Assembly (NCBI GenBank): GCA_030374765.1
Contig: JARGXX010000088.1
Location: 992,001-1,056,000 of the forward strand
Direction of reading: 5' to 3'
From: Agarophyton chilense
Taxonomy: Eukaryota; Rhodophyta; Florideophyceae; Gracilariales; Gracilariaceae
Length of the DNA stretch: 64,000 nt
The notes under the pieces are model-generated. The model saw only the letters and a program-made list of their open reading frames with translations. It ran no database searches and was not told the DNA's origin. Each line of letters opens with the position of its first letter. The stretch's first letter is position 1. The position numbers and the translations under genes were made by a program. This document shows positions 1-64,000 of this stretch, in pieces.

Positions 1-640
1 GCGCACGAATTGAGTGACAACCATTCAGGTAGGGACTGTCATGAGGGCGATGCAGTGTAACTAGCGCGCTCGCGAACACCGTTTCGGTAGTGGCCCTGCT
101 TGCTTGTGATTCTACTTCCGCATAGCCCCCCTGTCTAACCAAGTTGGTGTTTCACCTTTTCCCGGTTACTCAAACTTCAGTTCCCTCCTAGGTCCCTGCG
201 CAGTGCCGTCCCACCTGGTCGTTCCCACGGCTCGACAACCCTTCAGGTAGTGCTGCCCTTCATTAGCGGATTCGCGACCGTAACCGTGCTGTCCGGCTTT
301 CCCCTGAAGGTTGCCTGGCTTCTCGAACTTTCAGGTTTCGTCTACCTTGTAAAGATTGACTCGTGGCGCCGGTGGGGGCCTGAGCCTGCGTCGATACAAA
401 CATTGAGGTGTCGGCCTGGGTCCGTCGTGGAAGCTTCCAGTTGTGAGACCTTATTGGTGTTGAGCGGCTTCGTCGGTAATTACGCGACCTTTTTCCGGTT
501 TAGCATTCCAGCTACTTTCAAAGCAATTACAGGATCGCGCCGCCTCCGCGCACGCGTTCGAACCTATTCGGGACCACGTCGGTGCACCTCGCCCAGCAGC
601 GTGGATTCGTCACCAATACCTCGAAGGAGTAGTCAATCAC
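1..640 (+). pseudogene. Putative antisense accessory ORF remnant downstream of gypsy element A
   Basis: This GC-rich segment lies just beyond the chromodomain end of element A, on the opposite strand. Plus-strand frames are open only in pieces. The last one (about 504-633) reads a serine/arginine-rich tail with a PPPRTRS motif. It resembles, in position and flavour, the PPKKRAR tail of the convergent ORF in element E near 58.8 kb. I see no recognised domain. The position (convergent with pol, between pol and the expected 3' LTR) is the main reason for the call; the similarity is weak and the frame is broken. The 3' LTR of element A would lie left of the window. Confidence 0.28.
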
Positions 641-840
641 GGGTCCTCCTGATTCCATTGCTCCTAAACCGACAGCTCCTTCTTAAAGTAAATTGTTGTC
701 TCTTCTTGTCTCCTCTACTGTTACATTTGGTTGTTCTTTCGTGTCCTTCCTTGTAGGTAATCTGACACGCATATGCGTCCACCTTCTGCGGAAAACGACG
801 TCTTTTCTCCCCCTTCCTTAGGCCTGAGTACCACGAAGGT
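641..840. other. Pyrimidine-rich spacer between convergent reading frames
   Basis: A stretch rich in C and T on the plus strand separates the end of the plus-strand remnant from the end of the minus-strand chromodomain. Elements P (8234-8445) and E (58907-59026) have similar spacers at the same place. No gene is seen. Confidence 0.35.
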
Positions 841-2625
841 CTAAGGTTCGCCGTCTGCATGCATCGGCTCCTTGCGACGGTGCCGATACCTGATACGGAA
901 GTGTGGGAGTATTGCGGTTGGGGGTTCGAGGGTGTCCCCTTCTGGCCCCCAGCCGTACCACCTTACGGTGTACTTCACACCATTGTAGGTTTGCGTGTGG
1001 CCCACAAGACGGTCAACGGGAAATTCTTCTGAGGATTGGTCCTGATCTTTCGGGGGAACGCCACCTCGAGGGTTCATATGTTCCGAGTTGGGAGCTTCGT
1101 GTGTGGGAGCCGGGTCGGGAGCTTCCGCTGCTACCGTGTGAGGTTCCATTTCCATTCCTGTTAGAGGGATGTAATCCGGATCATCCCGTCATAGTTCATC
1201 ATTCACGTCAATTGGGGTGGGGTCCTCCGAGGGTCGAGTGCGCAGAGCTACCGCTCTGGGCTCTCAGGCTGAGGTGCCTGCCTCCATGCGATGTTGAACC
1301 GTTTCAGATGCTACTGTAATACGTTCAATTGATATTGTATTCTGTATTCCGTCTTGGTCAACCGTAACGGTGTGGTCTGGTGCGTTCAATACCTTATAAG
1401 GTCCCACTGATTTGGGTAGAAGCTTCGAATTGATATATCTATCAATAGCTTCATGGTCCGCTTCATCACCCGGTAGTGGTCTTTTATCTGAAGGTGGGTT
1501 GTCTATGTAGACATATTTTCCCGAAGATACGGAGACCACTTTGGTTACCCTACGGTCGTAGTCGGCCTTGTACCGCTTCTGGGCTGCAGTGAGGCGGCTC
1601 TCTGCATGTTTGAGAGCCCTTCTCAATCTCACAAGAGTATTTTGCTTGACCTGGGCAGGGGTCAGTGCGCCAGCTGCAGTGCTGGTGGTATGATCTCCCT
1701 GCACTATAATACCTGGGGGGTGTCGCGAAAGAACTATATCGAAGGGAGTGGTCTGCGTTGACCGATACACCTGAAGGTTATAGGAGTAGGTGAGCGGTTG
1801 CACCATCTCATCCCACCCAGTTTGGTGCTCTTCCGTATAGTGTCGTAGCCTTGATACCAATGTGAGGTGAAAGCGCTCGACCTGTCCGTTTGTCTGCGGG
1901 TGGTAGGCAGTAGTGAAATAGTGCTTGATACCCAAGAGGTTACAGACTGATTCGAAGAACTTCGAAGCCAGGTTTGAACCATTCTCGGTGAGTAGGTACA
2001 GGGGTGCACCATACGGGTAGAACCAATTGTTGAGGAACGCGATCGCCAGCGTTGTTGACTTCGTATCCTTTAAAGGTATCGCTCTCGTGACCTTCTGGAA
2101 CCTGTCGGTGATCACTAGAATGTGCTGATACCCCTTCTCGGTCTGGGGAAGTGGTCCTAGAAGGTCTATCGCAACAAACACCAGTGGAACCGCTGCTGGA
2201 AACAGATTGAGATACTTTCGATGCTTTCGAATACCACCGCGGGTACGACCACAAGATTCGCAGTGACCTACAAAGGTATAGACATCATGGGCCATATGAG
2301 GCCAATAGAACTATTGCCTCAAGTTGTAATACATCCTGATGGCACCGGGGTGTCCCGATAGTCGTGGGTAGTGCGCGAGATAGAAGACTCTCGGGCGCAG
2401 CGCCTTCGGAACCACCTTTTCAAGGCTACCATCCAAGGTTGACCTTCTCACGATGTATCCATTGTGGGCCACATCGAATTGTGATTCTTTGAAACCAATT
2501 TGGTCAGCCTGGGTTCTGCAGTACCCATCCTGGGCCTGTTCTCGTAGAAATTTCTCTCGGGTTACGGGCATGACGTTCGTTTCTTCTAGGGTCAGTATCT
2601 TCGTTGCCATGTCGGTGTTCTGCAA
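841..2625 (-). pseudogene. Element A integrase and chromodomain
   Basis: One minus-strand frame contains, in order, the H2C2 zinc-binding region (HYPRLSGHPG, then CESCGR), the integrase core (FVAIDLLGP; YHPQTNGQVERFH) and a C-terminal chromodomain at 841-1155 (YTVRWYGWGPEGDTLEP). Integrase would insert the cDNA; the chromodomain would tether it to modified histones. In the D,D-35-E triad the second Asp is Glu (LLTENG instead of the usual TDNG), while the final Glu is kept. In-frame stops occur near 2308 (between YNLRQ and FYWPHMA) and at 1264, with another between there and the chromodomain, so no full product can be made. Confidence 0.82.
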
Positions 2626-2657
2626 GGCACCTTCTTCAGGTTAGTCCCAACATCCTT

Positions 2658-3941
2658 CTAGGTGTTCGCCGGTACCCTTTGGTTTGATGACACCAAAAAG
2701 CAAGGGATATCATCGTCCACAGGTTCTGCCTCTAACCCTGAGGTGTTTAAGCGTAACATAGCATCAGCTATGTTGTGCTTGATACCTGGACGGTACTGTA
2801 CGTCGTATTCAAACTCCGAGTGTCTCAACCTCCAACGGGCAAGTCTACCAGACGCATCTGCGAGTCCGAGTATCCATCTTGAGGCGTCGTGGTCCGTGAG
2901 CAACGTAAAGCGCTCACCATAAAGGTATGGACGGAGCATCAACATGCTCCACACTACTGCTAGACATTTCTTCTCGGTTACCGTGTAGTTCTGCTACGCC
3001 TCATTCATAGCGCGGCTCCAGTACCCTATAGGTAGTTTGTCTCCGTTGTGCTGCTCCTGCATGAGACAACAAGCAATTTGGGCATGGGATGCATCTATAT
3101 CCAGCGTGTACGGTAGACCTGTTTTCGGTAACGCTAAGATTGGCGCCGACAACAGCGCTTGTTTCAATTCCTAAAAGGTATCCATTTCTTCGTTCGATAG
3201 ATTCTCAAACCGTTCAGGTTCACCTTTCTGGAGCTTTTTGTTGAGGGAAGCCGCTATTTTCGCGAATCCCTTCACGAAGCAACGATAAACGTTACACAAA
3301 CCTATAAAGGATCGTACGTCTGTCTGGGATCGTGGCAATTCGACCTCCTATACGGCTCTAATGTTGCTTTGCGCAACCTGTAGGGTACCAGGGCCTATGC
3401 TGTGGCCCGGATATTCAACCGTTCTGGTAAAGAAGACGCATTTGCGTAGCTTCAGCGTCACCCCCGCCTCAGCTAGGAGGGTTAGTACGGTGCGTACGTG
3501 TGCAAAATGCTCTCCTACCGATCTGGAATAGATGATTACATCATCGATGTATACCAAGGCGGTTGTCCATATAACCTTCGAAAGGATGATGCCCAGCGCC
3601 CTTTGAAATGTGGCTGGAGCATTGCGCAACCCGAAAGGCATCCGCGTGAAGCGAAACAAAACTGCATGGCACGTGAAGGTCGTTTTGTCTCGATCTTCCT
3701 CACCTACAGGTACCCGCCAGTATCCACAATTGGCATCCAACGTGGTAAATATCTGCGCATCTTCCAAGGATTCGATGCACTCATCCATTCTAGGTATCGG
3801 GTACGAATCCCTGATGGTCACTCTATTGAGCCTCCTGCAGTCCACATAAAACCTCATACGGTTATCCCCTTTCTTCTGAACCAGAACCACGGGACTAGCC
3901 CAATCTGAGTTGGCTGGTTCAATTACCCCTTCTTGGAGCAT
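2658..3941 (-). pseudogene. Element A reverse transcriptase and RNase H
   Basis: The RT part (3348-3941) shows EGVIEPANSDWASPVVLV, the fingers motif RFYVDCRRLN, the palm motif FTTLDANCGYW and an intact catalytic YIDD box (LVYIDDVIIYS). The RNase H part (2658-2954) shows LLTDHDASRWIL and the linker YRPGIKHNIADAM typical of gypsy RNase H. About 390 bp between the two parts are interrupted by stops. RT copies element RNA into DNA and RNase H removes the RNA strand. The frame matches the protease ORF upstream, which suggests an original single pol frame. Confidence 0.84.
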
Positions 3942-4040
3942 TCGCTACACTTCTTTGAGTTCTATCTCTCTCGCCTTCGGACCTGCTCGGTATGGTTGCT
4001 GTTAAATCGGCTTCGAGTCAGGGAGGAGCTCGATGCGATG

Positions 4041-5135
4041 CTATGTGGCCTTAATTTGGCCCAGATGGCCTGACCACATGGGTTCGAACTCCTCCAGAAG
4101 GTCGATAATACGACGCCGCAGTTGGCCGTTTTCTTCACCGATCTGGACTGTATCTTGCCATTGTCTCTCAGGGTCCGGTTTCTCTTCTTTGTCTACTGAT
4201 GCCTTATCGGTTACTTTCGCTTCCAAGTTGGTATTTATCGATAACTTTGTGGTTGTGGACACATTTGCGCACCCCCCTTCCTTATCGAAGGCGAACTCGC
4301 CGAGATCAGTGTCAGCTACGGTGGAGACCCCTCGTGGTGCCGGTAGTGCGATGCCAACATTGGTATTTTTCGGCAACTTCAGGTCATGACTGCTGAAGTT
4401 GCTGAGACACACCTTAAAGGGTTGGTTTGGGATGTTGTCGACAATCCCGTTGGCCATCAAGGTGAGGTGTCGATGTGATAACCTCGGATGGTTTTGTAGT
4501 ATGAACAGCCCGGGGGTTACACAAGACACCGGTACCAGTATTTGGTGCATTGGCGGGATAACAACCTGTTCGGTAATGCGCACTTTGTTGGAAACCGTTT
4601 CGGTGGAAATCCTCTTCTTCGGTTTGACGAACCATCCCCGTTTGGTTTCTTTATTACCTAAAATGGCAATTCGTCCTTTCTGACGTAGGGCGACGGTATG
4701 GGAACCAAGAAGGATTGCTTTGACATCTCTGTCAATGAAGTTCGTACCTACTAGGCAGTCTGTCCGTAAACGGTCGAAAACAAAGATTTGCAGTCTTACC
4801 TTGAGGTTTCCGAGCTGCACCACAGTGGTGAGCATACCTCGATGGTTCAATGGGCGCTCATTTGCATCCACCAGCGGGTTGATGTCGGGAGGTCGGCTCA
4901 AGTTCCGAAGTACCGCCTCCGGTATTACGCGGGAGTTCAGCACGTTTGGGCCGGCCCCCGTATCCAACACGCAGGTGACCGGAACTGCAAGGCGAATGGA
5001 GAAACACATTGAAGCACGTACTTTATAGTTGTTGTACTTAATAGGACAAACCGGAACTGGTTGTGACGTGTTCTCTTCTACCTTCAAGGTTCTAGGTATC
5101 GATTGGCCTTCCGATTGCAGGTTGGGTTCGGCCAT
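4041..5135 (-). CDS. Element A retropepsin-like aspartic protease region (Gag-Pol N-terminal part)
   Basis: A 364-codon open frame on the minus strand. The catalytic loop VLDTGAGPNVL is a canonical D-T-G of retropepsins and is followed by flap-like and GTNFIDRD segments. The C-terminal third (LFILQNHPRLSHRHLTLMANG; VCLSNFSSHDLKLPKNTNVG) is the usual linker between protease and RT, and also occurs in element E. The frame stops shortly before the RT start in an otherwise continuous frame, so the stop is probably a mutation. The protease would process Gag-Pol. Confidence 0.75.
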   Translation of the reverse strand: MAEPNLQSEGQSIPRTLKVEENTSQPVPVCPIKYNNYKVRASMCFSIRLAVPVTCVLDTGAGPNVLNSRVIPEAVLRNLSRPPDINPLVDANERPLNHRGMLTTVVQLGNLKVRLQIFVFDRLRTDCLVGTNFIDRDVKAILLGSHTVALRQKGRIAILGNKETKRGWFVKPKKRISTETVSNKVRITEQVVIPPMHQILVPVSCVTPGLFILQNHPRLSHRHLTLMANGIVDNIPNQPFKVCLSNFSSHDLKLPKNTNVGIALPAPRGVSTVADTDLGEFAFDKEGGCANVSTTTKLSINTNLEAKVTDKASVDKEEKPDPERQWQDTVQIGEENGQLRRRIIDLLEEFEPMWSGHLGQIKAT

Positions 5136-5442
5136 TACGCCAAACGTTCGGTGTTTTCCTCCTGTACGGGAGGGGTTGAGTCCAAGTTTGGTGTTTCCTT
5201 GATGGTATTGACCTGTACCGGTGTACGGGGTTGGATCCTATTTGGTGCATGCGTTGAAGACCCATAGAGGCGTTCGTGATTCTGCATGCGAGCCTGAATC
5301 AACTGGTCTCTCATCCCTGGAGGTAAGTTAGCGCAATTGTTTGCCAAATGGTCTGTCGCGAGTCAAAACCAGCAAACGAGGCCTCCAGTTTGGGGGTCCC
5401 GCGTTACCATTGAGGGGGGCTTCGAAACCTGGTTGGTAAGAG
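5135..5442 (-). pseudogene. Element A gag C-terminal remnant
   Basis: A minus-strand frame directly upstream of and overlapping the protease frame by one base (5135-5347) reads a hydrophilic peptide (LPPGMRDQLIQARMQ) as expected for the end of Gag. No CCHC knuckle is visible. The frame is lost at 5442, where the LTR of the palindromic composite starts, so most of gag is missing. Confidence 0.4.
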
Positions 5443-6329
5443 TGTAGGACAACGCTTGGAGCGGAGACACCACGAATATGTTCGGGATCTTCCTCTCTTG
5501 AGAGACACGCCTCAGGCGGAGGAGACGCGTCCCAGCGGAACACAGAAACAGAGCCAATCTGAAAAGGCACGACGGAGTCGGGTGTAAGACCGAGGCCAAT
5601 CCGGCGAGATATACTTAGAGTGTTAAGGTGAGCACGGCACAGTCCGTGGTGTGACCAATCTTAGGCGGATCGGTATCACGGCGATTGTCGGAAAAGAAGC
5701 GAGGAAACACTCGTATGAGGGGGGCGAGCGGGGTGAGTGAGGCGGCCACTCACGAGAGCCAAAAAGGAGAACAAGAGGAAAACGGGGGCGAAACCCAATA
5801 CAGGGGCGAGACTACGACAAGTGTCGGCGATTATTTATGAACCCACGGTGGTGGTAGCACTCTGGTCGACAGAGGGGTGGGTGAAGTAATGTGCAACGGG
5901 CGCTCAAGCAGTATGTGGTGAAGACGCGCCGAAGGCGAAAAGTTCAGAGCCAAGACTCCCTCCTTGGTCTCCCAAGAGGGTGTTTACTGGGGAGCAGTGC
6001 TCAACCTCCTAAGTAGTGTGGCGCGCGGCCCCTGACAGTGGGCGCGCGCCCGAAAAATAGACACTAAATAGCAATGGCGTAGCTAAATAAATACTAAAAA
6101 ATTACTAAATAATACCAACCATTAGGTAGAATCCGGGCCACGTGTGGCACGCCTCGCACTCGAGCGTCGGCATCCGTGCAGTCCACGTGTTCCACCAGTG
6201 TGCACTTCCGGTCCTAACTGGCCGTCAGCACGCAATAGCGGTATAGCTTGTCATAGACCAAGGTAGTCCTCAAGCGAGCGAAATCTCTAAGTCCTGGGAA
6301 GAAACCCCCTTGAAGGGCATTGTCCTTCA
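5443..6329 (-). repeat. Family P LTR, left copy (minus orientation)
   Basis: In minus orientation the LTR starts TGAAGGACAA at 6329 and ends TTGTCCTACA at 5443, giving a terminal inverted repeat of the form TG-x-AGGACAA. It follows a polypurine tract (AAGGAGGGGGATA, complement of 6330-6342), as expected for a 3' LTR of a minus-strand element. It contains an AT-rich block around 6055-6120. It matches the right copy at 16990-17871 in inverted orientation. Confidence 0.8.
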
Positions 6330-6364
6330 TATCCCCCTCCTTAGGTGACGAACACGCCGTCGAC

Positions 6365-8233
6365 ATGGCGGGGAGGCAACGGTCCAACCGGCATAAGAGT
6401 GAGCCTCGTAACGCGTCCAGCGACCACTCGACTGTCGAAGGCAGAGCAGCACAACCGAACGACAAACGCACCAACGCGGTAACCACTCCTCGAACTTCGA
6501 GCGCTCTTCCGCATCGTACGCCAACTTCCAGCGACCACATCCCGATACCTCGGCGAACAGTACTCCCGATGAACGGTGGTAACAATCCCCGCCGGGGTTA
6601 CGTATCCGGTTTCCATTCGGCTCCCCTTCCGCGGGGGAGTGCCTCGTCAACCGCGCCGAGCCGATCCCGGGGTCCCATTGAAGTTTCAAGCCACATCAAT
6701 CCTGCAGAGGAAACCTGGCCCAGTTACGACGAACTCGTCGGGTTAAACACGCGTCAACATGCGGCAATCCTCCGGAGAGCTCCGTGGTCCCATCCGACAG
6801 CGGTCTTCGACGAAGAACTCGTGGCCGCGTATGCTGATGGCAATGCGCGTCTCCCGGGCGATCTGCTGGCTTTGATAACCACTTTATGGGACTGGCGACG
6901 CCATGTGGCGGTTCTCATTCACGCGATTCTGCGGCGAAGGCGCGAGTCGGCGGAATAGGCGCATTGTACCTTCGTCCGCATCGGCTACTCACGGATCAAC
7001 CGGGCAAACTTTCAATACGCCATCCACGACGAATTCGGCTTCGACCTACGGATGTACCGGACGCAGGGTGAGATCGGCTATTGTGACCGCCTTGCAGCGT
7101 TGGAAACTTACGCATGGCGCGGTCAACAGCGAGCGCGTCAAGAAGCGATCTGCTGGGTCCGTCCGATCATTCGTGCCGAGTTCCGTCATCTTCGTCGTGA
7201 GTCCCGATATCGGTGGTTACAGAACTTCATCCGCGAGGGGCGTCGGGGCAGATCCCGCTTTGGGTTCCTTGTCCCTAATCAGAGCACAGAGATAAATCGG
7301 ATTAGTCCCTTCTATCAGTTCGGGCGATACGTTCCCCTGCCTGGGTGGTGGTCCTCCGTCGAGGTGTGCCGGGGATGTTATGTGGAGTAGCCTCCAGTCG
7401 TCTCCTTTCTGGGCTCTTACCTCATCCAGGATCTGCACTCCGGCTTATGGTCCGTGGTCCTAACCGAATGGGCAGTCCGCGCCGCGGCGTACATCTTGTG
7501 GGAAGCCTAAGTACAGTATCGACTGTGGTATCTTCCTCCGTGTTTGCGTGGTTAAATCCGGCAGCTGGACCTTCAACTCCCTCTTGGAGGTGTCAATAAC
7601 GCTGATGAAGCTCAGGAGCTCATCGACATCATTGGGCATGTCGACTGGGCTGTCCTGCCTGTCCCGCAGAGCGGCCGTAATCAAGAAGCCGGTGGGGCTG
7701 ATCGGTCTCCGGGGCGTCGCACGCCGTTGGCGGGAGATTTCATCTTCTTCAACCCATGGGAGCAGCAAGAGATCTCCGAGGCGGAGACGTCGGCACTCCG
7801 GATGGCTCCGCGAGGCATACCATACGGGCACCCCGTGGGGTTTGTCAACTCGGATGACTTCTACTACGCCTATGGCGGTGATGATCTCCCGGAGGAGGAG
7901 CGCGAATACCGTGGCGACGAGGTCATGGAAGACATGGGAGACCCCGATGGTGCCGATACTACGGCGCAGCCGGCGCAGGGAGCGACTCAAGCAGATGGGG
8001 TCGTCGATCCAGTGGCGGCGGCGTTGCCGGACGAACCGGAAGTTATCGAGGTTCCCATACGCCCAGAGGCGGTCGTAATCTCCAAGTTCCTTCGGGGTGT
8101 TGGACTGAACGCGCAAGCGGCGAGCGGCGACATCGGTACGATGAGAGACGCCCTCGTGGCACGCCTGACTGGCGAGAGGAACTTCGCTAGCGATTCGGTT
8201 GGCGCACACGGCAATCCGGGTTCCTTCAACTAA
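6365..8233 (+). pseudogene. Family P accessory ORF, left copy, antisense to pol
   Basis: One plus-strand frame runs about 620 codons from an ATG at 6365 (an alternative ATG at 6320 lies inside the LTR) to 8233. It is broken by in-frame stops at 6956 (TAG), 7388 (TAG, absent from the right arm), about 7507 (TAA) and about 7552 (TAA). The N-terminal part is basic and Ser/Thr/Pro-rich; the middle is rich in Arg and Trp (YRTQGEIGYCDRL; WLQNFIREGRRGR); the C-terminal part is acidic (DDFYYAYGGDDLPEEE) and ends with VVISKFLRGVGLNAQ. There is no zinc knuckle or known Gag motif. It converges on the minus-strand pol. Function unknown; a nucleic-acid-binding or Gag-like accessory role is only a guess. 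Confidence 0.6.
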
Positions 8234-8445
8234 TCCCTTTTGATCTTGGTTAGTATATCCCGCTGTGCGGTAGTGTGTGCAGCAACCTCGAAAATAGTAA
8301 ACTGCTTCCGTCTATGACGTATTTGTTTTCTTTCTTCTCTTCCACTTCTTCCGAGTGTCCTTCTCCAGGTCTTCTGTGCATCTTCTCCTTCTTCCAAGGG
8401 TCCTTATCCAGATCTTCTGTTCCTTTATCCCCATCGGATGTTTTC
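8234..8445. other. Spacer between convergent accessory ORF and pol, left arm
   Basis: Pyrimidine-rich on the plus strand from about 8310 to 8460. No ORF is supported. It probably holds the 3' ends of the two convergent transcripts. Mirrored at 14875-15076. Confidence 0.35.
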
Positions 8446-10860
8446 TTATCCCGCTTGGGCTCGGTCTATGGTAGCCGGCAGAGCCGTGACAGTACGACGA
8501 TGATACTGTACCACCTTTGACCGAGGTAGGTGCTCTCTCGGTTCGTCTGAATCCCATTCTGGACCGTATTCGTACCAACGGACGAAGTATTGAATATACC
8601 CCTTTGGGTGGTAGGAGTGCTCCAAAATGCGTCCGACCACGAACTCTTGTCGGTACATTTCCCGGCCATCCCGTTTGACGGTGTCGCTATTTCCGGGTGG
8701 TACCCGTCCTGAGCCCGGGGGTACCGAAGTGATCACGCGTCGGGCGGCTTCGCTCCGGTCGGACCGTGTAGCGCGCAAGGCAGTCCTCGGCTGAGTAGAA
8801 TGTCGACCCGACTTCGGCGGTTCATTTTCTCCAAGTGCCGGGCTTGTTTCGGCGTTTCCCACTCCGGTTGGAGGGCCCACACCAGCGGGTAACCCGGGTG
8901 GTCGTTCCGCTAATCGGTGTGGTGAAGCTCGCTTCTCCGATGAGATTCGCTAGGGCGGTGGCGCATTGTCGCACACCTCTGTCGCACGGCGAGGTTCCGT
9001 GTAGTCACGTGAGGGTTCCAATGGCTGGCTGTCCGGCGTCGGCGCCGTGGATGTATCCGCCTCCCTGTGCGGGGTACTTGGCGGTGCGTCGTCCACTCGT
9101 ACTGTATCAGGCTGCAGTGCGTCGAGCGCATTTGCATTCCGTATTGCACGTGTGGTGACACCTCGGCGAGTGTTGGTGGCATTTTCCGCAGCTGCGTTCT
9201 GAGGCTTGGATAGCGACTGCATCGAGTCGTGCAGGACGTCGGTATCAGGCACCCCTGATGGGCGAAGAATGACACGCGACGGTGCGGCGTTTCTAGCGAC
9301 GGTATCGACCGGATTACGACGGCTGTCGGGCGCCTCCCCCTCCTTAGACGGTGCACCGGAGTTGGTGTCCGTCGGGTGGACTGGGGAGGAGCGACGAATG
9401 CGCGACACGATTCCTTGCGGGTTGGGCGCTGCGGGTAGCGGAAGGTCAGAAAAATCTCGAGATGGGTGTGGTAACGCGTAGGGACGCGGGTGGACCTGGG
9501 GTAAGGGGGTCGATGAATCCGTTTCATCGGGAGCAGTCACACCATTAGGTTGTGATGTTAACGGCGGAGGAGCCGATACCACGCGATCGCGGGAGATGCG
9601 TTCGTGATTACCAGCGATGTCAACAGCGACAGTGTCGGGAGCCACTGAAATAACCCGAAAGGGGCCGTTGGCAACGGGTGACAGCTTGTGGCGTTTCTCC
9701 TTCTCTGGGTTCCAGTACTCCTTGCGGATGAATACGTAACCGTCGGGGGTGAGACGTGGCGGCGAGCGAGAGGCTTTGGTTTCAAAGTCACGCTTGTAAA
9801 CGGCCTGGGCTCGGCCCATTGAACGCCGTGCGGCGGGAACGAGCTTCGTGAGCCAGGTTTTCCACGCTTCGCTGTAAGCAATCGGTGACGGAAAGGTATC
9901 CAGCGTGGGCTGTGGTGGCAGCGCCACGGGCGGTGGGGTACGGGACAGTACCAACTCGAAGGGCGTTATTCCAGTTGTCCTGTGCACCTGCGCATTGTAC
10001 GCAAAGGTGAGCGCATCAGTGAACAAATCCCAATCTTTGGGGTGGTCTGCAACGTATGAACGGAGTGTCGCAAGTAATGTCCGGTTGAACCGTTTGGCCT
10101 GCCCATTAGTTTGGGGGTGGTAGGTGGTCGTGAACAGATTCTTAATGTCCAAGATGCGACATATATCCTCGAAGAAACGAGAGGCGAACTGTCTCCAGTT
10201 ATCGGAGAGGAGGTTGACCGGTGGACCGTAGACGAAGACCGAGTGTAGGACGAAGGCTTGAGCCACGCTCATATCGGAGATCTTCCGTAACGGTATGGTC
10301 CTGACCAGCTTTGAGAAGCGATCCGTAATTACGAGTAAGAACTTGTAATTCCGCCTAGTGGTAAGGAAGGGACCGAGTATATCGATGGCCACAAACTCCA
10401 ATGGAGCGCGAGCTGGAAACAGCTTCAACTTCGTCGCATGATGGCGGAGTTTGACACGGTTCCGAGCGCAATCGGTACAAAACCGCACCGTTGCGTAGCA
10501 GTCCACTGCCATGGCAGGCCAGTAGAAGTTACGGCGTAGGTTGAGGTAAAGTTTCCGTCCCCCGACGTGGCCACTCATTTTGGAGTAGTGCGAAAACCGC
10601 AAGACTCTCGACTGGAGGTTATGTGGTACCACGATTTGTGGGTGCGATCCGACGGTCCGTACAAGGTATCCGGCTTCATTCACCTGAAAGAGGAGAGTAC
10701 CTCCTCCATTGAGTTGATCGCGGACCTTCGCGCAGAATGGGCCAGCGAATTGCTCCCGTATCATCTCCTCTGGAGTAATAGGCACGAAGTTCCCTGGTAA
10801 GTGTTTCTCGGAATCTTCCGAGAGAAGAAAGTCGTCCGATTCGGAACCGGAATCTGTCAC
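8446..10860 (-). pseudogene. Family P integrase and chromodomain, left arm (RT missing)
   Basis: A minus-strand frame starts inside the acidic linker after RNase H (SESDDFLLSEDSEK) and runs through the H2C2 region (HYSKMSGHVGGRK; CTDCAR), the integrase core (FVAIDILGP; LLSDNWRQFAS; GQAKRFNRTLL), a long Pro/Ser/Thr-rich segment and a chromodomain at 8446-8880 (QYFVRWYEYGPEWDSDEP). One in-frame TAG at 8950 divides it. The residue expected to be the catalytic Glu is Lys (QAKRFN). Because the palindrome junction lies at 10856, this copy has no RT and cannot start at a natural position. Confidence 0.82.
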
Positions 10861-13800
10861 TCTAAGGAGGGGAACAGCCCGGTACCCGTTTCATCGCCCG
10901 TACCCGGGGTTCAACCTGTAACATCAGGGACGCAGCCCGTTTCAAAGATTGGTGACCGCCCCGATACAGTCCAAGAACTCGAGGATCTGGATCTCACCCA
11001 CGTCCCGGAGTCACACCGTCATCGATTGCGAGAATTGTTGAGGGACTTCACCACTATGTGGGACGGCTCCCTTGGTGAGATTGCCATTACGGAACACCGG
11101 ATTGATTTGCTACCGGACACCCGACCCATCTCTCAGCACCCATACCGTGCCGCACCCGCTGCAAGCGCGGAGGAAAAGGCACAAGCGGATAAAATGCTTC
11201 GATCAGGAGTCATTGAACCGGCCCAGACGCCGTGGGCTTCTCCAGTAGTACTGGCTCCAAAGCAGGATGGTTCCTGGAGGTTTTGCGTCGACTACCGTCG
11301 GTTGAATGCCGTCACCGTCAAGGACGTGTATCCAATCCCAAGAATGGACGAGTACATTGACTCGCTAGGCACCGCCACCGTCTTTACAACCCTGGATGCC
11401 AATTGGGGATACTGGCAAGTTCCGGTAAGGAAGCAAGACCAGGATAAAACCGCTTTCGCGTGTCACTCCGGTCTCTACCGTTTCAAACGGATGCCTTTTG
11501 GTCTTACCAACGCCCCCGCTACTTTCCAGCGAGCCATCGACATCCAATTGGCCCAATTCAAATGGCGTACCTGCCTGGTCTACCTGGGTGACATAATCGT
11601 CTTCTCAGATAATCTGGACAAACATCTCACTCATGTGAGGGATATCATGACCACGCTTCGAGATGCGGGTATCACTCTTAAGTTGAAGAAATGTGACTTC
11701 TTTGCGGACACCGTGAAGTATCTCGGCCATGTTATCCGTCCAGGACGTGTTACAATCGAGGAGACTCGTGTTAAGTCACTCAAACAGGCTAAAGAACCGC
11801 GGACGCAAACCGAGCTTCGTTCCTTTCTGGGACTCGCAAACGTCTACCGACGATTCATCCCGCACTTTTCGGACAAGGCTGCACCGTTAAACGCGCTTTT
11901 GCGGAAAGGCCAACCACCAAAACTGGACCCCTTAACCACCGTTCAAACGGAATCTTTCAACTCTCTTAAGGATTCTGTCGTCTCCGCCCCGATCCTCTCG
12001 CTGCCCAAACCTGGAAGGCCCTTCACCGTATATACGGACGCCAGCGACTACCAAGTAGGTTGTGCACTGTTTCAAACTGCACACAATGGGGAAAGACGCC
12101 CCGTATGGTACTGGTCCCGATCGCTCAAAATCCACGAGAAGAATTACTCCGTCTCGGAGAAGGAATGCCTTGCAGTAGTGTGGGCATCACAAACGTTGCG
12201 CCCCTATCTCATGGATAATCATTTCACCGTTTTTACGTATCACGCATCACTTCGATGGCTACTCTCCATCTCGGAGCCTTCAGGCCGCTTGATGCGTTGG
12301 CGTCTCCCTCTAGCGGAATTTGATTTTGACGTGCAGTACCGAAAAGGATCGTGCAACACCCAAGCCGATGCTCTCTCCCGCCTGGTCACTACTGGCAAAG
12401 CACTACCCGTCAAAGACGATGAAATACCCTGCTTTGCAGTGATTGGAGACGACGCTACCATCGAGGACGAGGAACGAGACACGGACTCTTCAGATTCCGG
12501 TTCCGAATTGGACGACTTTCTTCTATCGGAAGATTCCGAGAAACCCTTACCAGGCAACTTCGTGCCTATTACTCCAGAGGAGATGATACGGGAGCCATTC
12601 GCTGGCCCATTCTGCGCGAAGGTCCGCGCTCAACTCAATGGAGGAGGTACTCTCCTCTTTCAGGTGAATGAAGCCGGATACCTTGTACGGACCGTCGGAT
12701 CGCACCCACAAATCGTGGTACCACATAACCTCCAGTCGAGAGTCTTACGGTTTCCGCACTACTCCAAAATGAGTGGCCACGTCGGGGGACGGAAACTTTA
12801 CCTCAACCTACGCCGTAACTTCTACTGGCCTGCCATGGCAGTGGACTGCTACGCAACGGTGCGGTTTTGTACCGATTGCGCTCGGAACCGTGTCAAACTT
12901 CGCCGTCATGCGACGAAGTTGAAGCTGTTTCCAGCTCGCGCTCCATTGGAGTTTGTGGCCATCGATATACTCGGTCCCTTCCTTACCACTAGGCGGAATT
13001 ACAAGTTCTTACTCGTAATTACGGATCGCTTCTCAAAGCTGGTCCGGACCATACCGTTACGGAAGATCTCCGCTATGAGCGTGGCTCAAGCCTTCGTCCT
13101 ACACTGGGTCTTCGTCTACGGTCCACCGGTCAACCTCCTCTCCGATAACTGGAGACAGTTCGCCTCTCGTTTCTTCGAGGATGTATGCCGCATCTTGGAC
13201 ATTAAGAATCTGTTCACGACCACCTACCACCCCCAAACTAATGGGCAGGCCAAACAGTTCAACCGGACATTACTTGCGACACTCCGTTCATACGTTGCAG
13301 ACCACCCCAAAGATTGGGACTTGTTCACTGATGCGCTCACCTTTGCGTACAATACGCAGGTGCACAGGAAAACTGGATTAACGCCCTTCGAGTAGGTACT
13401 GTCCAGTACCCCACCGCCCGTGGCGCTGCAACCACAGCCCACGCTGGATACCTTTCTGTCACCGACTGCTTACAGCGAAGCGTGGAAAACCTGGCTCACG
13501 AAGCTCGTTCCCGCCGCACGGCGTTCAATGGGCCGAGCCCAGGCCACTTACAAGCGTGAATTCGAAACCAAAGCCCCTCGCTCGCCGCCACGTCTCACCC
13601 CCGACGGTTATGTATTCATCCGCCAGGAGTATTGGAATCCAGAGAAGGAGAAACGCCACAAGCTGTCACCCGTTGCCGACGGCCCCTTTCGGGTTATTTC
13701 GGTGGCTCCCGACTCTGTCGTTTTTGACCTCGCTGGTAATCACGAACGCATCTCCCGCGATCGCGTGGTATCGGCTCCTCCGCCGTTAACATCCCAACCT

Positions 13801-14874
13801 ACTGGTGTGACTGCTCCCGTTGAAACGGATTCATCGACCCCCTTACCCCAGGTCCACCCGCGTCCCTACGCGTTACCACACCCATCTCGAGGTTTGTCTG
13901 AACTTCCGCTACCCGCGGCGTCCAACCCGCAAAGAATCGTGTCGCGCATTCGTCGCTCCTCCCCAGTCCACCCGACGGACACCAACTCCGGGGCATCGTC
14001 TAAGGAGGGGAAGGCGCCCGACAGCCATCGTAATCCGGTCGATACCGTCGCTGTAAACGCCGCACCGTTGCGTGTCATTCTTCGCCCATCAGGGGTGCCT
14101 GATACCGACGTCCTGCACGACTCGACGCAGTCGCTATCCAAGCCTCAGAACGCAGCTGCGGATACAACACGTGCAACACGGAATGCAAATGCGCTCGACG
14201 TACCGCAGCCTGATACAGTACGAGTGGACGACGCACCGCCAAGTACCCCGCACAGGGAGGCGGATACATCCACGGCGCCGACGCCGGACAGCCAGCCATT
14301 GGAACCCTCACGTGACTACACGGAACCTCGCCGTGGGACAGAGGGGTGCGACAATGCGCCACCGCCCCAGCGAATCTCACCGCCGAAGCGAGCTTCAACA
14401 CGCCGATTAGCTGAACGACCACCCGGGTTACCCGCTGGTGTGGGCCCTCCAACCGGAGTGGGAAGCGCCGAAACAAGCCCAGCACTTGGGGAAAATGAAC
14501 CGCCGAAGTCGGGTCGACATTCTACTCAGCCGAGGACTGCCTTGCGCGCTACACGGTCCGACCGGAGCGAAGCCGCCCGACGCGTGATCACTTCGATACC
14601 CCCTGGCTCAGGACGGGTACCACCCGGAAATAGCAACACCGTCATACGGGATGGCCGGGAAGTGTACCGACAAGAGTTCGTGGTCGGACGCATTTTGGAG
14701 CACTCCTACCACCCAAAGGGGTATATCCAATACTTGGTCCGTTGGTACGGGTACGGCCCCGAATGGGATTCAGACAAACCGATAGAGCACCTACCTCGGT
14801 CAAAGGTGGTACAGTATCATCGTCGTACTGTCACGGCTTTGCCGGCTACCATAGACCGAGACCAAGCGGGATAA
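10801..14874 (+). pseudogene. Family P pol: RT, RNase H, integrase, chromodomain
   Basis: A nearly continuous plus-strand frame with one in-frame TAG at 13393. Order: protease-RT linker, RT (SGVIEPAQTPWASPVVLA; RFCVDYRRLN; FTTLDANWGYW; LVYLGDIIVFS), RNase H (TVYTDASDYQVGCALF; YRKGSCNTQADALS), H2C2 domain, integrase core, and chromodomain near 14640-14874 (QYLVRWYGYGPEWDSD). Three catalytic problems stand out: the RT box is YLGD instead of YLDD; the palm Ser is Trp (DANWG); and the final integrase Glu is Lys (GQAKQFN). Bases 10801-10856 belong to the inverted arm, so the apparent start is artificial and gag/protease are absent. Long and open, but predicted dead. Confidence 0.85.
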
Positions 14875-15076
14875 GAAAACATCCGATGGGGATAAAGGAA
14901 CAGAAGATCTGGATAAGGGCCTTTGGAAGAAGGAGAAGATGCACAGAAGACCTGGAGAAGGACACTCGGAAGAAGTGGAAGAGAAGAAAGAAAACAAATA
15001 CGTCATAGACGGAAGCAGTTTACTATTTTCGAAGTTGCCGCACACACTACCGCACAGCGGGATATACTAACCAAGA
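14875..15076. other. Spacer between convergent pol and accessory ORF, right arm
   Basis: Mirror image of 8234-8445; purine-rich on the plus strand. No gene. Confidence 0.35.
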
Positions 15077-16999
15077 TCACAAGGGATTAGTTGGAGGAAC
15101 CCGGATTGCCGTGCGCGCCAACCGAATCGCTAGCGGAGTTCCTCTCGCCGGCAGGCGTGCCACGAGGGCGTCTCTCATCGCACCGATGTCGCCGCTCGCC
15201 GCTTGCGCGTTCAGTCCAACACCCCGAAGGAACTTGGAGATCACGACCGCCTCTGGGCGTATGGGAACCTCGATAACTTCCGGTTCGTCCGGCAACGCCG
15301 CCGCCACTGGATCGACGACCCCATCTGCTTGAGTCGCTCCCTGCGCCGGCTGCGCCGTAGTATCGGCACCATCGGGGTCTCCCACGTCTTCCATGACCTC
15401 GTCGCCACGGTATTCGCGCTCCTCCTCCGGGAGATCATCACCGCCATAGGCGTAGTAGAAGTCATCCGAGTTGACAAACCCCACGGGGTGCCCGTATGGT
15501 ATGCCTCGCGGAGCCATCCGGAGTGCCGACGTCTCCGCCTCGGAGATCTCTTGCTGCTCCCATGGGTTGAAGAAGATGAAATCTCCCGCCAACGGCGTGC
15601 GACGCCCCGGAGACCGATCAGCCCCACCGGCTTCTTGATTACGGCCGCTCTGCGGGACAGGCAGGACAGCCCAGTCGACATGCCCAATGATTTCGATGAG
15701 TTCCTGAGCTTCATCAGCGTTATTGACACCTCCAAGAGGGAGTTGAAGGTCCAGCTGCCGGATTTAACCACGCAAACACGGAGGAAGATACCACAGTCGA
15801 TACTGTACTTAGGCTTCCCACAAGATGTACGCCGCGGCGCGGACTGCCCATTCGGTTAGGACCACGGACCATAAGCCGGAGTGCAGATCCTGGATGAGGT
15901 AAGAGCCCAGAAAGGAGACGACTGGAGGCAACTCCACGTAACATCCCCGGCACACCTCGACGGAGGACCACCACCCAGGCAGGGGAACGTATCGCCCGAA
16001 CTGATAGAAGGGACTAATCCGATTTATCTCCGTGTTCTGATAAGGGACAAGGAACCCAATGCGGGATCTGCCCCGACGCCCCTCGCGGATGAAGTTCTGT
16101 AACCACCGATATCGGGACTCACGACGAAGATGACGGAACTCGGCACGAATGATCGGACGGACCCAGCAGATCGCTTCTTGACGCGCTCGCTGTTGACCGC
16201 GCCGTGCGTAAGTTTCCAACGCCGCAAGGCGGTCACAATAGCCGATCTCACCCTGCGTCCGGTACATCCGTAGGTCGAAGCCGAATTCGTCGTGGATGGC
16301 GTATTGAAAGTTTGCCCGGTTGATCCGTGAGTAGCCGATGCGGACGAAGGTACAATGCGCCTATTCCGCCGACTCGCGCCTTCGCCGCAGAATCGCGTGA
16401 ATGAGAACCGCCACACGGCGTCGCCAGTCCCACGAAGTGGTGATCAAAGCCAGCAGATCGCCCGGGAGACGCGCATTGCCATCAGCATACGCGGCCACGA
16501 GTTCTTCGTCGAAGACCGCTCTCGGATGGAACCACGGAGCTCTCCGGAGAATGGCCGCATGTTGACGCGTGTTTAACCCGACGAGTTCGTCGTAACTGGG
16601 CCAGGTTTCCTCTGCAGGAGTGATGTGGCTTGAAGCTTCAATGGGACCCCGGGATCGGCTCGGCGCGGTTGACGAGGCACTCCCCCGCGGAAGGGGAGCC
16701 GAATGGAAACCGGATACGTAACCCCGGCGGGGATTGTTACCACCGTTCATCGGGAGTACTGTTCGCCGAGGTATCGGGATGTGGTCGCTGGAAGTTGGCG
16801 TACGATGCGGAAGGGCGCTCGAAGTTCGAGGAGTGGTTACTGCGTTGGTGCGTTTGTCGTTCGGTTGTGCTGCTCTGCCTTCGATAGTCGAGTGGTCGCT
16901 GGACGCGTTACGAGGCTCGATCTTATGCCGGTTGGACCGTTGCCTCCCCGCCATGTCGACGGCGTGTTCGTCACCTAAGGAGGGGGATATGAAGGACAA
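15077..16999 (-). pseudogene. Family P accessory ORF, right copy, antisense to pol
   Basis: Mirror copy of 6320-8233. On the minus strand the segments 16999-16361, 16267-15809 and 15592-15077 lie in one frame up to the C-terminal part. The first stop (16361, after RRRRESAE) sits at the same codon as in the left arm, whereas the left-arm stop at 7388 is absent here, so the middle exonless stretch reads on to ILWEA. The C-terminal end is frameshifted relative to the left copy (ends VPPTNPL). The start at 16999 lies within the first ten bases of the LTR; the next in-frame Met (MAGRQRSNR, about 16954) lies outside it. Function unknown. Confidence 0.6.
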
Positions 17000-17871
17000 T
17001 GCCCTTCAAGGGGGTTTCTTCCCAGGACTTAGAGATTTCGCTCGCTTGAGGACTAGCTTGGTCTATGACAAGCTATACCGCTATTGCGTGCTGACGGCCA
17101 GTTAGGACCGGAAGTGCACACTGGTGGAACACGTGGACTGCACGGATGCCGAAGCTCGAGTGCGAGGCGTGCCACACGTGGCCCGGATTCTACCTAATGC
17201 TTAGTATTATTTAGTAATTTTTTAGTATTTATTTAGCTACGCCATTGCTATTTAGTGTCTATTTTTCGGGCGCGCGCCCACTGTCAGGGGCCGCGCGCCA
17301 CACTACTTAGGAGGTTGAGCACTGCTCCCCAGTAAATACCCTCTTGGGAGACCAAGGAGGGAGTCTTTGCTCTGAACTTTTCGCCTTGGGCGCGTCTTCA
17401 CCGCATACTGCGTGAGCGCCCGTCGCACGTTAGTTCATCCACCCCTCTGTCGACCAGAGTGCTACCACCACCGTGGGTTCATATATAATCGCCGACACTT
17501 GTCGTAGTCTCGCCCCTGTATAGGGGTTCGCCCCCGTTTTCCTCTTGTTCTCCTTTTTGGCTCTCGCGAGTGGCCGCCTCACTCACCCCGCTCGCCCCCT
17601 TCATACGAGTGTTTCCTCGCTCCTTTTCCGACAATCGCCGTGATACCGCTCCGCCTAGGATTGGTGACACCCCGGACTGTGCCGTGCTCATCTAAACACT
17701 CTAGGTATATCCCGCCGGATTGGCCTCGGTCTTACACCCGACTCCGTCGTGCCTTTCCAGAGTGGCTCGGTTTTTGTGCTCCGCTGGGACGCGTCTCCTC
17801 CGCCTGAGGCTTGTCTCTCAAGAGAGGAAGATCCCGAACATCTTCGTGGTGTCTCCAAGCGTTGTCCTACA
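16990..17871 (+). repeat. Family P LTR, right copy (plus orientation)
   Basis: It begins TGAAGGACAA after the polypurine tract GGAGGGGGATA and ends TTGTCCTACA. An AT-rich block lies at 17200-17250. It is inverted relative to the left LTR. Confidence 0.8.
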
Positions 17872-17949
17872 AAAACCTAAAAATACTTTCTAAGTCGGGA
17901 GACCAAAATGTCGTACAATCACCTCTGGGGTATGCTACTGTCTTGTCTT

Positions 17950-17999
17950 GGGAGCGTGGTGACGCTCGACCGTAGGGAGCGTGTTGACGCTCAACCTTA
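17950..17999. repeat. 25-bp tandem repeat, two units, each with a GAGCGT/ACGCTC hairpin
   Basis: Units at 17950-17974 and 17975-17999 differ at a few bases. Each contains GAGCGT and ACGCTC separated by four bases, so each can fold into a small hairpin. Confidence 0.6.
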
Positions 18000-18273
18000 G
18001 AATGTAGACGTAGTAAACCTCGATGGGAACAGGGCACCGTGAAAACCCGCAGGGGCAAACGGCGGGGCAACTAGCCTATACCGTGTAGGTAAACGATGGT
18101 AGGCGTCGACGCGCGGGAAAGCCTGTGTGGTAGTTGAGAAACAATAAACCAAAAGGTATAGTCGTGACCCAAGCGATGCCTGTCTTTATCAGATTAGGAT
18201 GGGGGAGGTGCAGTTCTCTATATGCAGTGGACTGCACTCTCCAGATCACCCGGGAGGTGCCAGCAAGGCACGA

Positions 18274-18322
18274 TCTCTGACCTAGTGTCAGAGACCTGGC
18301 CAGCACTGGCTACAGTGCCAGG
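18274..18322. repeat. Two adjacent short palindromes
   Basis: The first pairs TCTCTGAC with GTCAGAGA; the second pairs CCTGGC...CACTG with CAGTG-CCAGG. They lie back to back. Role unknown. Confidence 0.55.
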
Positions 18323-18532
18323 TGGCCACTACACTACTGTACTAAAATAAATATAATTACAATTACAAGTACTAACAATTACTCGACCAGAAGGTACATG
18401 TCAACACTACACGTGGCTGACAACACCTAGATGGTAGCTCGCCCGGAGCTGCATGGCCGATGATCCCTCGCATCCATCACCTAAAGGGTCAGTGTAGTAC
18501 ATTGACAACCTCAAAGGTAAGACCTTCTGCCA

Positions 18533-19400
18533 CTATACGACACCGACAGGTGCTCCTAGACTTAGCAGTGCCTTCTGCAGTTTCTGCTTAAACATCGACT
18601 CCAAATCATTGCGAGTAAGGTGGAGGTTCGGTGTCTTAGTGGACATCGTCAAGGAGCGAAGCACTTTCACAGCATCATCTAAGTGGAGAATAGAACGACT
18701 TCGGGAAGGAGAACGAATGGCCCTGATTGGGTCATCTTCGACACTTTCTTGGCCACCTGGAAGCTTGGATACGAAATCCAGAAGGGTGTCTGTAATTCGC
18801 TTCCACTTATCACGAAGACCTCCGACAAGTCTTTAAAGGCTCGGAACGCTGTCTTTGTATTTAAAAGGTCTCAAGGCATCCTTAAACTCTTGTGCACAAT
18901 CGGGAATCGGCGCAAGGACCTTGGAAGGAACGGGAACGGGATCATTCGACTTGCTGGCTGTCTTCAATCGATGGTCAGCCTCGCCAATTAACTGCATAAC
19001 AGAATTGTACAGCGTGCTTTCCAAAAGATCAGCATTGTTCAGAAACGTAATGGAAAGAACTTTTTCCACATGAGAAGACGAGTTTCCCCCAGTGTGCGTA
19101 AGATATTCCGAAGTAAGACCCCAAAAACGAGCAACAAAAGTCTGCAGGTCCTATTGCTTCCGGCGACGGCAGCTTATGACCTTGTGGAAAGAATTGGTCA
19201 GTCGGTTACCATTGCAGTTGGCGGGTGGACTGCAACTAAGTCCAAGATTTTCTTGTCGGCTTTAACTTGGCTTTCCCGTTTATAATCTATTTCTTCTTTG
19301 AGTGGAACTTCTTCAACAACAGACTGCTGAGCAGAAAGAAGTCCATAATCGTAAAGTGGCTGCCCGAGACTGCCCGAGAGTGGCGTAGCCCGTTTTTATA
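18533..19400 (-). pseudogene. Hypothetical multi-exon gene or gene remnant
   Basis: On the minus strand a coding-like segment (19400-19210, e.g. LGQPLYDYGLLSAQ) can be joined in phase 0 to a second one starting at 19150 (DLQTFVARFWGLTSEYLTH) by removing a 59-nt intron with GTAACC donor and ...ATAG acceptor. The second segment runs on (LNNADLLESTLYNSVMQLIG) to an in-frame TAA at 18833-18835. It then continues open for about 100 further codons (RLVGGLRDKWKRITDTLLDF) to a stop at 18533. Composition is that of a soluble, helix-rich protein; I recognise no family. Either the TAA is a true stop and the rest is chance, or the gene is broken. Its 5' exon is not identified. Confidence 0.45.
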
Positions 19401-20286
19401 TGACTTGTTTGTTTCTTTTTCTGCATTAGTCTTCATTAAGTTCACCCAATTAAAGACATGACGAAGCCAAAGATGGGCGTCTTCATATACAGAAAACATT
19501 TGTGGGTGCCACGGTGAATTTATGACTCTATCTGACAGTCCTGGGCCCATAACTCTTGTACGTATAGGGCAGCCTAGCGCAGGCGAACTGTCAGGAAGCG
19601 CGCGCAAAAGCAAGGAACAGGACGAAGTCCTCCGTTTTCGTTGAGCGGCCATGTTCCAACTGGCCGCTCCGGGGCTTGTTTTTTTGTCCCGGGAGCTGAG
19701 CGCGGAGTCGCACTCGCGATCTCCTACAGCGCTGGAACGCTGTATTACGTGATGCACGTGTTGCACGTGGTGCACTCTGGGTTCCAACAATTTTACTTAC
19801 AACAAGAATACAACCCGTGCGTAAAAGCAAGAGCATTCGATTCAATCGTGCCACACCAAAGTGATTCAGCACAGCCCATCCCCAATAAACAATTGCTGAA
19901 TACGAGCAGGGACTTTGGCTCCCGCCCACGTATTTGAGTATCTATCCGTTTCTACCCCCATTATTAAGCTGGACACACACACCTCTGGCGTTGGACCCCG
20001 CGCGCGCCACGTTTTTTCTTCGATACTAGCCTACCGTTCGCGCACAGGATAACAAACACTTCAAAATTTCAATGTTAACGTTTCTTTCTCAGTCAAGCAA
20101 AACTACAAACTACCCAGCTTTTTCCTTCATACAAAACATGAAGAGGGAAATGTGGGATTAAAACTGATCAGCGCTCTTCCACGCTCACTTTCTTCTGAAG
20201 GCTTAACGCTTCATCTCACATTTTCACTAGATGGCTGGTTGAACCCCACGAATGGTTTCCCGTGTTGAGTGTCACAGGAGAACCGA
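19401..20286. other. Intergenic region, no gene recognised
   Basis: No convincing coding potential on either strand. Around 19752-19776 there is a run of overlapping TGCACGTG-like palindromes (E-box-like). AT content rises towards 20.1 kb. Confidence 0.4.
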
Positions 20287-20328
20287 CAAGTCCTCGTGAA
20301 CAAGTCCTCGTGAACAAGTCCTTGTGAA
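20287..20328. repeat. 14-bp minisatellite, three units
   Basis: CAAGTCCTCGTGAA is repeated three times head to tail, the third unit with one change. It lies about 80 bp past the ELL stop codon, so probably in its 3' UTR or just beyond. Confidence 0.7.
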
Positions 20329-20405
20329 CAAACAAAAAATCCTCACACACCGAGCCGTGACTCACGACCATCATCTCTCCCACTCTCTACCAGCTTTTCA
20401 GCCCA

Positions 20406-21908
20406 TTAATCGTACCTCTCAACGGCGTGCCGCACCTGCTTTAAAAAGCTATGCATCTTTGGCAACACGCGTTGAAACCGCTTAAAACGTTTTGCGTGCG
20501 ATTTGTCTGCAGACTGAATTGCTATGCTAACGTGAGCCCTCTCGCTCTCGTTGGAGATCTTCAGCTTATCTCCCAACCGCTCAAATTTAGAGTTCACGTC
20601 GCTTATCCTGTCAATCACCTCGGAGTAGAGCCTATGGACGTGATCATAGTTCTTCCGGAGCTTTTCCTCCTCCGCCTTATCCTTCACCTCCGGAACCGGC
20701 CGCATGATGTGCTCTGCCGCGCTGCTTAGCTCCGCCTGCAGCAGATCGTCGTTCATGACGCCCACCCGCAACTTGCCCTCGACCAGACCACTGACTTCGA
20801 CGCGATTTTCCTTCATTCGCTTCTTTTCGATGTCGTTGTAGTCAGTGTAGTCGTCGTACACCTCCCGCCACGACCGCTTCTTCAGCCGGTACGTGCTGCC
20901 GGATTTCTCCGCCACCTCGCCCAGCGCCTCGCCAAGAACGACGCCCTCCATGTTGCGCGCCTCGTGACGACGACGGATGGCCGTCATCGTCATATCGCCC
21001 AGCGCGAGCGAGTGCACCACATGCCGACGGACGTCTTCTGGATCGTCCATTTTCCGGCGGGTACCCACGCGAGGGCTACTCGGAGAGCGCACATTGGGGG
21101 TTGGCACACTCGAGTTGGAGCGCGGCGAGATGCGCGCCTTGGTGGGCGTCTGCTGCCGAGCGGGCTTAGACAGCCGCGCGCTCGGAGGGCGCGGCCCCAC
21201 TGCCCCAACAGCGTTGCGCGACTGTGGAGCAGAGCGCTTGGGGGGGGCCTGGCGGCCATTCTCCGTGGGCGAGGCGGGCGCAGATCTCAGAGCCGGCACG
21301 CTTCGTATCCGGATACCAGCGTTGTTGCCGTTCTGCTTCTGCGGCGGTGGCGGGGGTGGGGGAAAGTTGGGGGTGGGGCGGCGCGGGGCGGCTCGCGGGC
21401 GCTTCTGGGTGGGTTTGCCCGCCCGCGGCGCTTTGGAGCTGTCTGACGCAACGTCCGGCTCCTTCGACGCGCGCTTGGAGGCAGAAGCGTTGCGAGATTG
21501 AACGGCTCGCTTCTGTGAGGGGTATGACCGCTTGTTCGGGAAGCGGTCGATCTCCATCTCGCGGTAGATGGGCCCCACAAGACGCATGTCGTTGCCTCTG
21601 CGCGAGTACAGGACTGAGCGAGCGGTGTCGGCGTCGTGGTCGGTGATGGAGCGTGTGGTGAAGGGGACATCCGAGCTGTTGGGGATGAAGATTTTGCCCT
21701 GCTCATCATCATCAAACTCGATGGAAGCATCAGCATCTTCGCCATTAAGCAGGGCATCGACGATGTCGGCGGAGAGCTTGACCGGGTAGCTCACAAGGGC
21801 TGGAACACCGACAGCATGGATGGGGTGTGATTTGGCCGAGGGCGACAGCGGCGGCAGGTATGTGGGCTTACAATCCAACTCCGATTGGTGTTCGTTGGCC
21901 TTTGACAT
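20406..21908 (-). CDS. ELL: RNA polymerase II elongation factor ELL homologue
   Basis: A 500-residue intronless reading frame from the ATG at 21908 (MSKANEHQ). The frame is open further upstream to 22235, but that part is low-complexity Pro/Ser and looks untranslated. ELL raises the catalytic rate of RNA polymerase II in the nucleus, as part of super/little elongation complexes in animals. Three matches support the call: an N-terminal ELL-like segment (GKIFIPNSSDVPFTTRSI, about residues 85-105); a winged-helix-like region at about 290-350 (VVHSLALGDMTMTAI, then YRLKKRSWREVYDDYTDY); and a C-terminal occludin/ELL-type helical domain at about 405-500 (YSEVIDRISDVNSKFERL ... VRHAVERYD). The middle is a long basic Pro/Ser-rich linker including a seven-proline run near residue 185. 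Weak N-terminal conservation is usual in distant ELLs. Confidence 0.72.
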   Translation of the reverse strand: MSKANEHQSELDCKPTYLPPLSPSAKSHPIHAVGVPALVSYPVKLSADIVDALLNGEDADASIEFDDDEQGKIFIPNSSDVPFTTRSITDHDADTARSVLYSRRGNDMRLVGPIYREMEIDRFPNKRSYPSQKRAVQSRNASASKRASKEPDVASDSSKAPRAGKPTQKRPRAAPRRPTPNFPPPPPPPQKQNGNNAGIRIRSVPALRSAPASPTENGRQAPPKRSAPQSRNAVGAVGPRPPSARLSKPARQQTPTKARISPRSNSSVPTPNVRSPSSPRVGTRRKMDDPEDVRRHVVHSLALGDMTMTAIRRRHEARNMEGVVLGEALGEVAEKSGSTYRLKKRSWREVYDDYTDYNDIEKKRMKENRVEVSGLVEGKLRVGVMNDDLLQAELSSAAEHIMRPVPEVKDKAEEEKLRKNYDHVHRLYSEVIDRISDVNSKFERLGDKLKISNESERAHVSIAIQSADKSHAKRFKRFQRVLPKMHSFLKQVRHAVERYD

Positions 21909-23023
21909 GGCGCACTGGTTTGGTGGACGAGGTGTGGTGAGCGTAAGGCCGGCAAGGCGATGACGACAGTCGTGCGGTGAGGGTGATGGTGGTGATTGCG
22001 GTGGGGTGCTTTGCCAAGTGTGGGAGGCAGACGGCGGGGGCAAGTGTGAGGGGGGTTGGGGAAAGAAGGGCGAGTGTGGGGGCCAGGGGTGGGGGAGGGA
22101 AGGTGTGAAGCGGGGGCGGAAGACAGCAAGAAAAGAAAGCTTGGGTGGGTGATGCAGTTGCTGTTGCTGGGGTGGGCGGGGCGAGGAGGAAGCGAGGGGG
22201 AGTGGAGAGGGGGAGCTGGGCCTTAAGAAGAGCACGAGCAGAGGGTTTTGTCAGCAACGAGAAGCACGGCGAGCGGAGAGTGACGGAAGCGGGAGAGGAG
22301 AGGAAAAGGTGTGTCCATAAGCGTCCGCTAGCACTGGGGGACAGCCTCCGGAAATTCAGCTGTGAGTCGAACTTCAGCGAGTATTTGCTGTCGGGTCATG
22401 TTCCAATCTGCGAAACGCCGTGCAATTCTATCAGCAGAAGGATGAAAGTGAGATCTCGGGGGGGCATAATGCAGGGTATACTGCTCTAGGCCATGGCATT
22501 GATTTCGTGTCGAAATGGTTCGGGGAGTTGGCATGCGACGTGAAGAAGTAGCGGGCATTTGGTGGGCGTCATTGTGCATTGTGACGGGCGAGGAAATGGC
22601 GAGTGGCTGCTACGAGGCGACGCAGACGAGCTCGGGGAAGACGGACGGTAGTAAGAGACGGGGTGGAAGGAGACCGTGGCAAATGGGCGGGCATGTTGGA
22701 AGAAGCAGGCGTTGGCGATTACATGGCTTAAAGAGAGGCAGCGCTCACACGAACGCACCTGACGGCGAGCGCAAGCACCGGGCGGAGGGGAGCGAACGGG
22801 GGGTGACGGAGAACCGGTGGACGTTAATTTATTCTCGGGTGCGACGCAGATTAGGACTAAATCTGTCTTCGTAGTGCGGTGCCGCACGTGTTTGTCGTGT
22901 GCAATCTAGCAGGGAGTTGAAACACTGCCAGCGTGGGTGTTTGTGTTTGTGCAGTCTACAGTCGCCGGAATTAAAAAGCAACGTCCAAGCAGCGTATTGT
23001 TTTGTATCCGTCATGGTTTTCTA
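21909..23023. other. Intergenic region between ELL and NDPK genes
   Basis: It holds the ELL 5' region (purine-rich on the plus strand, 22140-22220) and, at its right end, the NDPK 3' flank. Short frames here show no domain. No further gene is supported. Confidence 0.5.
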
Positions 23024-23029
23024 TTTATT
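23024..23029 (-). promoter_or_regulatory. Polyadenylation signal of the NDPK gene
   Basis: AATAAA on the minus strand, about 20 bases after the NDPK stop codon (23050-23052). Confidence 0.6.
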
Positions 23030-23049
23030 TGTTGAGCGGGTTGGCATTG

Positions 23050-23730
23050 TTATTCGTATATCCACACGGATGATGTGGGTTGCCAGCTCGTGAGTTCGCT
23101 TTCTTCGAACCACAGGGAAATTTCACGTTGCGCGGTCTCAACAGCGTCAGAACCACTTCGTTGCAGTACAAATGAGGTTTATGTTTGTTAGAAATCTGCC
23201 GAGGATGAAGGTTTTCTTGCAACAAGTTTCGGCATCTCCTTGACGGATAGTTTGACTTACTGGATAACACTAGCAAAACAAATTTCGAATGCCGCAGTGA
23301 AATTAAACAACGCCAATACATGTTAGTTTGTCCAAGTGGGAACTCAGTGGAAGATCATGCACGTATGCAAATCTGTGACAACTTACTTGCGCCCAACGTC
23401 AACGGCAAAGTCTCCGCGAATAGTTCCCGGCGCACTGCTCAGCGGATTGGTCTCCCCAATCATTTTCCGGGCGGTAACCACGACCGCCTCGCCTTCCCAA
23501 ACCATAGCACATACAGGTCCGCTCGTGATAAAGGCCACGAGATCCTTGAAGAAAGGCTTTTCCTTGAGAGCATCATAGTGCTCCTCAGCCAGCTGTTTAG
23601 AAGGCACTAAAGTTTTTATGCCCACCAGCTTGTAGCCTTTGTTCTCAAAACGGGAGATAATGCCGCCGAGAATTCCACGATTCATGCCATCTGGTTTCAC
23701 GGCGATGAAGGTTCTCTGCGTGCGTGCCAT
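23050..23730 (-). CDS. ndk: Nucleoside diphosphate kinase, three exons with a 9-nt microexon
   Basis: NDPK transfers a phosphate from ATP to nucleoside diphosphates through a phosphohistidine. Exon 1 (23730-23387) encodes [19 protein letters not shown] through GDFAVDVGR. It ends in AA before a GTAAGT donor. A 9-nt exon (23269-23261, TGTTATCCA) follows a TAG acceptor and precedes another GTAAGT. Exon 3 (23155-23050) starts after GAAG and encodes [16 protein letters not shown] to WIYE-stop. Splicing gives GRNVIHGSDAVE, restoring the catalytic His whose codon is split CA/T. The exons total 459 nt, exactly 152 residues, the classical length. The introns are 117 and 105 nt. Upstream in-frame ATGs at 23880 and 23982 would add 50 or 84 residues resembling a transit peptide (Ser/Thr/Arg-rich, few acids). 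Confidence 0.93.
23261..23269 (-). other. 9-nt microexon of the NDPK gene
   Basis: Minus-strand TGTTATCCA flanked by ...GCTAG on its 5' side and GTAAGT on its 3' side. Together with the flanking exons it encodes the end of N, then V, I and most of the catalytic H codon. Without it the product lacks V-I-H, including the active-site histidine. Confidence 0.8.
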
Positions 23731-24001
23731 CCGCGGCGGTGAGATGATTGTTTGCACGCGCTGTCGATGGATCCGCGCCGCAGAAAGCTTCGGGATGAAT
23801 GATGAGTGGTGAAGGTGGCATGATGAAGTCACTGAGGATTTTGAGAGGGGAATTGTGGCGATAGGAGAAATGAAGGCCATTTTTCTTCGTAGTGCTGAGG
23901 ATGTTGGAGTAATCGTCAAGTTTGATGGACGGGCGATAAAGGGAATCTCGATTAGGAGCATGAGGTATGCGACAACGCTCAATTAGGATCTCGCACAGTG
24001 C
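23731..24001. promoter_or_regulatory. NDPK 5' region with possible N-terminal extension
   Basis: The frame is open upstream of the canonical start to 23982. The peptide from 23880 begins [17 protein letters not shown] and contains many Ser, Thr, Arg and His but no acidic residues, as in organelle-targeting peptides. Alternative starts could give cytosolic and organellar forms. This is inferred from composition only. Confidence 0.4.
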
Positions 24002-25284
24002 GTTTCAAAAACATATCCTTTCCTAAAACCGGGCAAAAAATGGGTTTTCTGTACTGTAGAGCCAATTTCTCACCGAATAAAACCTTTTCAAGTAAAAAAC
24101 CTTGTTTCTTAAACATATCCTTTATACAATATAGAGCTCCATTATGACTTGTGTACCGCCTTTATCTCGCCAAAACTATATGAAAATTATTAGAATGGAC
24201 CACAAAGGCATGATCCCAACTTTTATAGCGCAAAAACAAATAAAAATCCCAAAAACAAACAATTATTACAGAACACTCTGTTTAGTATGAATTCAAGCGA
24301 TGTTTGAGCCATACCGCATTCTTTCTAACAAAAAAACGCGTGTAAGTAAGCTTTATCTGTTCTGCGATACTTCATCGTGCAAAAATAATTGAAACAAAAC
24401 AGTGTTTGAATGTAAAATGTTCTTAAATATGACGCAAATTAAAAATTCACAATTGATTAAACTATACAACAACAAAAGAATCTTCTTTTGAAAACGCACC
24501 ATAAACGTAAACGTGCGTTTTGTTCCTCAAAAAAGCCTTATTAAAAAAAAGAGTATGAAAAAAGGATAATGTTTTGGACGAAAACTGTGAATATAAACGT
24601 TCCAGGTTTCTTTAAAATCTATTAGCATGATAATTGCAAAACAAAGTTGAGTTTTGTAAGAAAGTTGTTTGGTTATACATATGAGATGGTTTTAGATGGC
24701 ATATTTGAAGTAACACCAACTAAAATAGCGTTTTTAAAAGCTTTAATGACTTAGAAACGTTATGATATAGAGTTAGAAAGTTTTGTGCTACTTTATTCCT
24801 ACTTTACGTATGAATTAAATTATGATTTTTAGCAGGATAGTGCGCTTGTAAAACAGTCAAATATTTAGAAACAGTACAAGAATGGTTTAAATATGACTCA
24901 TACAAATCTTTTATGACGAATTTCCAATGTTCACTTTATTGAAAACACCAATGGAGTGCTAGATTAGATGATTTATGGGCAAATTAGACAGTTCAGTACA
25001 GTTTTTTATTCGAAAGTTTGTATCACAAATTACTGGGACAAAATAACGTTTAATTTAATTCATTTTTTATTGAATAAATGATAACACACTCTGTAAGTGT
25101 CAGTAGGGTTAAAGAGGCGAAAACAAACTACTGAAAGCGCGCTGTAGAGAATATGGCTGACGAAAGGATATGTTTTTGAAACAGTTTTTTGACTTGATAT
25201 TTTTCATGTGTTGTTTTTATTGAGTGTACTGTAGTCGAAAAGGCATTTTACGAAATATTTGTGCAAGGGATATGTTTTTGAAAC
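24002..25284. mobile_element. AT-rich non-coding element with terminal inverted repeats
   Basis: The left end (24002) reads GTTTCAAAAACATATCC and the right end (25284) has its reverse complement. A further inverted copy sits at about 25165-25183 and a partial direct copy (AAACATATCCTTTATAC) at about 24115. The 1.3 kb between is very AT-rich, has no ORF, and contrasts with the GC-rich flanks. This looks like a MITE or other non-autonomous DNA transposon. The target duplication is unclear, and a relic of a heterochromatic repeat is an alternative. Confidence 0.55.
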
Positions 25285-26101
25285 AGACTTTACATATCCC
25301 TTCATCTATCTACAAAGGGAACCCTCTTATCCTTTCCCTTCTCGCTTTACATTGTCACAACTGATCCGCGCTCGAACAACATTAGCGATTCTCACTCGGG
25401 AATGGCACATCCGGAATCCGCCAATCAACGCAGAGGATCTCGGCGTGGTCAAACCTCGCGGACGCTTCTGAAACGTGTACGGTCACAACGAAGCCCCCTT
25501 TTTGCAGGAAAGCTCTCAAAAATGTAAAAGAATTTAATACCACCCAGCTGATATGAACCCTACCCTGCAAATACCTTGATGCATCATTACCAAGAAGAGA
25601 TTTATCGATTCCGATTCCAGGTCTTTGTTATTCATTCGAAATTCGAGTAATCCAAACTTAGTACTTCTGCTCTAGATAGCAAGGTAGTGATCTACAAAAG
25701 GAACATGATGCAATTCCAGTAATCTCAAAGGTGAAGCAGGCCGCCCATCTTCGTGACGAAATCTCCTTCTCTTTGACGAACAATGCCGCACGATCCACTT
25801 GGCTCTGACGCAGTTTTTTAAAATATCAAACTGCTTGAAAATTGATAGCACAATGGTCCACTGATATCACTCACACTCGAATGTTTTTCCGATGTATTCA
25901 GTTTATATCGTTAGATATCATGTTCATCAGAAGAGAAAAAAATGAAAGCTAACCTTTGAAACCCTCTATAATTTCCGAAGCCCTCAAAACCGAAACATTA
26001 GGAATGTTTGAAGATGTGTCGCACATTTTCAATCTGCAGTCCTCCGTTGATTTGATATGCTTTCGGCTCGTGGGGATGATAGGAAAGACCGGTGCAGCGA
26101 A
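25285..26101. other. Intergenic region, no gene recognised
   Basis: Short frames only. Nothing matches a family I know. It probably contains the 3' end of the gene to the right. Confidence 0.4.
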
Positions 26102-27573
26102 TCAAACATCTTTTTCGTTATGATTTACCGTACTTGATTCCAAAACGATAACAACGGAATGTCGTCTGGTTGCTCTATATTCCTCATTCAGCAAGTAAAT
26201 CTGTTCCTGTGCGGAAGGGGCAACAAGCGTTTCATCGAACACATCTCGGAATTCGATTTCGTCTGCACGGCCAAGAGGCTCACGAGAATCAGTAACTACC
26301 TCCAGGTTGCGCTCGCAATTAAAAATGCTTTTCTCGGTCCAAGATATTGAAGCCGTCATTCTGACTCTTCCCGTCCAAGATTCTGGAATAGAGGACCCAA
26401 AGCACCCACTTGCGATGAGAGTAGTTCTGTGCGGACGAAGATCAAACAGGATGTACTCGCTGATCAGATAAATCAACAACACGCCTGAGAACAGACACTG
26501 GGATTATACTAGCGTGTCACCATACGAATATACTCGTCCAGCATGCTCACAGTATATGAATGTTTCCAAGGCCTTCCATTTTGATCCAATAGGCGAATTC
26601 CAGGGGAGTATTGGAGCATCGCTTCAGCTTTGAGATGAATGATTCGAGCCCAAGCTGGAGATCTTTTCTTCGCTCTCAAAACAAACTGACGACAAGCTTC
26701 GGCGTTTATAGACTTCGCATCTCCTGCAAAGTCAAGACCCCAAAGGGCAGTGTAGGATGCCAGCTGTCTCCCATTGAGACTTGTGCTTGACCATATCAAA
26801 GCATGAGCTAATATTTCGGGAAAAGCGTCAGCAAACCGAACTGTAGCGACTTTCTCCTGAAGCATTTCAGTATCGATACAATCTGATGTGCAATTTGTCA
26901 GATAGTTCAAGCAGTCCTGTCGACTGCGTTCTAGTTCTGGCATTCCATCAAAGTGCATGAGAACCTCCTCTCTGGTGTCGAACCAATGACTAGCAAAGGT
27001 TATCATTCGAAAAGCTTGAAAGGGAAGAGTCACCTTCTTATTAGTGTCCAGGACCCATTTTCTCACCACCGCGATTTCATAAATTGGCCGATTCATAAAC
27101 CGAAACAAAGAGCGATCCTCACCACGTTTTACTCTATCAATGTCACCACAAGCTGCACTGATTCTGGCATCTTTCACGACACCGCTCCAAAAGGCATCCA
27201 GGCGATGCGTGGTCGGTCTCGTTCCGACAACATCTTCAATACTTCCCAATCTCGCTTGAATTGCCATTAGTCTGGAGAGTGGTAGTTGAAAGATGGATGC
27301 TTTGTAATATGCTTCCGCAAAGCCGTACATAGTTTTGAACCCCATCTGGGGGCCGTACTTTTTGTAGAAGTCGATGACCTGACGCAATCGACCCTGCTTC
27401 AAGAACCATCTGAGGTTTGCTTCAGGTGGCGCCGAGGCAACTGTACAATATAGTTCTACTGTTTCTTCAAAAGAAAGCTCGAGCAAATCCTTACCAGATG
27501 AGAAGTTCCAGGCTAAATAGTTCGAAAACTTTTCGAGCTCCTGTGATGAGCAATGCTGCAGCACTCGAGGCAT
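26102..27573 (-). CDS. Hypothetical protein, probably two exons
   Basis: A 354-codon open frame on the minus strand starting MPRVLQHCSSQELEKF is followed, 26 bp after its stop, by another coding-like frame to 26102. Joining 27573-26526 to 26484-26102 removes a 41-nt intron (donor GTATGG, acceptor TCTCAG). The result is a continuous 476-residue protein (..DEYIRVLLIYLISEYILF..). The sequence is soluble, with aromatic and charged residues and no transmembrane run in the first part (e.g. WFLKQGRLRQVIDFYKKYGP; RSPAWARIIHLKAEAML). I recognise no domain. It could be a lineage-specific gene. The intron is inferred; without it the protein ends at IRMVTR. Confidence 0.55.
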
Positions 27574-28559
27574 GTTAGAGTGTGAAAAAAGAACGACTGA
27601 TTTCTAAAGGAATGGAGTCTTGGGTCAAAATCTTATGTGGAGAAGAATTTGTCAGGATCTTTCGTTGGATCTCCGGTGAGCTATGGCATGAACCAGCTGG
27701 TTTAGAGTAATGGACACTTTACAACGAGCTATAAATAGCACCGAGAAAAAAAAAAGAAAACCAATAGTTGCAGTATCACCGAGAAGACGTGGGGAACTTG
27801 AATAGAATGTTATATTTCGGCAGTAGAGCCGACGAAGACTACTATACAATGGGAAAGCAGGTAGTTGTTAGTCCAGAAGAAACAAAAAGGAATCCACGAC
27901 TTAAGGGTTTCCAAACCAGAAATTTGATGTGCTTACAACCACATTTCCGGCTTGAACGGATTGTTCGATCGTGAGCGAAGCTGTGGAGTGGCATCGAAAA
28001 TATTTGTTGGGAAATGCTGCGGCTTGCAGACACTCGATTCGATTTTTGCACAGGCTTGAAGAGCTGTGCCGTGAAACACACCATGAGCCAAATAATAACG
28101 ATGAACAATGTGGGACACACAAGGACGATATATGCACTCTAGATACAGAACATGAAGTTCATATGAAAATTGTAACTATTGCAAGGACATACTGGAATTG
28201 CATGCAACATGGTCACCAAGCACCATCGGGCGAGACCATCGAGTCCATTTTTGCTGTGTTTCATGTTTCTTGTGATTGAGCTTTCCCGCGGAAGAGAACT
28301 CCGTGAGTGCATTGTTTCTGTTGAAGAGCAACTGTGTGGGAGCTTATTACGAGCTTCGCTTTCCACGTTCTATCTACTGGTGTCTGACCGGACGCTCTTG
28401 TACGCGCTCGAGGACATGTGAAAGGCGAAGGTGGAAGAATGCATCTACGAGGGAACTTGGGACAACAATGTTACTCTTCGGCCAGCGCCCGTGGGCGTGT
28501 GATTGGTAGGAGTATCATTCTGTTTCTTGCTTTGAAATTATTTTGGATTTGTGCATTTA
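27574..28559. other. Intergenic region, no gene recognised
   Basis: It includes the promoter side of the hypothetical gene (27574 onwards). The small frames present lack support. Confidence 0.4.
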
Positions 28560-28975
28560 GAGCATCTCCACCCGTGCGAAACAAAAGCAGAAAACGACCA
28601 AATGTTTCATACTTTAGCACTTGCGCGCTTTTCGGACATCCCCACCGGATAACACCAAACTAGGAACGCACTTTCGCATCACACCAAATAATAAACCGAG
28701 GTGGCAAATCCGCCTCTTTTTGCCACATCGATTTGCTTCCGGGCTATCCAAGCGCCGCACTTTCATTGGCGAGAAGTTGGCGCGAAGGTCTTCATCGGCT
28801 GTTTGCGAAAAAAGCAAACCGAAACTGCAATACATCCCCGAAATTCCACTACATCCTTTTCTTGCTCGCACAAGTACAGCTGCAACACTATGCCTCTTTC
28901 CTGCTTTCCTATTGTCCTCTTATCATTGTGTCTCTTCCTGCACTACTCCCACACCAGACTTCGGAGCATCTCTTC

Positions 28976-29795
28976 ATGTCTGCCGCAAACGTTTGCGGCT
29001 GCAACTATTCTGCGGAAGAAGACGTTGTGCTTGAAAAATCTTGGATTCGAGTTTCCGAAGATCCTATCGTAGGCTCAGAGCAAAAAGTCAACACGTTTTA
29101 CGAAAAGATATGAAACGAATACAAACCTGCAAAGCCAGAAAAATTTCCTCTCCAACCGCTTGACTCTACCTGTACCTGAGTCAAAACCATTTTGAAACAG
29201 TGCGTACGTTTTTCCGCCTGCCACAGCACTGTGATTGGAAACAAACCAACTGTAGTGAACGAATCTGACGTGCTGCGTATCACAACAGCGCTTTTCAACG
29301 GGAAGAAGATCAAGGATTCAACTAAAGATATTGGAAAGCCTTTCGAGTTTCTATAAGCTTGGAAAATCCTTCGGTTTTACGAGAATTTTTCAGAAGGTGG
29401 GGCTCTGTCAGAGATAAAATCACTTAGTAAGAACTCAAGGTCTTTATCAAGCACACTTGAGTCCCAACCAGATTACGACGACGTTTCTGATAGCTTATTA
29501 CCATTTTCTACATCACAATTGAAGACGATATTTTTGCGCTCTTCCAAGCGGCCAACTGGGCGTCGCAAAGCCAAAGAAATCAAGGAAAAGCAGCACAACA
29601 CCAACAAAAAGATCAAAATCGCTCAAGAGGCTGTAAAAGTGCAACAATTCGCAACAATGCGTTGGAACGTCATAACGAAATACTGCTTTTCATGAACGGT
29701 CTCGGTGGTTCCGAATCTACGCAGGCAAGAGATTTTTTGCTTTCATGAAGAAGGAGATTTTAGAGACTCTTCATGAGAGAGCAGCTGCCCGTTAA
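28976..29795 (+). pseudogene. Harbinger Myb/SANT-like protein (second ORF)
   Basis: The frame after the Met at 28976 reads SAEEDVVLEKSWIRVSEDP, a Myb/SANT-like trihelix start common to Harbinger accessory proteins and the plant NAM-associated group. It continues NGKKIKDSTKDIGKPFEF and a coiled-coil-like C-terminal part (RPTGRRKAKEIKEKQ; then, after a frameshift near 29690, STQARDFFAFMKKEILETL). Stops at 29111 (TGA) and about 29180 (TGA), another near 29350, and the frameshift make it non-functional. The first TGA sits where a Trp is expected. In active elements this protein binds the ends and helps import the transposase into the nucleus. Confidence 0.75.
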
Positions 29796-30051
29796 GCCGA
29801 CCGCTCTTCTGAAGATGTTTCCAGGGGACAAAAGGAGGCTGCTGGTTGTACCGACCCTGGTTGTGAAGAAAACAATTCCAGCATCGCAGATAATGCGTCA
29901 CTTGTGCATCAGAAGAATCCATCTGAAGACGAAAACGCCCTTCATGCTATTTCTGGAGCTGCTGTGTGCCGTGAAGATGTTTACTGACGAGTCTCAAACT
30001 ACTATGGGCCTGCTTGCACACAACTTCAATTTAAATATCACCCTCCCGGTG

Positions 30052-31338
30052 TCACAGGTGTTCCATAAGCAATCTCCAGGTTTCGAAGTACTCTGTGCTA
30101 TCTTTTAGAAACCCTTGCGTCTCACACATAGCAGGCAAACTCCCAATCGGTGGTGGTGCATGCCCAGGAACTCGTTTTAGGGCACTCCACATAGGCTCTG
30201 CCCCATTGCCGATAACAATATCTCCATCTCCAGGGACGGCGTCGACTTCAACATCTAGCCCACCGTGGTCCTCCACCATCATGTTGTGTGAAATTATACA
30301 GCATTTCATAACAGCTTTCATCGTTTCTTTAGCCCAGAAGCGAGCCGGCCTCTCTACGATATGCCACTTGCTCTGTAGAACACCGAACGCTCTTTCAATA
30401 TCTTTTCGGCACGCTTCTTGATGCTTCGCTAGGCATTCTTCTTTCTTATTTGCCGGGAAGGCTACGGTTTGTACGAAAACCGGCCACTTCGGATATATTC
30501 CCACAGCGAGCCAATACGACTTGTTTCTTCTCACTCCGTTAATGATGTACTCCAGGGGTGGTGGGAACGCCCTATTACTTATTTTTCCAATTAGAGTGGA
30601 TGCCTCAACGACATTTATATCGTTCCCGGAGCCAAGAAAGCAAAAAAAGGCATGCCATATCCACAGCGAATTGTCGCAGATTGCTTCTAGAGTTACGACA
30701 GGAACCCCTTCCATGCCTTTGTATTGCCCATGCCATGCAGTCGGACAATTCTTTCAGTGCCACTTACAGCAATCAATGCTCCCAAGCATACCCGGAAGTT
30801 CACGTTGGGCTGAGAAAAAAAGTATTTGCTTCATGTCCGCTTCTGTCGGGGCTCGCGAGTATTCACTTGAGAAGCAAGCAATTAATTATTTGACGAAATG
30901 GTCAAGACAAAGAAAGGCTGTCGTCTCGCTCATTGCCAAAAGTTCGTCAACAGAATCGGCGGCCATTCCATAAGCCAAAATGCGAAAAGCTGCTGTCACT
31001 TTTAGATAAGGATTCAGGCCAAATTGACTTGTGCAGTACCGCCTTTGCTGAAAGAACCGGTCATGTTTTGTGATTGCGTAAAAAATTCGGTCAAACACTT
31101 TGCGTGAAGTGCGATGTCGGCGTTTGAATGTTTGGTCATCGTGTATAGGATTGGCACAGAAGTATTGTCGATTTAGTCTCTGAGAAGCTTCGTGAGCTTT
31201 ACGGTCAATGTTTGGAGCTTTTCCTGGCTTTGAGCCTCCCTATTCTCGCTCGCTTTCATTGCTACTGCTGTCGAGAATGTCATCAATGTCAATATTTCCT
31301 TCGGCAGTGGCCTCGTCCCACCAGACGCTCTCGTTCAT
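30052..31338 (-). pseudogene. Harbinger DDE transposase
   Basis: About 429 codons on the minus strand from MNESVWWDEATAEGNID to TWRLLMEHL. Family landmarks: FKRRHRTSRKVFDRIFYAI; the first Asp in LGSIDCCKWHWKNCP; the second in GSGNDINVV; and the Glu in CRKDIERAFGVLQSKWHIV. The catalytic triad therefore remains. Two in-frame stops interrupt it, one after NESERE (about 31.25 kb) and one at 30886 (after LCLDHFVK). The transposase would cut and paste at TWA targets. Confidence 0.85.
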
Positions 31339-31574
31339 GACGAAGTCCGAAAACGAAGCAGTTGATCGAGGGGAACGGTGCGTTTCCAGGAAGGTTGAGA
31401 AAGAGTTGGAATGGTGACCGATTCATGCGAACCGGTGGAGACGTGCAGCCATCCAATTTCAAATGATCAAAGTCACAAATGCCTTTTCCTATTTCAACCA
31501 CTAAACACCGCACACGTGACCCTTTACCGATAGCACTTTGTCAATTTGTACGACGCCCGGTGGAGATGCTCTTA

Positions 31575-31895
31575 TTAGGATACACGTCGCGTCTGGAGGC
31601 CCTGATATCTATGATATTTGTTGGAAATATTTGGTTGACTTGACCCAATTAGCTTATGTCTATTGTAATAGACTTTACCTATGCATATGATTGGTGTGAT
31701 AACCAAACTGGTGGGAAACATTTGGTCCTCAGGCTGCTATGTGTCACCCTTGCTTATCAGAGCATCTCTACAGCAGTAAATATATCCTGGATTTTCATGC
31801 AGCGGGACAAAAATGCAACTCTACCGCAAAAATTAAAACTATATTTTTCTTTTTTTCTCATGTCAAATTTTCTTTATCGGACCCTTAAACGGGAC
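31575..31895. other. AT-rich interval between Harbinger and gypsy element B
   Basis: No gene. At 31759-31773 lies a second Harbinger-like end (GAGCATCTCTACAGC), perhaps a fragment of a related MITE whose other end I could not find. The last five bases (31891-31895, gggac) are the left target duplication of element B. Confidence 0.4.
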
Positions 31896-32019
31896 TGTAG
31901 CGCACGCCACCCACCACAATTAGGATAGCACCCAAATTAGACACAAGCATTGTGGTTAGCGTCCCAATCCGGGACAAAGTAGACACCCACGATAAGTATA
32001 TAAGACTGCTATAAGATAA
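31896..32019 (+). repeat. Element B 5' LTR, left part
   Basis: It matches 53138 onwards of the 3' LTR (TGTAGCGCACGCCACCC...) up to the copia insertion at 32020. Confidence 0.85.
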
Positions 32020-32258
32020 TGTAGAGTTCGTAGAAATCGGTAGCGATTTAATGGTCGGTTGCCACACTCTAGCCACACCCAGACCTAACCTGATCTCCAG
32101 GTATGACTGCTTAAGTACAAGTTGCGTTCACCCTCCAGCGTTGCGGGGGGACAGATCTATGAAGTTCCTAAAACATCAATCAGTCTGTAGTGGTGCGCAC
32201 AGAACAATAAAATGTTGTTCCCACAGAACAACATTTCTTGTGCTGCACCGTTTCTACA
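32020..32258 (-). repeat. Copia C 3' LTR
   Basis: 239 bp, partner of 37406-37644. Minus-strand start TGTAGAAACGG, end AACTCTACA. Confidence 0.88.
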
Positions 32259-32284
32259 TTCACTTTCCGCTTATTCGTAATCTT

Positions 32285-33650
32285 TCACCCGGTTGATCTG
32301 GTCGAAGATCTACTAACCGATTGTCCAAAATCTAAAGGTATCTGTCCAGTAAACGGCAATGGTTCAAGCGTCTGACAAAGTGGACTAGCTGGTTTCGTGA
32401 GCGGATCAGCGATGTCTGTTTTCCCTGGTGTCCAGATCATGCGGTCGATGTTGTTTGTCTCAAATTCATAGCGAATAACGTTGACATCCGCTCTTATCGA
32501 TCGCTCACATTCCGACATGTAGACAGAATGACAAACAAATCTTTCGAGTCCACAACAACCAAATGCTCTACCTTCATCCCAAGAAGTCTCTCATAGGCTT
32601 TGATTAAAACCTTCCCTTCATCAATCGCCTCTCCTGCTGCGAAGATCTCAGCCGCGCCAATTGATCTCCTTGGCCTACGGAACTTATGCAAAGCACAAGA
32701 GAGTGTATGAAACAGTTCATCTTTCTCGAAGACATCTATCAGAAGCCCTGCAATGTATCCCAATTTTCCATGATCTCAGACACGGCTAGCATCAGTAAAG
32801 ACGAGAATCGACAGATCTTATCGTTTTCTGTTCATAGTACGCCTGTAATTCACTGCGGTACATTGCTTTTTCAAGCCGCGCAGTGTATTTATCTGCGTAA
32901 TCATGTCCTTAACCAAAGGTAAGGGTCCTTTCTGCTGCAAATAGCTTGCTGCTAGGGCACAAAATGGTGATGCAACAATTCCTAACCACGCATGCGAACT
33001 ATTAAGTGATATAAACGTTGCCAATTCCAAATCATTCAGCTTCTCTTCATATTTTTTCCTTCTATTCCTCTCAATGGGATACCTGTAGCTTATCCTCGCC
33101 ATGAACTGATGCAGAGAAGTCTTCAAATTGTGTGACCGTGAGTCCGTAAAACTTGAACGTTCCTGGACCGTACACTATCTTTCCTAGCTTGTAGCACTTT
33201 TGAATCTGCTCAATTGCTGCTGACACAATTTGTCTCGGCCCAGAAAACAATACATCAACCACAACATTCACTGCGACGATACTCAACCGCCCTTGTTTAA
33301 CCTTAAAGGACAGTTGCGGAACAAACACTAGACGTTTGAAACCAAGGTCGAGTAGCAAATGGTCACCTAGCTTCTGCCACTTGGGGCTGGTTTTAACCAG
33401 GCCATACGTAGCAGTCCACAGGAACCAGTAAAACTTCTTACGCTCACAGCATTCTCGTAGGGGAATGACATAAAAATCTCTTGTAGCATCGCCGGTCTGA
33501 AAGAAAGCTGTTTTAAAATCAATCTTTGCAAGAATCCACTTAAATAGCACAGAAACCGAAAGCAACATTCTGATACCAACTGGAGGACAAGTAGCAGAAT
33601 CAGTCTTCAAGTTGAATTTGTCCTTGTCCTTGGTTCCGTGTGGTGCAATC
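32285..33650 (-). pseudogene. Copia C RT (distal part) and RNase H
   Basis: The minus-strand frames read KDKFNLKTDSATCPPVGIR and AKIDFKTAFFQTG (copia RT), then NVVVDVLFSG where YVDD is expected, so the catalytic box is destroyed. RNase H follows (RSIGAAEIFAAGEAIDEG; VVVDSKDLF; WTPGKTDIADPLTK). Frames change several times between 32.5 and 33.1 kb. The upstream half of the same RT continues at 34318 after the solo LTR. Confidence 0.85.
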
Positions 33651-34317
33651 TGTAGTATTCTACTATGTCGGGGAATCCGATAGGTTGGTTTTTCGCTAAG
33701 TCGCGGTTGGAACTCATAAGTGAGTGATTTCATCAAACTTGTGATATGAAACGGCACACTGCGTAGGATGCCAGGAGGCAGGGTACAGTGTTGGAACACG
33801 TGGTATCACGAGTGGAGTGGCTTGCAACGGCGCATGTAGTGGCGATCCACGTGGCTGGTTTTACTACAGTTTGTAGCTAGACGTTCATTAGGGACCATAC
33901 CCATACAGTGGTTTGGCTAAGTGGCTGACCACTGGATATTATTTATATATTTATTTGGGCACTCACCCTAGCACACAGTATAAAGTGTACCAGAGGTGAG
34001 CGCCGACTCCAAGTAAAGGAGACAACATGGGCATCATGACTATTCTGTTCCTCGCTTAGGATTCCTTAACCGGAGATCCGGACGAGCTATAATAGAAAGT
34101 CAGCCCCCAACCACTTCACGAGGCGTCTCGTACCTACGTTCCATCAACGTTTTACAGTTGCACTGTTCACCCTCGCTGGCGAGTAGTGGCCTTACACCCC
34201 ACTTCCAGCTCGCTGGTGTTGTAGCTCTACCACCCCTTTTCCTTCGCCGCAAGCGACCCATCGGCAGTCCGAACGCTGTCTCAGGTGTCTGCTCTCTCCG
34301 TTAGAGCAGATACTACA
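33651..34317 (-). repeat. Solo LTR, family S, inserted in the copia C RT
   Basis: 667 bp, minus orientation, TGTAGTATC...GAATACTACA, flanked by the 5-bp duplication CAATC (33646-33650 and 34318-34322). Its removal joins LFLKARI to IAPHGTKDKDKF, restoring the copia motif. A TATA-like stretch is present. Another copy lies at 62861-63525 in opposite orientation. Confidence 0.92.
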
Positions 34318-36177
34318 CAATCCTTGCCTTCAAAAACAGCGAATCGTCATCGCGCTTTTTCACCTTGTACAAAACGTGGCTCGTGATAATGATTGTTTCC
34401 TCAGGGACCTTCGTGACAGGCACTTCGCGAACTTCCCTATTGAAAGATTCTTCTTCCTTTTTGTAAGCGTTCTCCGTTAGGAAGGAAGGAAGTACTGGAG
34501 ACTGATGTAGCATAAACTCCTTAGATCCAAACATCGAAAAAGACTCGCCAACTGTATCTCGCTCGGCGCTTTCTAATTACTGCCCTGGGGACAGCTGCAC
34601 CTCATTTGCCATAACAGTAGTTTGTTCAGACGAAATCCTTCTCCATGTCTCGTCTTGCAGCTTCAGCGACTCCGGTTCCCCATCATCGTAGGAAATGGTG
34701 TACTTATCCTGGTGTGGTGAGTAGCTGGCGAGCTTTCCCGGGTAGTAGCGCGCATCTAGCGGCCAATACACTTCTATCAACTCGGTAGCATTCGGTAATC
34801 GAACGCCAAATGCTTCAGAAGAGTCCATCCCAAGTTCTCCCTCATCTGCAGAGCTTAGTACTTCTACGGAAGCTTCCTCAGATCCCGTATTCAAGCTTTG
34901 CAACTCATCACTGACACTGTGGTCCATTTCGTCGATTGCCTGCTGAATAGCATTGGCTAACTCGTCTCCCTTGATGGCAGGCCTTATATCTTCAATAGCA
35001 GTGTGCATTTGCTTACCTCTGGTTCTAGGAACTCTGACTGTTCGACTAGAATGATCGTAGGTCAGTACGGGCTTCAGATTGGTCCAGTGGCCTCTCTTCT
35101 CTCTGTCCTTCTTCAGGAACACCTCGATCAAATCTCCCACTGATATTGGGTTCTCCTTCACACTCTGAGAACGTAAGATCAATGTGAGTATGCGCTTTGC
35201 CTTCAAGGTCTCGTGCGCGTTGATCAACTCGTCGGGTATCTCGACTGGTAGCTTCCCCACTAACACAGGCCTCGTATAACCCTTTGCCATTTCTTGGGCC
35301 GACAGCCCGTCGTTCACATAAAGATCGTTTGATATACATATCGCCTGCTGAATCAATAGCTGGGAATCTTCAGTTTCTGACGCATATGCAGTCTTCAGTT
35401 GCAAAAAGATATCCTTAATAATCCTGTGTTTGGAATCAGGATATTCTTTTTATGTCTGCAAGGGTGAATTATCCGCGCCTTGATCCCATAACGACCGAGA
35501 TATCAATGAATCAGGCTATCGTTGAACGCCGGGTCGAACAAAACAGAAATAGGCGTCCAAAACTAGGAGATCCACTGACCATCAAACGAAACCATAGCTT
35601 CATTCATCGCAGTTGAATCGACCGTAGTTCCAGATGAGTAGCGTTCACTGGCATCCATTGTGTGAAACACAGAATATTCGTCGAGAAACATATGATCAAT
35701 GCACACAACTTCATTGAATGTCCTTGCCAGTGAGTTCAAAGACACCTTTCGGGCGGGCTGTGGGGTGGCAGTTGTCCTACAACTGGTGCATTCTTCAAGA
35801 AATTGCTTCAAGTACTTCTTGACTTCTTCATTCCAAAGTCCATTTCTCTGCAAAAGAATCTGAATATCGGAATAAGAAGAATGACCACACACATGCTTTT
35901 GTAGTTTGTCCACAACATGTTTATTTTCCTTCCATGGGCACGAAGTATCTGTGTCCTCCGCCGAGGCGGTGGCGCAGAACAGTTGCTTCTGGCCTTCATT
36001 GGTCACCTCTGGAACGCGAGAAGTGAACACGTCGTAACTGATGTAACTGTGCATGTCATGATCGACGATCACTATCGATCCTTGCGGCACGCCATTCGTA
36101 TCGTTAGGCAATTGTAAAACATTCTTATTGATATCATGATGTTGCAGTGCTTCATGACGTTCTTTCCAATCACCCAC
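34318..36177 (-). pseudogene. Copia C integrase, Tudor-like segment and RT start
   Basis: The minus-strand frame 36177-35563 holds the pre-integrase and integrase start (CTSCRTTATPQPARK; VCIDHMFLDEYSVFHTMD). About 160 bp later, 35404-34577 continues with the integrase C-terminal part (KAKRILTLILRSQSVKENP; GDLIEVFLKKDREKRGHW) and ends in a segment resembling a Tudor/PWWP-type reader (VYWPLDARYYPGKLASY, then YDDGEPESLKL). A short frame 34534-34318 (SHVLYKVKKRDDDSLFLKA) is the RT start. Such a chromatin-reader-like module between integrase and RT may guide integration; that role is inference. Confidence 0.7.
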
Positions 36178-36566
36178 TGAGAAGATCTCTCAATGATCAA
36201 ATGTCGAATATGCACTGATCTACCTTCATTGGTACGCGCTTCGAGAAGAATTGAACCTAATATTCTCCTCGGTTCGCTCGAGTGTGCGCCATTTCCATAC
36301 TGCCCGTACGGTCTGTCAGAGATTGACGCAGAAATGGAGTTAAATGTGCCATTCCACATTGGGCATACCCAAGGTTTGATCATATCAAACTCCTTTTCTC
36401 CTATACCACTGTATGGAGCACTATCATCCAGCAGTGGTCCCATGAAATGGGCATCTCCTGTGCAAGCGCTATTCTCAGATTTGCACTCAGCCATGTTGAA
36501 TGTGAGTGTGTTCTTCTGGTTGTCCTTGGAAAGGGGTTGATCGCTTGCCCTTACTCCTTGCTTCAA
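36072..36566 (-). pseudogene. Copia C protease region
   Basis: The minus-strand frame contains LLDDSAPYSGIGEKEF. The position and pattern correspond to a retropepsin D-T/S-G loop, here D-S-A, so the active-site Gly is lost. It overlaps the start of the integrase frame, indicating a frameshift. Confidence 0.6.
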
Positions 36567-37340
36567 AGAACCATCACTCCTGTGATCTGCCTTCCAATGG
36601 CCATACTTCTTGCAAATTCTACATCTTGTCTTACCCTTGTAGTCAGCAAGTTGTTCTGGTGTGAGTCACGGAGACTGTCTTCTTCCGGAGCTACTGAAAG
36701 AACTCGCACTGGTAGCTTGGCCCGAATTAGCCTGCAGAGTACTTTGGTTCGATACGCCCGTCTTCATCGTGTCATATTGTCGCAAGACAAAAGCAATCGC
36801 CTTGTATGAAACAGCTTTCAGGAAATCTCCATTAGATGCAGAAGATGAGAAGTTAGAGTCCATCGGTGCACAAATCGCCAGAATAGATATTCGTTCGCTT
36901 TTCTCTACTTCAGCATTTCCAATAAGAGCAAATGCAGTGATTGGTTCTGATAGCTTCACGATTGATTCATGAGACGCAAGGTTTGAAGCTTGAGCCTGAA
37001 AATGCGACTCAAAGCTTTTGAATGACTCATTCGGATTTCTACGTGTGTTCATGAGCGTCATGAATTCGTGATATGCATCTGAAACTGCAGCGAGTGGATC
37101 GCGGACGTAGAGAGCTTCAATGATCGCATCAACTCTCTTTTCGGACTTTATAACATCATCTGCGATGGATCTACACAGATCAGCAGCTTTTCCGTACAAT
37201 TGAGAGTGCAACATGTTTCCTTGCAGATCGTCAGGAATACTGTTGTTGTTCGTATCAGGCAATCTGTCATGAAAAGACTTCCAAGATCGGACCGCAGCAG
37301 CAAATCGTTCTTGACTTCCCTTGCCGTCAGTCCACGGCAC
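36567..37340 (-). pseudogene. Copia C Gag with zinc knuckle
   Basis: The frame 37340-36666 reads a UBN2/Gag-like helical protein (ERFAAAVRSWKSFHDRL; AVSDAYHEFMTLMNTRRNP). After a stop at 36666 it continues with LTPEQLADYKGKTRCRICKK and YGHWKADH. The knuckle is C-x2-C-x4-H-x4-H, with the usual last Cys replaced by His. Confidence 0.75.
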
Positions 37341-37405
37341 AGAACGGATTTATTAAGAATAAAGCGGTCTGGAAGGATTTGACCTGTTGGAAGGGCCCAT
37401 AAAAA

Positions 37406-37644
37406 TGTAAAGTTCGTAGTAATCGGTAGCGATTTCATGGTCGGTTGCCACACTCTAGCCATACCCAGACCTATCCTGATCGCCAGGTATGAATGCTTAA
37501 GTACAAGTTGCGTTCACCCTCCAAAAATGCGAGGGGACAGATCTATGAAGTTCCTAAAACATCAAGCAGTCTGTAGTGGTGCGCACAGAACAATAAAATG
37601 TTGTTCTCACAGAACAACATTTCTTGTGCTGCACCGTTTCTACA
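37406..37644 (-). repeat. Copia C 5' LTR
   Basis: 239 bp, direct repeat of 32020-32258. In minus orientation it precedes gag. Confidence 0.88.
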
Positions 37645-37734
37645 TTAAGTTACATCTCAGTAAACGGGGGCATCAAACCCACGGCACCACAACTTTGCTC
37701 TTTCGTTGACTCCAACCGCTGCGGCAACAGCACA
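37645..37734 (+). repeat. Element B 5' LTR, right part
   Basis: It matches 53258-53342 (AAGTTACATCTC ... GCAACAGCACA) of the 3' LTR and completes the 5' LTR interrupted by copia C. Confidence 0.85.
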
Positions 37735-39186
37735 GTGAAAACTTCTTCAACCGTAAGGATTGAAGTTTTCAATGTTCAACACCTTTCGGTCGATCAACGA
37801 AACAATGTCAGCACCCAATGCGCAACCGAACGCCTCAGCTGGCAGCGATTTGCCCCTCGGACAATCAAGCTTCGTTTTGACGTCCGTCAGTCACCTGTGA
37901 CTGAACCTCCCCAATGCCGCCTTCATCCAAACATTTCTGAACCAGTATGATCAATACACAACTAAAATCAAGGCTCGAGCACTACATCTGGCTGTTCTAG
38001 ACTGCACCACTATAGGACCAGTACGTCCGGTTAATCTTACGTATTATGTAGACCAAGAATAGCTACAGTCTACGGTAGAGGTTGGTTTCGTCGATGATGT
38101 AGAGAATGTGGAAAATCTTACGGACATTGCTCTCCGAGCGTACTAAGAGTCTGAATCCAAAGAGCGCAAAGAAGTCCTCACGATTTCTGCTCTGGATGGG
38201 CTAATAGAAAAGAAATTGAAGATGGATATGTCAGACAGGTCTGCCCGATCCAGAATGGAATCTCTTTTCACTCCATACATATCAATCTTGCGTAGAAATG
38301 GGTTAAGTTGGGTAGTCAAGTCCAACCGGAAGACGGCCATATGGCACATTATATCTGCAGTAAGGCCCAAATCGCTTCGTGTAAGATTGGAGACGGACTT
38401 CCAATTTGCGTATGCAGATCTCAGGAAGAACTTCGTGATTTCATGCAACACGCCCTCCTTGGGTCAGAAGCGTTTGAGATGATCGATACGGAGCCAGTCC
38501 CCATCACGAAGCATGGTTATTGGAAATCAGAATCATCTACACCCAGCAAGTTACCCGAAACGGACAACTTGCAGACGGAACAGAAGGAGAACCCGTCGAG
38601 GAAGGCGAAATCGAAGTGATCCGCCCCACCATGCCCCTTCGGTCCATGCAAACAGCAAGGACTACTTCATTGGATTGGTGACTGCAGCAAGTCTACAAAT
38701 AAGCAGAAGAATGCCATGAAATCAGAGCTTGACGCGCTCAAGGCCGCTGACGGTCCAGCGCGTTCTACACGTTCCCAGAAACAGAAGCCAGGTAACAGTT
38801 CTGGCGCTGTAAAGTCTCAAGGTAACGCAGTAAATCGACTACAGGACCCTCAGGAATCCAATTCAGATGCACTGTCCTGTGTTCTCACCGTGTCAGACGG
38901 CAGACCGTTCCTACGGGCTACCGGAAGGTGCGATAATGGAAGTGACGACAGCATTGTTTCCACTGGCCTCGCCCAGAGAGCTACCCTTCAGGGAAATGGT
39001 AGAATCAAGTCGATCACACCCGTGCACCTCAAATTGGCTCTCAGAAGAGAAGCTCACCCTCAGACATTCGCCTTTTCACGGACATAGCAAGTTCCACGCA
39101 CAGTACTCCAACTTGCCTCTGGAAGCCTTGCCCTGGCCAACATCACCCACTTCATTTCCGATGAGGACCTCTCCTGTGAAGAGCTG
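37735..39186 (+). pseudogene. Element B Gag and protease
   Basis: Broken plus-strand frames. The 38216-38482 part (LFTPYISILRRNGLSWVV; ADLRKNFVI) looks Gag-like. The 38716-39087 part contains GRCDNGSDDSIVSTGLAQ, which lies where a retropepsin loop is expected (D-N-G instead of D-T/S-G) in a gypsy group with the same spacing to RT. Frameshifts separate the parts. Confidence 0.5.
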
Positions 39187-40050
39187 TTGACGGGCCTGCC
39201 TGTGCTACAACACCTTTCGGTGGACACAGAGACTTTGCTTGACAACAATCGCAGCCAACTGGATGGAACTGATTGCTCGAGAGTGGGAAACCCAACAAGA
39301 TGCCACAATGGTGGTTATGTCAGTCGACTCATGAACTCAGAACAACCCAAAAGCCGTAACGGTGACTCCAGTTCCAAGACAAGCTTGGACCCGAACAGAC
39401 CCCGCGCGAATTACCACGTCGCGTGTTCTGAAGATGACCCATTCCCAGACCCATTTTTGCTTGACCCAATTGACTTTGAACAGCATGAGGACGTCGTGAC
39501 AACGGTCGATGGAATGAAAACCGCCGCTCAACCGCATAGAATGCCAGCCTCTCACGTAACTTCTCTGCAAGGCATCTTACAGGACCACGTTGACATTTTT
39601 CGCACCTCGTTATCAGCTGGTCCACCGGCAAAACTCAAACCGCTCAAGATTGACCTCACACCGGATGCACGCCCCGTTCGCGTCAAACTGCGGAATTACT
39701 CCCAAGAACAGCGTCAATTCTTGGACAAATTTGTACGAAACCTGGTGAATGCCGGAGTGGTGTATTTCAACCCAAGTGCAGCATGGGCCTCTGCCCCACT
39801 CCTCTTCCCCAACACAGTTCCAGCACGTTTTCGCTTCACTGTAGACTTGCATCCTGTGAACAAGTACACCGTTCGGCATCAATTCCCAATGCCCAACGTC
39901 ATACAGGAGCTTTATAAACTGGCGGGCTCTAGATATTTCACTACATTTGACCACTCACACGGATATTGGCAGCTTCCTTTGGCCAAGAGCTCTCAACCTC
40001 TCCAGTCGTTCATCACCCAGGATGGGATATTCATTCGAACAAGAGGGCTA
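39187..40050 (+). pseudogene. Element B RT, N-terminal part
   Basis: Open plus-strand frame: DHVDIFRTSLSAGPPAKL, KIDLTPDARPVRVKLRNY, the fingers RFTVDLHPVNKYT and the palm FTTFDHSHGYWQLPL. It is cut at 40050 by the Plavaka-type transposon. Joining across the insertion (removing one TA) gives FIRTRGLHGTTN, the normal RT motif. Confidence 0.88.
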
Positions 40051-40073
40051 CGTCTGTGTCCTCGGAATGCTAG
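40051..40073. repeat. Plavaka-type element, left terminal inverted repeat
   Basis: Starts CGTCTGTGTCCTC after the TA duplication; pairs with 50595-50617 (20 of 23). Confidence 0.85.
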
Positions 40074-40303
40074 ATAAGTGTGCTAGGTGGCTAGTTTTGT
40101 AAATAAAAAGCCAAAAAAACAAAGAATTTTGCAGATTGCGGTAGTTCGGCACCTGAAAAAAAATTTTTGGAAATAAGAACTCCATGCATCTTAGTGTTTT
40201 GACCACTTAATGCATTTTAATCTGCATTTGCAGTTTACTGGTCACTTTTGACCGCTCTAGGTGGAGATCCATACCAAGGCAGTCGTCAGTACCTTCTACC
40301 TCC

Positions 40304-41251
40304 TTACTGGCCCTTTTGCTTACTAGGCTCCAGCGTTCCACCGGGAGGGTATTTGAGGTTGAAGAAGTCCAACACCGCATTCTTAACCTCGTCCACCTCC
40401 CCACTGCTCAAGTTCCTCACACCCGGCTGCCCCACCACACACACATTCCCACCCTTCTTCTCCACATCCTTACCAACCCTCCTCTTCTTCAGCCGACTCT
40501 CTCCAACTCCTCCCCCTTTCCATTCCTCTCTCCCCTTCTTCATCCCAGCCGGCTCCCCGCGTCTCCCTGGCGTCACCGGCGACCCTTTCGCTCTCAAGGT
40601 CTCCTCTCCCACCTCCTTCAACACCTTCCGCGCACCCCAAATCTCTCCCACCCCTTCCATGTGCACTTCCAACACCTTCACACGCCTTTTCAGTTCCTCA
40701 TTCGCCCTCTACAGCTTCCCCATCTCCAGCCCCATGCATTCCACCATCCCATCTATATGATCCCTGGCCATCTTTCCAGCTAGCCTCACCCCCCTCCGAA
40801 CGTTCGATATCGCCTCCAATGGCACCCCACCCTCCGACGCACTCAGCACTACCCCTTTCAACTCAGAAAAAACTTCGGAAATGCAGTCATCCACCTTCTC
40901 TTTTAATCCACCTCCAAGCTCCCTTACCCGCTCCTTGATCTCCTCACAAAACTCTTCTTCCGGTCCCCCTCCTCCACCTCCCCCACCCTCCATCACCCCT
41001 TCCGCACCACAATTCTCCTTCCTCCCGTCCTCCTCCTCTTCCTCCTCCTCCGCCAGTGGCGTCTCCAGCACCACCCTCTTGTCCAACAGCGCATTCAGAT
41101 CCTCGTCCGGTACGTATCCCCTGTGAACATGAAATATAGACCGCTTCGGTACTGCAATGTGCCATAATGTGGCCCTCAGGGCTTCGCAAGGGCCGATACT
41201 GCTTGGTAACACAGTGGATGTCGTAATCTTGATATCTTCGACAGTTGTCAT
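40304..41251 (-). pseudogene. Accessory coiled-coil protein of the Plavaka-type element
   Basis: One minus-strand frame of about 315 codons, interrupted by a single TAG at 40709 (..LEMGKL, stop, RANEELKRRVKVLEV..). N-terminal globular part (FHVHRGYVPDEDLNALLD); acidic run of seven Glu; glycine run; then heptad-rich helices (CEEIKERVRELGGGLKEKV). The C-terminal part is basic (RLKKRRVGKD) and ends NLKYPPGGTLEPSKQKGQ. No known domain. The stop lies within a predicted coiled coil, so the ancestral protein was probably full length. A DNA- or complex-scaffolding role is a guess. Confidence 0.6.
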
Positions 41252-41385
41252 TCACTATGAGAAAGTGAAAGCAAGTGCTGCTCTCACGCGTTTCAATCCA
41301 GTTGTTCAGGAGTTTCTACTGAAAGACGACTGATCACTATTAAAAGAAAAGGGGACTACTCCACATATTACCTCAAATTGTACTC

Positions 41386-41392
41386 TTTATTG
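41386..41392 (-). promoter_or_regulatory. Polyadenylation signal downstream of the dioxygenase-like gene
   Basis: AATAAA on the minus strand about 25 bases after the outer stop codon at 41415. Confidence 0.5.
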
Positions 41393-41414
41393 TTCAATAG
41401 GTAACAGATACTAT

Positions 41415-42476
41415 CTAGTCGTCGTCGTCATCCATTATCATACCGCCGTCTTCATAGTCTCCATCTGTTTTAGCCGAGTTGAGACCCATCCCAGGTTCAT
41501 CATCCTCTTCTTCATACTCCTCTTCCCCACTTTCAACAAGTTCCATTTTATAATCTTAGTCCAACTCCTCATCCTCATCTACCTGGACGTCTTCATCATC
41601 ACCCTTGTTGGAATCACCCTCTTCGAACTTAGGCCGAAATGCTGGTTGCCTATGCACTGCGTCCGGTAGCTTGTACCCATCCGGTACCAAGTACATGTGA
41701 TACCTCATGCAAACTTCCTTAACCAATGAATCCTCGTATCCAGCTCCAGCATGAAACACATCTCCTCTTCCAATAAAAATGGAGTACGGCGGAATCCTGA
41801 ACTTCCTCACTACCATCGTCCGAGACATCCGCTTCAAGCTCCTGTCGTCGGGCACGTACATGTTATGTGACCTCTCACAAACCCAAAGCATAAACGAACT
41901 CGCTCCCGACCCCATCATGAAGAACCCTGGAACATCTCCGACGTTCTTCTCGGCATCGGTCAGTCCTCGAAAACCCGTATGTAACACCTGCCTTGGACAG
42001 CCCTCCGCCGTACACAGCACTCGCCCCCCTGTTTCAGGGGCATACATCCTCTTCTTCCCCGACCGGTTGTTGCACAACCGAAGAGCGGCCGCAATCTGTC
42101 TAAACCTCGCATCCAACAATGCCCTTTTCCTCACCATTAAAACGTTGTTCTCGTTCCCCTCCACAGAATCCACAATCCTCACCTTCGTCGTAATGTACCG
42201 CCCAACTCCCTTCATTCTATCTCCAGCGTCTCTCTCCTCACCAACGTTGATTATAGGGTCCCATTTCTTTCTATTCTTTTCAATCGTTAAGTCCGGCTGG
42301 TTCAAGAAATCCGTCTGGAAGAACTCTAGCAAAGTCTCAGTCACATCCCCATCGAAGTTTACCCCCCTCTTCTTCGCCTCATCCGCCATGCCCTTGTCCG
42401 TGGCAAACTCTTCCAGCACACAAAATCCTTTCTCCATCAGCTCACTTCTCTTAGTCGCGAAGTACTCGCGAGCCAA
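41415..42476 (-). pseudogene. 2OG-Fe(II) dioxygenase-like protein of the Plavaka-type element
   Basis: A 306-codon frame from the Met at 42476, then a TAA at 41556, after which the same frame continues 46 codons with an acidic tail (ESGEEEYEEEDDEPG ... IMDDDDD) to 41415. About 353 residues in the ancestral form. The core looks like a double-stranded beta-helix dioxygenase. CPRQVLHTGF (about residue 165) corresponds to the iron-binding H-x-D, here H-T-G. SIFIGRGDVFHAGAGY (about 240) carries the distal His, with CMRYHMYLV following for the co-substrate Arg. In transposons such enzymes may oxidise methylated bases (TET/JBP-like), but this sequence alone does not show the substrate. Assignment is moderate; the D-to-G change would abolish iron binding. 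Confidence 0.5.
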
Positions 42477-42728
42477 GTCCTATCCCCACCAGCCAGATTG
42501 TTTCCCGATGTAGCTTTTCGCGGAGTGGCGCGTGGAGTACCCCGCGGAGTACCCCTCGCTTTCGCTTTGTCTCGAGTCATCATTTGAATCGGATCGTAGT
42601 CGGTCGAGGTTGCAAATGGTCGCAGAGCGCTTTGAGCCTTTTATGGTATACAGACTAAGACGTATTGGATCGAGCTCCTTTGGTGGCGACTATCCGGAAC
42701 ACTCCCGAGAGCAGTTCGTTGCAATCAG

Positions 42729-42780
42729 CCTGAACGACGTCCGCTTAGTTTCAACCTGAGCTACGTCCGCTTAGTTTCAA
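42729..42780. repeat. 26-bp tandem repeat, two units
   Basis: Both units end ACGTCCGCTTAGTTTCAA; they differ at two or three positions near their start. Confidence 0.8.
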
Positions 42781-42875
42781 ACTCAAGAAACTCCTTGTCT
42801 CTTTCCATCGCAAACACGCCTATTGGCTTGGTAGGCGATCCAAGAAGAAAAATTAATAATTAAAAATATCCTGAC

Positions 42876-42942
42876 GGCCGACAGAGGTGCGCTCCGACTT
42901 CATCGGTGGTCCCGATGAAGTCCCCGCGCACCTCTGTCGGCC
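42876..42942. repeat. Hairpin 1 of the control region
   Basis: 67-bp palindrome: outer stem GGCCGACAGAGGTGCGC / GCGCACCTCTGTCGGCC (17 bp), inner stem GACTTCATCGG / CCGATGAAGTC, loop TGGT. Confidence 0.85.
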
Positions 42943-42993
42943 TACATAATACATATAATTTTCTAATTTTTAGGACGCCCAGGTGTACACGGT

Positions 42994-43080
42994 GCATTCT
43001 GTCGGCCGATAGAGGTGCGCGGGGACTTCATCGGGACCCCCGATGAAGTCGAAGCGCTCCTCTGACGGCCAACAGAATGC
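42994..43080. repeat. Hairpin 2 of the control region
   Basis: 87-bp imperfect palindrome sharing its core (GAGGTGCGC, GACTTCATCGG, CCGATGAAGTC) with hairpin 1. The outer stem is GCATTCTGT / ACAGAATGC with CGGCC arms inside. Confidence 0.8.
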
Positions 43081-43247
43081 AACCAGGATAGCTGCGAAGT
43101 CGTTCCGCAACAACCGTTCTTCCGTGCGCGCTCCTCAACCGTACTCACAATCTTTCCGTACCCACCGGCACCCACCCGCACCCGCTGCTCTCTTTCACTC
43201 AGGTCCTCGTGACGACCGCCCGTGAGGTTGTTTGAACACGTACATAA

Positions 43248-44753
43248 ATGGCTCCAGAACCCACGAGAACTTCTTCATCGCCTGCGGCAGACACCTTCGA
43301 AATGGGTAAACTGTTTGGTACGGGGGATGAAGTTATCCGGGCGTGTCTGGATTTGCGTGATCGTTACGCATCAACGAGGCGGGAGGAAGATGAGCCGCAA
43401 AAAGTGGGGCACACTGCATTCATCGATTTCGCAATTGCCAATTGCCACATCCTACCGGAGACCGCGAAGTTTTTTTATACTCTCCTAGGTTCCGACCACA
43501 CCAATTACACAGAAGATGAGCTCCGAGTTGTAGGAATGAGGGGCTCGAACTGTCAGAATTATTTCTCGGCGATGTTGCTGGATATAATGGATGGGGACCC
43601 AGATAGGAGCGTGAGGGACTTTTGGAACGCGTACGAGGAAGTGGAGTTCAAGGGCATCCCGAAGAATGTCACTTTGACAGAGTTCTTCAAAGGTCGGGAT
43701 ACAACCCGAAAGAAGGCGAGCAAAAGCCGGGCTCCATTCGCGACCGACTTCCCGACAATGTTCCAGAGGTTGCTGTTCCTCATTTGTATTCAGTCGGTCT
43801 CTATGGAGAAGAGAAGAGTCTCCCGTAAGCGAAGAAAGCGGGAAAGAACCTGCGATACGCCATTTTTGAAGGTGGCGATTTATGACAAACCAGTAGCTCA
43901 GCGTGTGGGTTTTGGTGTGCAGCTCGTCAATAACGAGTTGGACAGCTTCGCCCAGTATTTGGGATTCCCTGGCGTGGAATTCATGGTTTTGCCCTTTATC
44001 CATCTACGATATTCTGATATGCAGTTCCAGGCAATCGGAAACAGAAGAGATGGGTTCTCTCACAAGGACATGGCCCAACGACTTCTTCCTGGTAGAAACC
44101 GTACTTTATTGGAGGAGGATGTCGTCCCATGGGCGTGGAACCTGCCGGAGTACGTTGACACTCCAATTCGTATGTTGGACAAAGAGTTTCTCGCTGACCT
44201 GCACAAAGTGGTGGTGAATGAGCAGCTTTACTCTATATCAGCTCCGGAAAAATGGGACGTTCTAAAACCGTTTACATACACTTTGCCGAGAGTGTTTGCG
44301 GAGAGATTCGACTGCTTCTCGAACTCTCTTATCTCTACCATCTCGGAATACATATCGCCACTAAAGCTGCGAGGGAGTGTGGAGGTGGAAGTCGTGGCTG
44401 CGACAAAGGCGAAACCTACTATGGTTATGGAAGAAGACGAGATAGAAGTTGTACCCCCTGAGAAAGATTCGGAGGCTCCGGCGGTGGAGGGTGGAGAGGG
44501 AGTGGAGGGTGGGACCTGGAATGAGGAAGAGAACATGGGTGTTGGTCAGCATTCTTCCACAGCTGGACCAAGGTCGGTCGAATCTGAGTCAGTGGATATT
44601 CTGCCGCCTCACGACCTTACCTCTCTGGATGATATAATGTCTCTCCAAAAGTGCGAGTCGGAGATGGATAAGCACTGTCGAATGTACAATTGTACTTTCG
44701 AGAACCTGGTGGAGATTGACGAGACATTGCGCAGCAATGGGTCTCTCCGATAG
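43248..44753 (+). CDS. N-terminal part of methyltransferase-SET protein of the Plavaka-type element (unknown domain)
   Basis: A 501-codon open frame starting MAPEPTRTSSSPAADTF. The first 380 residues look globular (FIDFAIANCHILPETAKFF; VRDFWNAYEEVEFKGIP; RVGFGVQLVNNELDSFAQ) with a basic cluster RRVSRKRRKRER. Then comes an acidic, glycine-rich linker and a short helix-rich end (LQKCESEMDKHCRMYNC). I recognise no family. The frame stops at 44753, but just before this a second frame opens (RDIAQQWVSPIGKVQLVL) leading straight into the methyltransferase. The two were probably one protein separated by a one- or two-base frameshift near 44717-44722. Confidence 0.6.
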   Translation: MAPEPTRTSSSPAADTFEMGKLFGTGDEVIRACLDLRDRYASTRREEDEPQKVGHTAFIDFAIANCHILPETAKFFYTLLGSDHTNYTEDELRVVGMRGSNCQNYFSAMLLDIMDGDPDRSVRDFWNAYEEVEFKGIPKNVTLTEFFKGRDTTRKKASKSRAPFATDFPTMFQRLLFLICIQSVSMEKRRVSRKRRKRERTCDTPFLKVAIYDKPVAQRVGFGVQLVNNELDSFAQYLGFPGVEFMVLPFIHLRYSDMQFQAIGNRRDGFSHKDMAQRLLPGRNRTLLEEDVVPWAWNLPEYVDTPIRMLDKEFLADLHKVVVNEQLYSISAPEKWDVLKPFTYTLPRVFAERFDCFSNSLISTISEYISPLKLRGSVEVEVVAATKAKPTMVMEEDEIEVVPPEKDSEAPAVEGGEGVEGGTWNEEENMGVGQHSSTAGPRSVESESVDILPPHDLTSLDDIMSLQKCESEMDKHCRMYNCTFENLVEIDETLRSNGSLR

Positions 44754-46357
44754 GGAAAGTGCAGTTGGTTCTCACGGACCCGCCGTATAATATACGTGCG
44801 AAGAAGAACAGGAAAAACAGCTGGTACGACGTTCTTAACCGGCAAGACATGGTGAAGACGGCGAAGCTCATCTCTAAACTTCTGCGTCCGGGAGGGCATT
44901 TCGTTATATTCTGCGCGATTGAGCAGGTGAACGAATGGAAAGAAGTGTTCGGTCGAATTGGTGCAAAGGATGAGAATGGACAGAAGAGCAGGTCGTTTGT
45001 CGTGGACAAGGTCCAGCTGCACTTCATTCGCTCTCAAGGCAATCCGATGCGTAATCTCGGACGTAGTTCGTGCTCCCTGATTCCCGGAACAGAGTACGCC
45101 ATTCATGGAGTTCGCAGCGGGTTGTCCTACGCCGAACAACATGGCATGGTGAACTATGAGAACTTCAGCTATGTACCATCGCGATATCCGGGCTACTATA
45201 GCGTGATTGACCAAGTGCCTCCCATGTCGAATGGTGAAACTCTTCTATGGAGAAGGAAGAATGCCAAAGGAGCAGTTATGTATCAGAAAGTGCGGGCGGA
45301 ACAGAAGTCACGCGCTTTGCTGAAGGAGCTCATCAGCAGGTTTTCTCAGCCGGGAGACATAGTGGTGGACCTCTTCGCCGGAACATTTTAAACGGCCATG
45401 GCATGCATGGAACTGGAAAAGCACCGTCAGTTTCTAGGGTGTGAGCCAGATCCACAGTGCTTTGCTCATGCGAAGCACGCCGCTACAGTGAAATTTGCGT
45501 CATGCATGCGGAACAACGAGACGGACATTCATATAACGCAAGATGTTCGGAACGCTGTGACTCGAGTGACAGGCTTGTTTCCGGACGTCGTCATAAAGCG
45601 TTCGAAGTCCTGGAAAACACCTACCGGATTTCCCGAGCATCAGATGTTTCCACCCCATATCGTGGATTTTCTCTCCTCCATGTGGCAGGATAAGAATATA
45701 TCGGAGATTGGGCGACGGCAGGCGCTGTATGAGTGGCCAAGAAGTTTTCAAGGAAAGATGTCACTGTTGGATTGGAATGCTATTCTGGCAGTGGAGGCGA
45801 CAGTATGTGGTTGTCGGAAGGCAAATGCTGGTGTTGGTGTGTACAAAACACGCCGGGTGATACAAGGTGAGACTGTTTGTTACTTTTACGGGACTTTGGT
45901 GTACCATGATCTTTCAAATCGGAAGGAAGTTCATAAGGCATGCGGAGGGGGGCTATTGAAAGCGACTGCTGATCGTTTTCGGCAGTACGCGATGGAGATA
46001 AGCGTCCGAGGGGAAGTGTTTCACAAGCTACCAGGAAGAATTAGTGGGGTGTCTCTTATTCCGCTGTGGATTGTCCCTGCTCCATTCTGCTTGGGGGGAA
46101 CGATTAACGACCCCAAGTATGTGGAAGGGGGTAGGGACAGGAATGCGGTTGAAGACGGGTTAATGAGACGCCGAACTGCAAATGTTAGGGTCATCAGAAC
46201 TCCGGGGACGGGGCGGACCCCATTTCAGTTGAGAGACTATAGATTGCTTTCTGTGCAAGCAATTCGAGATATAGAAATAGGAGAGGAGCTGTTCGCGGAT
46301 TATGGGACAGAGTATATCTGGAGTATGAATAACACGCCAGTCATAGTAATCGATTAA
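44719..46357 (+). pseudogene. DPPY-class DNA methyltransferase fused to a SET domain
   Basis: One frame with a single TAA at 45389. The methyltransferase has the catalytic motif LVLTDPPYNI (44779-44790), then a target-recognition-like part, then the AdoMet motif GDIVVDLFAGTF (to 45388); motif IV before motif I is the order of beta-class N6-adenine/N4-cytosine enzymes. After the stop the frame continues TAMACMELEKHRQFLGCE, exactly what follows motif I in this family, so the TAA is a mutation (probably from a Ser codon). A SET-like domain follows at about 45.82-46.33 kb: GVGVYKTRRVIQGETVCYFYG at its start, GTINDPKYVEG in place of the usual NHxC, and RDIEIGEELFADYG at its end. SET domains methylate protein lysines. 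A fusion of DNA and histone methyl writers on a transposon is unusual. Confidence 0.75.
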
Positions 46358-46680
46358 AAGTGCATCGCTTTTGTTACTTTACTTCATTGTAGTGTACCAG
46401 ATATTGTGGGCTTTTACTATGTTTGTCGCTACATATAACGTCAAAGCGTGACGTAGTACATATGCTAAAGGAAAGTCATGTACACCGAAGGAGAATACTT
46501 TTCCAATATCTGGTGCGTTCGAGCGCATATTTAAAATATCTGAAAAGTTTGGGGGTTTTCTGAGAACACGAAAAGGGTGGAGGTATATTTTTGGAAGCAG
46601 AATGTTTCGAAGCTTCTCTCCCATCCATCGCATTGCAACGCGTGGAAGACCATACCACGATCGCTCTCTCTCTCTTCAAC

Positions 46681-48595
46681 CATGGCTCCGAAGCGCAAAT
46701 CGAGAAGCGAGAACACTAGCGGGCGCGGTACAAAATCACAGCGGCATGGAGGGGATGCGGAGGGCGGAAGGGACAAGGGGCGTAGGCTCCAGGGCGCGAG
46801 TGGAGAGAAGGGAGGCGTGCGCCTGAGAGGTAGATCAAGGCAAGATGGTGGGGAAGGAGAGGCGAGTGGGGGCAAAGGAAAGGCTGTTCGCGCAAAGGAG
46901 ACGGTGACGGAGGAGAGTGCGGAGCAAATCACGTCGCGTACGGAGCAAATCACGTCGCCTACGGGAGAGATGGTGCGGAGCGGCGATGGAAAACGGGATG
47001 GCGTGCGAAGCAACCGCACGCGTGTACCTAGAAGTGGATTGCGGGGGAGGGCGAGCAGAGCTCCAGCGAGGACAAGGAGAGGGGATGCATCCGAGCGGAC
47101 TCTAAGTGCTGTACTCACGTCTTCAGCTGATGTGGAGCCGGTGAATTCATGCTCTGCACCTGAAGGAGATGAAGAGATTCCGAATGAGAGGACGAAGGGG
47201 CGTAAGGAGGGAGAGAGAATGATCGGAGAACGTGGATCCCGCCTCAAAGGCGTTGAAGAAGCAGGGGCATCGTTTACGGGTATGAGGGAAGAGGACGGTG
47301 ATGATGAGATACAGAAAGGGAGAATAGAGAGTAGCCGTGGTGGGGAGGGTAGAATAGGTGGACCCAGTAGTGGTCTAATCGCGGGCGCAAGAGTCGTTCG
47401 AGAGAGAACAGAAGGAGAGAGTGTTGGAGTTACCGCGGGGGAACAGGCGGAAAGATGGGAGGGGGCGAACTTGGATTACGTGGAAGAAAGGAGAGAACGT
47501 GCAAGGGAAAGAATGGGGAGTGTTCGAGTTACAGGAAGAAGAGCGATAGACGAAAGGGAAAGCAGAGAAGTGCATGTGAGTGAGGGGGGGAGAAGGGGGT
47601 TTGCTGGAGGGATAACACGTGGTTCAGGGGAGGAAGGCGATGGAAGAGCAGCAGTTCTTTCTCATCAGGGAGAAGATGTCGTGCGTTTGCCACCGAGGAG
47701 AGGGGTGGGTTTGGGAGTTGAAGGGTTTGAGGTGAACGCAAGGCGAAGGACGCCGGAAGGTATGCGAGCAAGGAGAAACATTGTATTCACAAGGAATAAT
47801 GATAACGCGGAGAAGGCGAATTTAAATGTCGTGGAGAACGCCGTCCGTATAGTGGAAGATGAAGCAAATGATGATGACATAGGTTTGTTGCCGCGGTTGA
47901 TGCTAATTGAGAAGATGAATGTGTTGAAGGGACAAATGGGACGTATGAAGGAAGACAGCTACAGTGTGATGGTGAGTTCGAAAATGACCCAAACGGAGCT
48001 GGATCGGGCGAGTGAGGAAATGAAGCAGCAGAATGTGCTGATTGAGAGTTTGAGGGAGGCGTTGAAAGGTAGAATCACTGGGGAAGGGAGGGGGGAGGGA
48101 GGCGTGACGCGGCGACGAAAGTATGACATTGGAGTGCAGAAATGCTTTTATGGATTTGCACGTCGTGTGTATGATAGGATTCTTCATTATGCAAAACTGG
48201 AGGCATCGGAACTTTGCTTCGACACCGATAATGTGGGTCGAATCTGGAAGAATAGAAGTGAGGCGCTTGGGGAGAGTAGGGAGGAAAGTATGTTTGTGGT
48301 GGGAGAGAAGGAAATGGTTCCGAGATGTCCAATTGAGGTTGCATATGAGATGAGACCGTATACGCCGATGGCGGTGAGGATGAAGTTGGAGTGCTTGAGG
48401 ATGGAGGTGCGGACGGAGTGGAAGGAACGGCGGGAGTTTGTGGAGCTGATGGTGGTGAAGAGGTGTTCTGATCTGAGACGTTCGATGGCGGCGAGCTTGA
48501 TGAGTTTGGAAACGCCGAGGTGGAAGTTGTGGAGGTGTTCGAATGGGAAGATGTTGTATGGGGTGAGGAGGGGGGTGATGTTGAAAAGGGGGTAA
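46681..48595 (+). CDS. Charged accessory protein of the Plavaka-type element
   Basis: Open frame of 637 codons from the Met at 46681 (MAPKRKSRSENTSGRG); the frame is also open upstream to 46577. The N-terminal 400 residues are low-complexity, rich in Arg, Gly, Glu and Ser (for example ERTKGRKEGERMIGERGSR). After about residue 400 the protein becomes structured: LLPRLMLIEKMNVLKGQMG and a coiled coil (ELDRASEEMKQQNVLIESL), then RRKYDIGVQKCFYGFARRVYD to the end. The last 409 bp overlap the 3' end of the transposase gene on the other strand. Function unknown; a basic N-terminus fits DNA or RNA binding. Confidence 0.55.
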
Positions 48596-50100
48596 GACTC
48601 GAAGAGGGAGGGGTATTTTGCGAGGGAGAGGGAGTGGAGTGCTTGGAGAGCTTGTTCCTTGAAGTTGCGCGAGACTCTTGGCTTGCGGGCGAGGAGAGCT
48701 GCTTCGGAGTCCTTGAGGAGGGAGAAGTGTTTGTTGCGGGCTGCAAGGGTGAGGGGAGGAGTTCGAGGGGGATGGGCGTGAGAGTGTTGGTGGAGTTGTG
48801 AGCGAGGGACAGAGCATCTGTGGCAGGGGTGCTGGGGGCGGGTGCCGTGGGAGATGGCGAGAATATCCTTTGCCTCGGGAATGTCTGCGCAGTAGCTGGC
48901 GATGATGGGGTGGCATTGACGAAGAACGCCGTCTGCTTCGCCGAAGGGGAAACCGGGGAGGGCGGAAGAGAAGAGAGGTTGAAGGAGGGAGGAGATGGTC
49001 TGCTGTATGAGTTCCATTTTTGTTTGGCGGGGGATGGAGGAGGAATGAATGATGATATCTGCAACTGGAGAAGGAGTGATTGGGGTGAAGGAGGTGGGAA
49101 GATAACCGAGGAGTGTGAGATTGTCGGAGATGCATTTGTGGCGAAAGGAGTCGGAGAAGTTGAGAAGGGTGATGTGGAGGGGGTAGGAGGTGATGGAAGA
49201 AGATTTGAGAGAGGTAGAGGACTTGTCGGAGTAGATTTGGACGAGGCCGATGAAGGAGTCGATACCGGTGGAGTGAGGGAGATGCCAGACGATGTTATCT
49301 TTTGTGGACTGCATGATGGCGGTCTTGAGTGCGGGGAAGACTTTTGAGCCGAAGGTGGCTGCCATGGGGTGTGCGAAGGCGGAGGAGCCGGAGGCGGATG
49401 TTTGGGAGATGGGGTGGAAAAAGGTGTTCTTGAAGTGTGCGAGGGCGAGCTGTTGTTTGAGGACATGGATTGCGTCTTTCTGGAAGAGGGTTGCGGAGAA
49501 GCGTTTGTGGGGATCAAAGATGGTGGAGGGGGCGAAACCAATGGACCTGATACTCTGGTGGAAGAGGTCTGCCTGGAGCTCGAGGCATTGCTTTGCGGAG
49601 GAGACTGAGTTCCGGAATGTTGATTCGGACAAGTGGGGATCATTAAGGAGAGTGATGAGTTCGTCAGCCTTTCGTTGTCCAAGCTTGGAGGCGATGGAGG
49701 AGATGTAGAGGACCATTTTCTCCAGGTGGGGGTTGTCGAGGGGGGGAGTGGAAGGAGGGAGGGGGGAGAGAGCGAGAGAGGAGGGGGGACCGAGAGGGGC
49801 AGTGGCGACGTGGATGGCGTCCTGGGTGTGGAGGGAGAGAGAGAGCTGGTCTTGGAGGTAGGAGTCATGGTGTGCGAGAGGGACGTTGTCGGAAGGGCGA
49901 TGTGAGGGAGGAAGATGAGGGGGGAGTTGTGAGGTGGACTTGTGGCGTTTTGTGCGGGGGGGGAAGTTGGGTTCATTTCCGCCAGGGGAGAGGAAGCGCT
50001 TGTTGGCGGAGAGGGGATGAGGGCACCTTCTCTGGTGCCGCTGGAGGGCGGGGATTTCTCGGGCGATGAAGGAGCAACCGTTGAAGCAGCAGGAAGGCAT
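48187..50100 (-). CDS. Plavaka-type transposase
   Basis: 637 residues from the Met at 50100 (MPSCCFNGCSFIAREIPALQ). The frame extends upstream to 50217, but the zinc finger start fits best. N-terminal C2H2-like finger (C5, C9, H22, C26). Family landmarks in order: IYSDKSSTSL (about residue 290), PLHITLLNFSD, LTLLGYLPTSF (about 335), ADGVLRQCHPIIASYCADIPE, the Cys motif PCHRCSVPRSQL (about 427) and FPFEHLHNFHLGVSK (about 520). These match the Plavaka/Tnp2-like transposases known mainly from fungi. The part after about residue 570 is less certain because it overlaps the convergent plus-strand gene. The frame is uninterrupted, unlike the cargo genes. Confidence 0.82.
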   Translation of the reverse strand: MPSCCFNGCSFIAREIPALQRHQRRCPHPLSANKRFLSPGGNEPNFPPRTKRHKSTSQLPPHLPPSHRPSDNVPLAHHDSYLQDQLSLSLHTQDAIHVATAPLGPPSSLALSPLPPSTPPLDNPHLEKMVLYISSIASKLGQRKADELITLLNDPHLSESTFRNSVSSAKQCLELQADLFHQSIRSIGFAPSTIFDPHKRFSATLFQKDAIHVLKQQLALAHFKNTFFHPISQTSASGSSAFAHPMAATFGSKVFPALKTAIMQSTKDNIVWHLPHSTGIDSFIGLVQIYSDKSSTSLKSSSITSYPLHITLLNFSDSFRHKCISDNLTLLGYLPTSFTPITPSPVADIIIHSSSIPRQTKMELIQQTISSLLQPLFSSALPGFPFGEADGVLRQCHPIIASYCADIPEAKDILAISHGTRPQHPCHRCSVPRSQLHQHSHAHPPRTPPLTLAARNKHFSLLKDSEAALLARKPRVSRNFKEQALQALHSLSLAKYPSLFESYPLFNITPLLTPYNIFPFEHLHNFHLGVSKLIKLAAIERLRSEHLFTTISSTNSRRSFHSVRTSILKHSNFILTAIGVYGLISYATSIGHLGTISFSPTTNILSSLLSPSASLLFFQIRPTLSVSKQSSDASSFA

Positions 50101-50217
50101 GGTGGGTGGAGGAGAGGTGGTGGGAAAGAAGTTGGTAGGGGGCGTAGACGGAGAGAGAGTATGGCGCACACAGGGCACGTGACAGGGGAGGGCGGTAGAG
50201 AATAATATAGAATGCAA

Positions 50218-50594
50218 GGCACGTGAGGTCTGCCAGGTCGGGCTGCGATTCTATTGCGATTGATATGGATGGTACTAAATGTTCAATTTCTATTTTGAGG
50301 TACATTTTGGGACCGGTTGTTTGTACTAATCTGTCAATCTAGAGCGCACAAAGATTGAATCTGCTCCTGCACCACTTCTCTACTTTTTTACCTTTAAACT
50401 GCGGCGACAGAAAGATTCACGCTTGTTTTACCTCCATCAAAACTAGAAAAACTGCAGATATGTGCTAGTTTTCCTTCCCATACAAACTAGCACTAATGAA
50501 CGAATGAAAATATTTTTGGAAATTAACACCTCCAAATTTGGATAAATTCACGGGTTTTTCGGTCATTTCAATTCGTCCTTTTTTGACCACTGAA
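50218..50594. other. Right subterminal region of the Plavaka-type element
   Basis: AT-rich and non-coding. It contains CTAG-centred motifs in both orientations (GTGCTAGTTTT, AAACTAGCAC near 50462-50493), matching similar motifs next to the left end (40070-40096). Probable transposase-binding sites. Confidence 0.5.
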
Positions 50595-50617
50595 CTAGCA
50601 TTCTGAGAACACTGACG
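50595..50617. repeat. Plavaka-type element, right terminal inverted repeat
   Basis: Reverse complement begins CGTCAGTGTTCTC; followed by the TA duplication at 50618-50619. Confidence 0.85.
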
Positions 50618-52360
50618 TACATGGCACTACAAATACAACCACGCATATGCAGTCTGCCCTGGCCGAAGGCATTCCCGAAGATCTTCGACCTCATCTACTG
50701 TAATGGCTTGATGATATACTCCTTCACCATGCCACCATTCAAGGCCTTCTCAACTGCATCCACTTTCTGTTCTGGTTGTGTTCTGAGCGGCACATGAAGC
50801 TACACCCTGCCGAATGCACCCTTTTTGCGACTTCTATCAGGTGGTGTGGAAGGATCATATCTACTGATGGTGTCAAGTACGACCCTCGACATCTCAACGG
50901 CCGAACCTCCCTCGAACGTCGCCTACTTACAACAATTTCTTTGCGTGTTGCAGTGGATGAGATCTAATATCCCCAATTATTCCAATCTCATTGACCCACT
51001 GCATCACTTCATGAAAAATGTGTACCACCAAGCCGGAAAAAGAACAACTCGAGCAGTAGTCTGAATTGACTTACATACCTTCGGATGGGGAGATATCAAA
51101 TTGCAAGCGTTTGCAGCCTGCAAAGCGGCTCTGGGGAAACTGGTGACATTGTCTCATCATGACAACAATCAGCGCTTCTGCATTTTTACTGACGCATCAG
51201 ACAGCGTCTGGTCAGGAATTGTCACACAGGTACCCTACGATGATTTGATTTTGCGAAACGCGAGTCAACACCATAGCCCAGTTTCATTCTGTTCCGGCCG
51301 GTTCAACAGAATTCAACTTGGCTGTTCCATTCTTGAAAAGGAATCTTACACAGTTTTTGCAACTCTGGACCGCATGCACTGGCTGGTGGCAACCCCCAAT
51401 GGTTTTGACCTTTTCACGGATCATAACAACCTAATTTTTCTTTTTGATCCACTTGCAGTCGCATCTGACTTGCCTCAGACTTCAGTCAGAAAGTTCCTTA
51501 GATGGGTCGTACGTCTTACCATGTACGACTACACCTGCTTCCACATAAAGGGCACAGACAATGTCTGGGCAGACCTACTGGTACGATGGTCAGCCTCAGG
51601 CACAGTACGACGATTGGTCAGAATCCCCGAGCTTCCATCCCCCCCCACTGCAGACTTCGAGTGGCCATCGCAGAAGAAAATCTTCAAAACACAGGAAGCA
51701 AACCGTGACTCCCGCCCACATGACTTACAAGTCAAGCACGACCTATGGAGGACCTTGAGCACGGACGCCATGTGGATACCCGATAAGGCTGTGGACCTGC
51801 ATCTTCGTCTGTGCATCATCACTCACACTGGACCCAGTGGTCATCGCGGCCACAAAGCTACCCTACGTGTACTACAGCGACACTTTTTCCTGGTCCACCA
51901 TGACAGTCGACGTTGCGAACTTCGTTCAGGCCTGTATTCACTGCCTCTCAACAGTTGGCGTTCAAAAGTCCCGCGGCTTTTCGGTCCGGCCTTCCACGGT
52001 ACAAAGCCAAACTATCTTGTTCAGTTTGAATACTTGGAAATTGGGCCGAGCTGCACTGGTGAGAAACACCTCCTACCACTCAAGAATGACCACTCTGAGT
52101 ACAAATGGCCTTTTCCATTTCCAAACACTTCAGCCGATAACGCCAGGCACGCTCTCATCGCTTGGTGTGCCGCCTTTGCTGTCCCGTACGGGTTCGTGTC
52201 AGACGGTCCAACACACTTCCGAAATGAGACACTTATTTCGGTCCCAAAGGGCCTCAAAGTCCCACATCATTTCACCGTACCATATACCCCTTGTAGAAAC
52301 GGTGCCGTCGAGCGCTTGGGCAAGGAAGTACTTCGTGCGTTCCGCGCTATAGTGTCTTAA
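50618..52360 (+). pseudogene. Element B RT (C-terminal part), RNase H and integrase
   Basis: It resumes the RT frame with HGTTNTTTHMQSALAEG. The catalytic box reads WLDDILLHHA with a TAA just before it. RNase H follows (CIFTDASDSVWSGIV; LFTDHNNLIFLF; FHIKGTDNVWADLL), then an H2C2 region (HTGPSGHRGHKATL; frameshift near 51.9 kb; CIHCLSTVG) and an integrase core (LVQFEYLEIG; GFVSDGPTHFRNE; YTPCRNGAVERLGKEVL). In the triad the first Asp is Glu (FEYLEIG), while the second Asp and the Glu remain. The stop at 52360 comes soon after the core. Confidence 0.85.
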
Positions 52361-53040
52361 CTGCGCATGGACATGAAATAATGGCCTGATCCAGTTCCTA
52401 TCATTCAGAATGCTCTAAACAGTGCCCCATCTTCACATCGCCGCAATTTCCCACCCGTCACAGCTTTCTTTGGATTGAATCCAGCACTACCCATTTCCAC
52501 CTTTCTACGGACATCCACGGAAACAACGATGACTCTTGCGGAGGCAGCTGCCGAACGCTTGCTCAACAACAAGTCTTTGAAGCAAGCTGTAGCTGAATTG
52601 CACCCTCTGATAAAGTTCAAACTGCATAACAACCGGGAAAAATCGCGCACATGTGCGTCTAGAGGGAAATTTAGAAATTTTGATATAAGTAACTTTGTCC
52701 TGGTCGCTCGTGACGACTTTCACGAAGGCGAAAAACTTGCGCTCCGCTGGCGAGGATTGCGCAGAGTAATGAGAGCGCTTTCAGACTTTGTTTTTCAGGT
52801 AGAGAACCTACGGAACAACACTGTAGAAAGCATTCATGGCAGCAGGCTGAAGTTTTACAGAGACGCCTCTTTAAACACTGAAGCTATTCTTCCGCATGTT
52901 CTCGCTTCGGAAACTGACATGCCTGTAGCGCACTTACTGAAACTTGTCAAAGCGGCGGATGTTTTGAAGGTACACGTGCGCTGGGAAGGACTGGCGAACA
53001 ATGAAGACACTTTGGAATCGATAGAAAAAATCAACTAAGA
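52361..53040 (+). pseudogene. Element B integrase C-terminal part with chromodomain-like end
   Basis: The frame 52475-53038 reads on from the integrase (AAERLLNNKSLKQAVAEL; ISNFVLVARDDFHEGEKL) and ends KVHVRWEGLANNEDTLESI, a chromodomain-type core with few of the aromatic cage residues evident. The stop at 53038 precedes the polypurine tract and 3' LTR by about 100 bp. Confidence 0.7.
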
Positions 53041-53137
53041 CGTCACAGTTATTTTTCTCGCTTGCTGAAGCGAAAAAACTGTCCTGTACACCTTGTGGAT
53101 AAAGTTCGTGACGCATTTTCTCTCTGACAGAGGGGAT

Positions 53138-53342
53138 TGTAGCACATGCCACCCACCACAATTAGGATAGCACCTAAAGTGGACACAAGCATTGTGGTTA
53201 GCGTGGCAATCCGGGACATAGTAGACACCCACGGTAAGTATTTAAGACTCCTCTAAGTTACATCTCAGGATACGGGGACATCGAACCCACGGCACTACAA
53301 CTTTGCTCTTTCGTTGACGCCAACCGCTGAGGCAACAGCACA
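53138..53342 (+). repeat. Element B 3' LTR
   Basis: 205 bp, TGTAGCACATG...AACAGCACA, followed by the target duplication GGGAC. Intact counterpart of the split 5' LTR. Confidence 0.9.
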
Positions 53343-53347
53343 GGGAC

Positions 53348-54119
53348 GTAGGCTAAAGGTTAGAAACTTTGACTTTCTGTTGGATAATTTTCACTTGTAA
53401 TAGTTTTTCAGCTTTTCTACTTCTATGCTATCTAAAAGTGACTGTAAAGCGGTTCACATAACTTATCGGAAATAACAATAACACTGCAATTATTGCTCAA
53501 AACTTTTCAACTTTTTGGACTTTTACAGGAAATACCAAAAAGGGGATTATCCGATGTTAATGCCTTGTTCTTCAATGTTGAAATAGATGATAAATGGTGC
53601 AAGAAGGCAAATTTCAGGTGGAATAATATATTTCGTATTTTATGCACATGCGTGTTCCAATTTGGAATCACTTACAGACAGCAAGGCAAGTGCTGCATAG
53701 AGAAGGACGTCCGAATCGACGAAGCTTTCGTTGGATACTCTTCTACCGCAAAGTAGGACGTCCGAATCGACGAAGCTTTCGTTGGATACTCTTCTACCGC
53801 AAAGTATGACGTCCGAAGCGTCACAATGCCGTGGCTTCTCACGGTTTTACGCGAAGCGGATATACGTAGTAGTAATTGATAGTTACATTAAAATCACACC
53901 ATGGATCTCCATAAAAGCGAGCGCCGAGGCGGCAAAAATCAACGACCAAAAAAGGCCCACCTAGACGCTCAACAACTGCTTACAATTTTACTGAAAGGTT
54001 ATGGGTACCAGACCTTGGACTTGCGCTGTCGCTCCAACTTCCTATCGTTATCTTCGCCGTCGCTATCTTTGAAGGGGATCTCTCAGGAAGGGTTTTAGCC
54101 TTCTACCGTCCGCCTGTAA
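53348..54119. other. Region between element B and copia D
   Basis: No gene. It contains a 51-bp tandem duplication (53705-53806). A sequence near 54001 (TTATGGGTACCAGACC) resembles a copia primer-binding site, so part of this interval is probably the 5' LTR and leader of copia D, but I could not fix its limits. Confidence 0.35.
53705..53806. repeat. 51-bp perfect tandem duplication plus partial third unit
   Basis: Units 53705-53755 and 53756-53806 are identical apart from the junction; a third partial copy (GACGTCCGAAGCG) follows. 51 bp keeps a reading frame. Confidence 0.85.
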
Positions 54120-55915
54120 AGCCGTTTCTGATACTAATCTGACGAGCAATTTCAGAGCCAGAAAAGGCGCGTATCAACCCCTTGAAGGATGGTCAGGACT
54201 TTTCAATATGGATAATTCGCATAGAGGCAGTCTTTGACGCCAAAGGAATTAATGAAGCGTTAGAATATGACCAAAATCCGTACAAAGATAGCATAGAACG
54301 TGCCAAATTTCTACAAAATCAGAAGAAGGCTAGTGGAATTATTGTATCGGCGTTCTAAAACGAAGCTCTTCGGATTGTACGAAGCAGTGTTCAGCACCAT
54401 TTCACAATGAAGAAGAAACTCGGTGAACGCTATGATTCGAGGGCAGCAGCTTCAAGAATCGCGAAGATGACAGAACGAATATCGCTTTGCTGCAGTTTTG
54501 TAAAGAACGATGTTGGAAAACACGTAGATCGCATGGGTGCAACCTTAGAGAAGCTGGAAGAAATGAACACAAGTATCCCACCGGAACTAGAAATTGCTAT
54601 CTTAATCGCCTCTATAGATGCTTCAGAGCTCATACCGGTCACTGCAGCCTTTGAAACCCTCCCAAACGAATCTGCCACTTGGGAAACAATCTCTGCAAGG
54701 CTCATCAAAGAACAGCAGTTGGTGAGGGCGAACCATAAACGTCTTGAAAAATTGCAGACAGCAAAACTGTTCTGCCACATATGCTCATGGAAAGGGCACA
54801 CTACTGAAAGGTGTTGGCTCAACCCCCGTAATCCATAGAACAGAATTAACTCTACGGAGAAGATTAGGAACGTCCGAAAATAAGACGGAAATAACAATTC
54901 CAGACACACAAAAATGGCCGACAGAGCCAAATAATCGGACCAGAAGAAGGTCAGGGCAGCTGCAGCCCAAGTCATGAGCATGTATCCACTACGCAAGGAT
55001 GTCTGGATGCTTGACTCGGGAACAACCAGTCATATGACCACGAATGATGAAACACTATTTGATGTGGAAAACTGTGTCGTACCTATTCCTCTTGTAGAGA
55101 ACTCTATTGTACACGCCACAAACAGAGGAACCAGAACCAGAATCGTCCAGTGGACTGCATATGGAATCACGACAGATGTAAATCTTAGTGAGACACTCTG
55201 CACAACTGATCTTGCCATGAATCTTCTTTCTGTCTCAGCATTGACTGAAAAGAATTTTGCAGTACTCTTCACAGCAAGCCAAGCGACATTATTTGATCAG
55301 AGTGACGGATTAAAACCCATTGAAGTGGCTCCCAAAGACAAAGAAGGACTGTACAACACTGGAAAGCCTCTAAAGCAGGGCAATAATTGTGAAAATGATC
55401 ATGCTCTGACTTTAGCGATGAAGAGTTAAATAGAAGAATCTGATGTTGAATACTTCAGTAGCGGCTCCTTAGAAGGTGAAACAGATTCTGAATACTTTGA
55501 CGAGGAGTTGATCACTTCAGATAGTGAGAATTCAGACTACGACAGCTGCAATCTTACAGCTCTGCTCGAGGAAATTATAGAAGGATGTGATTCAAGCAAT
55601 CACGATCTAGGAATCTCGGAAGATTCCGTACACCTAAAGAATGGCAGCGATGGAGAAGAAGACTTCATGGCAAAGGACAAACTTGCAGATGTTAATCATG
55701 TTAAGGAGAGTTCTCCTTCGAAATCACTGTTAGTTGCTGAGATCTGGCAGAACCGGCTAGGTCACGCATGTTCGGAAAAGAATGTCAGTCGCCTAATTGA
55801 TCAAGAAATTCTTCCTAAGGCGAATCTGTCAAATAACGAATGTGGTTCATGTACTGTATCAAACTACCGTCGCTCGTACCTTGGATGCCTCACTAAGACC
55901 ACTGCTCCATCGTAA
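54120..55915 (+). pseudogene. Ty1/copia element D, 5' part (Gag, protease, pre-integrase)
   Basis: Plus-strand frames read Gag (LKDGQDFSIWIIRIEAVFDA; ISARLIKEQQLVRANHKRLE), a canonical zinc knuckle CHICSWKGHTTERC, the protease loop WMLDSGTTSHMT (intact D-S-G) and the pre-integrase region IWQNRLGHACSEKNVSRLI. Stops fall at about 54356, 54836 and 55427. The sequence is cut at about 55920 by gypsy element E, so integrase, RT and the 3' LTR are missing here. It is a different copy and probably a different family from copia C. Confidence 0.82.
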
Positions 55916-55920
55916 CGCAA

Positions 55921-56356
55921 TGACTGGTTGGTCAGCGTACGGGTCTCGACCGGTGGTAGCGTGGTAGAGCGGGTCCTAAGGTTCGAATCCTTGACGGCGG
56001 CACTCCCAGAGTACTTTGTTCAGTGGGCTGGCGTTTACTTCGTAGTCCTACAGGTTGGAGCTACGGAAACGATGGCTTGAAGACCAAATGGTGGAACTAA
56101 TATACCAAAGAGGGTTAATTAGTATCCTAACGGTGCCTACCGTACTCTAAGGGAGAAGCGTCACTCGAGCCAAGTAAATAGTACTGGCGAGGCGCTGAGA
56201 TCTCCCTGGCACTGTAATGGTATTCTATTACACTAATTAAAAATAATGAATAATCTACATGAGTCTACCAGACGTCGACCCGTCCACGTGTCATCTGCAA
56301 GATCCTTCAGGGCCCGGCGGCTTACAGGGCTCAACGGTTATCGGTGCTCCGTCACA
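55921..56356 (-). repeat. Element E 3' LTR
   Basis: Left end TGACTGG, right end CCGTCACA; in minus orientation it starts TGTGACGG right after the polypurine tract AAAGAGGGAGATA (complement of 56357-56369). The same tract/LTR junction type is found in family P. The left limit is inferred from the TG/CA ends and the break of copia D; only one LTR is in the window. Confidence 0.65.
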
Positions 56357-56383
56357 TATCTCCCTCTTTAGGATTCGACGGTC

Positions 56384-58906
56384 ATGGCGAAGTCCAACCT
56401 GCCTCACACCTTCCTGGGGGTCTGGCTGCCACTGGACCTATGGGTGAGCCTCCAATCTTGCCTTCGGGGTCGGAACGTCGTGACTATCAGAGTCGTAGTG
56501 GCCTATACACGAGCGGTGCCGTACCAGACATGTCGATTTCTTATGACCAATCCGGGTGTTAGTTGCTCTCGTTACCAGTGGGCGCGACGGGGCGTCGCGT
56601 GGCCTTCATCCCCGGGGTACCAGTGTGTATGAGCTGACCGTTGGCGTCAGATTGGCAATCAGTTCATCAAAGTTACTGTACGCGCACCGGGGGGGGGAGG
56701 TGGTTCCTAACCGCTTTTCCTATCCTTCGCTATTCCTTTGGCGACTCTACGCACGTCGTCCACAGTGAACGACGGTGCGCGCTTCGTTCATTCGGGGTCA
56801 CACCGGTCATCCTGCCCGATTCGGTTGCATCCTCTTTCCTTCCCGTCGCGGTATTCCTTTATTGGTCGCCCGCGGTGCCGCAATCGCCTTGTAAGCCCGT
56901 CGGATACGGCAATCTCCCTCCGTACTTTGTCACTTCCGTCGGTTTTTCTATCCATTTCCCGGCGGACCAGACTCCGGGCAGCGGCACCATGGCTTCGAAC
57001 AACCAAGCAGAGAGCTTCTCTGGATACAAAGTGGCTTATGAGCGCCCAGGGGACCGCTACGACCATACCATCGTACGAAATCCGCGGGCAGTGCGTCATG
57101 CCATTCTGCCGTATTCTGTGGAAGAATACCAGCGGTTTTTTCATATGTATCTCGATGCCCGAAGGTTTGCCAAGATTACCAACTACCGGAGGGGCAGCCA
57201 GAACGCGCGCAGTGTCTCGTGAAATAACCAGTGGCTGCATTGTCCTGTGAATCCACGTTCGGCGACACGCTGTCGCACCCTCATCCAAGCGAACATGCCG
57301 TACGTCTGCTGCGAAGAAGTATCCAAATACCGGTTCAGTGTGAAAAAACTCTTTTCCGACCTATACACGGATTTTATCTCGCCTCTTGTGCGATTGCCTC
57401 CCCGAGGGTCACAACCTCTTGGCTCTTATGTGCTTCTGGCTCCCGTATGACTGCCTGTTATGGATATCCAACCGGGTCTATTGGAACGAGAAGCACGAGC
57501 CCGATGGTCATTTGCTTCAATCCCTGGGGTTCTTCTTTTGTTGGCACCAGGTGTAGTTTCACCACATGAGCGCAGACAAACGTCTTCCGCTATATCTTTC
57601 GCTTCTCCACGAGGATGAGAACCAATGGGCCATTTATTTGCATGTCTCGCCGCTCCTTTTGGTTCCCACGCCGTCTGTAGTGGCGTACCAGTCGTCCCAG
57701 CTCATGGGCGATGGCAATGACCCAAGGTCGTGGCTGTCCTGGCAGGTACTCTTCGTCGATTTGGGCGTGATGTCCCTTGTGGTCTTTCTGGATACCACGA
57801 AGTACAGAATCCGCGGTAATGTCCGTTCAGAGGATTGGAGGGTGTGGTAGGATGAGAACATACCCGGTCCTCGAGGTCGCTTAATCCCACTCCCGGACAT
57901 CATGATCCGTTTCCTAAGGAATTTGGGCATCCAGAAGTTGGACTCAGTTCGACGTCGAGGAGACTGAGGCCCTTTTGCATCATTTCCTACAGGTGGAGTG
58001 GGGCAAGACTCCCGGGTTCCTTTGGTATGATCACGATACCGACTCGTCACGCCGATTCTGTTACATCCGCATAGTCGGAACGACGCTCGTCCCTATCCCG
58101 CCAAGCCTTTGACGAATCAACCTTCGGACATTCCGAGGCGTCATGTGCCCGACTATTCTTTATGTGGAAGCCACGCCGTTGGTTCCTGCTGGTATGTCCG
58201 ATGGAGAATACTTTGGTGAAGATCCATAAGTCCTACCCGTAGAGGGCGTTAATTCTCGGGTCGAATCCACCGTGGTATTGCCGACCGCATCTTCTCCTTC
58301 ATCTGCTCCGGGCACTGCTCCTTAGGATGTATTTTCATATGAGCCGCCCGTCGCCCAAGTGGACATCCCTTCTGGCGAGGTTACAATCGAAGCCGAAAGT
58401 TCTGTGGGTGATGCCCTGGCCCAAATGTCCACTGAGGGCGTCGAAATCGCTCCGTTCTCTCCGTTGCCTCACTTTCTTGCTTCAGTCACGGCTGCGGCTT
58501 CAGATCTCCGTCATGTCTGCCGTGCCGTTATTATTACGGCCTCAATGGACATTGCGACAGTCCTGAGGGAAGTTTGCTCCTGGGCATGTCACTCAGCGCG
58601 CTACGACGCGGTCGTCCAACAGGGTCAGGACACGAAGACTGCCATGGTCAATTTCCTGCAGCAGAATGTCCAAGTGATGTCCCAGAGGGTCACTGCCGAC
58701 TTGAATGCCCGGTATGGTCTAAATGTGAGCGACCGGGAGGCTTAGGAGGTGATAATAGTTTCTCAGGTGAATCTCCGCCGAAGAAGCGTGCTCGGCTCGC
58801 TGGGGACGGTCCTAGTGGTCCAGTTCGCTGCTCGGGTGACCCTAGTCCCGGTATCGCTCCTACAGGTTCTAATAAGGACGACGGAGCTACTTCTTCGCCG
58901 CCCTAG
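56384..58906 (+). pseudogene. Element E accessory ORF region, antisense to pol
   Basis: Plus-strand coding-like segments in changing frames. From the Met at 56989 (MASNNQAESFSGYKVAYERP) to 57450 one frame is interrupted only by a TGA at 57220 (after RRGSQNARSVS). Further segments lie at 57566-57850, about 58143-58250 (MSDGEYFGEDP) and 58359-58745 (FLASVTAAASDLRHVCRAVI, FLQQNVQVMSQRVTADLN). The final tail has a nuclear-localisation-like PPKKRARL (to 58906). Tentative similarity to the family P accessory ORF: QANMPYVCCEE against RANFQYAIHDE, an acidic SD-x-Y-x-G-x-D patch, and an Arg-rich stretch just before the first stop. No known domain. Confidence 0.5.
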
Positions 58907-58984
58907 TGAGTCCTGTTGGTGTTTCGAGCGCTTCCACGAACCTTGAGAACATTGTGAGGGCTGTTTTACCTCTGTTAGTTGTGA

Positions 58985-58994
58985 AATAAATAAA
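58985..58994 (+). promoter_or_regulatory. Overlapping polyadenylation signals after the element E accessory ORF
   Basis: AATAAATAAA on the plus strand about 80 bp after the accessory ORF stop. It suggests a plus-strand transcript ends here, between the convergent genes. Confidence 0.55.
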
Positions 58995-59026
58995 TTCTTG
59001 TGCTTTCCCAAGGTCGTTCTTGTATC

Positions 59027-60790
59027 TCAAACGTGCGTGCCCCGGGATGGCTTCCGATCTTGAGAGCGTTGCCAGTCTTCCACAGGTGTCTCCGAGGACG
59101 GGCTTTGTTCCCTGATGCGGGGGCTCGGCCAAACCGTCGTGCTCCGGCGAACAGACGCCTCGGGAGGCGTTTCGAGAGGCGTTCTGGTATTATACGGGCC
59201 AATGGTTGCCCTCTCTTGAAGGCTGTGCTCCATGCTGCTGATTCTGCGCCAATAGCGGGCGATAAAGCTGGCCGAAATTGTTTGAGGCTCTTGCCAACTG
59301 TCTTCGTCAGGTGCGCAGCCGAACCAACGGACGCGGTAGCGCATAGTTCTATCTTCTTCCCGAACGGCGGAGATGATGCGCTCAATCGCAAATTCCGGTG
59401 GGTCTTCATTCTTTGGAAAGAGAGTGTGGTCCAGAGGGTCGAATCCATTGGAGTCAGTTGGGAGAGATGGGTCATAGTAGTTGGCGTTGACCATCGGGTC
59501 CGTGAGGCTAATCGAGTCCGCGGGAACTGCCTTAGGGGGTGTGGAGACTTGAGCGTCGACCTGAGATCGTTGCGATTCCGTTGGGCCAGGGGGCTGGGAC
59601 TTTGGCGATGCAGGGGAGCTGGGGGCTGGTGACCCCCGGTCAATAGATACAGTGTCCAGGGGGCCGTCAATTAGTAACGTGAGGGCGTGTTCATTGGCGC
59701 TTAGGACTTTTTATGGTCCCGTAAGGCGGGGTAAGAGCTTCGGCGTAGTTTCCTCGAGTTCCTCACTGTCCTTCGGTGGCCGGTCCAGGTAAACAAGGTC
59801 TCCTTTCCCAAAGGTCGGTGTGTTCCAAAAGGCTTTATCAAAATTGACCTTGTAAAGCCGTTGGGATTCGGTCAGTACAGTTCTAACCGATTGGATAATG
59901 CGGTCGATGCGTCGGCGCGAGTAGCACTTTGCCTGGGTCGGAGTCATCCCTGCGGTCATGTCCTGGGTTTTGATAGACTGCTGAAGGTCAACAGCTATCG
60001 GCAGCGGCAATCTCGTTAGCGTTAAGTCGAAAGGCGTTGTCCTCGTGGAGGCCTGCACCTGCTTGTTGTAGGAATACACCACTGGCTCAATGTATTCGTC
60101 CCACTCGAATTGGTGCTCCGATACGTATTGTTCCAATCGGTCTAGAAGGGTGCGGTTGAAGCGTTTGGCTTCTCAATTAGTTTACGGGTGATACGCCGTG
60201 GTGGTCAAATGTTTGGCACCTAAGGTAGCACAAACGTGTGAGAAGACTTTTGATTCAAACTGGCTGCCGTTATCCGTAAGGAGGTATAGTGGCATGCCAT
60301 ATGGATATACCCAGTGGGACAAGAAGGCCGTGGCGACATCCGTGGCCGTTGTCTTTCCTAGGGTTAGGGGTCGGGTAAGTTTGGTAGACCTATCGGTTGT
60401 AACCAAAACAAACCGTTTCCCATGGGACGACTTAGGAAAACGCCCAAGTATATCCATTGCGACAAATTCCATCGGACCTGCAGCGGGGCAGAGCTTCAAT
60501 TTGGCCTGATGGTTGGCGCGAGACCCTCAGATTTGTGCGCAAGATGTACAGTTCCGTGCGGTTTGCCATAGGTACTGCGCCATCGGTGGCCAGTAGAAAA
60601 ACTTCCTTAGGGTCTGGTACATTCGTCGGCCGTCAGGGTGACCAGTCAAATGAGGGAAATGGGCGAGGTATAGAAATCTTTCCCTTAGTGAACTTGGTAT
60701 TACCTGTTGGAGTGCGCCATCCAGCGGTGAGCGGCGACACATTAGTCTAAATAGGCCATAGTCGAATAGACATGCAGGGGTTTTTACCAA
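59027..60790 (-). pseudogene. Element E integrase and chromodomain
   Basis: H2C2 region (LAHFPHLTGHPDGRR; CTSCAQI), core (FVAMDILGRFPKSSHGK; LLTDNGSQFESKVF), then YHP, TAA, TN, TGA, EAKRFNRTLL at about 60.14-60.19 kb, and a C-terminal chromodomain at 59027-59494 (YRVRWFGCAPDEDSWQEP). First two Asp residues kept. The last catalytic Glu is Lys (EAKRFN), as in family P. Both stops can arise by single substitutions from the canonical YHPQTNGQ. Confidence 0.82.
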
Positions 60791-60849
60791 TTGGGCTGTT
60801 TCCTTGCAGTACTAGTCTTCGAGCTGCGCCCGTAGGAGTTTCTCAATAG

Positions 60850-61335
60850 TTATAGGGAGGAGCTTTTTTCCTCCGGGGCTATTGTGTCAACCTGAGGTGG
60901 TATCGAATTGAGCGGTACTGTCTCCCAGTCCAATAGGTATACTTCGTTCTTCCTTACCTCAGGATCATCCGAATGGACATTACACATAAGCACATCCATT
61001 TCCGTATAGTCCTGGGATCCATCGTCTGTAAAGGGGGTAGGAATTAGGTCTTCCAATGGAGTGTCATCAGTTCCGTCGGTAATGATTCGCGACCGGGCAT
61101 CTGCTGCCCGGTGCTTGATGCCTGGCCTATAGGTTATCTCGTAGTCATATTCTGAGAGCCTGATGCGCCACCTAGCGAGGCGACTTGATGCATCGGTCAT
61201 ATTGAGTAACCAGCGGAGTGAATCGTGGTCTGTCCTAATGGTAAACCTAGTTCCCTCGAGGTATGGACGGGGTGTCGATACGGACCATACGATGGCTAGA
61301 CATAACTTTTCGGTAGAACTGTAGTTTCGCTCCAC
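60850..61335 (-). pseudogene. Element E RNase H
   Basis: The minus-strand frame reads NYSSTEKLCLAIVWSV, FTIRTDHDSLRWLLNMTD and ITYRPGIKHRAADARSRI. This is the C-terminal RNase H part and linker to integrase. The upstream half (LDTDASDVQVGCALLQ) is in the neighbouring frame segment at about 61.4 kb. Confidence 0.82.
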
Positions 61336-61392
61336 GCTGGTTAGCGTTCTGCTCCAGTAGCCAATAGGCCGATAGTCCTTCGGTGACTCCTG

Positions 61393-62860
61393 TTACTGTA
61401 GCAGTGCACAACCCACTTGGACATCAGAGGCATCTGTGTCCAGGACGAAAGGCCTATTGGGATTTGATACAGCCAATATGGGTGGGTTCAGAAATTTGTT
61501 TTTTAGGGACTGAAATGCCTCGTACTGGTCATCGGTAAGAGCTTCGAACTCCGGAAGTGTTCCATTCTTCAGAATCGAGTTGAGAGGGGCCGAGATCTTG
61601 GCAAACCCTTGGACGAACTGTCGGTAAACATTGCACAAGCCCACGAAGGATCGTAGTTTCGTGTGGGTCTTAGGAGGCCTAGCCTGGCGACTCGAATTTG
61701 TGGTCCGTGTGGCCACCTTTAGCTTTCCTGGGAGGAAGACGTGACCGAGATAGTCCACTGAGGCTTGGAAGAAAGCGCATTAGCGGAGTTTCAGTGTTAT
61801 TCCAGCGTCCTGTAGGATTGTTAGCACCTTCTTCACGTGGCGAAGGTGTTCCTTTACGGTCCGTGAGAAGATTATTACGTCATCCAAATAGACCAGGGCG
61901 AACTTCCACTTGATTCTTGACAGTATGATGTCCATTACCCGTTGGAGAGTTGCTGGTGCATTCTTTAAACCAAAGGGCGTACGATTAAATCTGAACAGAC
62001 CTTCATGAGTGGTAAAGGTTGTCAGCGCTCTCGCATCTTCGGTCAAAGGTATTTGCAAATATCCGGAGTTAGCGTCCAATGTGGTAAATACGACAGCTTG
62101 GCCTAAGGAATCCAGACAGTCATCCATGCGTGATATCGGGTATGAGTCCATCTTGTTTACTGCGTTAAGCTTCGTGTAGTCGACACAAAACCTGACGGAG
62201 CCGTCTTTCTTAGCCACGAGAACCAGGGGAGTTGCCCACTCGGATTGGTTCGGAGGAGCCGGATCTATGACGTGAGCTCTGCGCATCTTGTCCATCTGGT
62301 CGGCGACAATTTCCCTACCCTTAAGGCCGGTATGGTATGGGTGCTGTAACTGTGGTCTAGCATCATCCTGAAGGTCAATGCGGTACGTAGTGGCTCTGAT
62401 TTTTCCCAATCTACCTGACCTCATGGCCTGGTTTTTTCTGAGGAGATCAAGTACCTGGGGCCTGTAGGATTCGAATTCTGCGCCGATGGCGACCGTCCCC
62501 TTCCAATATTCGACGTCCTTGTCGGGGGTTGTCGTCACAAGGTTATCCATTTGGGCCTCCACAATGACCACGGGCGTGGGTAGAGTGATGCCAATCACTG
62601 TACCTTTAGGAAAACGTACGGCTTTATCTCTGAAGTTGCTGATTGTGACCAAAAAGGACCGGCTGGGGTGGATGTCCATTAATAACTCCATTGGCCATCA
62701 AGGTAAGGTACTTCAGAACCGTTTTCTGGTGGTTCTGAATCGTTACGAAACCTAAAAACTGGGAATGGACCTGTACTGCGATTTGGGTCATCGACGGTAT
62801 TGTTTTGGCCTTGGACAGGCAAACTTTATTGGACTTCGTGCTTTCGGAGACAACCGCTCG
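61393..62860 (-). pseudogene. Element E protease-RT linker and reverse transcriptase
   Basis: The frame 62691-61780 reads the linker (ISNFRDKAVRFPKGTVIG), RFCVDYTKLNAVNKMDSY, FTTLDANSGYLQIPL and an intact catalytic box LVYLDDVIIFS. After a stop at 61780 it continues (DYLGHVFLPGKLKV; FVGLCNVYRQFVQGFAKI). The RT active site is canonical, unlike family P. The segment up to 62860 continues the protease tail on the far side of the solo LTR. Confidence 0.86.
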
Positions 62861-63525
62861 TGTAGTATCCGCTCTAACGGAGAGAGCAGACACCTGCGAT
62901 AGCGTTCGGACTGCCGATGAGTCGCTTGCGGCGAAGGAAAAGGGGAGGTAGAGCTACAACACCAGCGAGCTGGAAGTGGGGTGTAAGGCCACTACTCGCC
63001 AGCGAGGGTGAACAGTGCAACTGTAAAACGTTGATGGAACGTAGGTACGAGACGGCTCGAGAAGTGGTTGGGGGCTGACTATCTATTATAGCTCGTCCGG
63101 ATCTCCGGTTATGGAATCCTAAGCGAGGAACAGAATAGTCATGATGCCCATGTTGTCTCCTTTACTTGGAGTCAGCGCTCACCTTTGGTACAGTATATAC
63201 TGTGTGCCAGGGTGAGTGCTCAAATAAATATATAAATAATACCCAGTGGTCAGCCACTTAGCCAAACCACTGTATGGGTATGGTCCCTAATGGACTTACA
63301 TCTACAAAGGGTAGTAAAACCAGCCACGTGGATCGCCACTACATGCGCCGTTGCAAGCCACTCCACTCGTGATACCACGTGTTCCAACAATGTACCCTGC
63401 CTCCCGGCATCCTACGCGGTGTGTCGCTTCTTATCCTAGCACTGACCAGGCCACTCAGTAATGAGTTCCAAACGCGACTTTGCGACAAAGAAACCATCGG
63501 AACGCCGAAGTAGTAGAATACTACA
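62861..63525 (+). repeat. Solo LTR, family S, inserted in element E
   Basis: 665 bp, TGTAGTATC ... GAATACTACA, flanked by the duplication GCTCG (62856-62860 and 63526-63530). Same family as 33651-34317, in opposite orientation. It contains a TATA-like AGTATATACTG. Removal joins the two halves of the element E protease-RT linker. Confidence 0.92.
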
Positions 63526-63968
63526 GCTCGTTTGCGGTTAGCTTCTGGCCCTGGGGCGGAACCTGATATAGAGATGGAATGTGCGCGGTAGCACGCGACT
63601 TTCCGAAGCCCTAAATAAATGGCCTTAATGTATCGATCTATAAAGGATACCCCTAAGATTGCCTCACTGCCCAAGTTAAGATATACAAGGAACCACTTGC
63701 GAACTTTGAATTGTCCTACCTGAAGTGGTACTATCCCTTTAATGTCCATTGGTATAGATGATGCATCGGTATTCCTTGCGGTCTTCCTTGCCCGAAAGAT
63801 ATCTTGCGAACCCAGTGGGTGTAGCTTAGGATGGACCGAGTTGGGACCAGCGCCTGTGTCCAATACGGCCGTGGTCACTCGAGAGTTGTTGGAACGAAGT
63901 CCCACGGTTACTCCAACTTTGTAATTCTCTTTTCTGAGGATACAGACGGGGTCGTTACTGTGTTCCAT
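63526..63968 (-). pseudogene. Element E retropepsin-like protease
   Basis: The minus-strand frame reads TTAVLDTGAGPNSVHPKL (intact D-T-G), then VGQFKVRKWFLVYLNLG and GVSFIDRYIKAIYLGL. It ends at the solo LTR, beyond which the linker continues at 62860. The frame is open to the window edge region; gag lies outside. Confidence 0.75.
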
Positions 63969-64000
63969 TTCTGGTTCAACACGAGTGGTTCATTCTGGGT

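What the first reader, a model, noticed from the sequence alone, without database searches (positions are those of the whole stretch)
40051..50617. A 10.6 kb Plavaka-type transposon carrying DNA- and chromatin-modification genes
Seen: 23-bp terminal inverted repeats, TA duplication, exact restoration of the interrupted RT frame, an open transposase frame with Plavaka/Tnp2 motifs, and in the same unit a DPPY methyltransferase, a SET-like domain and a dioxygenase-like protein. Known: some eukaryotic DNA transposons (for example KDZ elements) travel with TET/JBP dioxygenases. Inferred: this element writes and possibly erases epigenetic marks, perhaps to shield itself or mark its ends. The combination of methyltransferase, SET and dioxygenase is, as far as I know, not described.
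Basis: partly seen in the sequence, partly recalled or inferred. Interest (0 to 1): 0.92.

Follow-up and report, generated by a model that had tools for sequence, protein, structure and literature searches.

The report
Red-algal transposon with DNA methyltransferase gene
A large jumping-gene family in what looks like a red alga carries a gene that appears to encode a DNA-methylating enzyme fused to a histone-methylating type of domain, so it may influence how its own DNA is marked; the copy read in this window is a broken remnant.

Summary
The 10,567-bp unit at 40051-50617 has 20/23-matching inverted ends and a TA duplication. The host genome holds dozens of copies; six of ten long copies fetched are 18.6-18.9 kb. 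They encode a Plavaka transposase; one protein of 1,043 aa joining an unassigned helical domain, a bacterial-type (CcrM-like) N6/N4 DNA methyltransferase and a SET domain; a 1,247-aa protein with an HxD...H...R dioxygenase-like motif; and an unassigned protein. A 0.8-kb palindrome array lies between the two divergent enzyme genes. The window copy is defective: the methyltransferase-SET frame is broken twice, two thirds of the dioxygenase-like gene and the end of the transposase are deleted, and HTD reads HTG. Phycobilisome-linker and light-harvesting genes point to a red-algal host; no C5-methyltransferase (PF00145) was found. The methyltransferase-SET family has 19 aligned diverged relatives (15 of 20 proteins match SET) and a second home beside a RecQ-type helicase near contig ends. 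The dioxygenase call rests on a motif alone. Best reading: a transposon with its own DNA- and histone-marking writer; activity is untested.

The parts
40049..40050 (.). target-site duplication TA, left copy
   Evidence: sequence; 2-bp duplications in 14 of 17 copies
40051..40073 (+). left terminal inverted repeat (CGTC..)
   Evidence: 20/23 identical to the right end; left end found at 40 scored places of 105 candidates
40304..41251 (-). gene G remnant: unassigned minus-strand ORF, open over 315 aa in copy C135, interrupted by a stop here
   Evidence: 8 of 11 copies (and C88b in part) carry a different left arm
41556..42479 (-). C-terminal part (307 aa) of ORF A, dioxygenase-like motif (HTG here, HTD in 8 of 10 other copies; HAGAGY..R)
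   Evidence: no Pfam or PDB sequence match
42479..42640 (-). N-terminal remnant of ORF A, brought next to the C-terminal part by loss of ~2.5 kb
   Evidence: blastn against copy C10
42871..43075 (.). remnant of the central palindrome array (9-10 exact TGTCGGCCGACA motifs in 6 of 11 copies, 0-3 in 5)
43248..46357 (+). ORF B: helical N-terminal domain + N6/N4 DNA methyltransferase + SET, one 1,043-aa protein in intact copies; here frameshifted at ~44720-44753 and stopped at 45389-45391
44759..45385 (+). DNA methyltransferase domain, DPPY motif then FAGTF motif
45830..46306 (+). SET domain
   Evidence: PF00856 2.2e-4 in the window copy, 8.2e-5 in the intact copy; 15 of 20 family members
46682..48367 (+). 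ORF C, unassigned protein, C-terminal end lost here
   Evidence: no Pfam match over cut-off
48366..50250 (-). ORF D, Plavaka transposase, missing its last ~508 residues
   Evidence: PF18759 2.3e-21; deletion mapped
50595..50617 (-). right terminal inverted repeat
50618..50619 (.). target-site duplication TA, right copy
   Evidence: sequence

Best explanation
It is a defective member of a large (18.6-18.9 kb when long), recently amplified cut-and-paste DNA transposon family of a red alga. Shown: family, ends, 2-bp duplication, gene content and order, fusion of a bacterial-type DNA methyltransferase to SET, recent burst. Inferred: the methyltransferase-SET protein methylates adenine (less likely N4 of cytosine) in the element's own DNA and a lysine on nearby histones, so new copies carry a permissive or self-identifying mark that counters host silencing or tells the transposase which ends are its own. 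The divergent dioxygenase-like protein would trim or reset that mark, and the palindrome array between the two genes would be their shared control or loading site. The transposase supplies movement for intact and, in trans, deleted copies such as this one.
Against: No methylation, histone or expression data. Copies within the genome show no purifying selection: private changes give N/S ratios 0.82-1.04 in A, B, C, D, and the few shared changes are A 2N/3S, B 7N/1S, C 6N/4S plus one stop, D 5N/8S, so ORF B's own numbers lean against constraint here. Constraint on ORF B is seen only through distant relatives, 5 of 20 of which have no SET match and some of which lack part of the N-terminal region. 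The NHxC motif of SET reads IND. The dioxygenase has no homology support. None of the ten fetched copies keeps all four ORFs open (A, B and D open in 3 of 10). The palindrome array is lost or reduced in 5 of 11 copies. Five of 17 end-paired copies have no methyltransferase match.
Confidence: 0.5

Rival explanations
1. Self-restraint: the methyltransferase-SET protein deposits repressive marks on the element's own copies and caps transposition, as some bacterial elements are held down by Dam methylation (recalled).
For: Both enzyme genes share one intergenic palindrome array, fitting feedback control; the element persists in dozens of copies.
Against: The family has just undergone a burst, with private divergence of 0.08-1.4% per copy, so restraint was not effective recently. 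No direct data either way.
Confidence: 0.2
2. Passengers: the cargo was captured by chance and has no function for the element.
For: The left arm of 8 of 11 copies carries an ORF with a weak ketopantoate-reductase match (0.044, below cut-off) and another unassigned ORF that may be captures. Private changes are neutral and ORF B's shared changes are 7N/1S. Five of 17 end-paired copies have no methyltransferase match.
Against: ORF B keeps the methyltransferase in 20 of 20 and SET in 15 of 20 diverged members, sits in the same arrangement with the transposase at 55 places, and has a sister outside this genome (P0001, 49% identity, support 100/100).
Confidence: 0.15
3. A TET/JBP-type anti-silencing element as described in fungal Plavaka and KDZ families: the dioxygenase oxidises 5-methylcytosine to escape silencing.
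For: Plavaka families with TET/JBP genes exist in Agaricales (PMC12730594, section read); an HxD...H...R motif is present.
Against: No Tet_JBP match in ORF A; the PE-type TET of fungal Plavaka has HxE (passage), here HTD; no PF00145 in the host; weak CpG effect; host looks like a red alga.
Confidence: 0.08
4. The methyltransferase-SET gene belongs primarily to the contig-end RecQ-helicase repeats (telomere maintenance or spread), and the transposon borrowed it.
For: 26 methyltransferase places share the profile span of that second type, 17 of them within 25 kb of a known contig end; in the one unit read, the gene follows a 1,796-aa RecQ-type ORF.
Against: The two versions are 35% identical and each has its own sister among database proteins (P0001, P0002), so any borrowing is old and its direction unknown. 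Only one unit was read.
Confidence: 0.15

Closest known systems
Plavaka DNA transposons of fungi, including TET+ Plavaka (Kojima 2025, PMC12730594; abstract, sections 18 and 24 part 1, and passages seen)
   Same: Plavaka transposase domain, 2-bp target duplication, element with an epigenetic enzyme as cargo
   Different: Host looks like a red alga; ends CGTC..GACG instead of TGT..ACA or CATCA..TGATG; cargo is an N6/N4 methyltransferase-SET fusion; the dioxygenase-like protein is not recognised as TET/JBP and has HxD, not the PE-type HxE
Plavaka giant repeats of Amoebidium (PMC11244446; passages seen)
   Same: Plavaka transposase beside clusters of intron-poor genes up to 50 kb; hits of those genes lay in dinoflagellates or red algae
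   Different: The passages seen report tyrosine recombinases in these repeats and mention no methyltransferase-SET fusion there
DNMT-carrying retrotransposons of dinoflagellates and charophytes (de Mendoza 2018, PMC5890265; abstract seen)
   Same: A transposable element carrying its own DNA methyltransferase
   Different: Retrotransposons with C5-cytosine enzymes; here a DNA transposon with a beta-class N6/N4 enzyme fused to SET
HarbingerS and MuDR elements with SET genes in Phytophthora (known here only as cited in a passage of PMC12730594)
   Same: SET histone-methyltransferase gene as transposon cargo
   Different: No DNA methyltransferase fusion mentioned in the passage seen
CcrM and related beta-class bacterial N6-adenine methyltransferases (PDB 6pbd)
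   Different: 21% identity; fused here to a helical domain and SET in a eukaryotic element

Membership tests
Plavaka DNA transposons | Plavaka transposase domain PF18759 | tested here: met
   1.4e-22 in copy C10, 2.3e-21 in the window copy, cut-off passed in both
Plavaka DNA transposons | 2-bp (or 2-3 bp) target-site duplication | tested here: met
   14 of 17 copies with matching 2-bp flanks; about 1 expected by chance
Plavaka sublineages A and B (Kojima 2025) | termini TGT..ACA (A) or CATCA..TGATG (B) | tested here: not met
   termini CGTC..GACG in the window copy and the ten long copies; filed only as Plavaka by its transposase, in neither sublineage
Plavaka DNA transposons | C(2)C and H(3-4)H motifs between second D and last E | tested here: inconclusive
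   CHRC and HNFH seen by eye in ORF D; catalytic residues not aligned to a reference
beta-class N6/N4 DNA methyltransferases | PF01555 with DPPY motif before FxGxx motif I | tested here: met
   fold
beta-class N6/N4 DNA methyltransferases | methylation of adenine N6 or cytosine N4 in DNA | not testable with these tools
   needs an enzyme assay or modification sequencing
SET lysine methyltransferases | SET domain PF00856 above cut-off | tested here: met
   23.4 bits against 22.4 in copy C10 (22.1 in the window copy); 15 of 20 members at E <= 0.01
SET lysine methyltransferases | NHxC motif and activity on histones | tested here: inconclusive
   GEELFADY present, NHxC replaced by IND; activity not testable
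TET/JBP dioxygenases | Tet_JBP profile PF12851 | tested here: not met
   no match in ORF A or its domain pieces; the own-genome search was silent but so were its controls
PE-type TET/JBP of fungal Plavaka | HxE in place of HxD | tested here: not met
   HTD in 8 of the 10 other copies, HTN in C70, HTG in the window copy, motif not found in C79
2OG-Fe(II) dioxygenases in general | double-stranded beta-helix fold with HxD...H...R | tested here: inconclusive
   motif present; single-sequence model pLDDT 36 unusable; no Pfam or PDB sequence match

The most novel reading that the evidence does not exclude
A selfish element that installs a private epigenetic code in a genome lacking 5mC machinery: one bifunctional protein writes 6mA on DNA and methylates the adjacent histone, a divergent partner oxidises the mark, and a palindrome array nucleates it. 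The same writer family also serves contig-end (probably subtelomeric) RecQ-helicase repeats. It would be a eukaryotic analogue of phage and plasmid modification systems.
Probability: 0.25. Interest if true: 0.92.

Novelty: new variant of a known kind. Interest (0 to 1): 0.75.

Why it matters
Transposons with TET genes, SET genes or C5-methyltransferases are known separately. A DNA transposon whose cargo is an N6/N4 DNA methyltransferase fused to a SET domain would link DNA and histone methylation in one polypeptide, in a genome where no C5-methyltransferase was detected. It would give a testable source of 6mA or 4mC in a eukaryote, and a case where modification follows selfish DNA and not the host. 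The dozens of near-identical copies, intact and deleted side by side, make modification mapping on long reads a simple experiment.

Tried and rejected
Rejected: that the cargo sits in a nested insertion of its own. The internal inverted repeats that the comparison with C10 showed form the 0.8-kb block between the divergent genes and do not bracket the cargo. Rejected: a dikaryotic fungal host. Fungal_trans gave no match (but its controls were silent), while light-harvesting genes (9 matches, two of them pieces of one gene, so 8 loci) and phycobilisome-linker genes (13 matches: 7 on C39, likely a plastid contig, and 6 on other contigs, one of them the window's own C88) fit a red alga; that no other group has both in this form is recalled. 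Considered and not claimed: a ParB-like domain in the middle of ORF A, suggested by an eye-match (IDGHHR) and by a viral fold hit of ORF B named ParB/Sulfiredoxin; no profile supports it.

Led nowhere: single-sequence fold of the dioxygenase region; homologues of ORF A in the protein database (none at E <= 0.001 among the 7,992 candidates scored), in PDB sequences (a few matches with E of 0.35 or worse) and in viral contigs; selection within the genome (few shared changes). ORF B in viral contigs gave one weak match over residues 663-765, not followed; its methyltransferase domain in phage records gave 48 records, the 15 listed at 26-29% identity, of which one was opened without a telling neighbour. 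The fold search with the whole ORF B model was filled by the methyltransferase domain, so the N-terminal domain (about 1-370) is barely tested and is not claimed to be a new fold. MT-A70 gave no match but its controls were silent. The PF00145 absence is exon by exon and could miss a gene cut up by introns; its controls are prokaryotes.

Literature: one paper search was answered (terms Plavaka + transposon, 9 papers, 8 listed). A second (terms around TET JBP, ParB, SET domain, methyltransferase, transposon, at least 4 of 5) returned 5 unrelated papers, 4 listed. Further searches failed or timed out until the cap. So the statement that no methyltransferase-SET transposon was seen in print rests and on what I saw of PMC12730594, PMC11244446, PMC12633428 and PMC5890265. 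Iyer et al. 2014 could not be had (one search failed, not held) and was not read.
Full report
WHAT IS IN THE WINDOW. The unit at 40051-50617 is bounded by inverted ends identical at 20 of 23 positions and by TA on both sides. Taking out the unit and one TA restores the frame of the interrupted retrotransposon RT, which has a stop of its own just before WLDD. The host assembly is 79.8 Mb in 135 contigs and the window lies in contig C88. The left 350 bases recur at 40 scored places of 105 candidates (the window itself and 39 others at 95-97%), the right 368 at 40 of 118 (39 others at 97-98%), and the methyltransferase-SET block gives 41 rows from 67 candidates (40 scored), 37 of them over at least 1,677 of 1,681 bases. 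The tool scores only the best candidates, so these are lower bounds.

THE WHOLE ELEMENT. I fetched ten long copies, chosen because both ends, or one end and the cargo, predicted at least 15 kb, so they are not a random sample. They measure 15.8-18.9 kb; six are 18.6-18.9 kb. Copy C10 (18,810 bp) has ORF A on the minus strand (1,247 aa stop to stop), ORF B on the plus strand (1,043 aa) and ORF D on the minus strand (1,137 aa); ORF C is open in copies C12 (923 aa) and C135 (960 aa). A, B and D are open together in 3 of the 10 (C10, C117, C86); none has all four open. Seventeen copies had both ends located: flanks match over 2 bp in 14 (TA 6, TT 3, AT 2, AG, CA, TG), where about one would match by chance; C1, C2 and one C71 copy do not match.

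THE WINDOW COPY IS DEFECTIVE. Against C10 it lacks C10 positions 4961-7477, most of the palindrome block and 13976-16560, and in place of 687-3673 it has a 456-bp segment shared with C135. ORF B is in three pieces. ORF A keeps 307 residues of its last quarter and a short start, with HTG for HTD. ORF D has lost about 508 C-terminal residues and ORF C its end.

THE CARGO BELONGS TO THE ELEMENT. Genome searches gave 116 N6_N4_Mtase matches (113 after merging neighbours) and 123 scored Plavaka matches of 235 candidates. 55 methyltransferases have a Plavaka domain 3.3-6.7 kb downstream on the other strand, 38 of them at 6.30-6.42 kb; the window copy is one of the 55. 58 methyltransferase places have no such partner (contig-end type, fragments, others), and neither have 68 Plavaka places: some are shorter copies of this family with the same ends, others may be other Plavaka families, and these were not separated. 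Of the 17 copies with both ends located, 12 have a methyltransferase match and 5 (C1, C16, C99, one C71, one C2; 6.7-15.3 kb) do not; I did not read the interiors of those five. Of 40 scored places (58 candidates) holding the middle of ORF A, 34 have the divergent methyltransferase 2.2-5.0 kb away and 6 do not; that script was given 60 of the 113 methyltransferase places, the contig-end type and most fragments being left out.

THE PALINDROME BLOCK. Between A and B lies about 0.8 kb of nested palindromes built round TGTCGGCCGACA, with 9-10 exact motifs in 6 of 11 copies and 0-3 in 5. As a single strand it folds far below shuffles (z -42, 20 shuffles). Within one mismatch the motif occurs three times in the window, all inside the element. 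Its place between divergent genes suggests a shared control site; this is inference.

HISTORY. The copies form a star: each differs by 0.08-1.4% of private changes, and private changes show no selection (N/S ratio 0.82-1.04 in A, B, C and D). Shared changes are few (A 2N/3S, B 7N/1S, C 6N/4S and a stop, D 5N/8S); those of B do not suggest constraint. This is a recent burst, and open frames in young copies are not evidence of function. Evidence for long-term constraint exists only for ORF B through relatives: P0001 at 49% identity over nearly the whole length (support 100/100) and conserved motifs across the family.

THE HOST LOOKS LIKE A RED ALGA. Light-harvesting (9 matches) and phycobilisome-linker matches (13, one on contig C88 itself) are present; the reading of this combination is recalled knowledge. 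No C5-cytosine methyltransferase was found (controls ring in 10 of 14, all prokaryotes), and transitions at CpG are only 1.36 times those at other C. This argues against 5mC as the mark handled by the element, though an intron-rich gene could have been missed.

A SECOND HOME. 26 methyltransferase places share one profile span of a second type; 17 of them lie within 25 kb of a contig end where that can be told from the coordinates or the known contig lengths. The one read, on C10, encodes a 1,141-aa methyltransferase-SET protein 35% identical to ORF B, downstream of a 1,796-aa RecQ-type helicase ORF, in what looks like a tandem array. Its sister is P0002, so both types have counterparts among database proteins.

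MECHANISM. Shown: anatomy, linkage, fold of the methyltransferase, family conservation of ORF B. Inferred, in order of confidence: ORF B methylates DNA; its SET domain methylates a protein, likely a histone; the marks favour the element (escape from silencing or recognition of its own ends) more than they restrain it; the ORF A protein modifies the same mark. Deleted copies like this one would move only with transposase supplied by others.

NOVELTY. Fungal Plavaka with TET/JBP genes are described, with two terminal classes that this family does not share (PMC12730594; abstract, sections 18 and 24 part 1, and passages seen). SET genes in oomycete DNA transposons are cited there. C5-methyltransferases in retrotransposons are known (PMC5890265, abstract). 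Plavaka repeats with large cargo occur in Amoebidium (PMC11244446, passages), and EnSpm-Plavaka elements in a green alga (PMC12633428, passage). A methyltransferase-SET fusion on a DNA transposon was not seen in these, but only two paper searches were answered. I rate it a new variant of a known kind.

Noticed in passing
L054:1157-4582 and L055:1968-7358 (G000 contig C10 start): Contig-end units pairing a 1,796-aa RecQ-type helicase ORF with a 1,141-aa methyltransferase-SET ORF; 26 methyltransferase places share this type's profile span, 17 within 25 kb of a known contig end.
   Followed up: partly
L021 (element positions 687-3673 of copy C10): 8 of 11 element copies (and C88b in part) carry a left arm with an ORF having a weak ketopantoate-reductase match and another unassigned ORF; the window copy and C135 have a 456-bp alternative, completing a 315-aa minus-strand ORF in C135.
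   Followed up: partly
L021:8373-9162: A 0.8-kb array of nested palindromes (TGTCGGCCGACA units) between the divergent ORFs A and B, varying in motif number between copies.
   Followed up: partly
window 39088-40050 and 50620-52360: The target is a Ty3-like retrotransposon (by eye) whose RT frame already holds a stop just before WLDD.
   Followed up: no
window 10801-14874: A Ty3-like retrotransposon polyprotein in two adjoining frames, by eye from the translation.
   Followed up: no
window 20406-22250: ORF with an RNA polymerase II elongation factor ELL match (1.8e-6), a probable host gene.
   Followed up: no
G000 C77:806252 (-) and C77:810758 (+): Two methyltransferase matches in opposite orientation 4.5 kb apart with equal scores and frame lengths, each with a Plavaka partner: possibly an inverted duplication of an element copy.
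   Followed up: no
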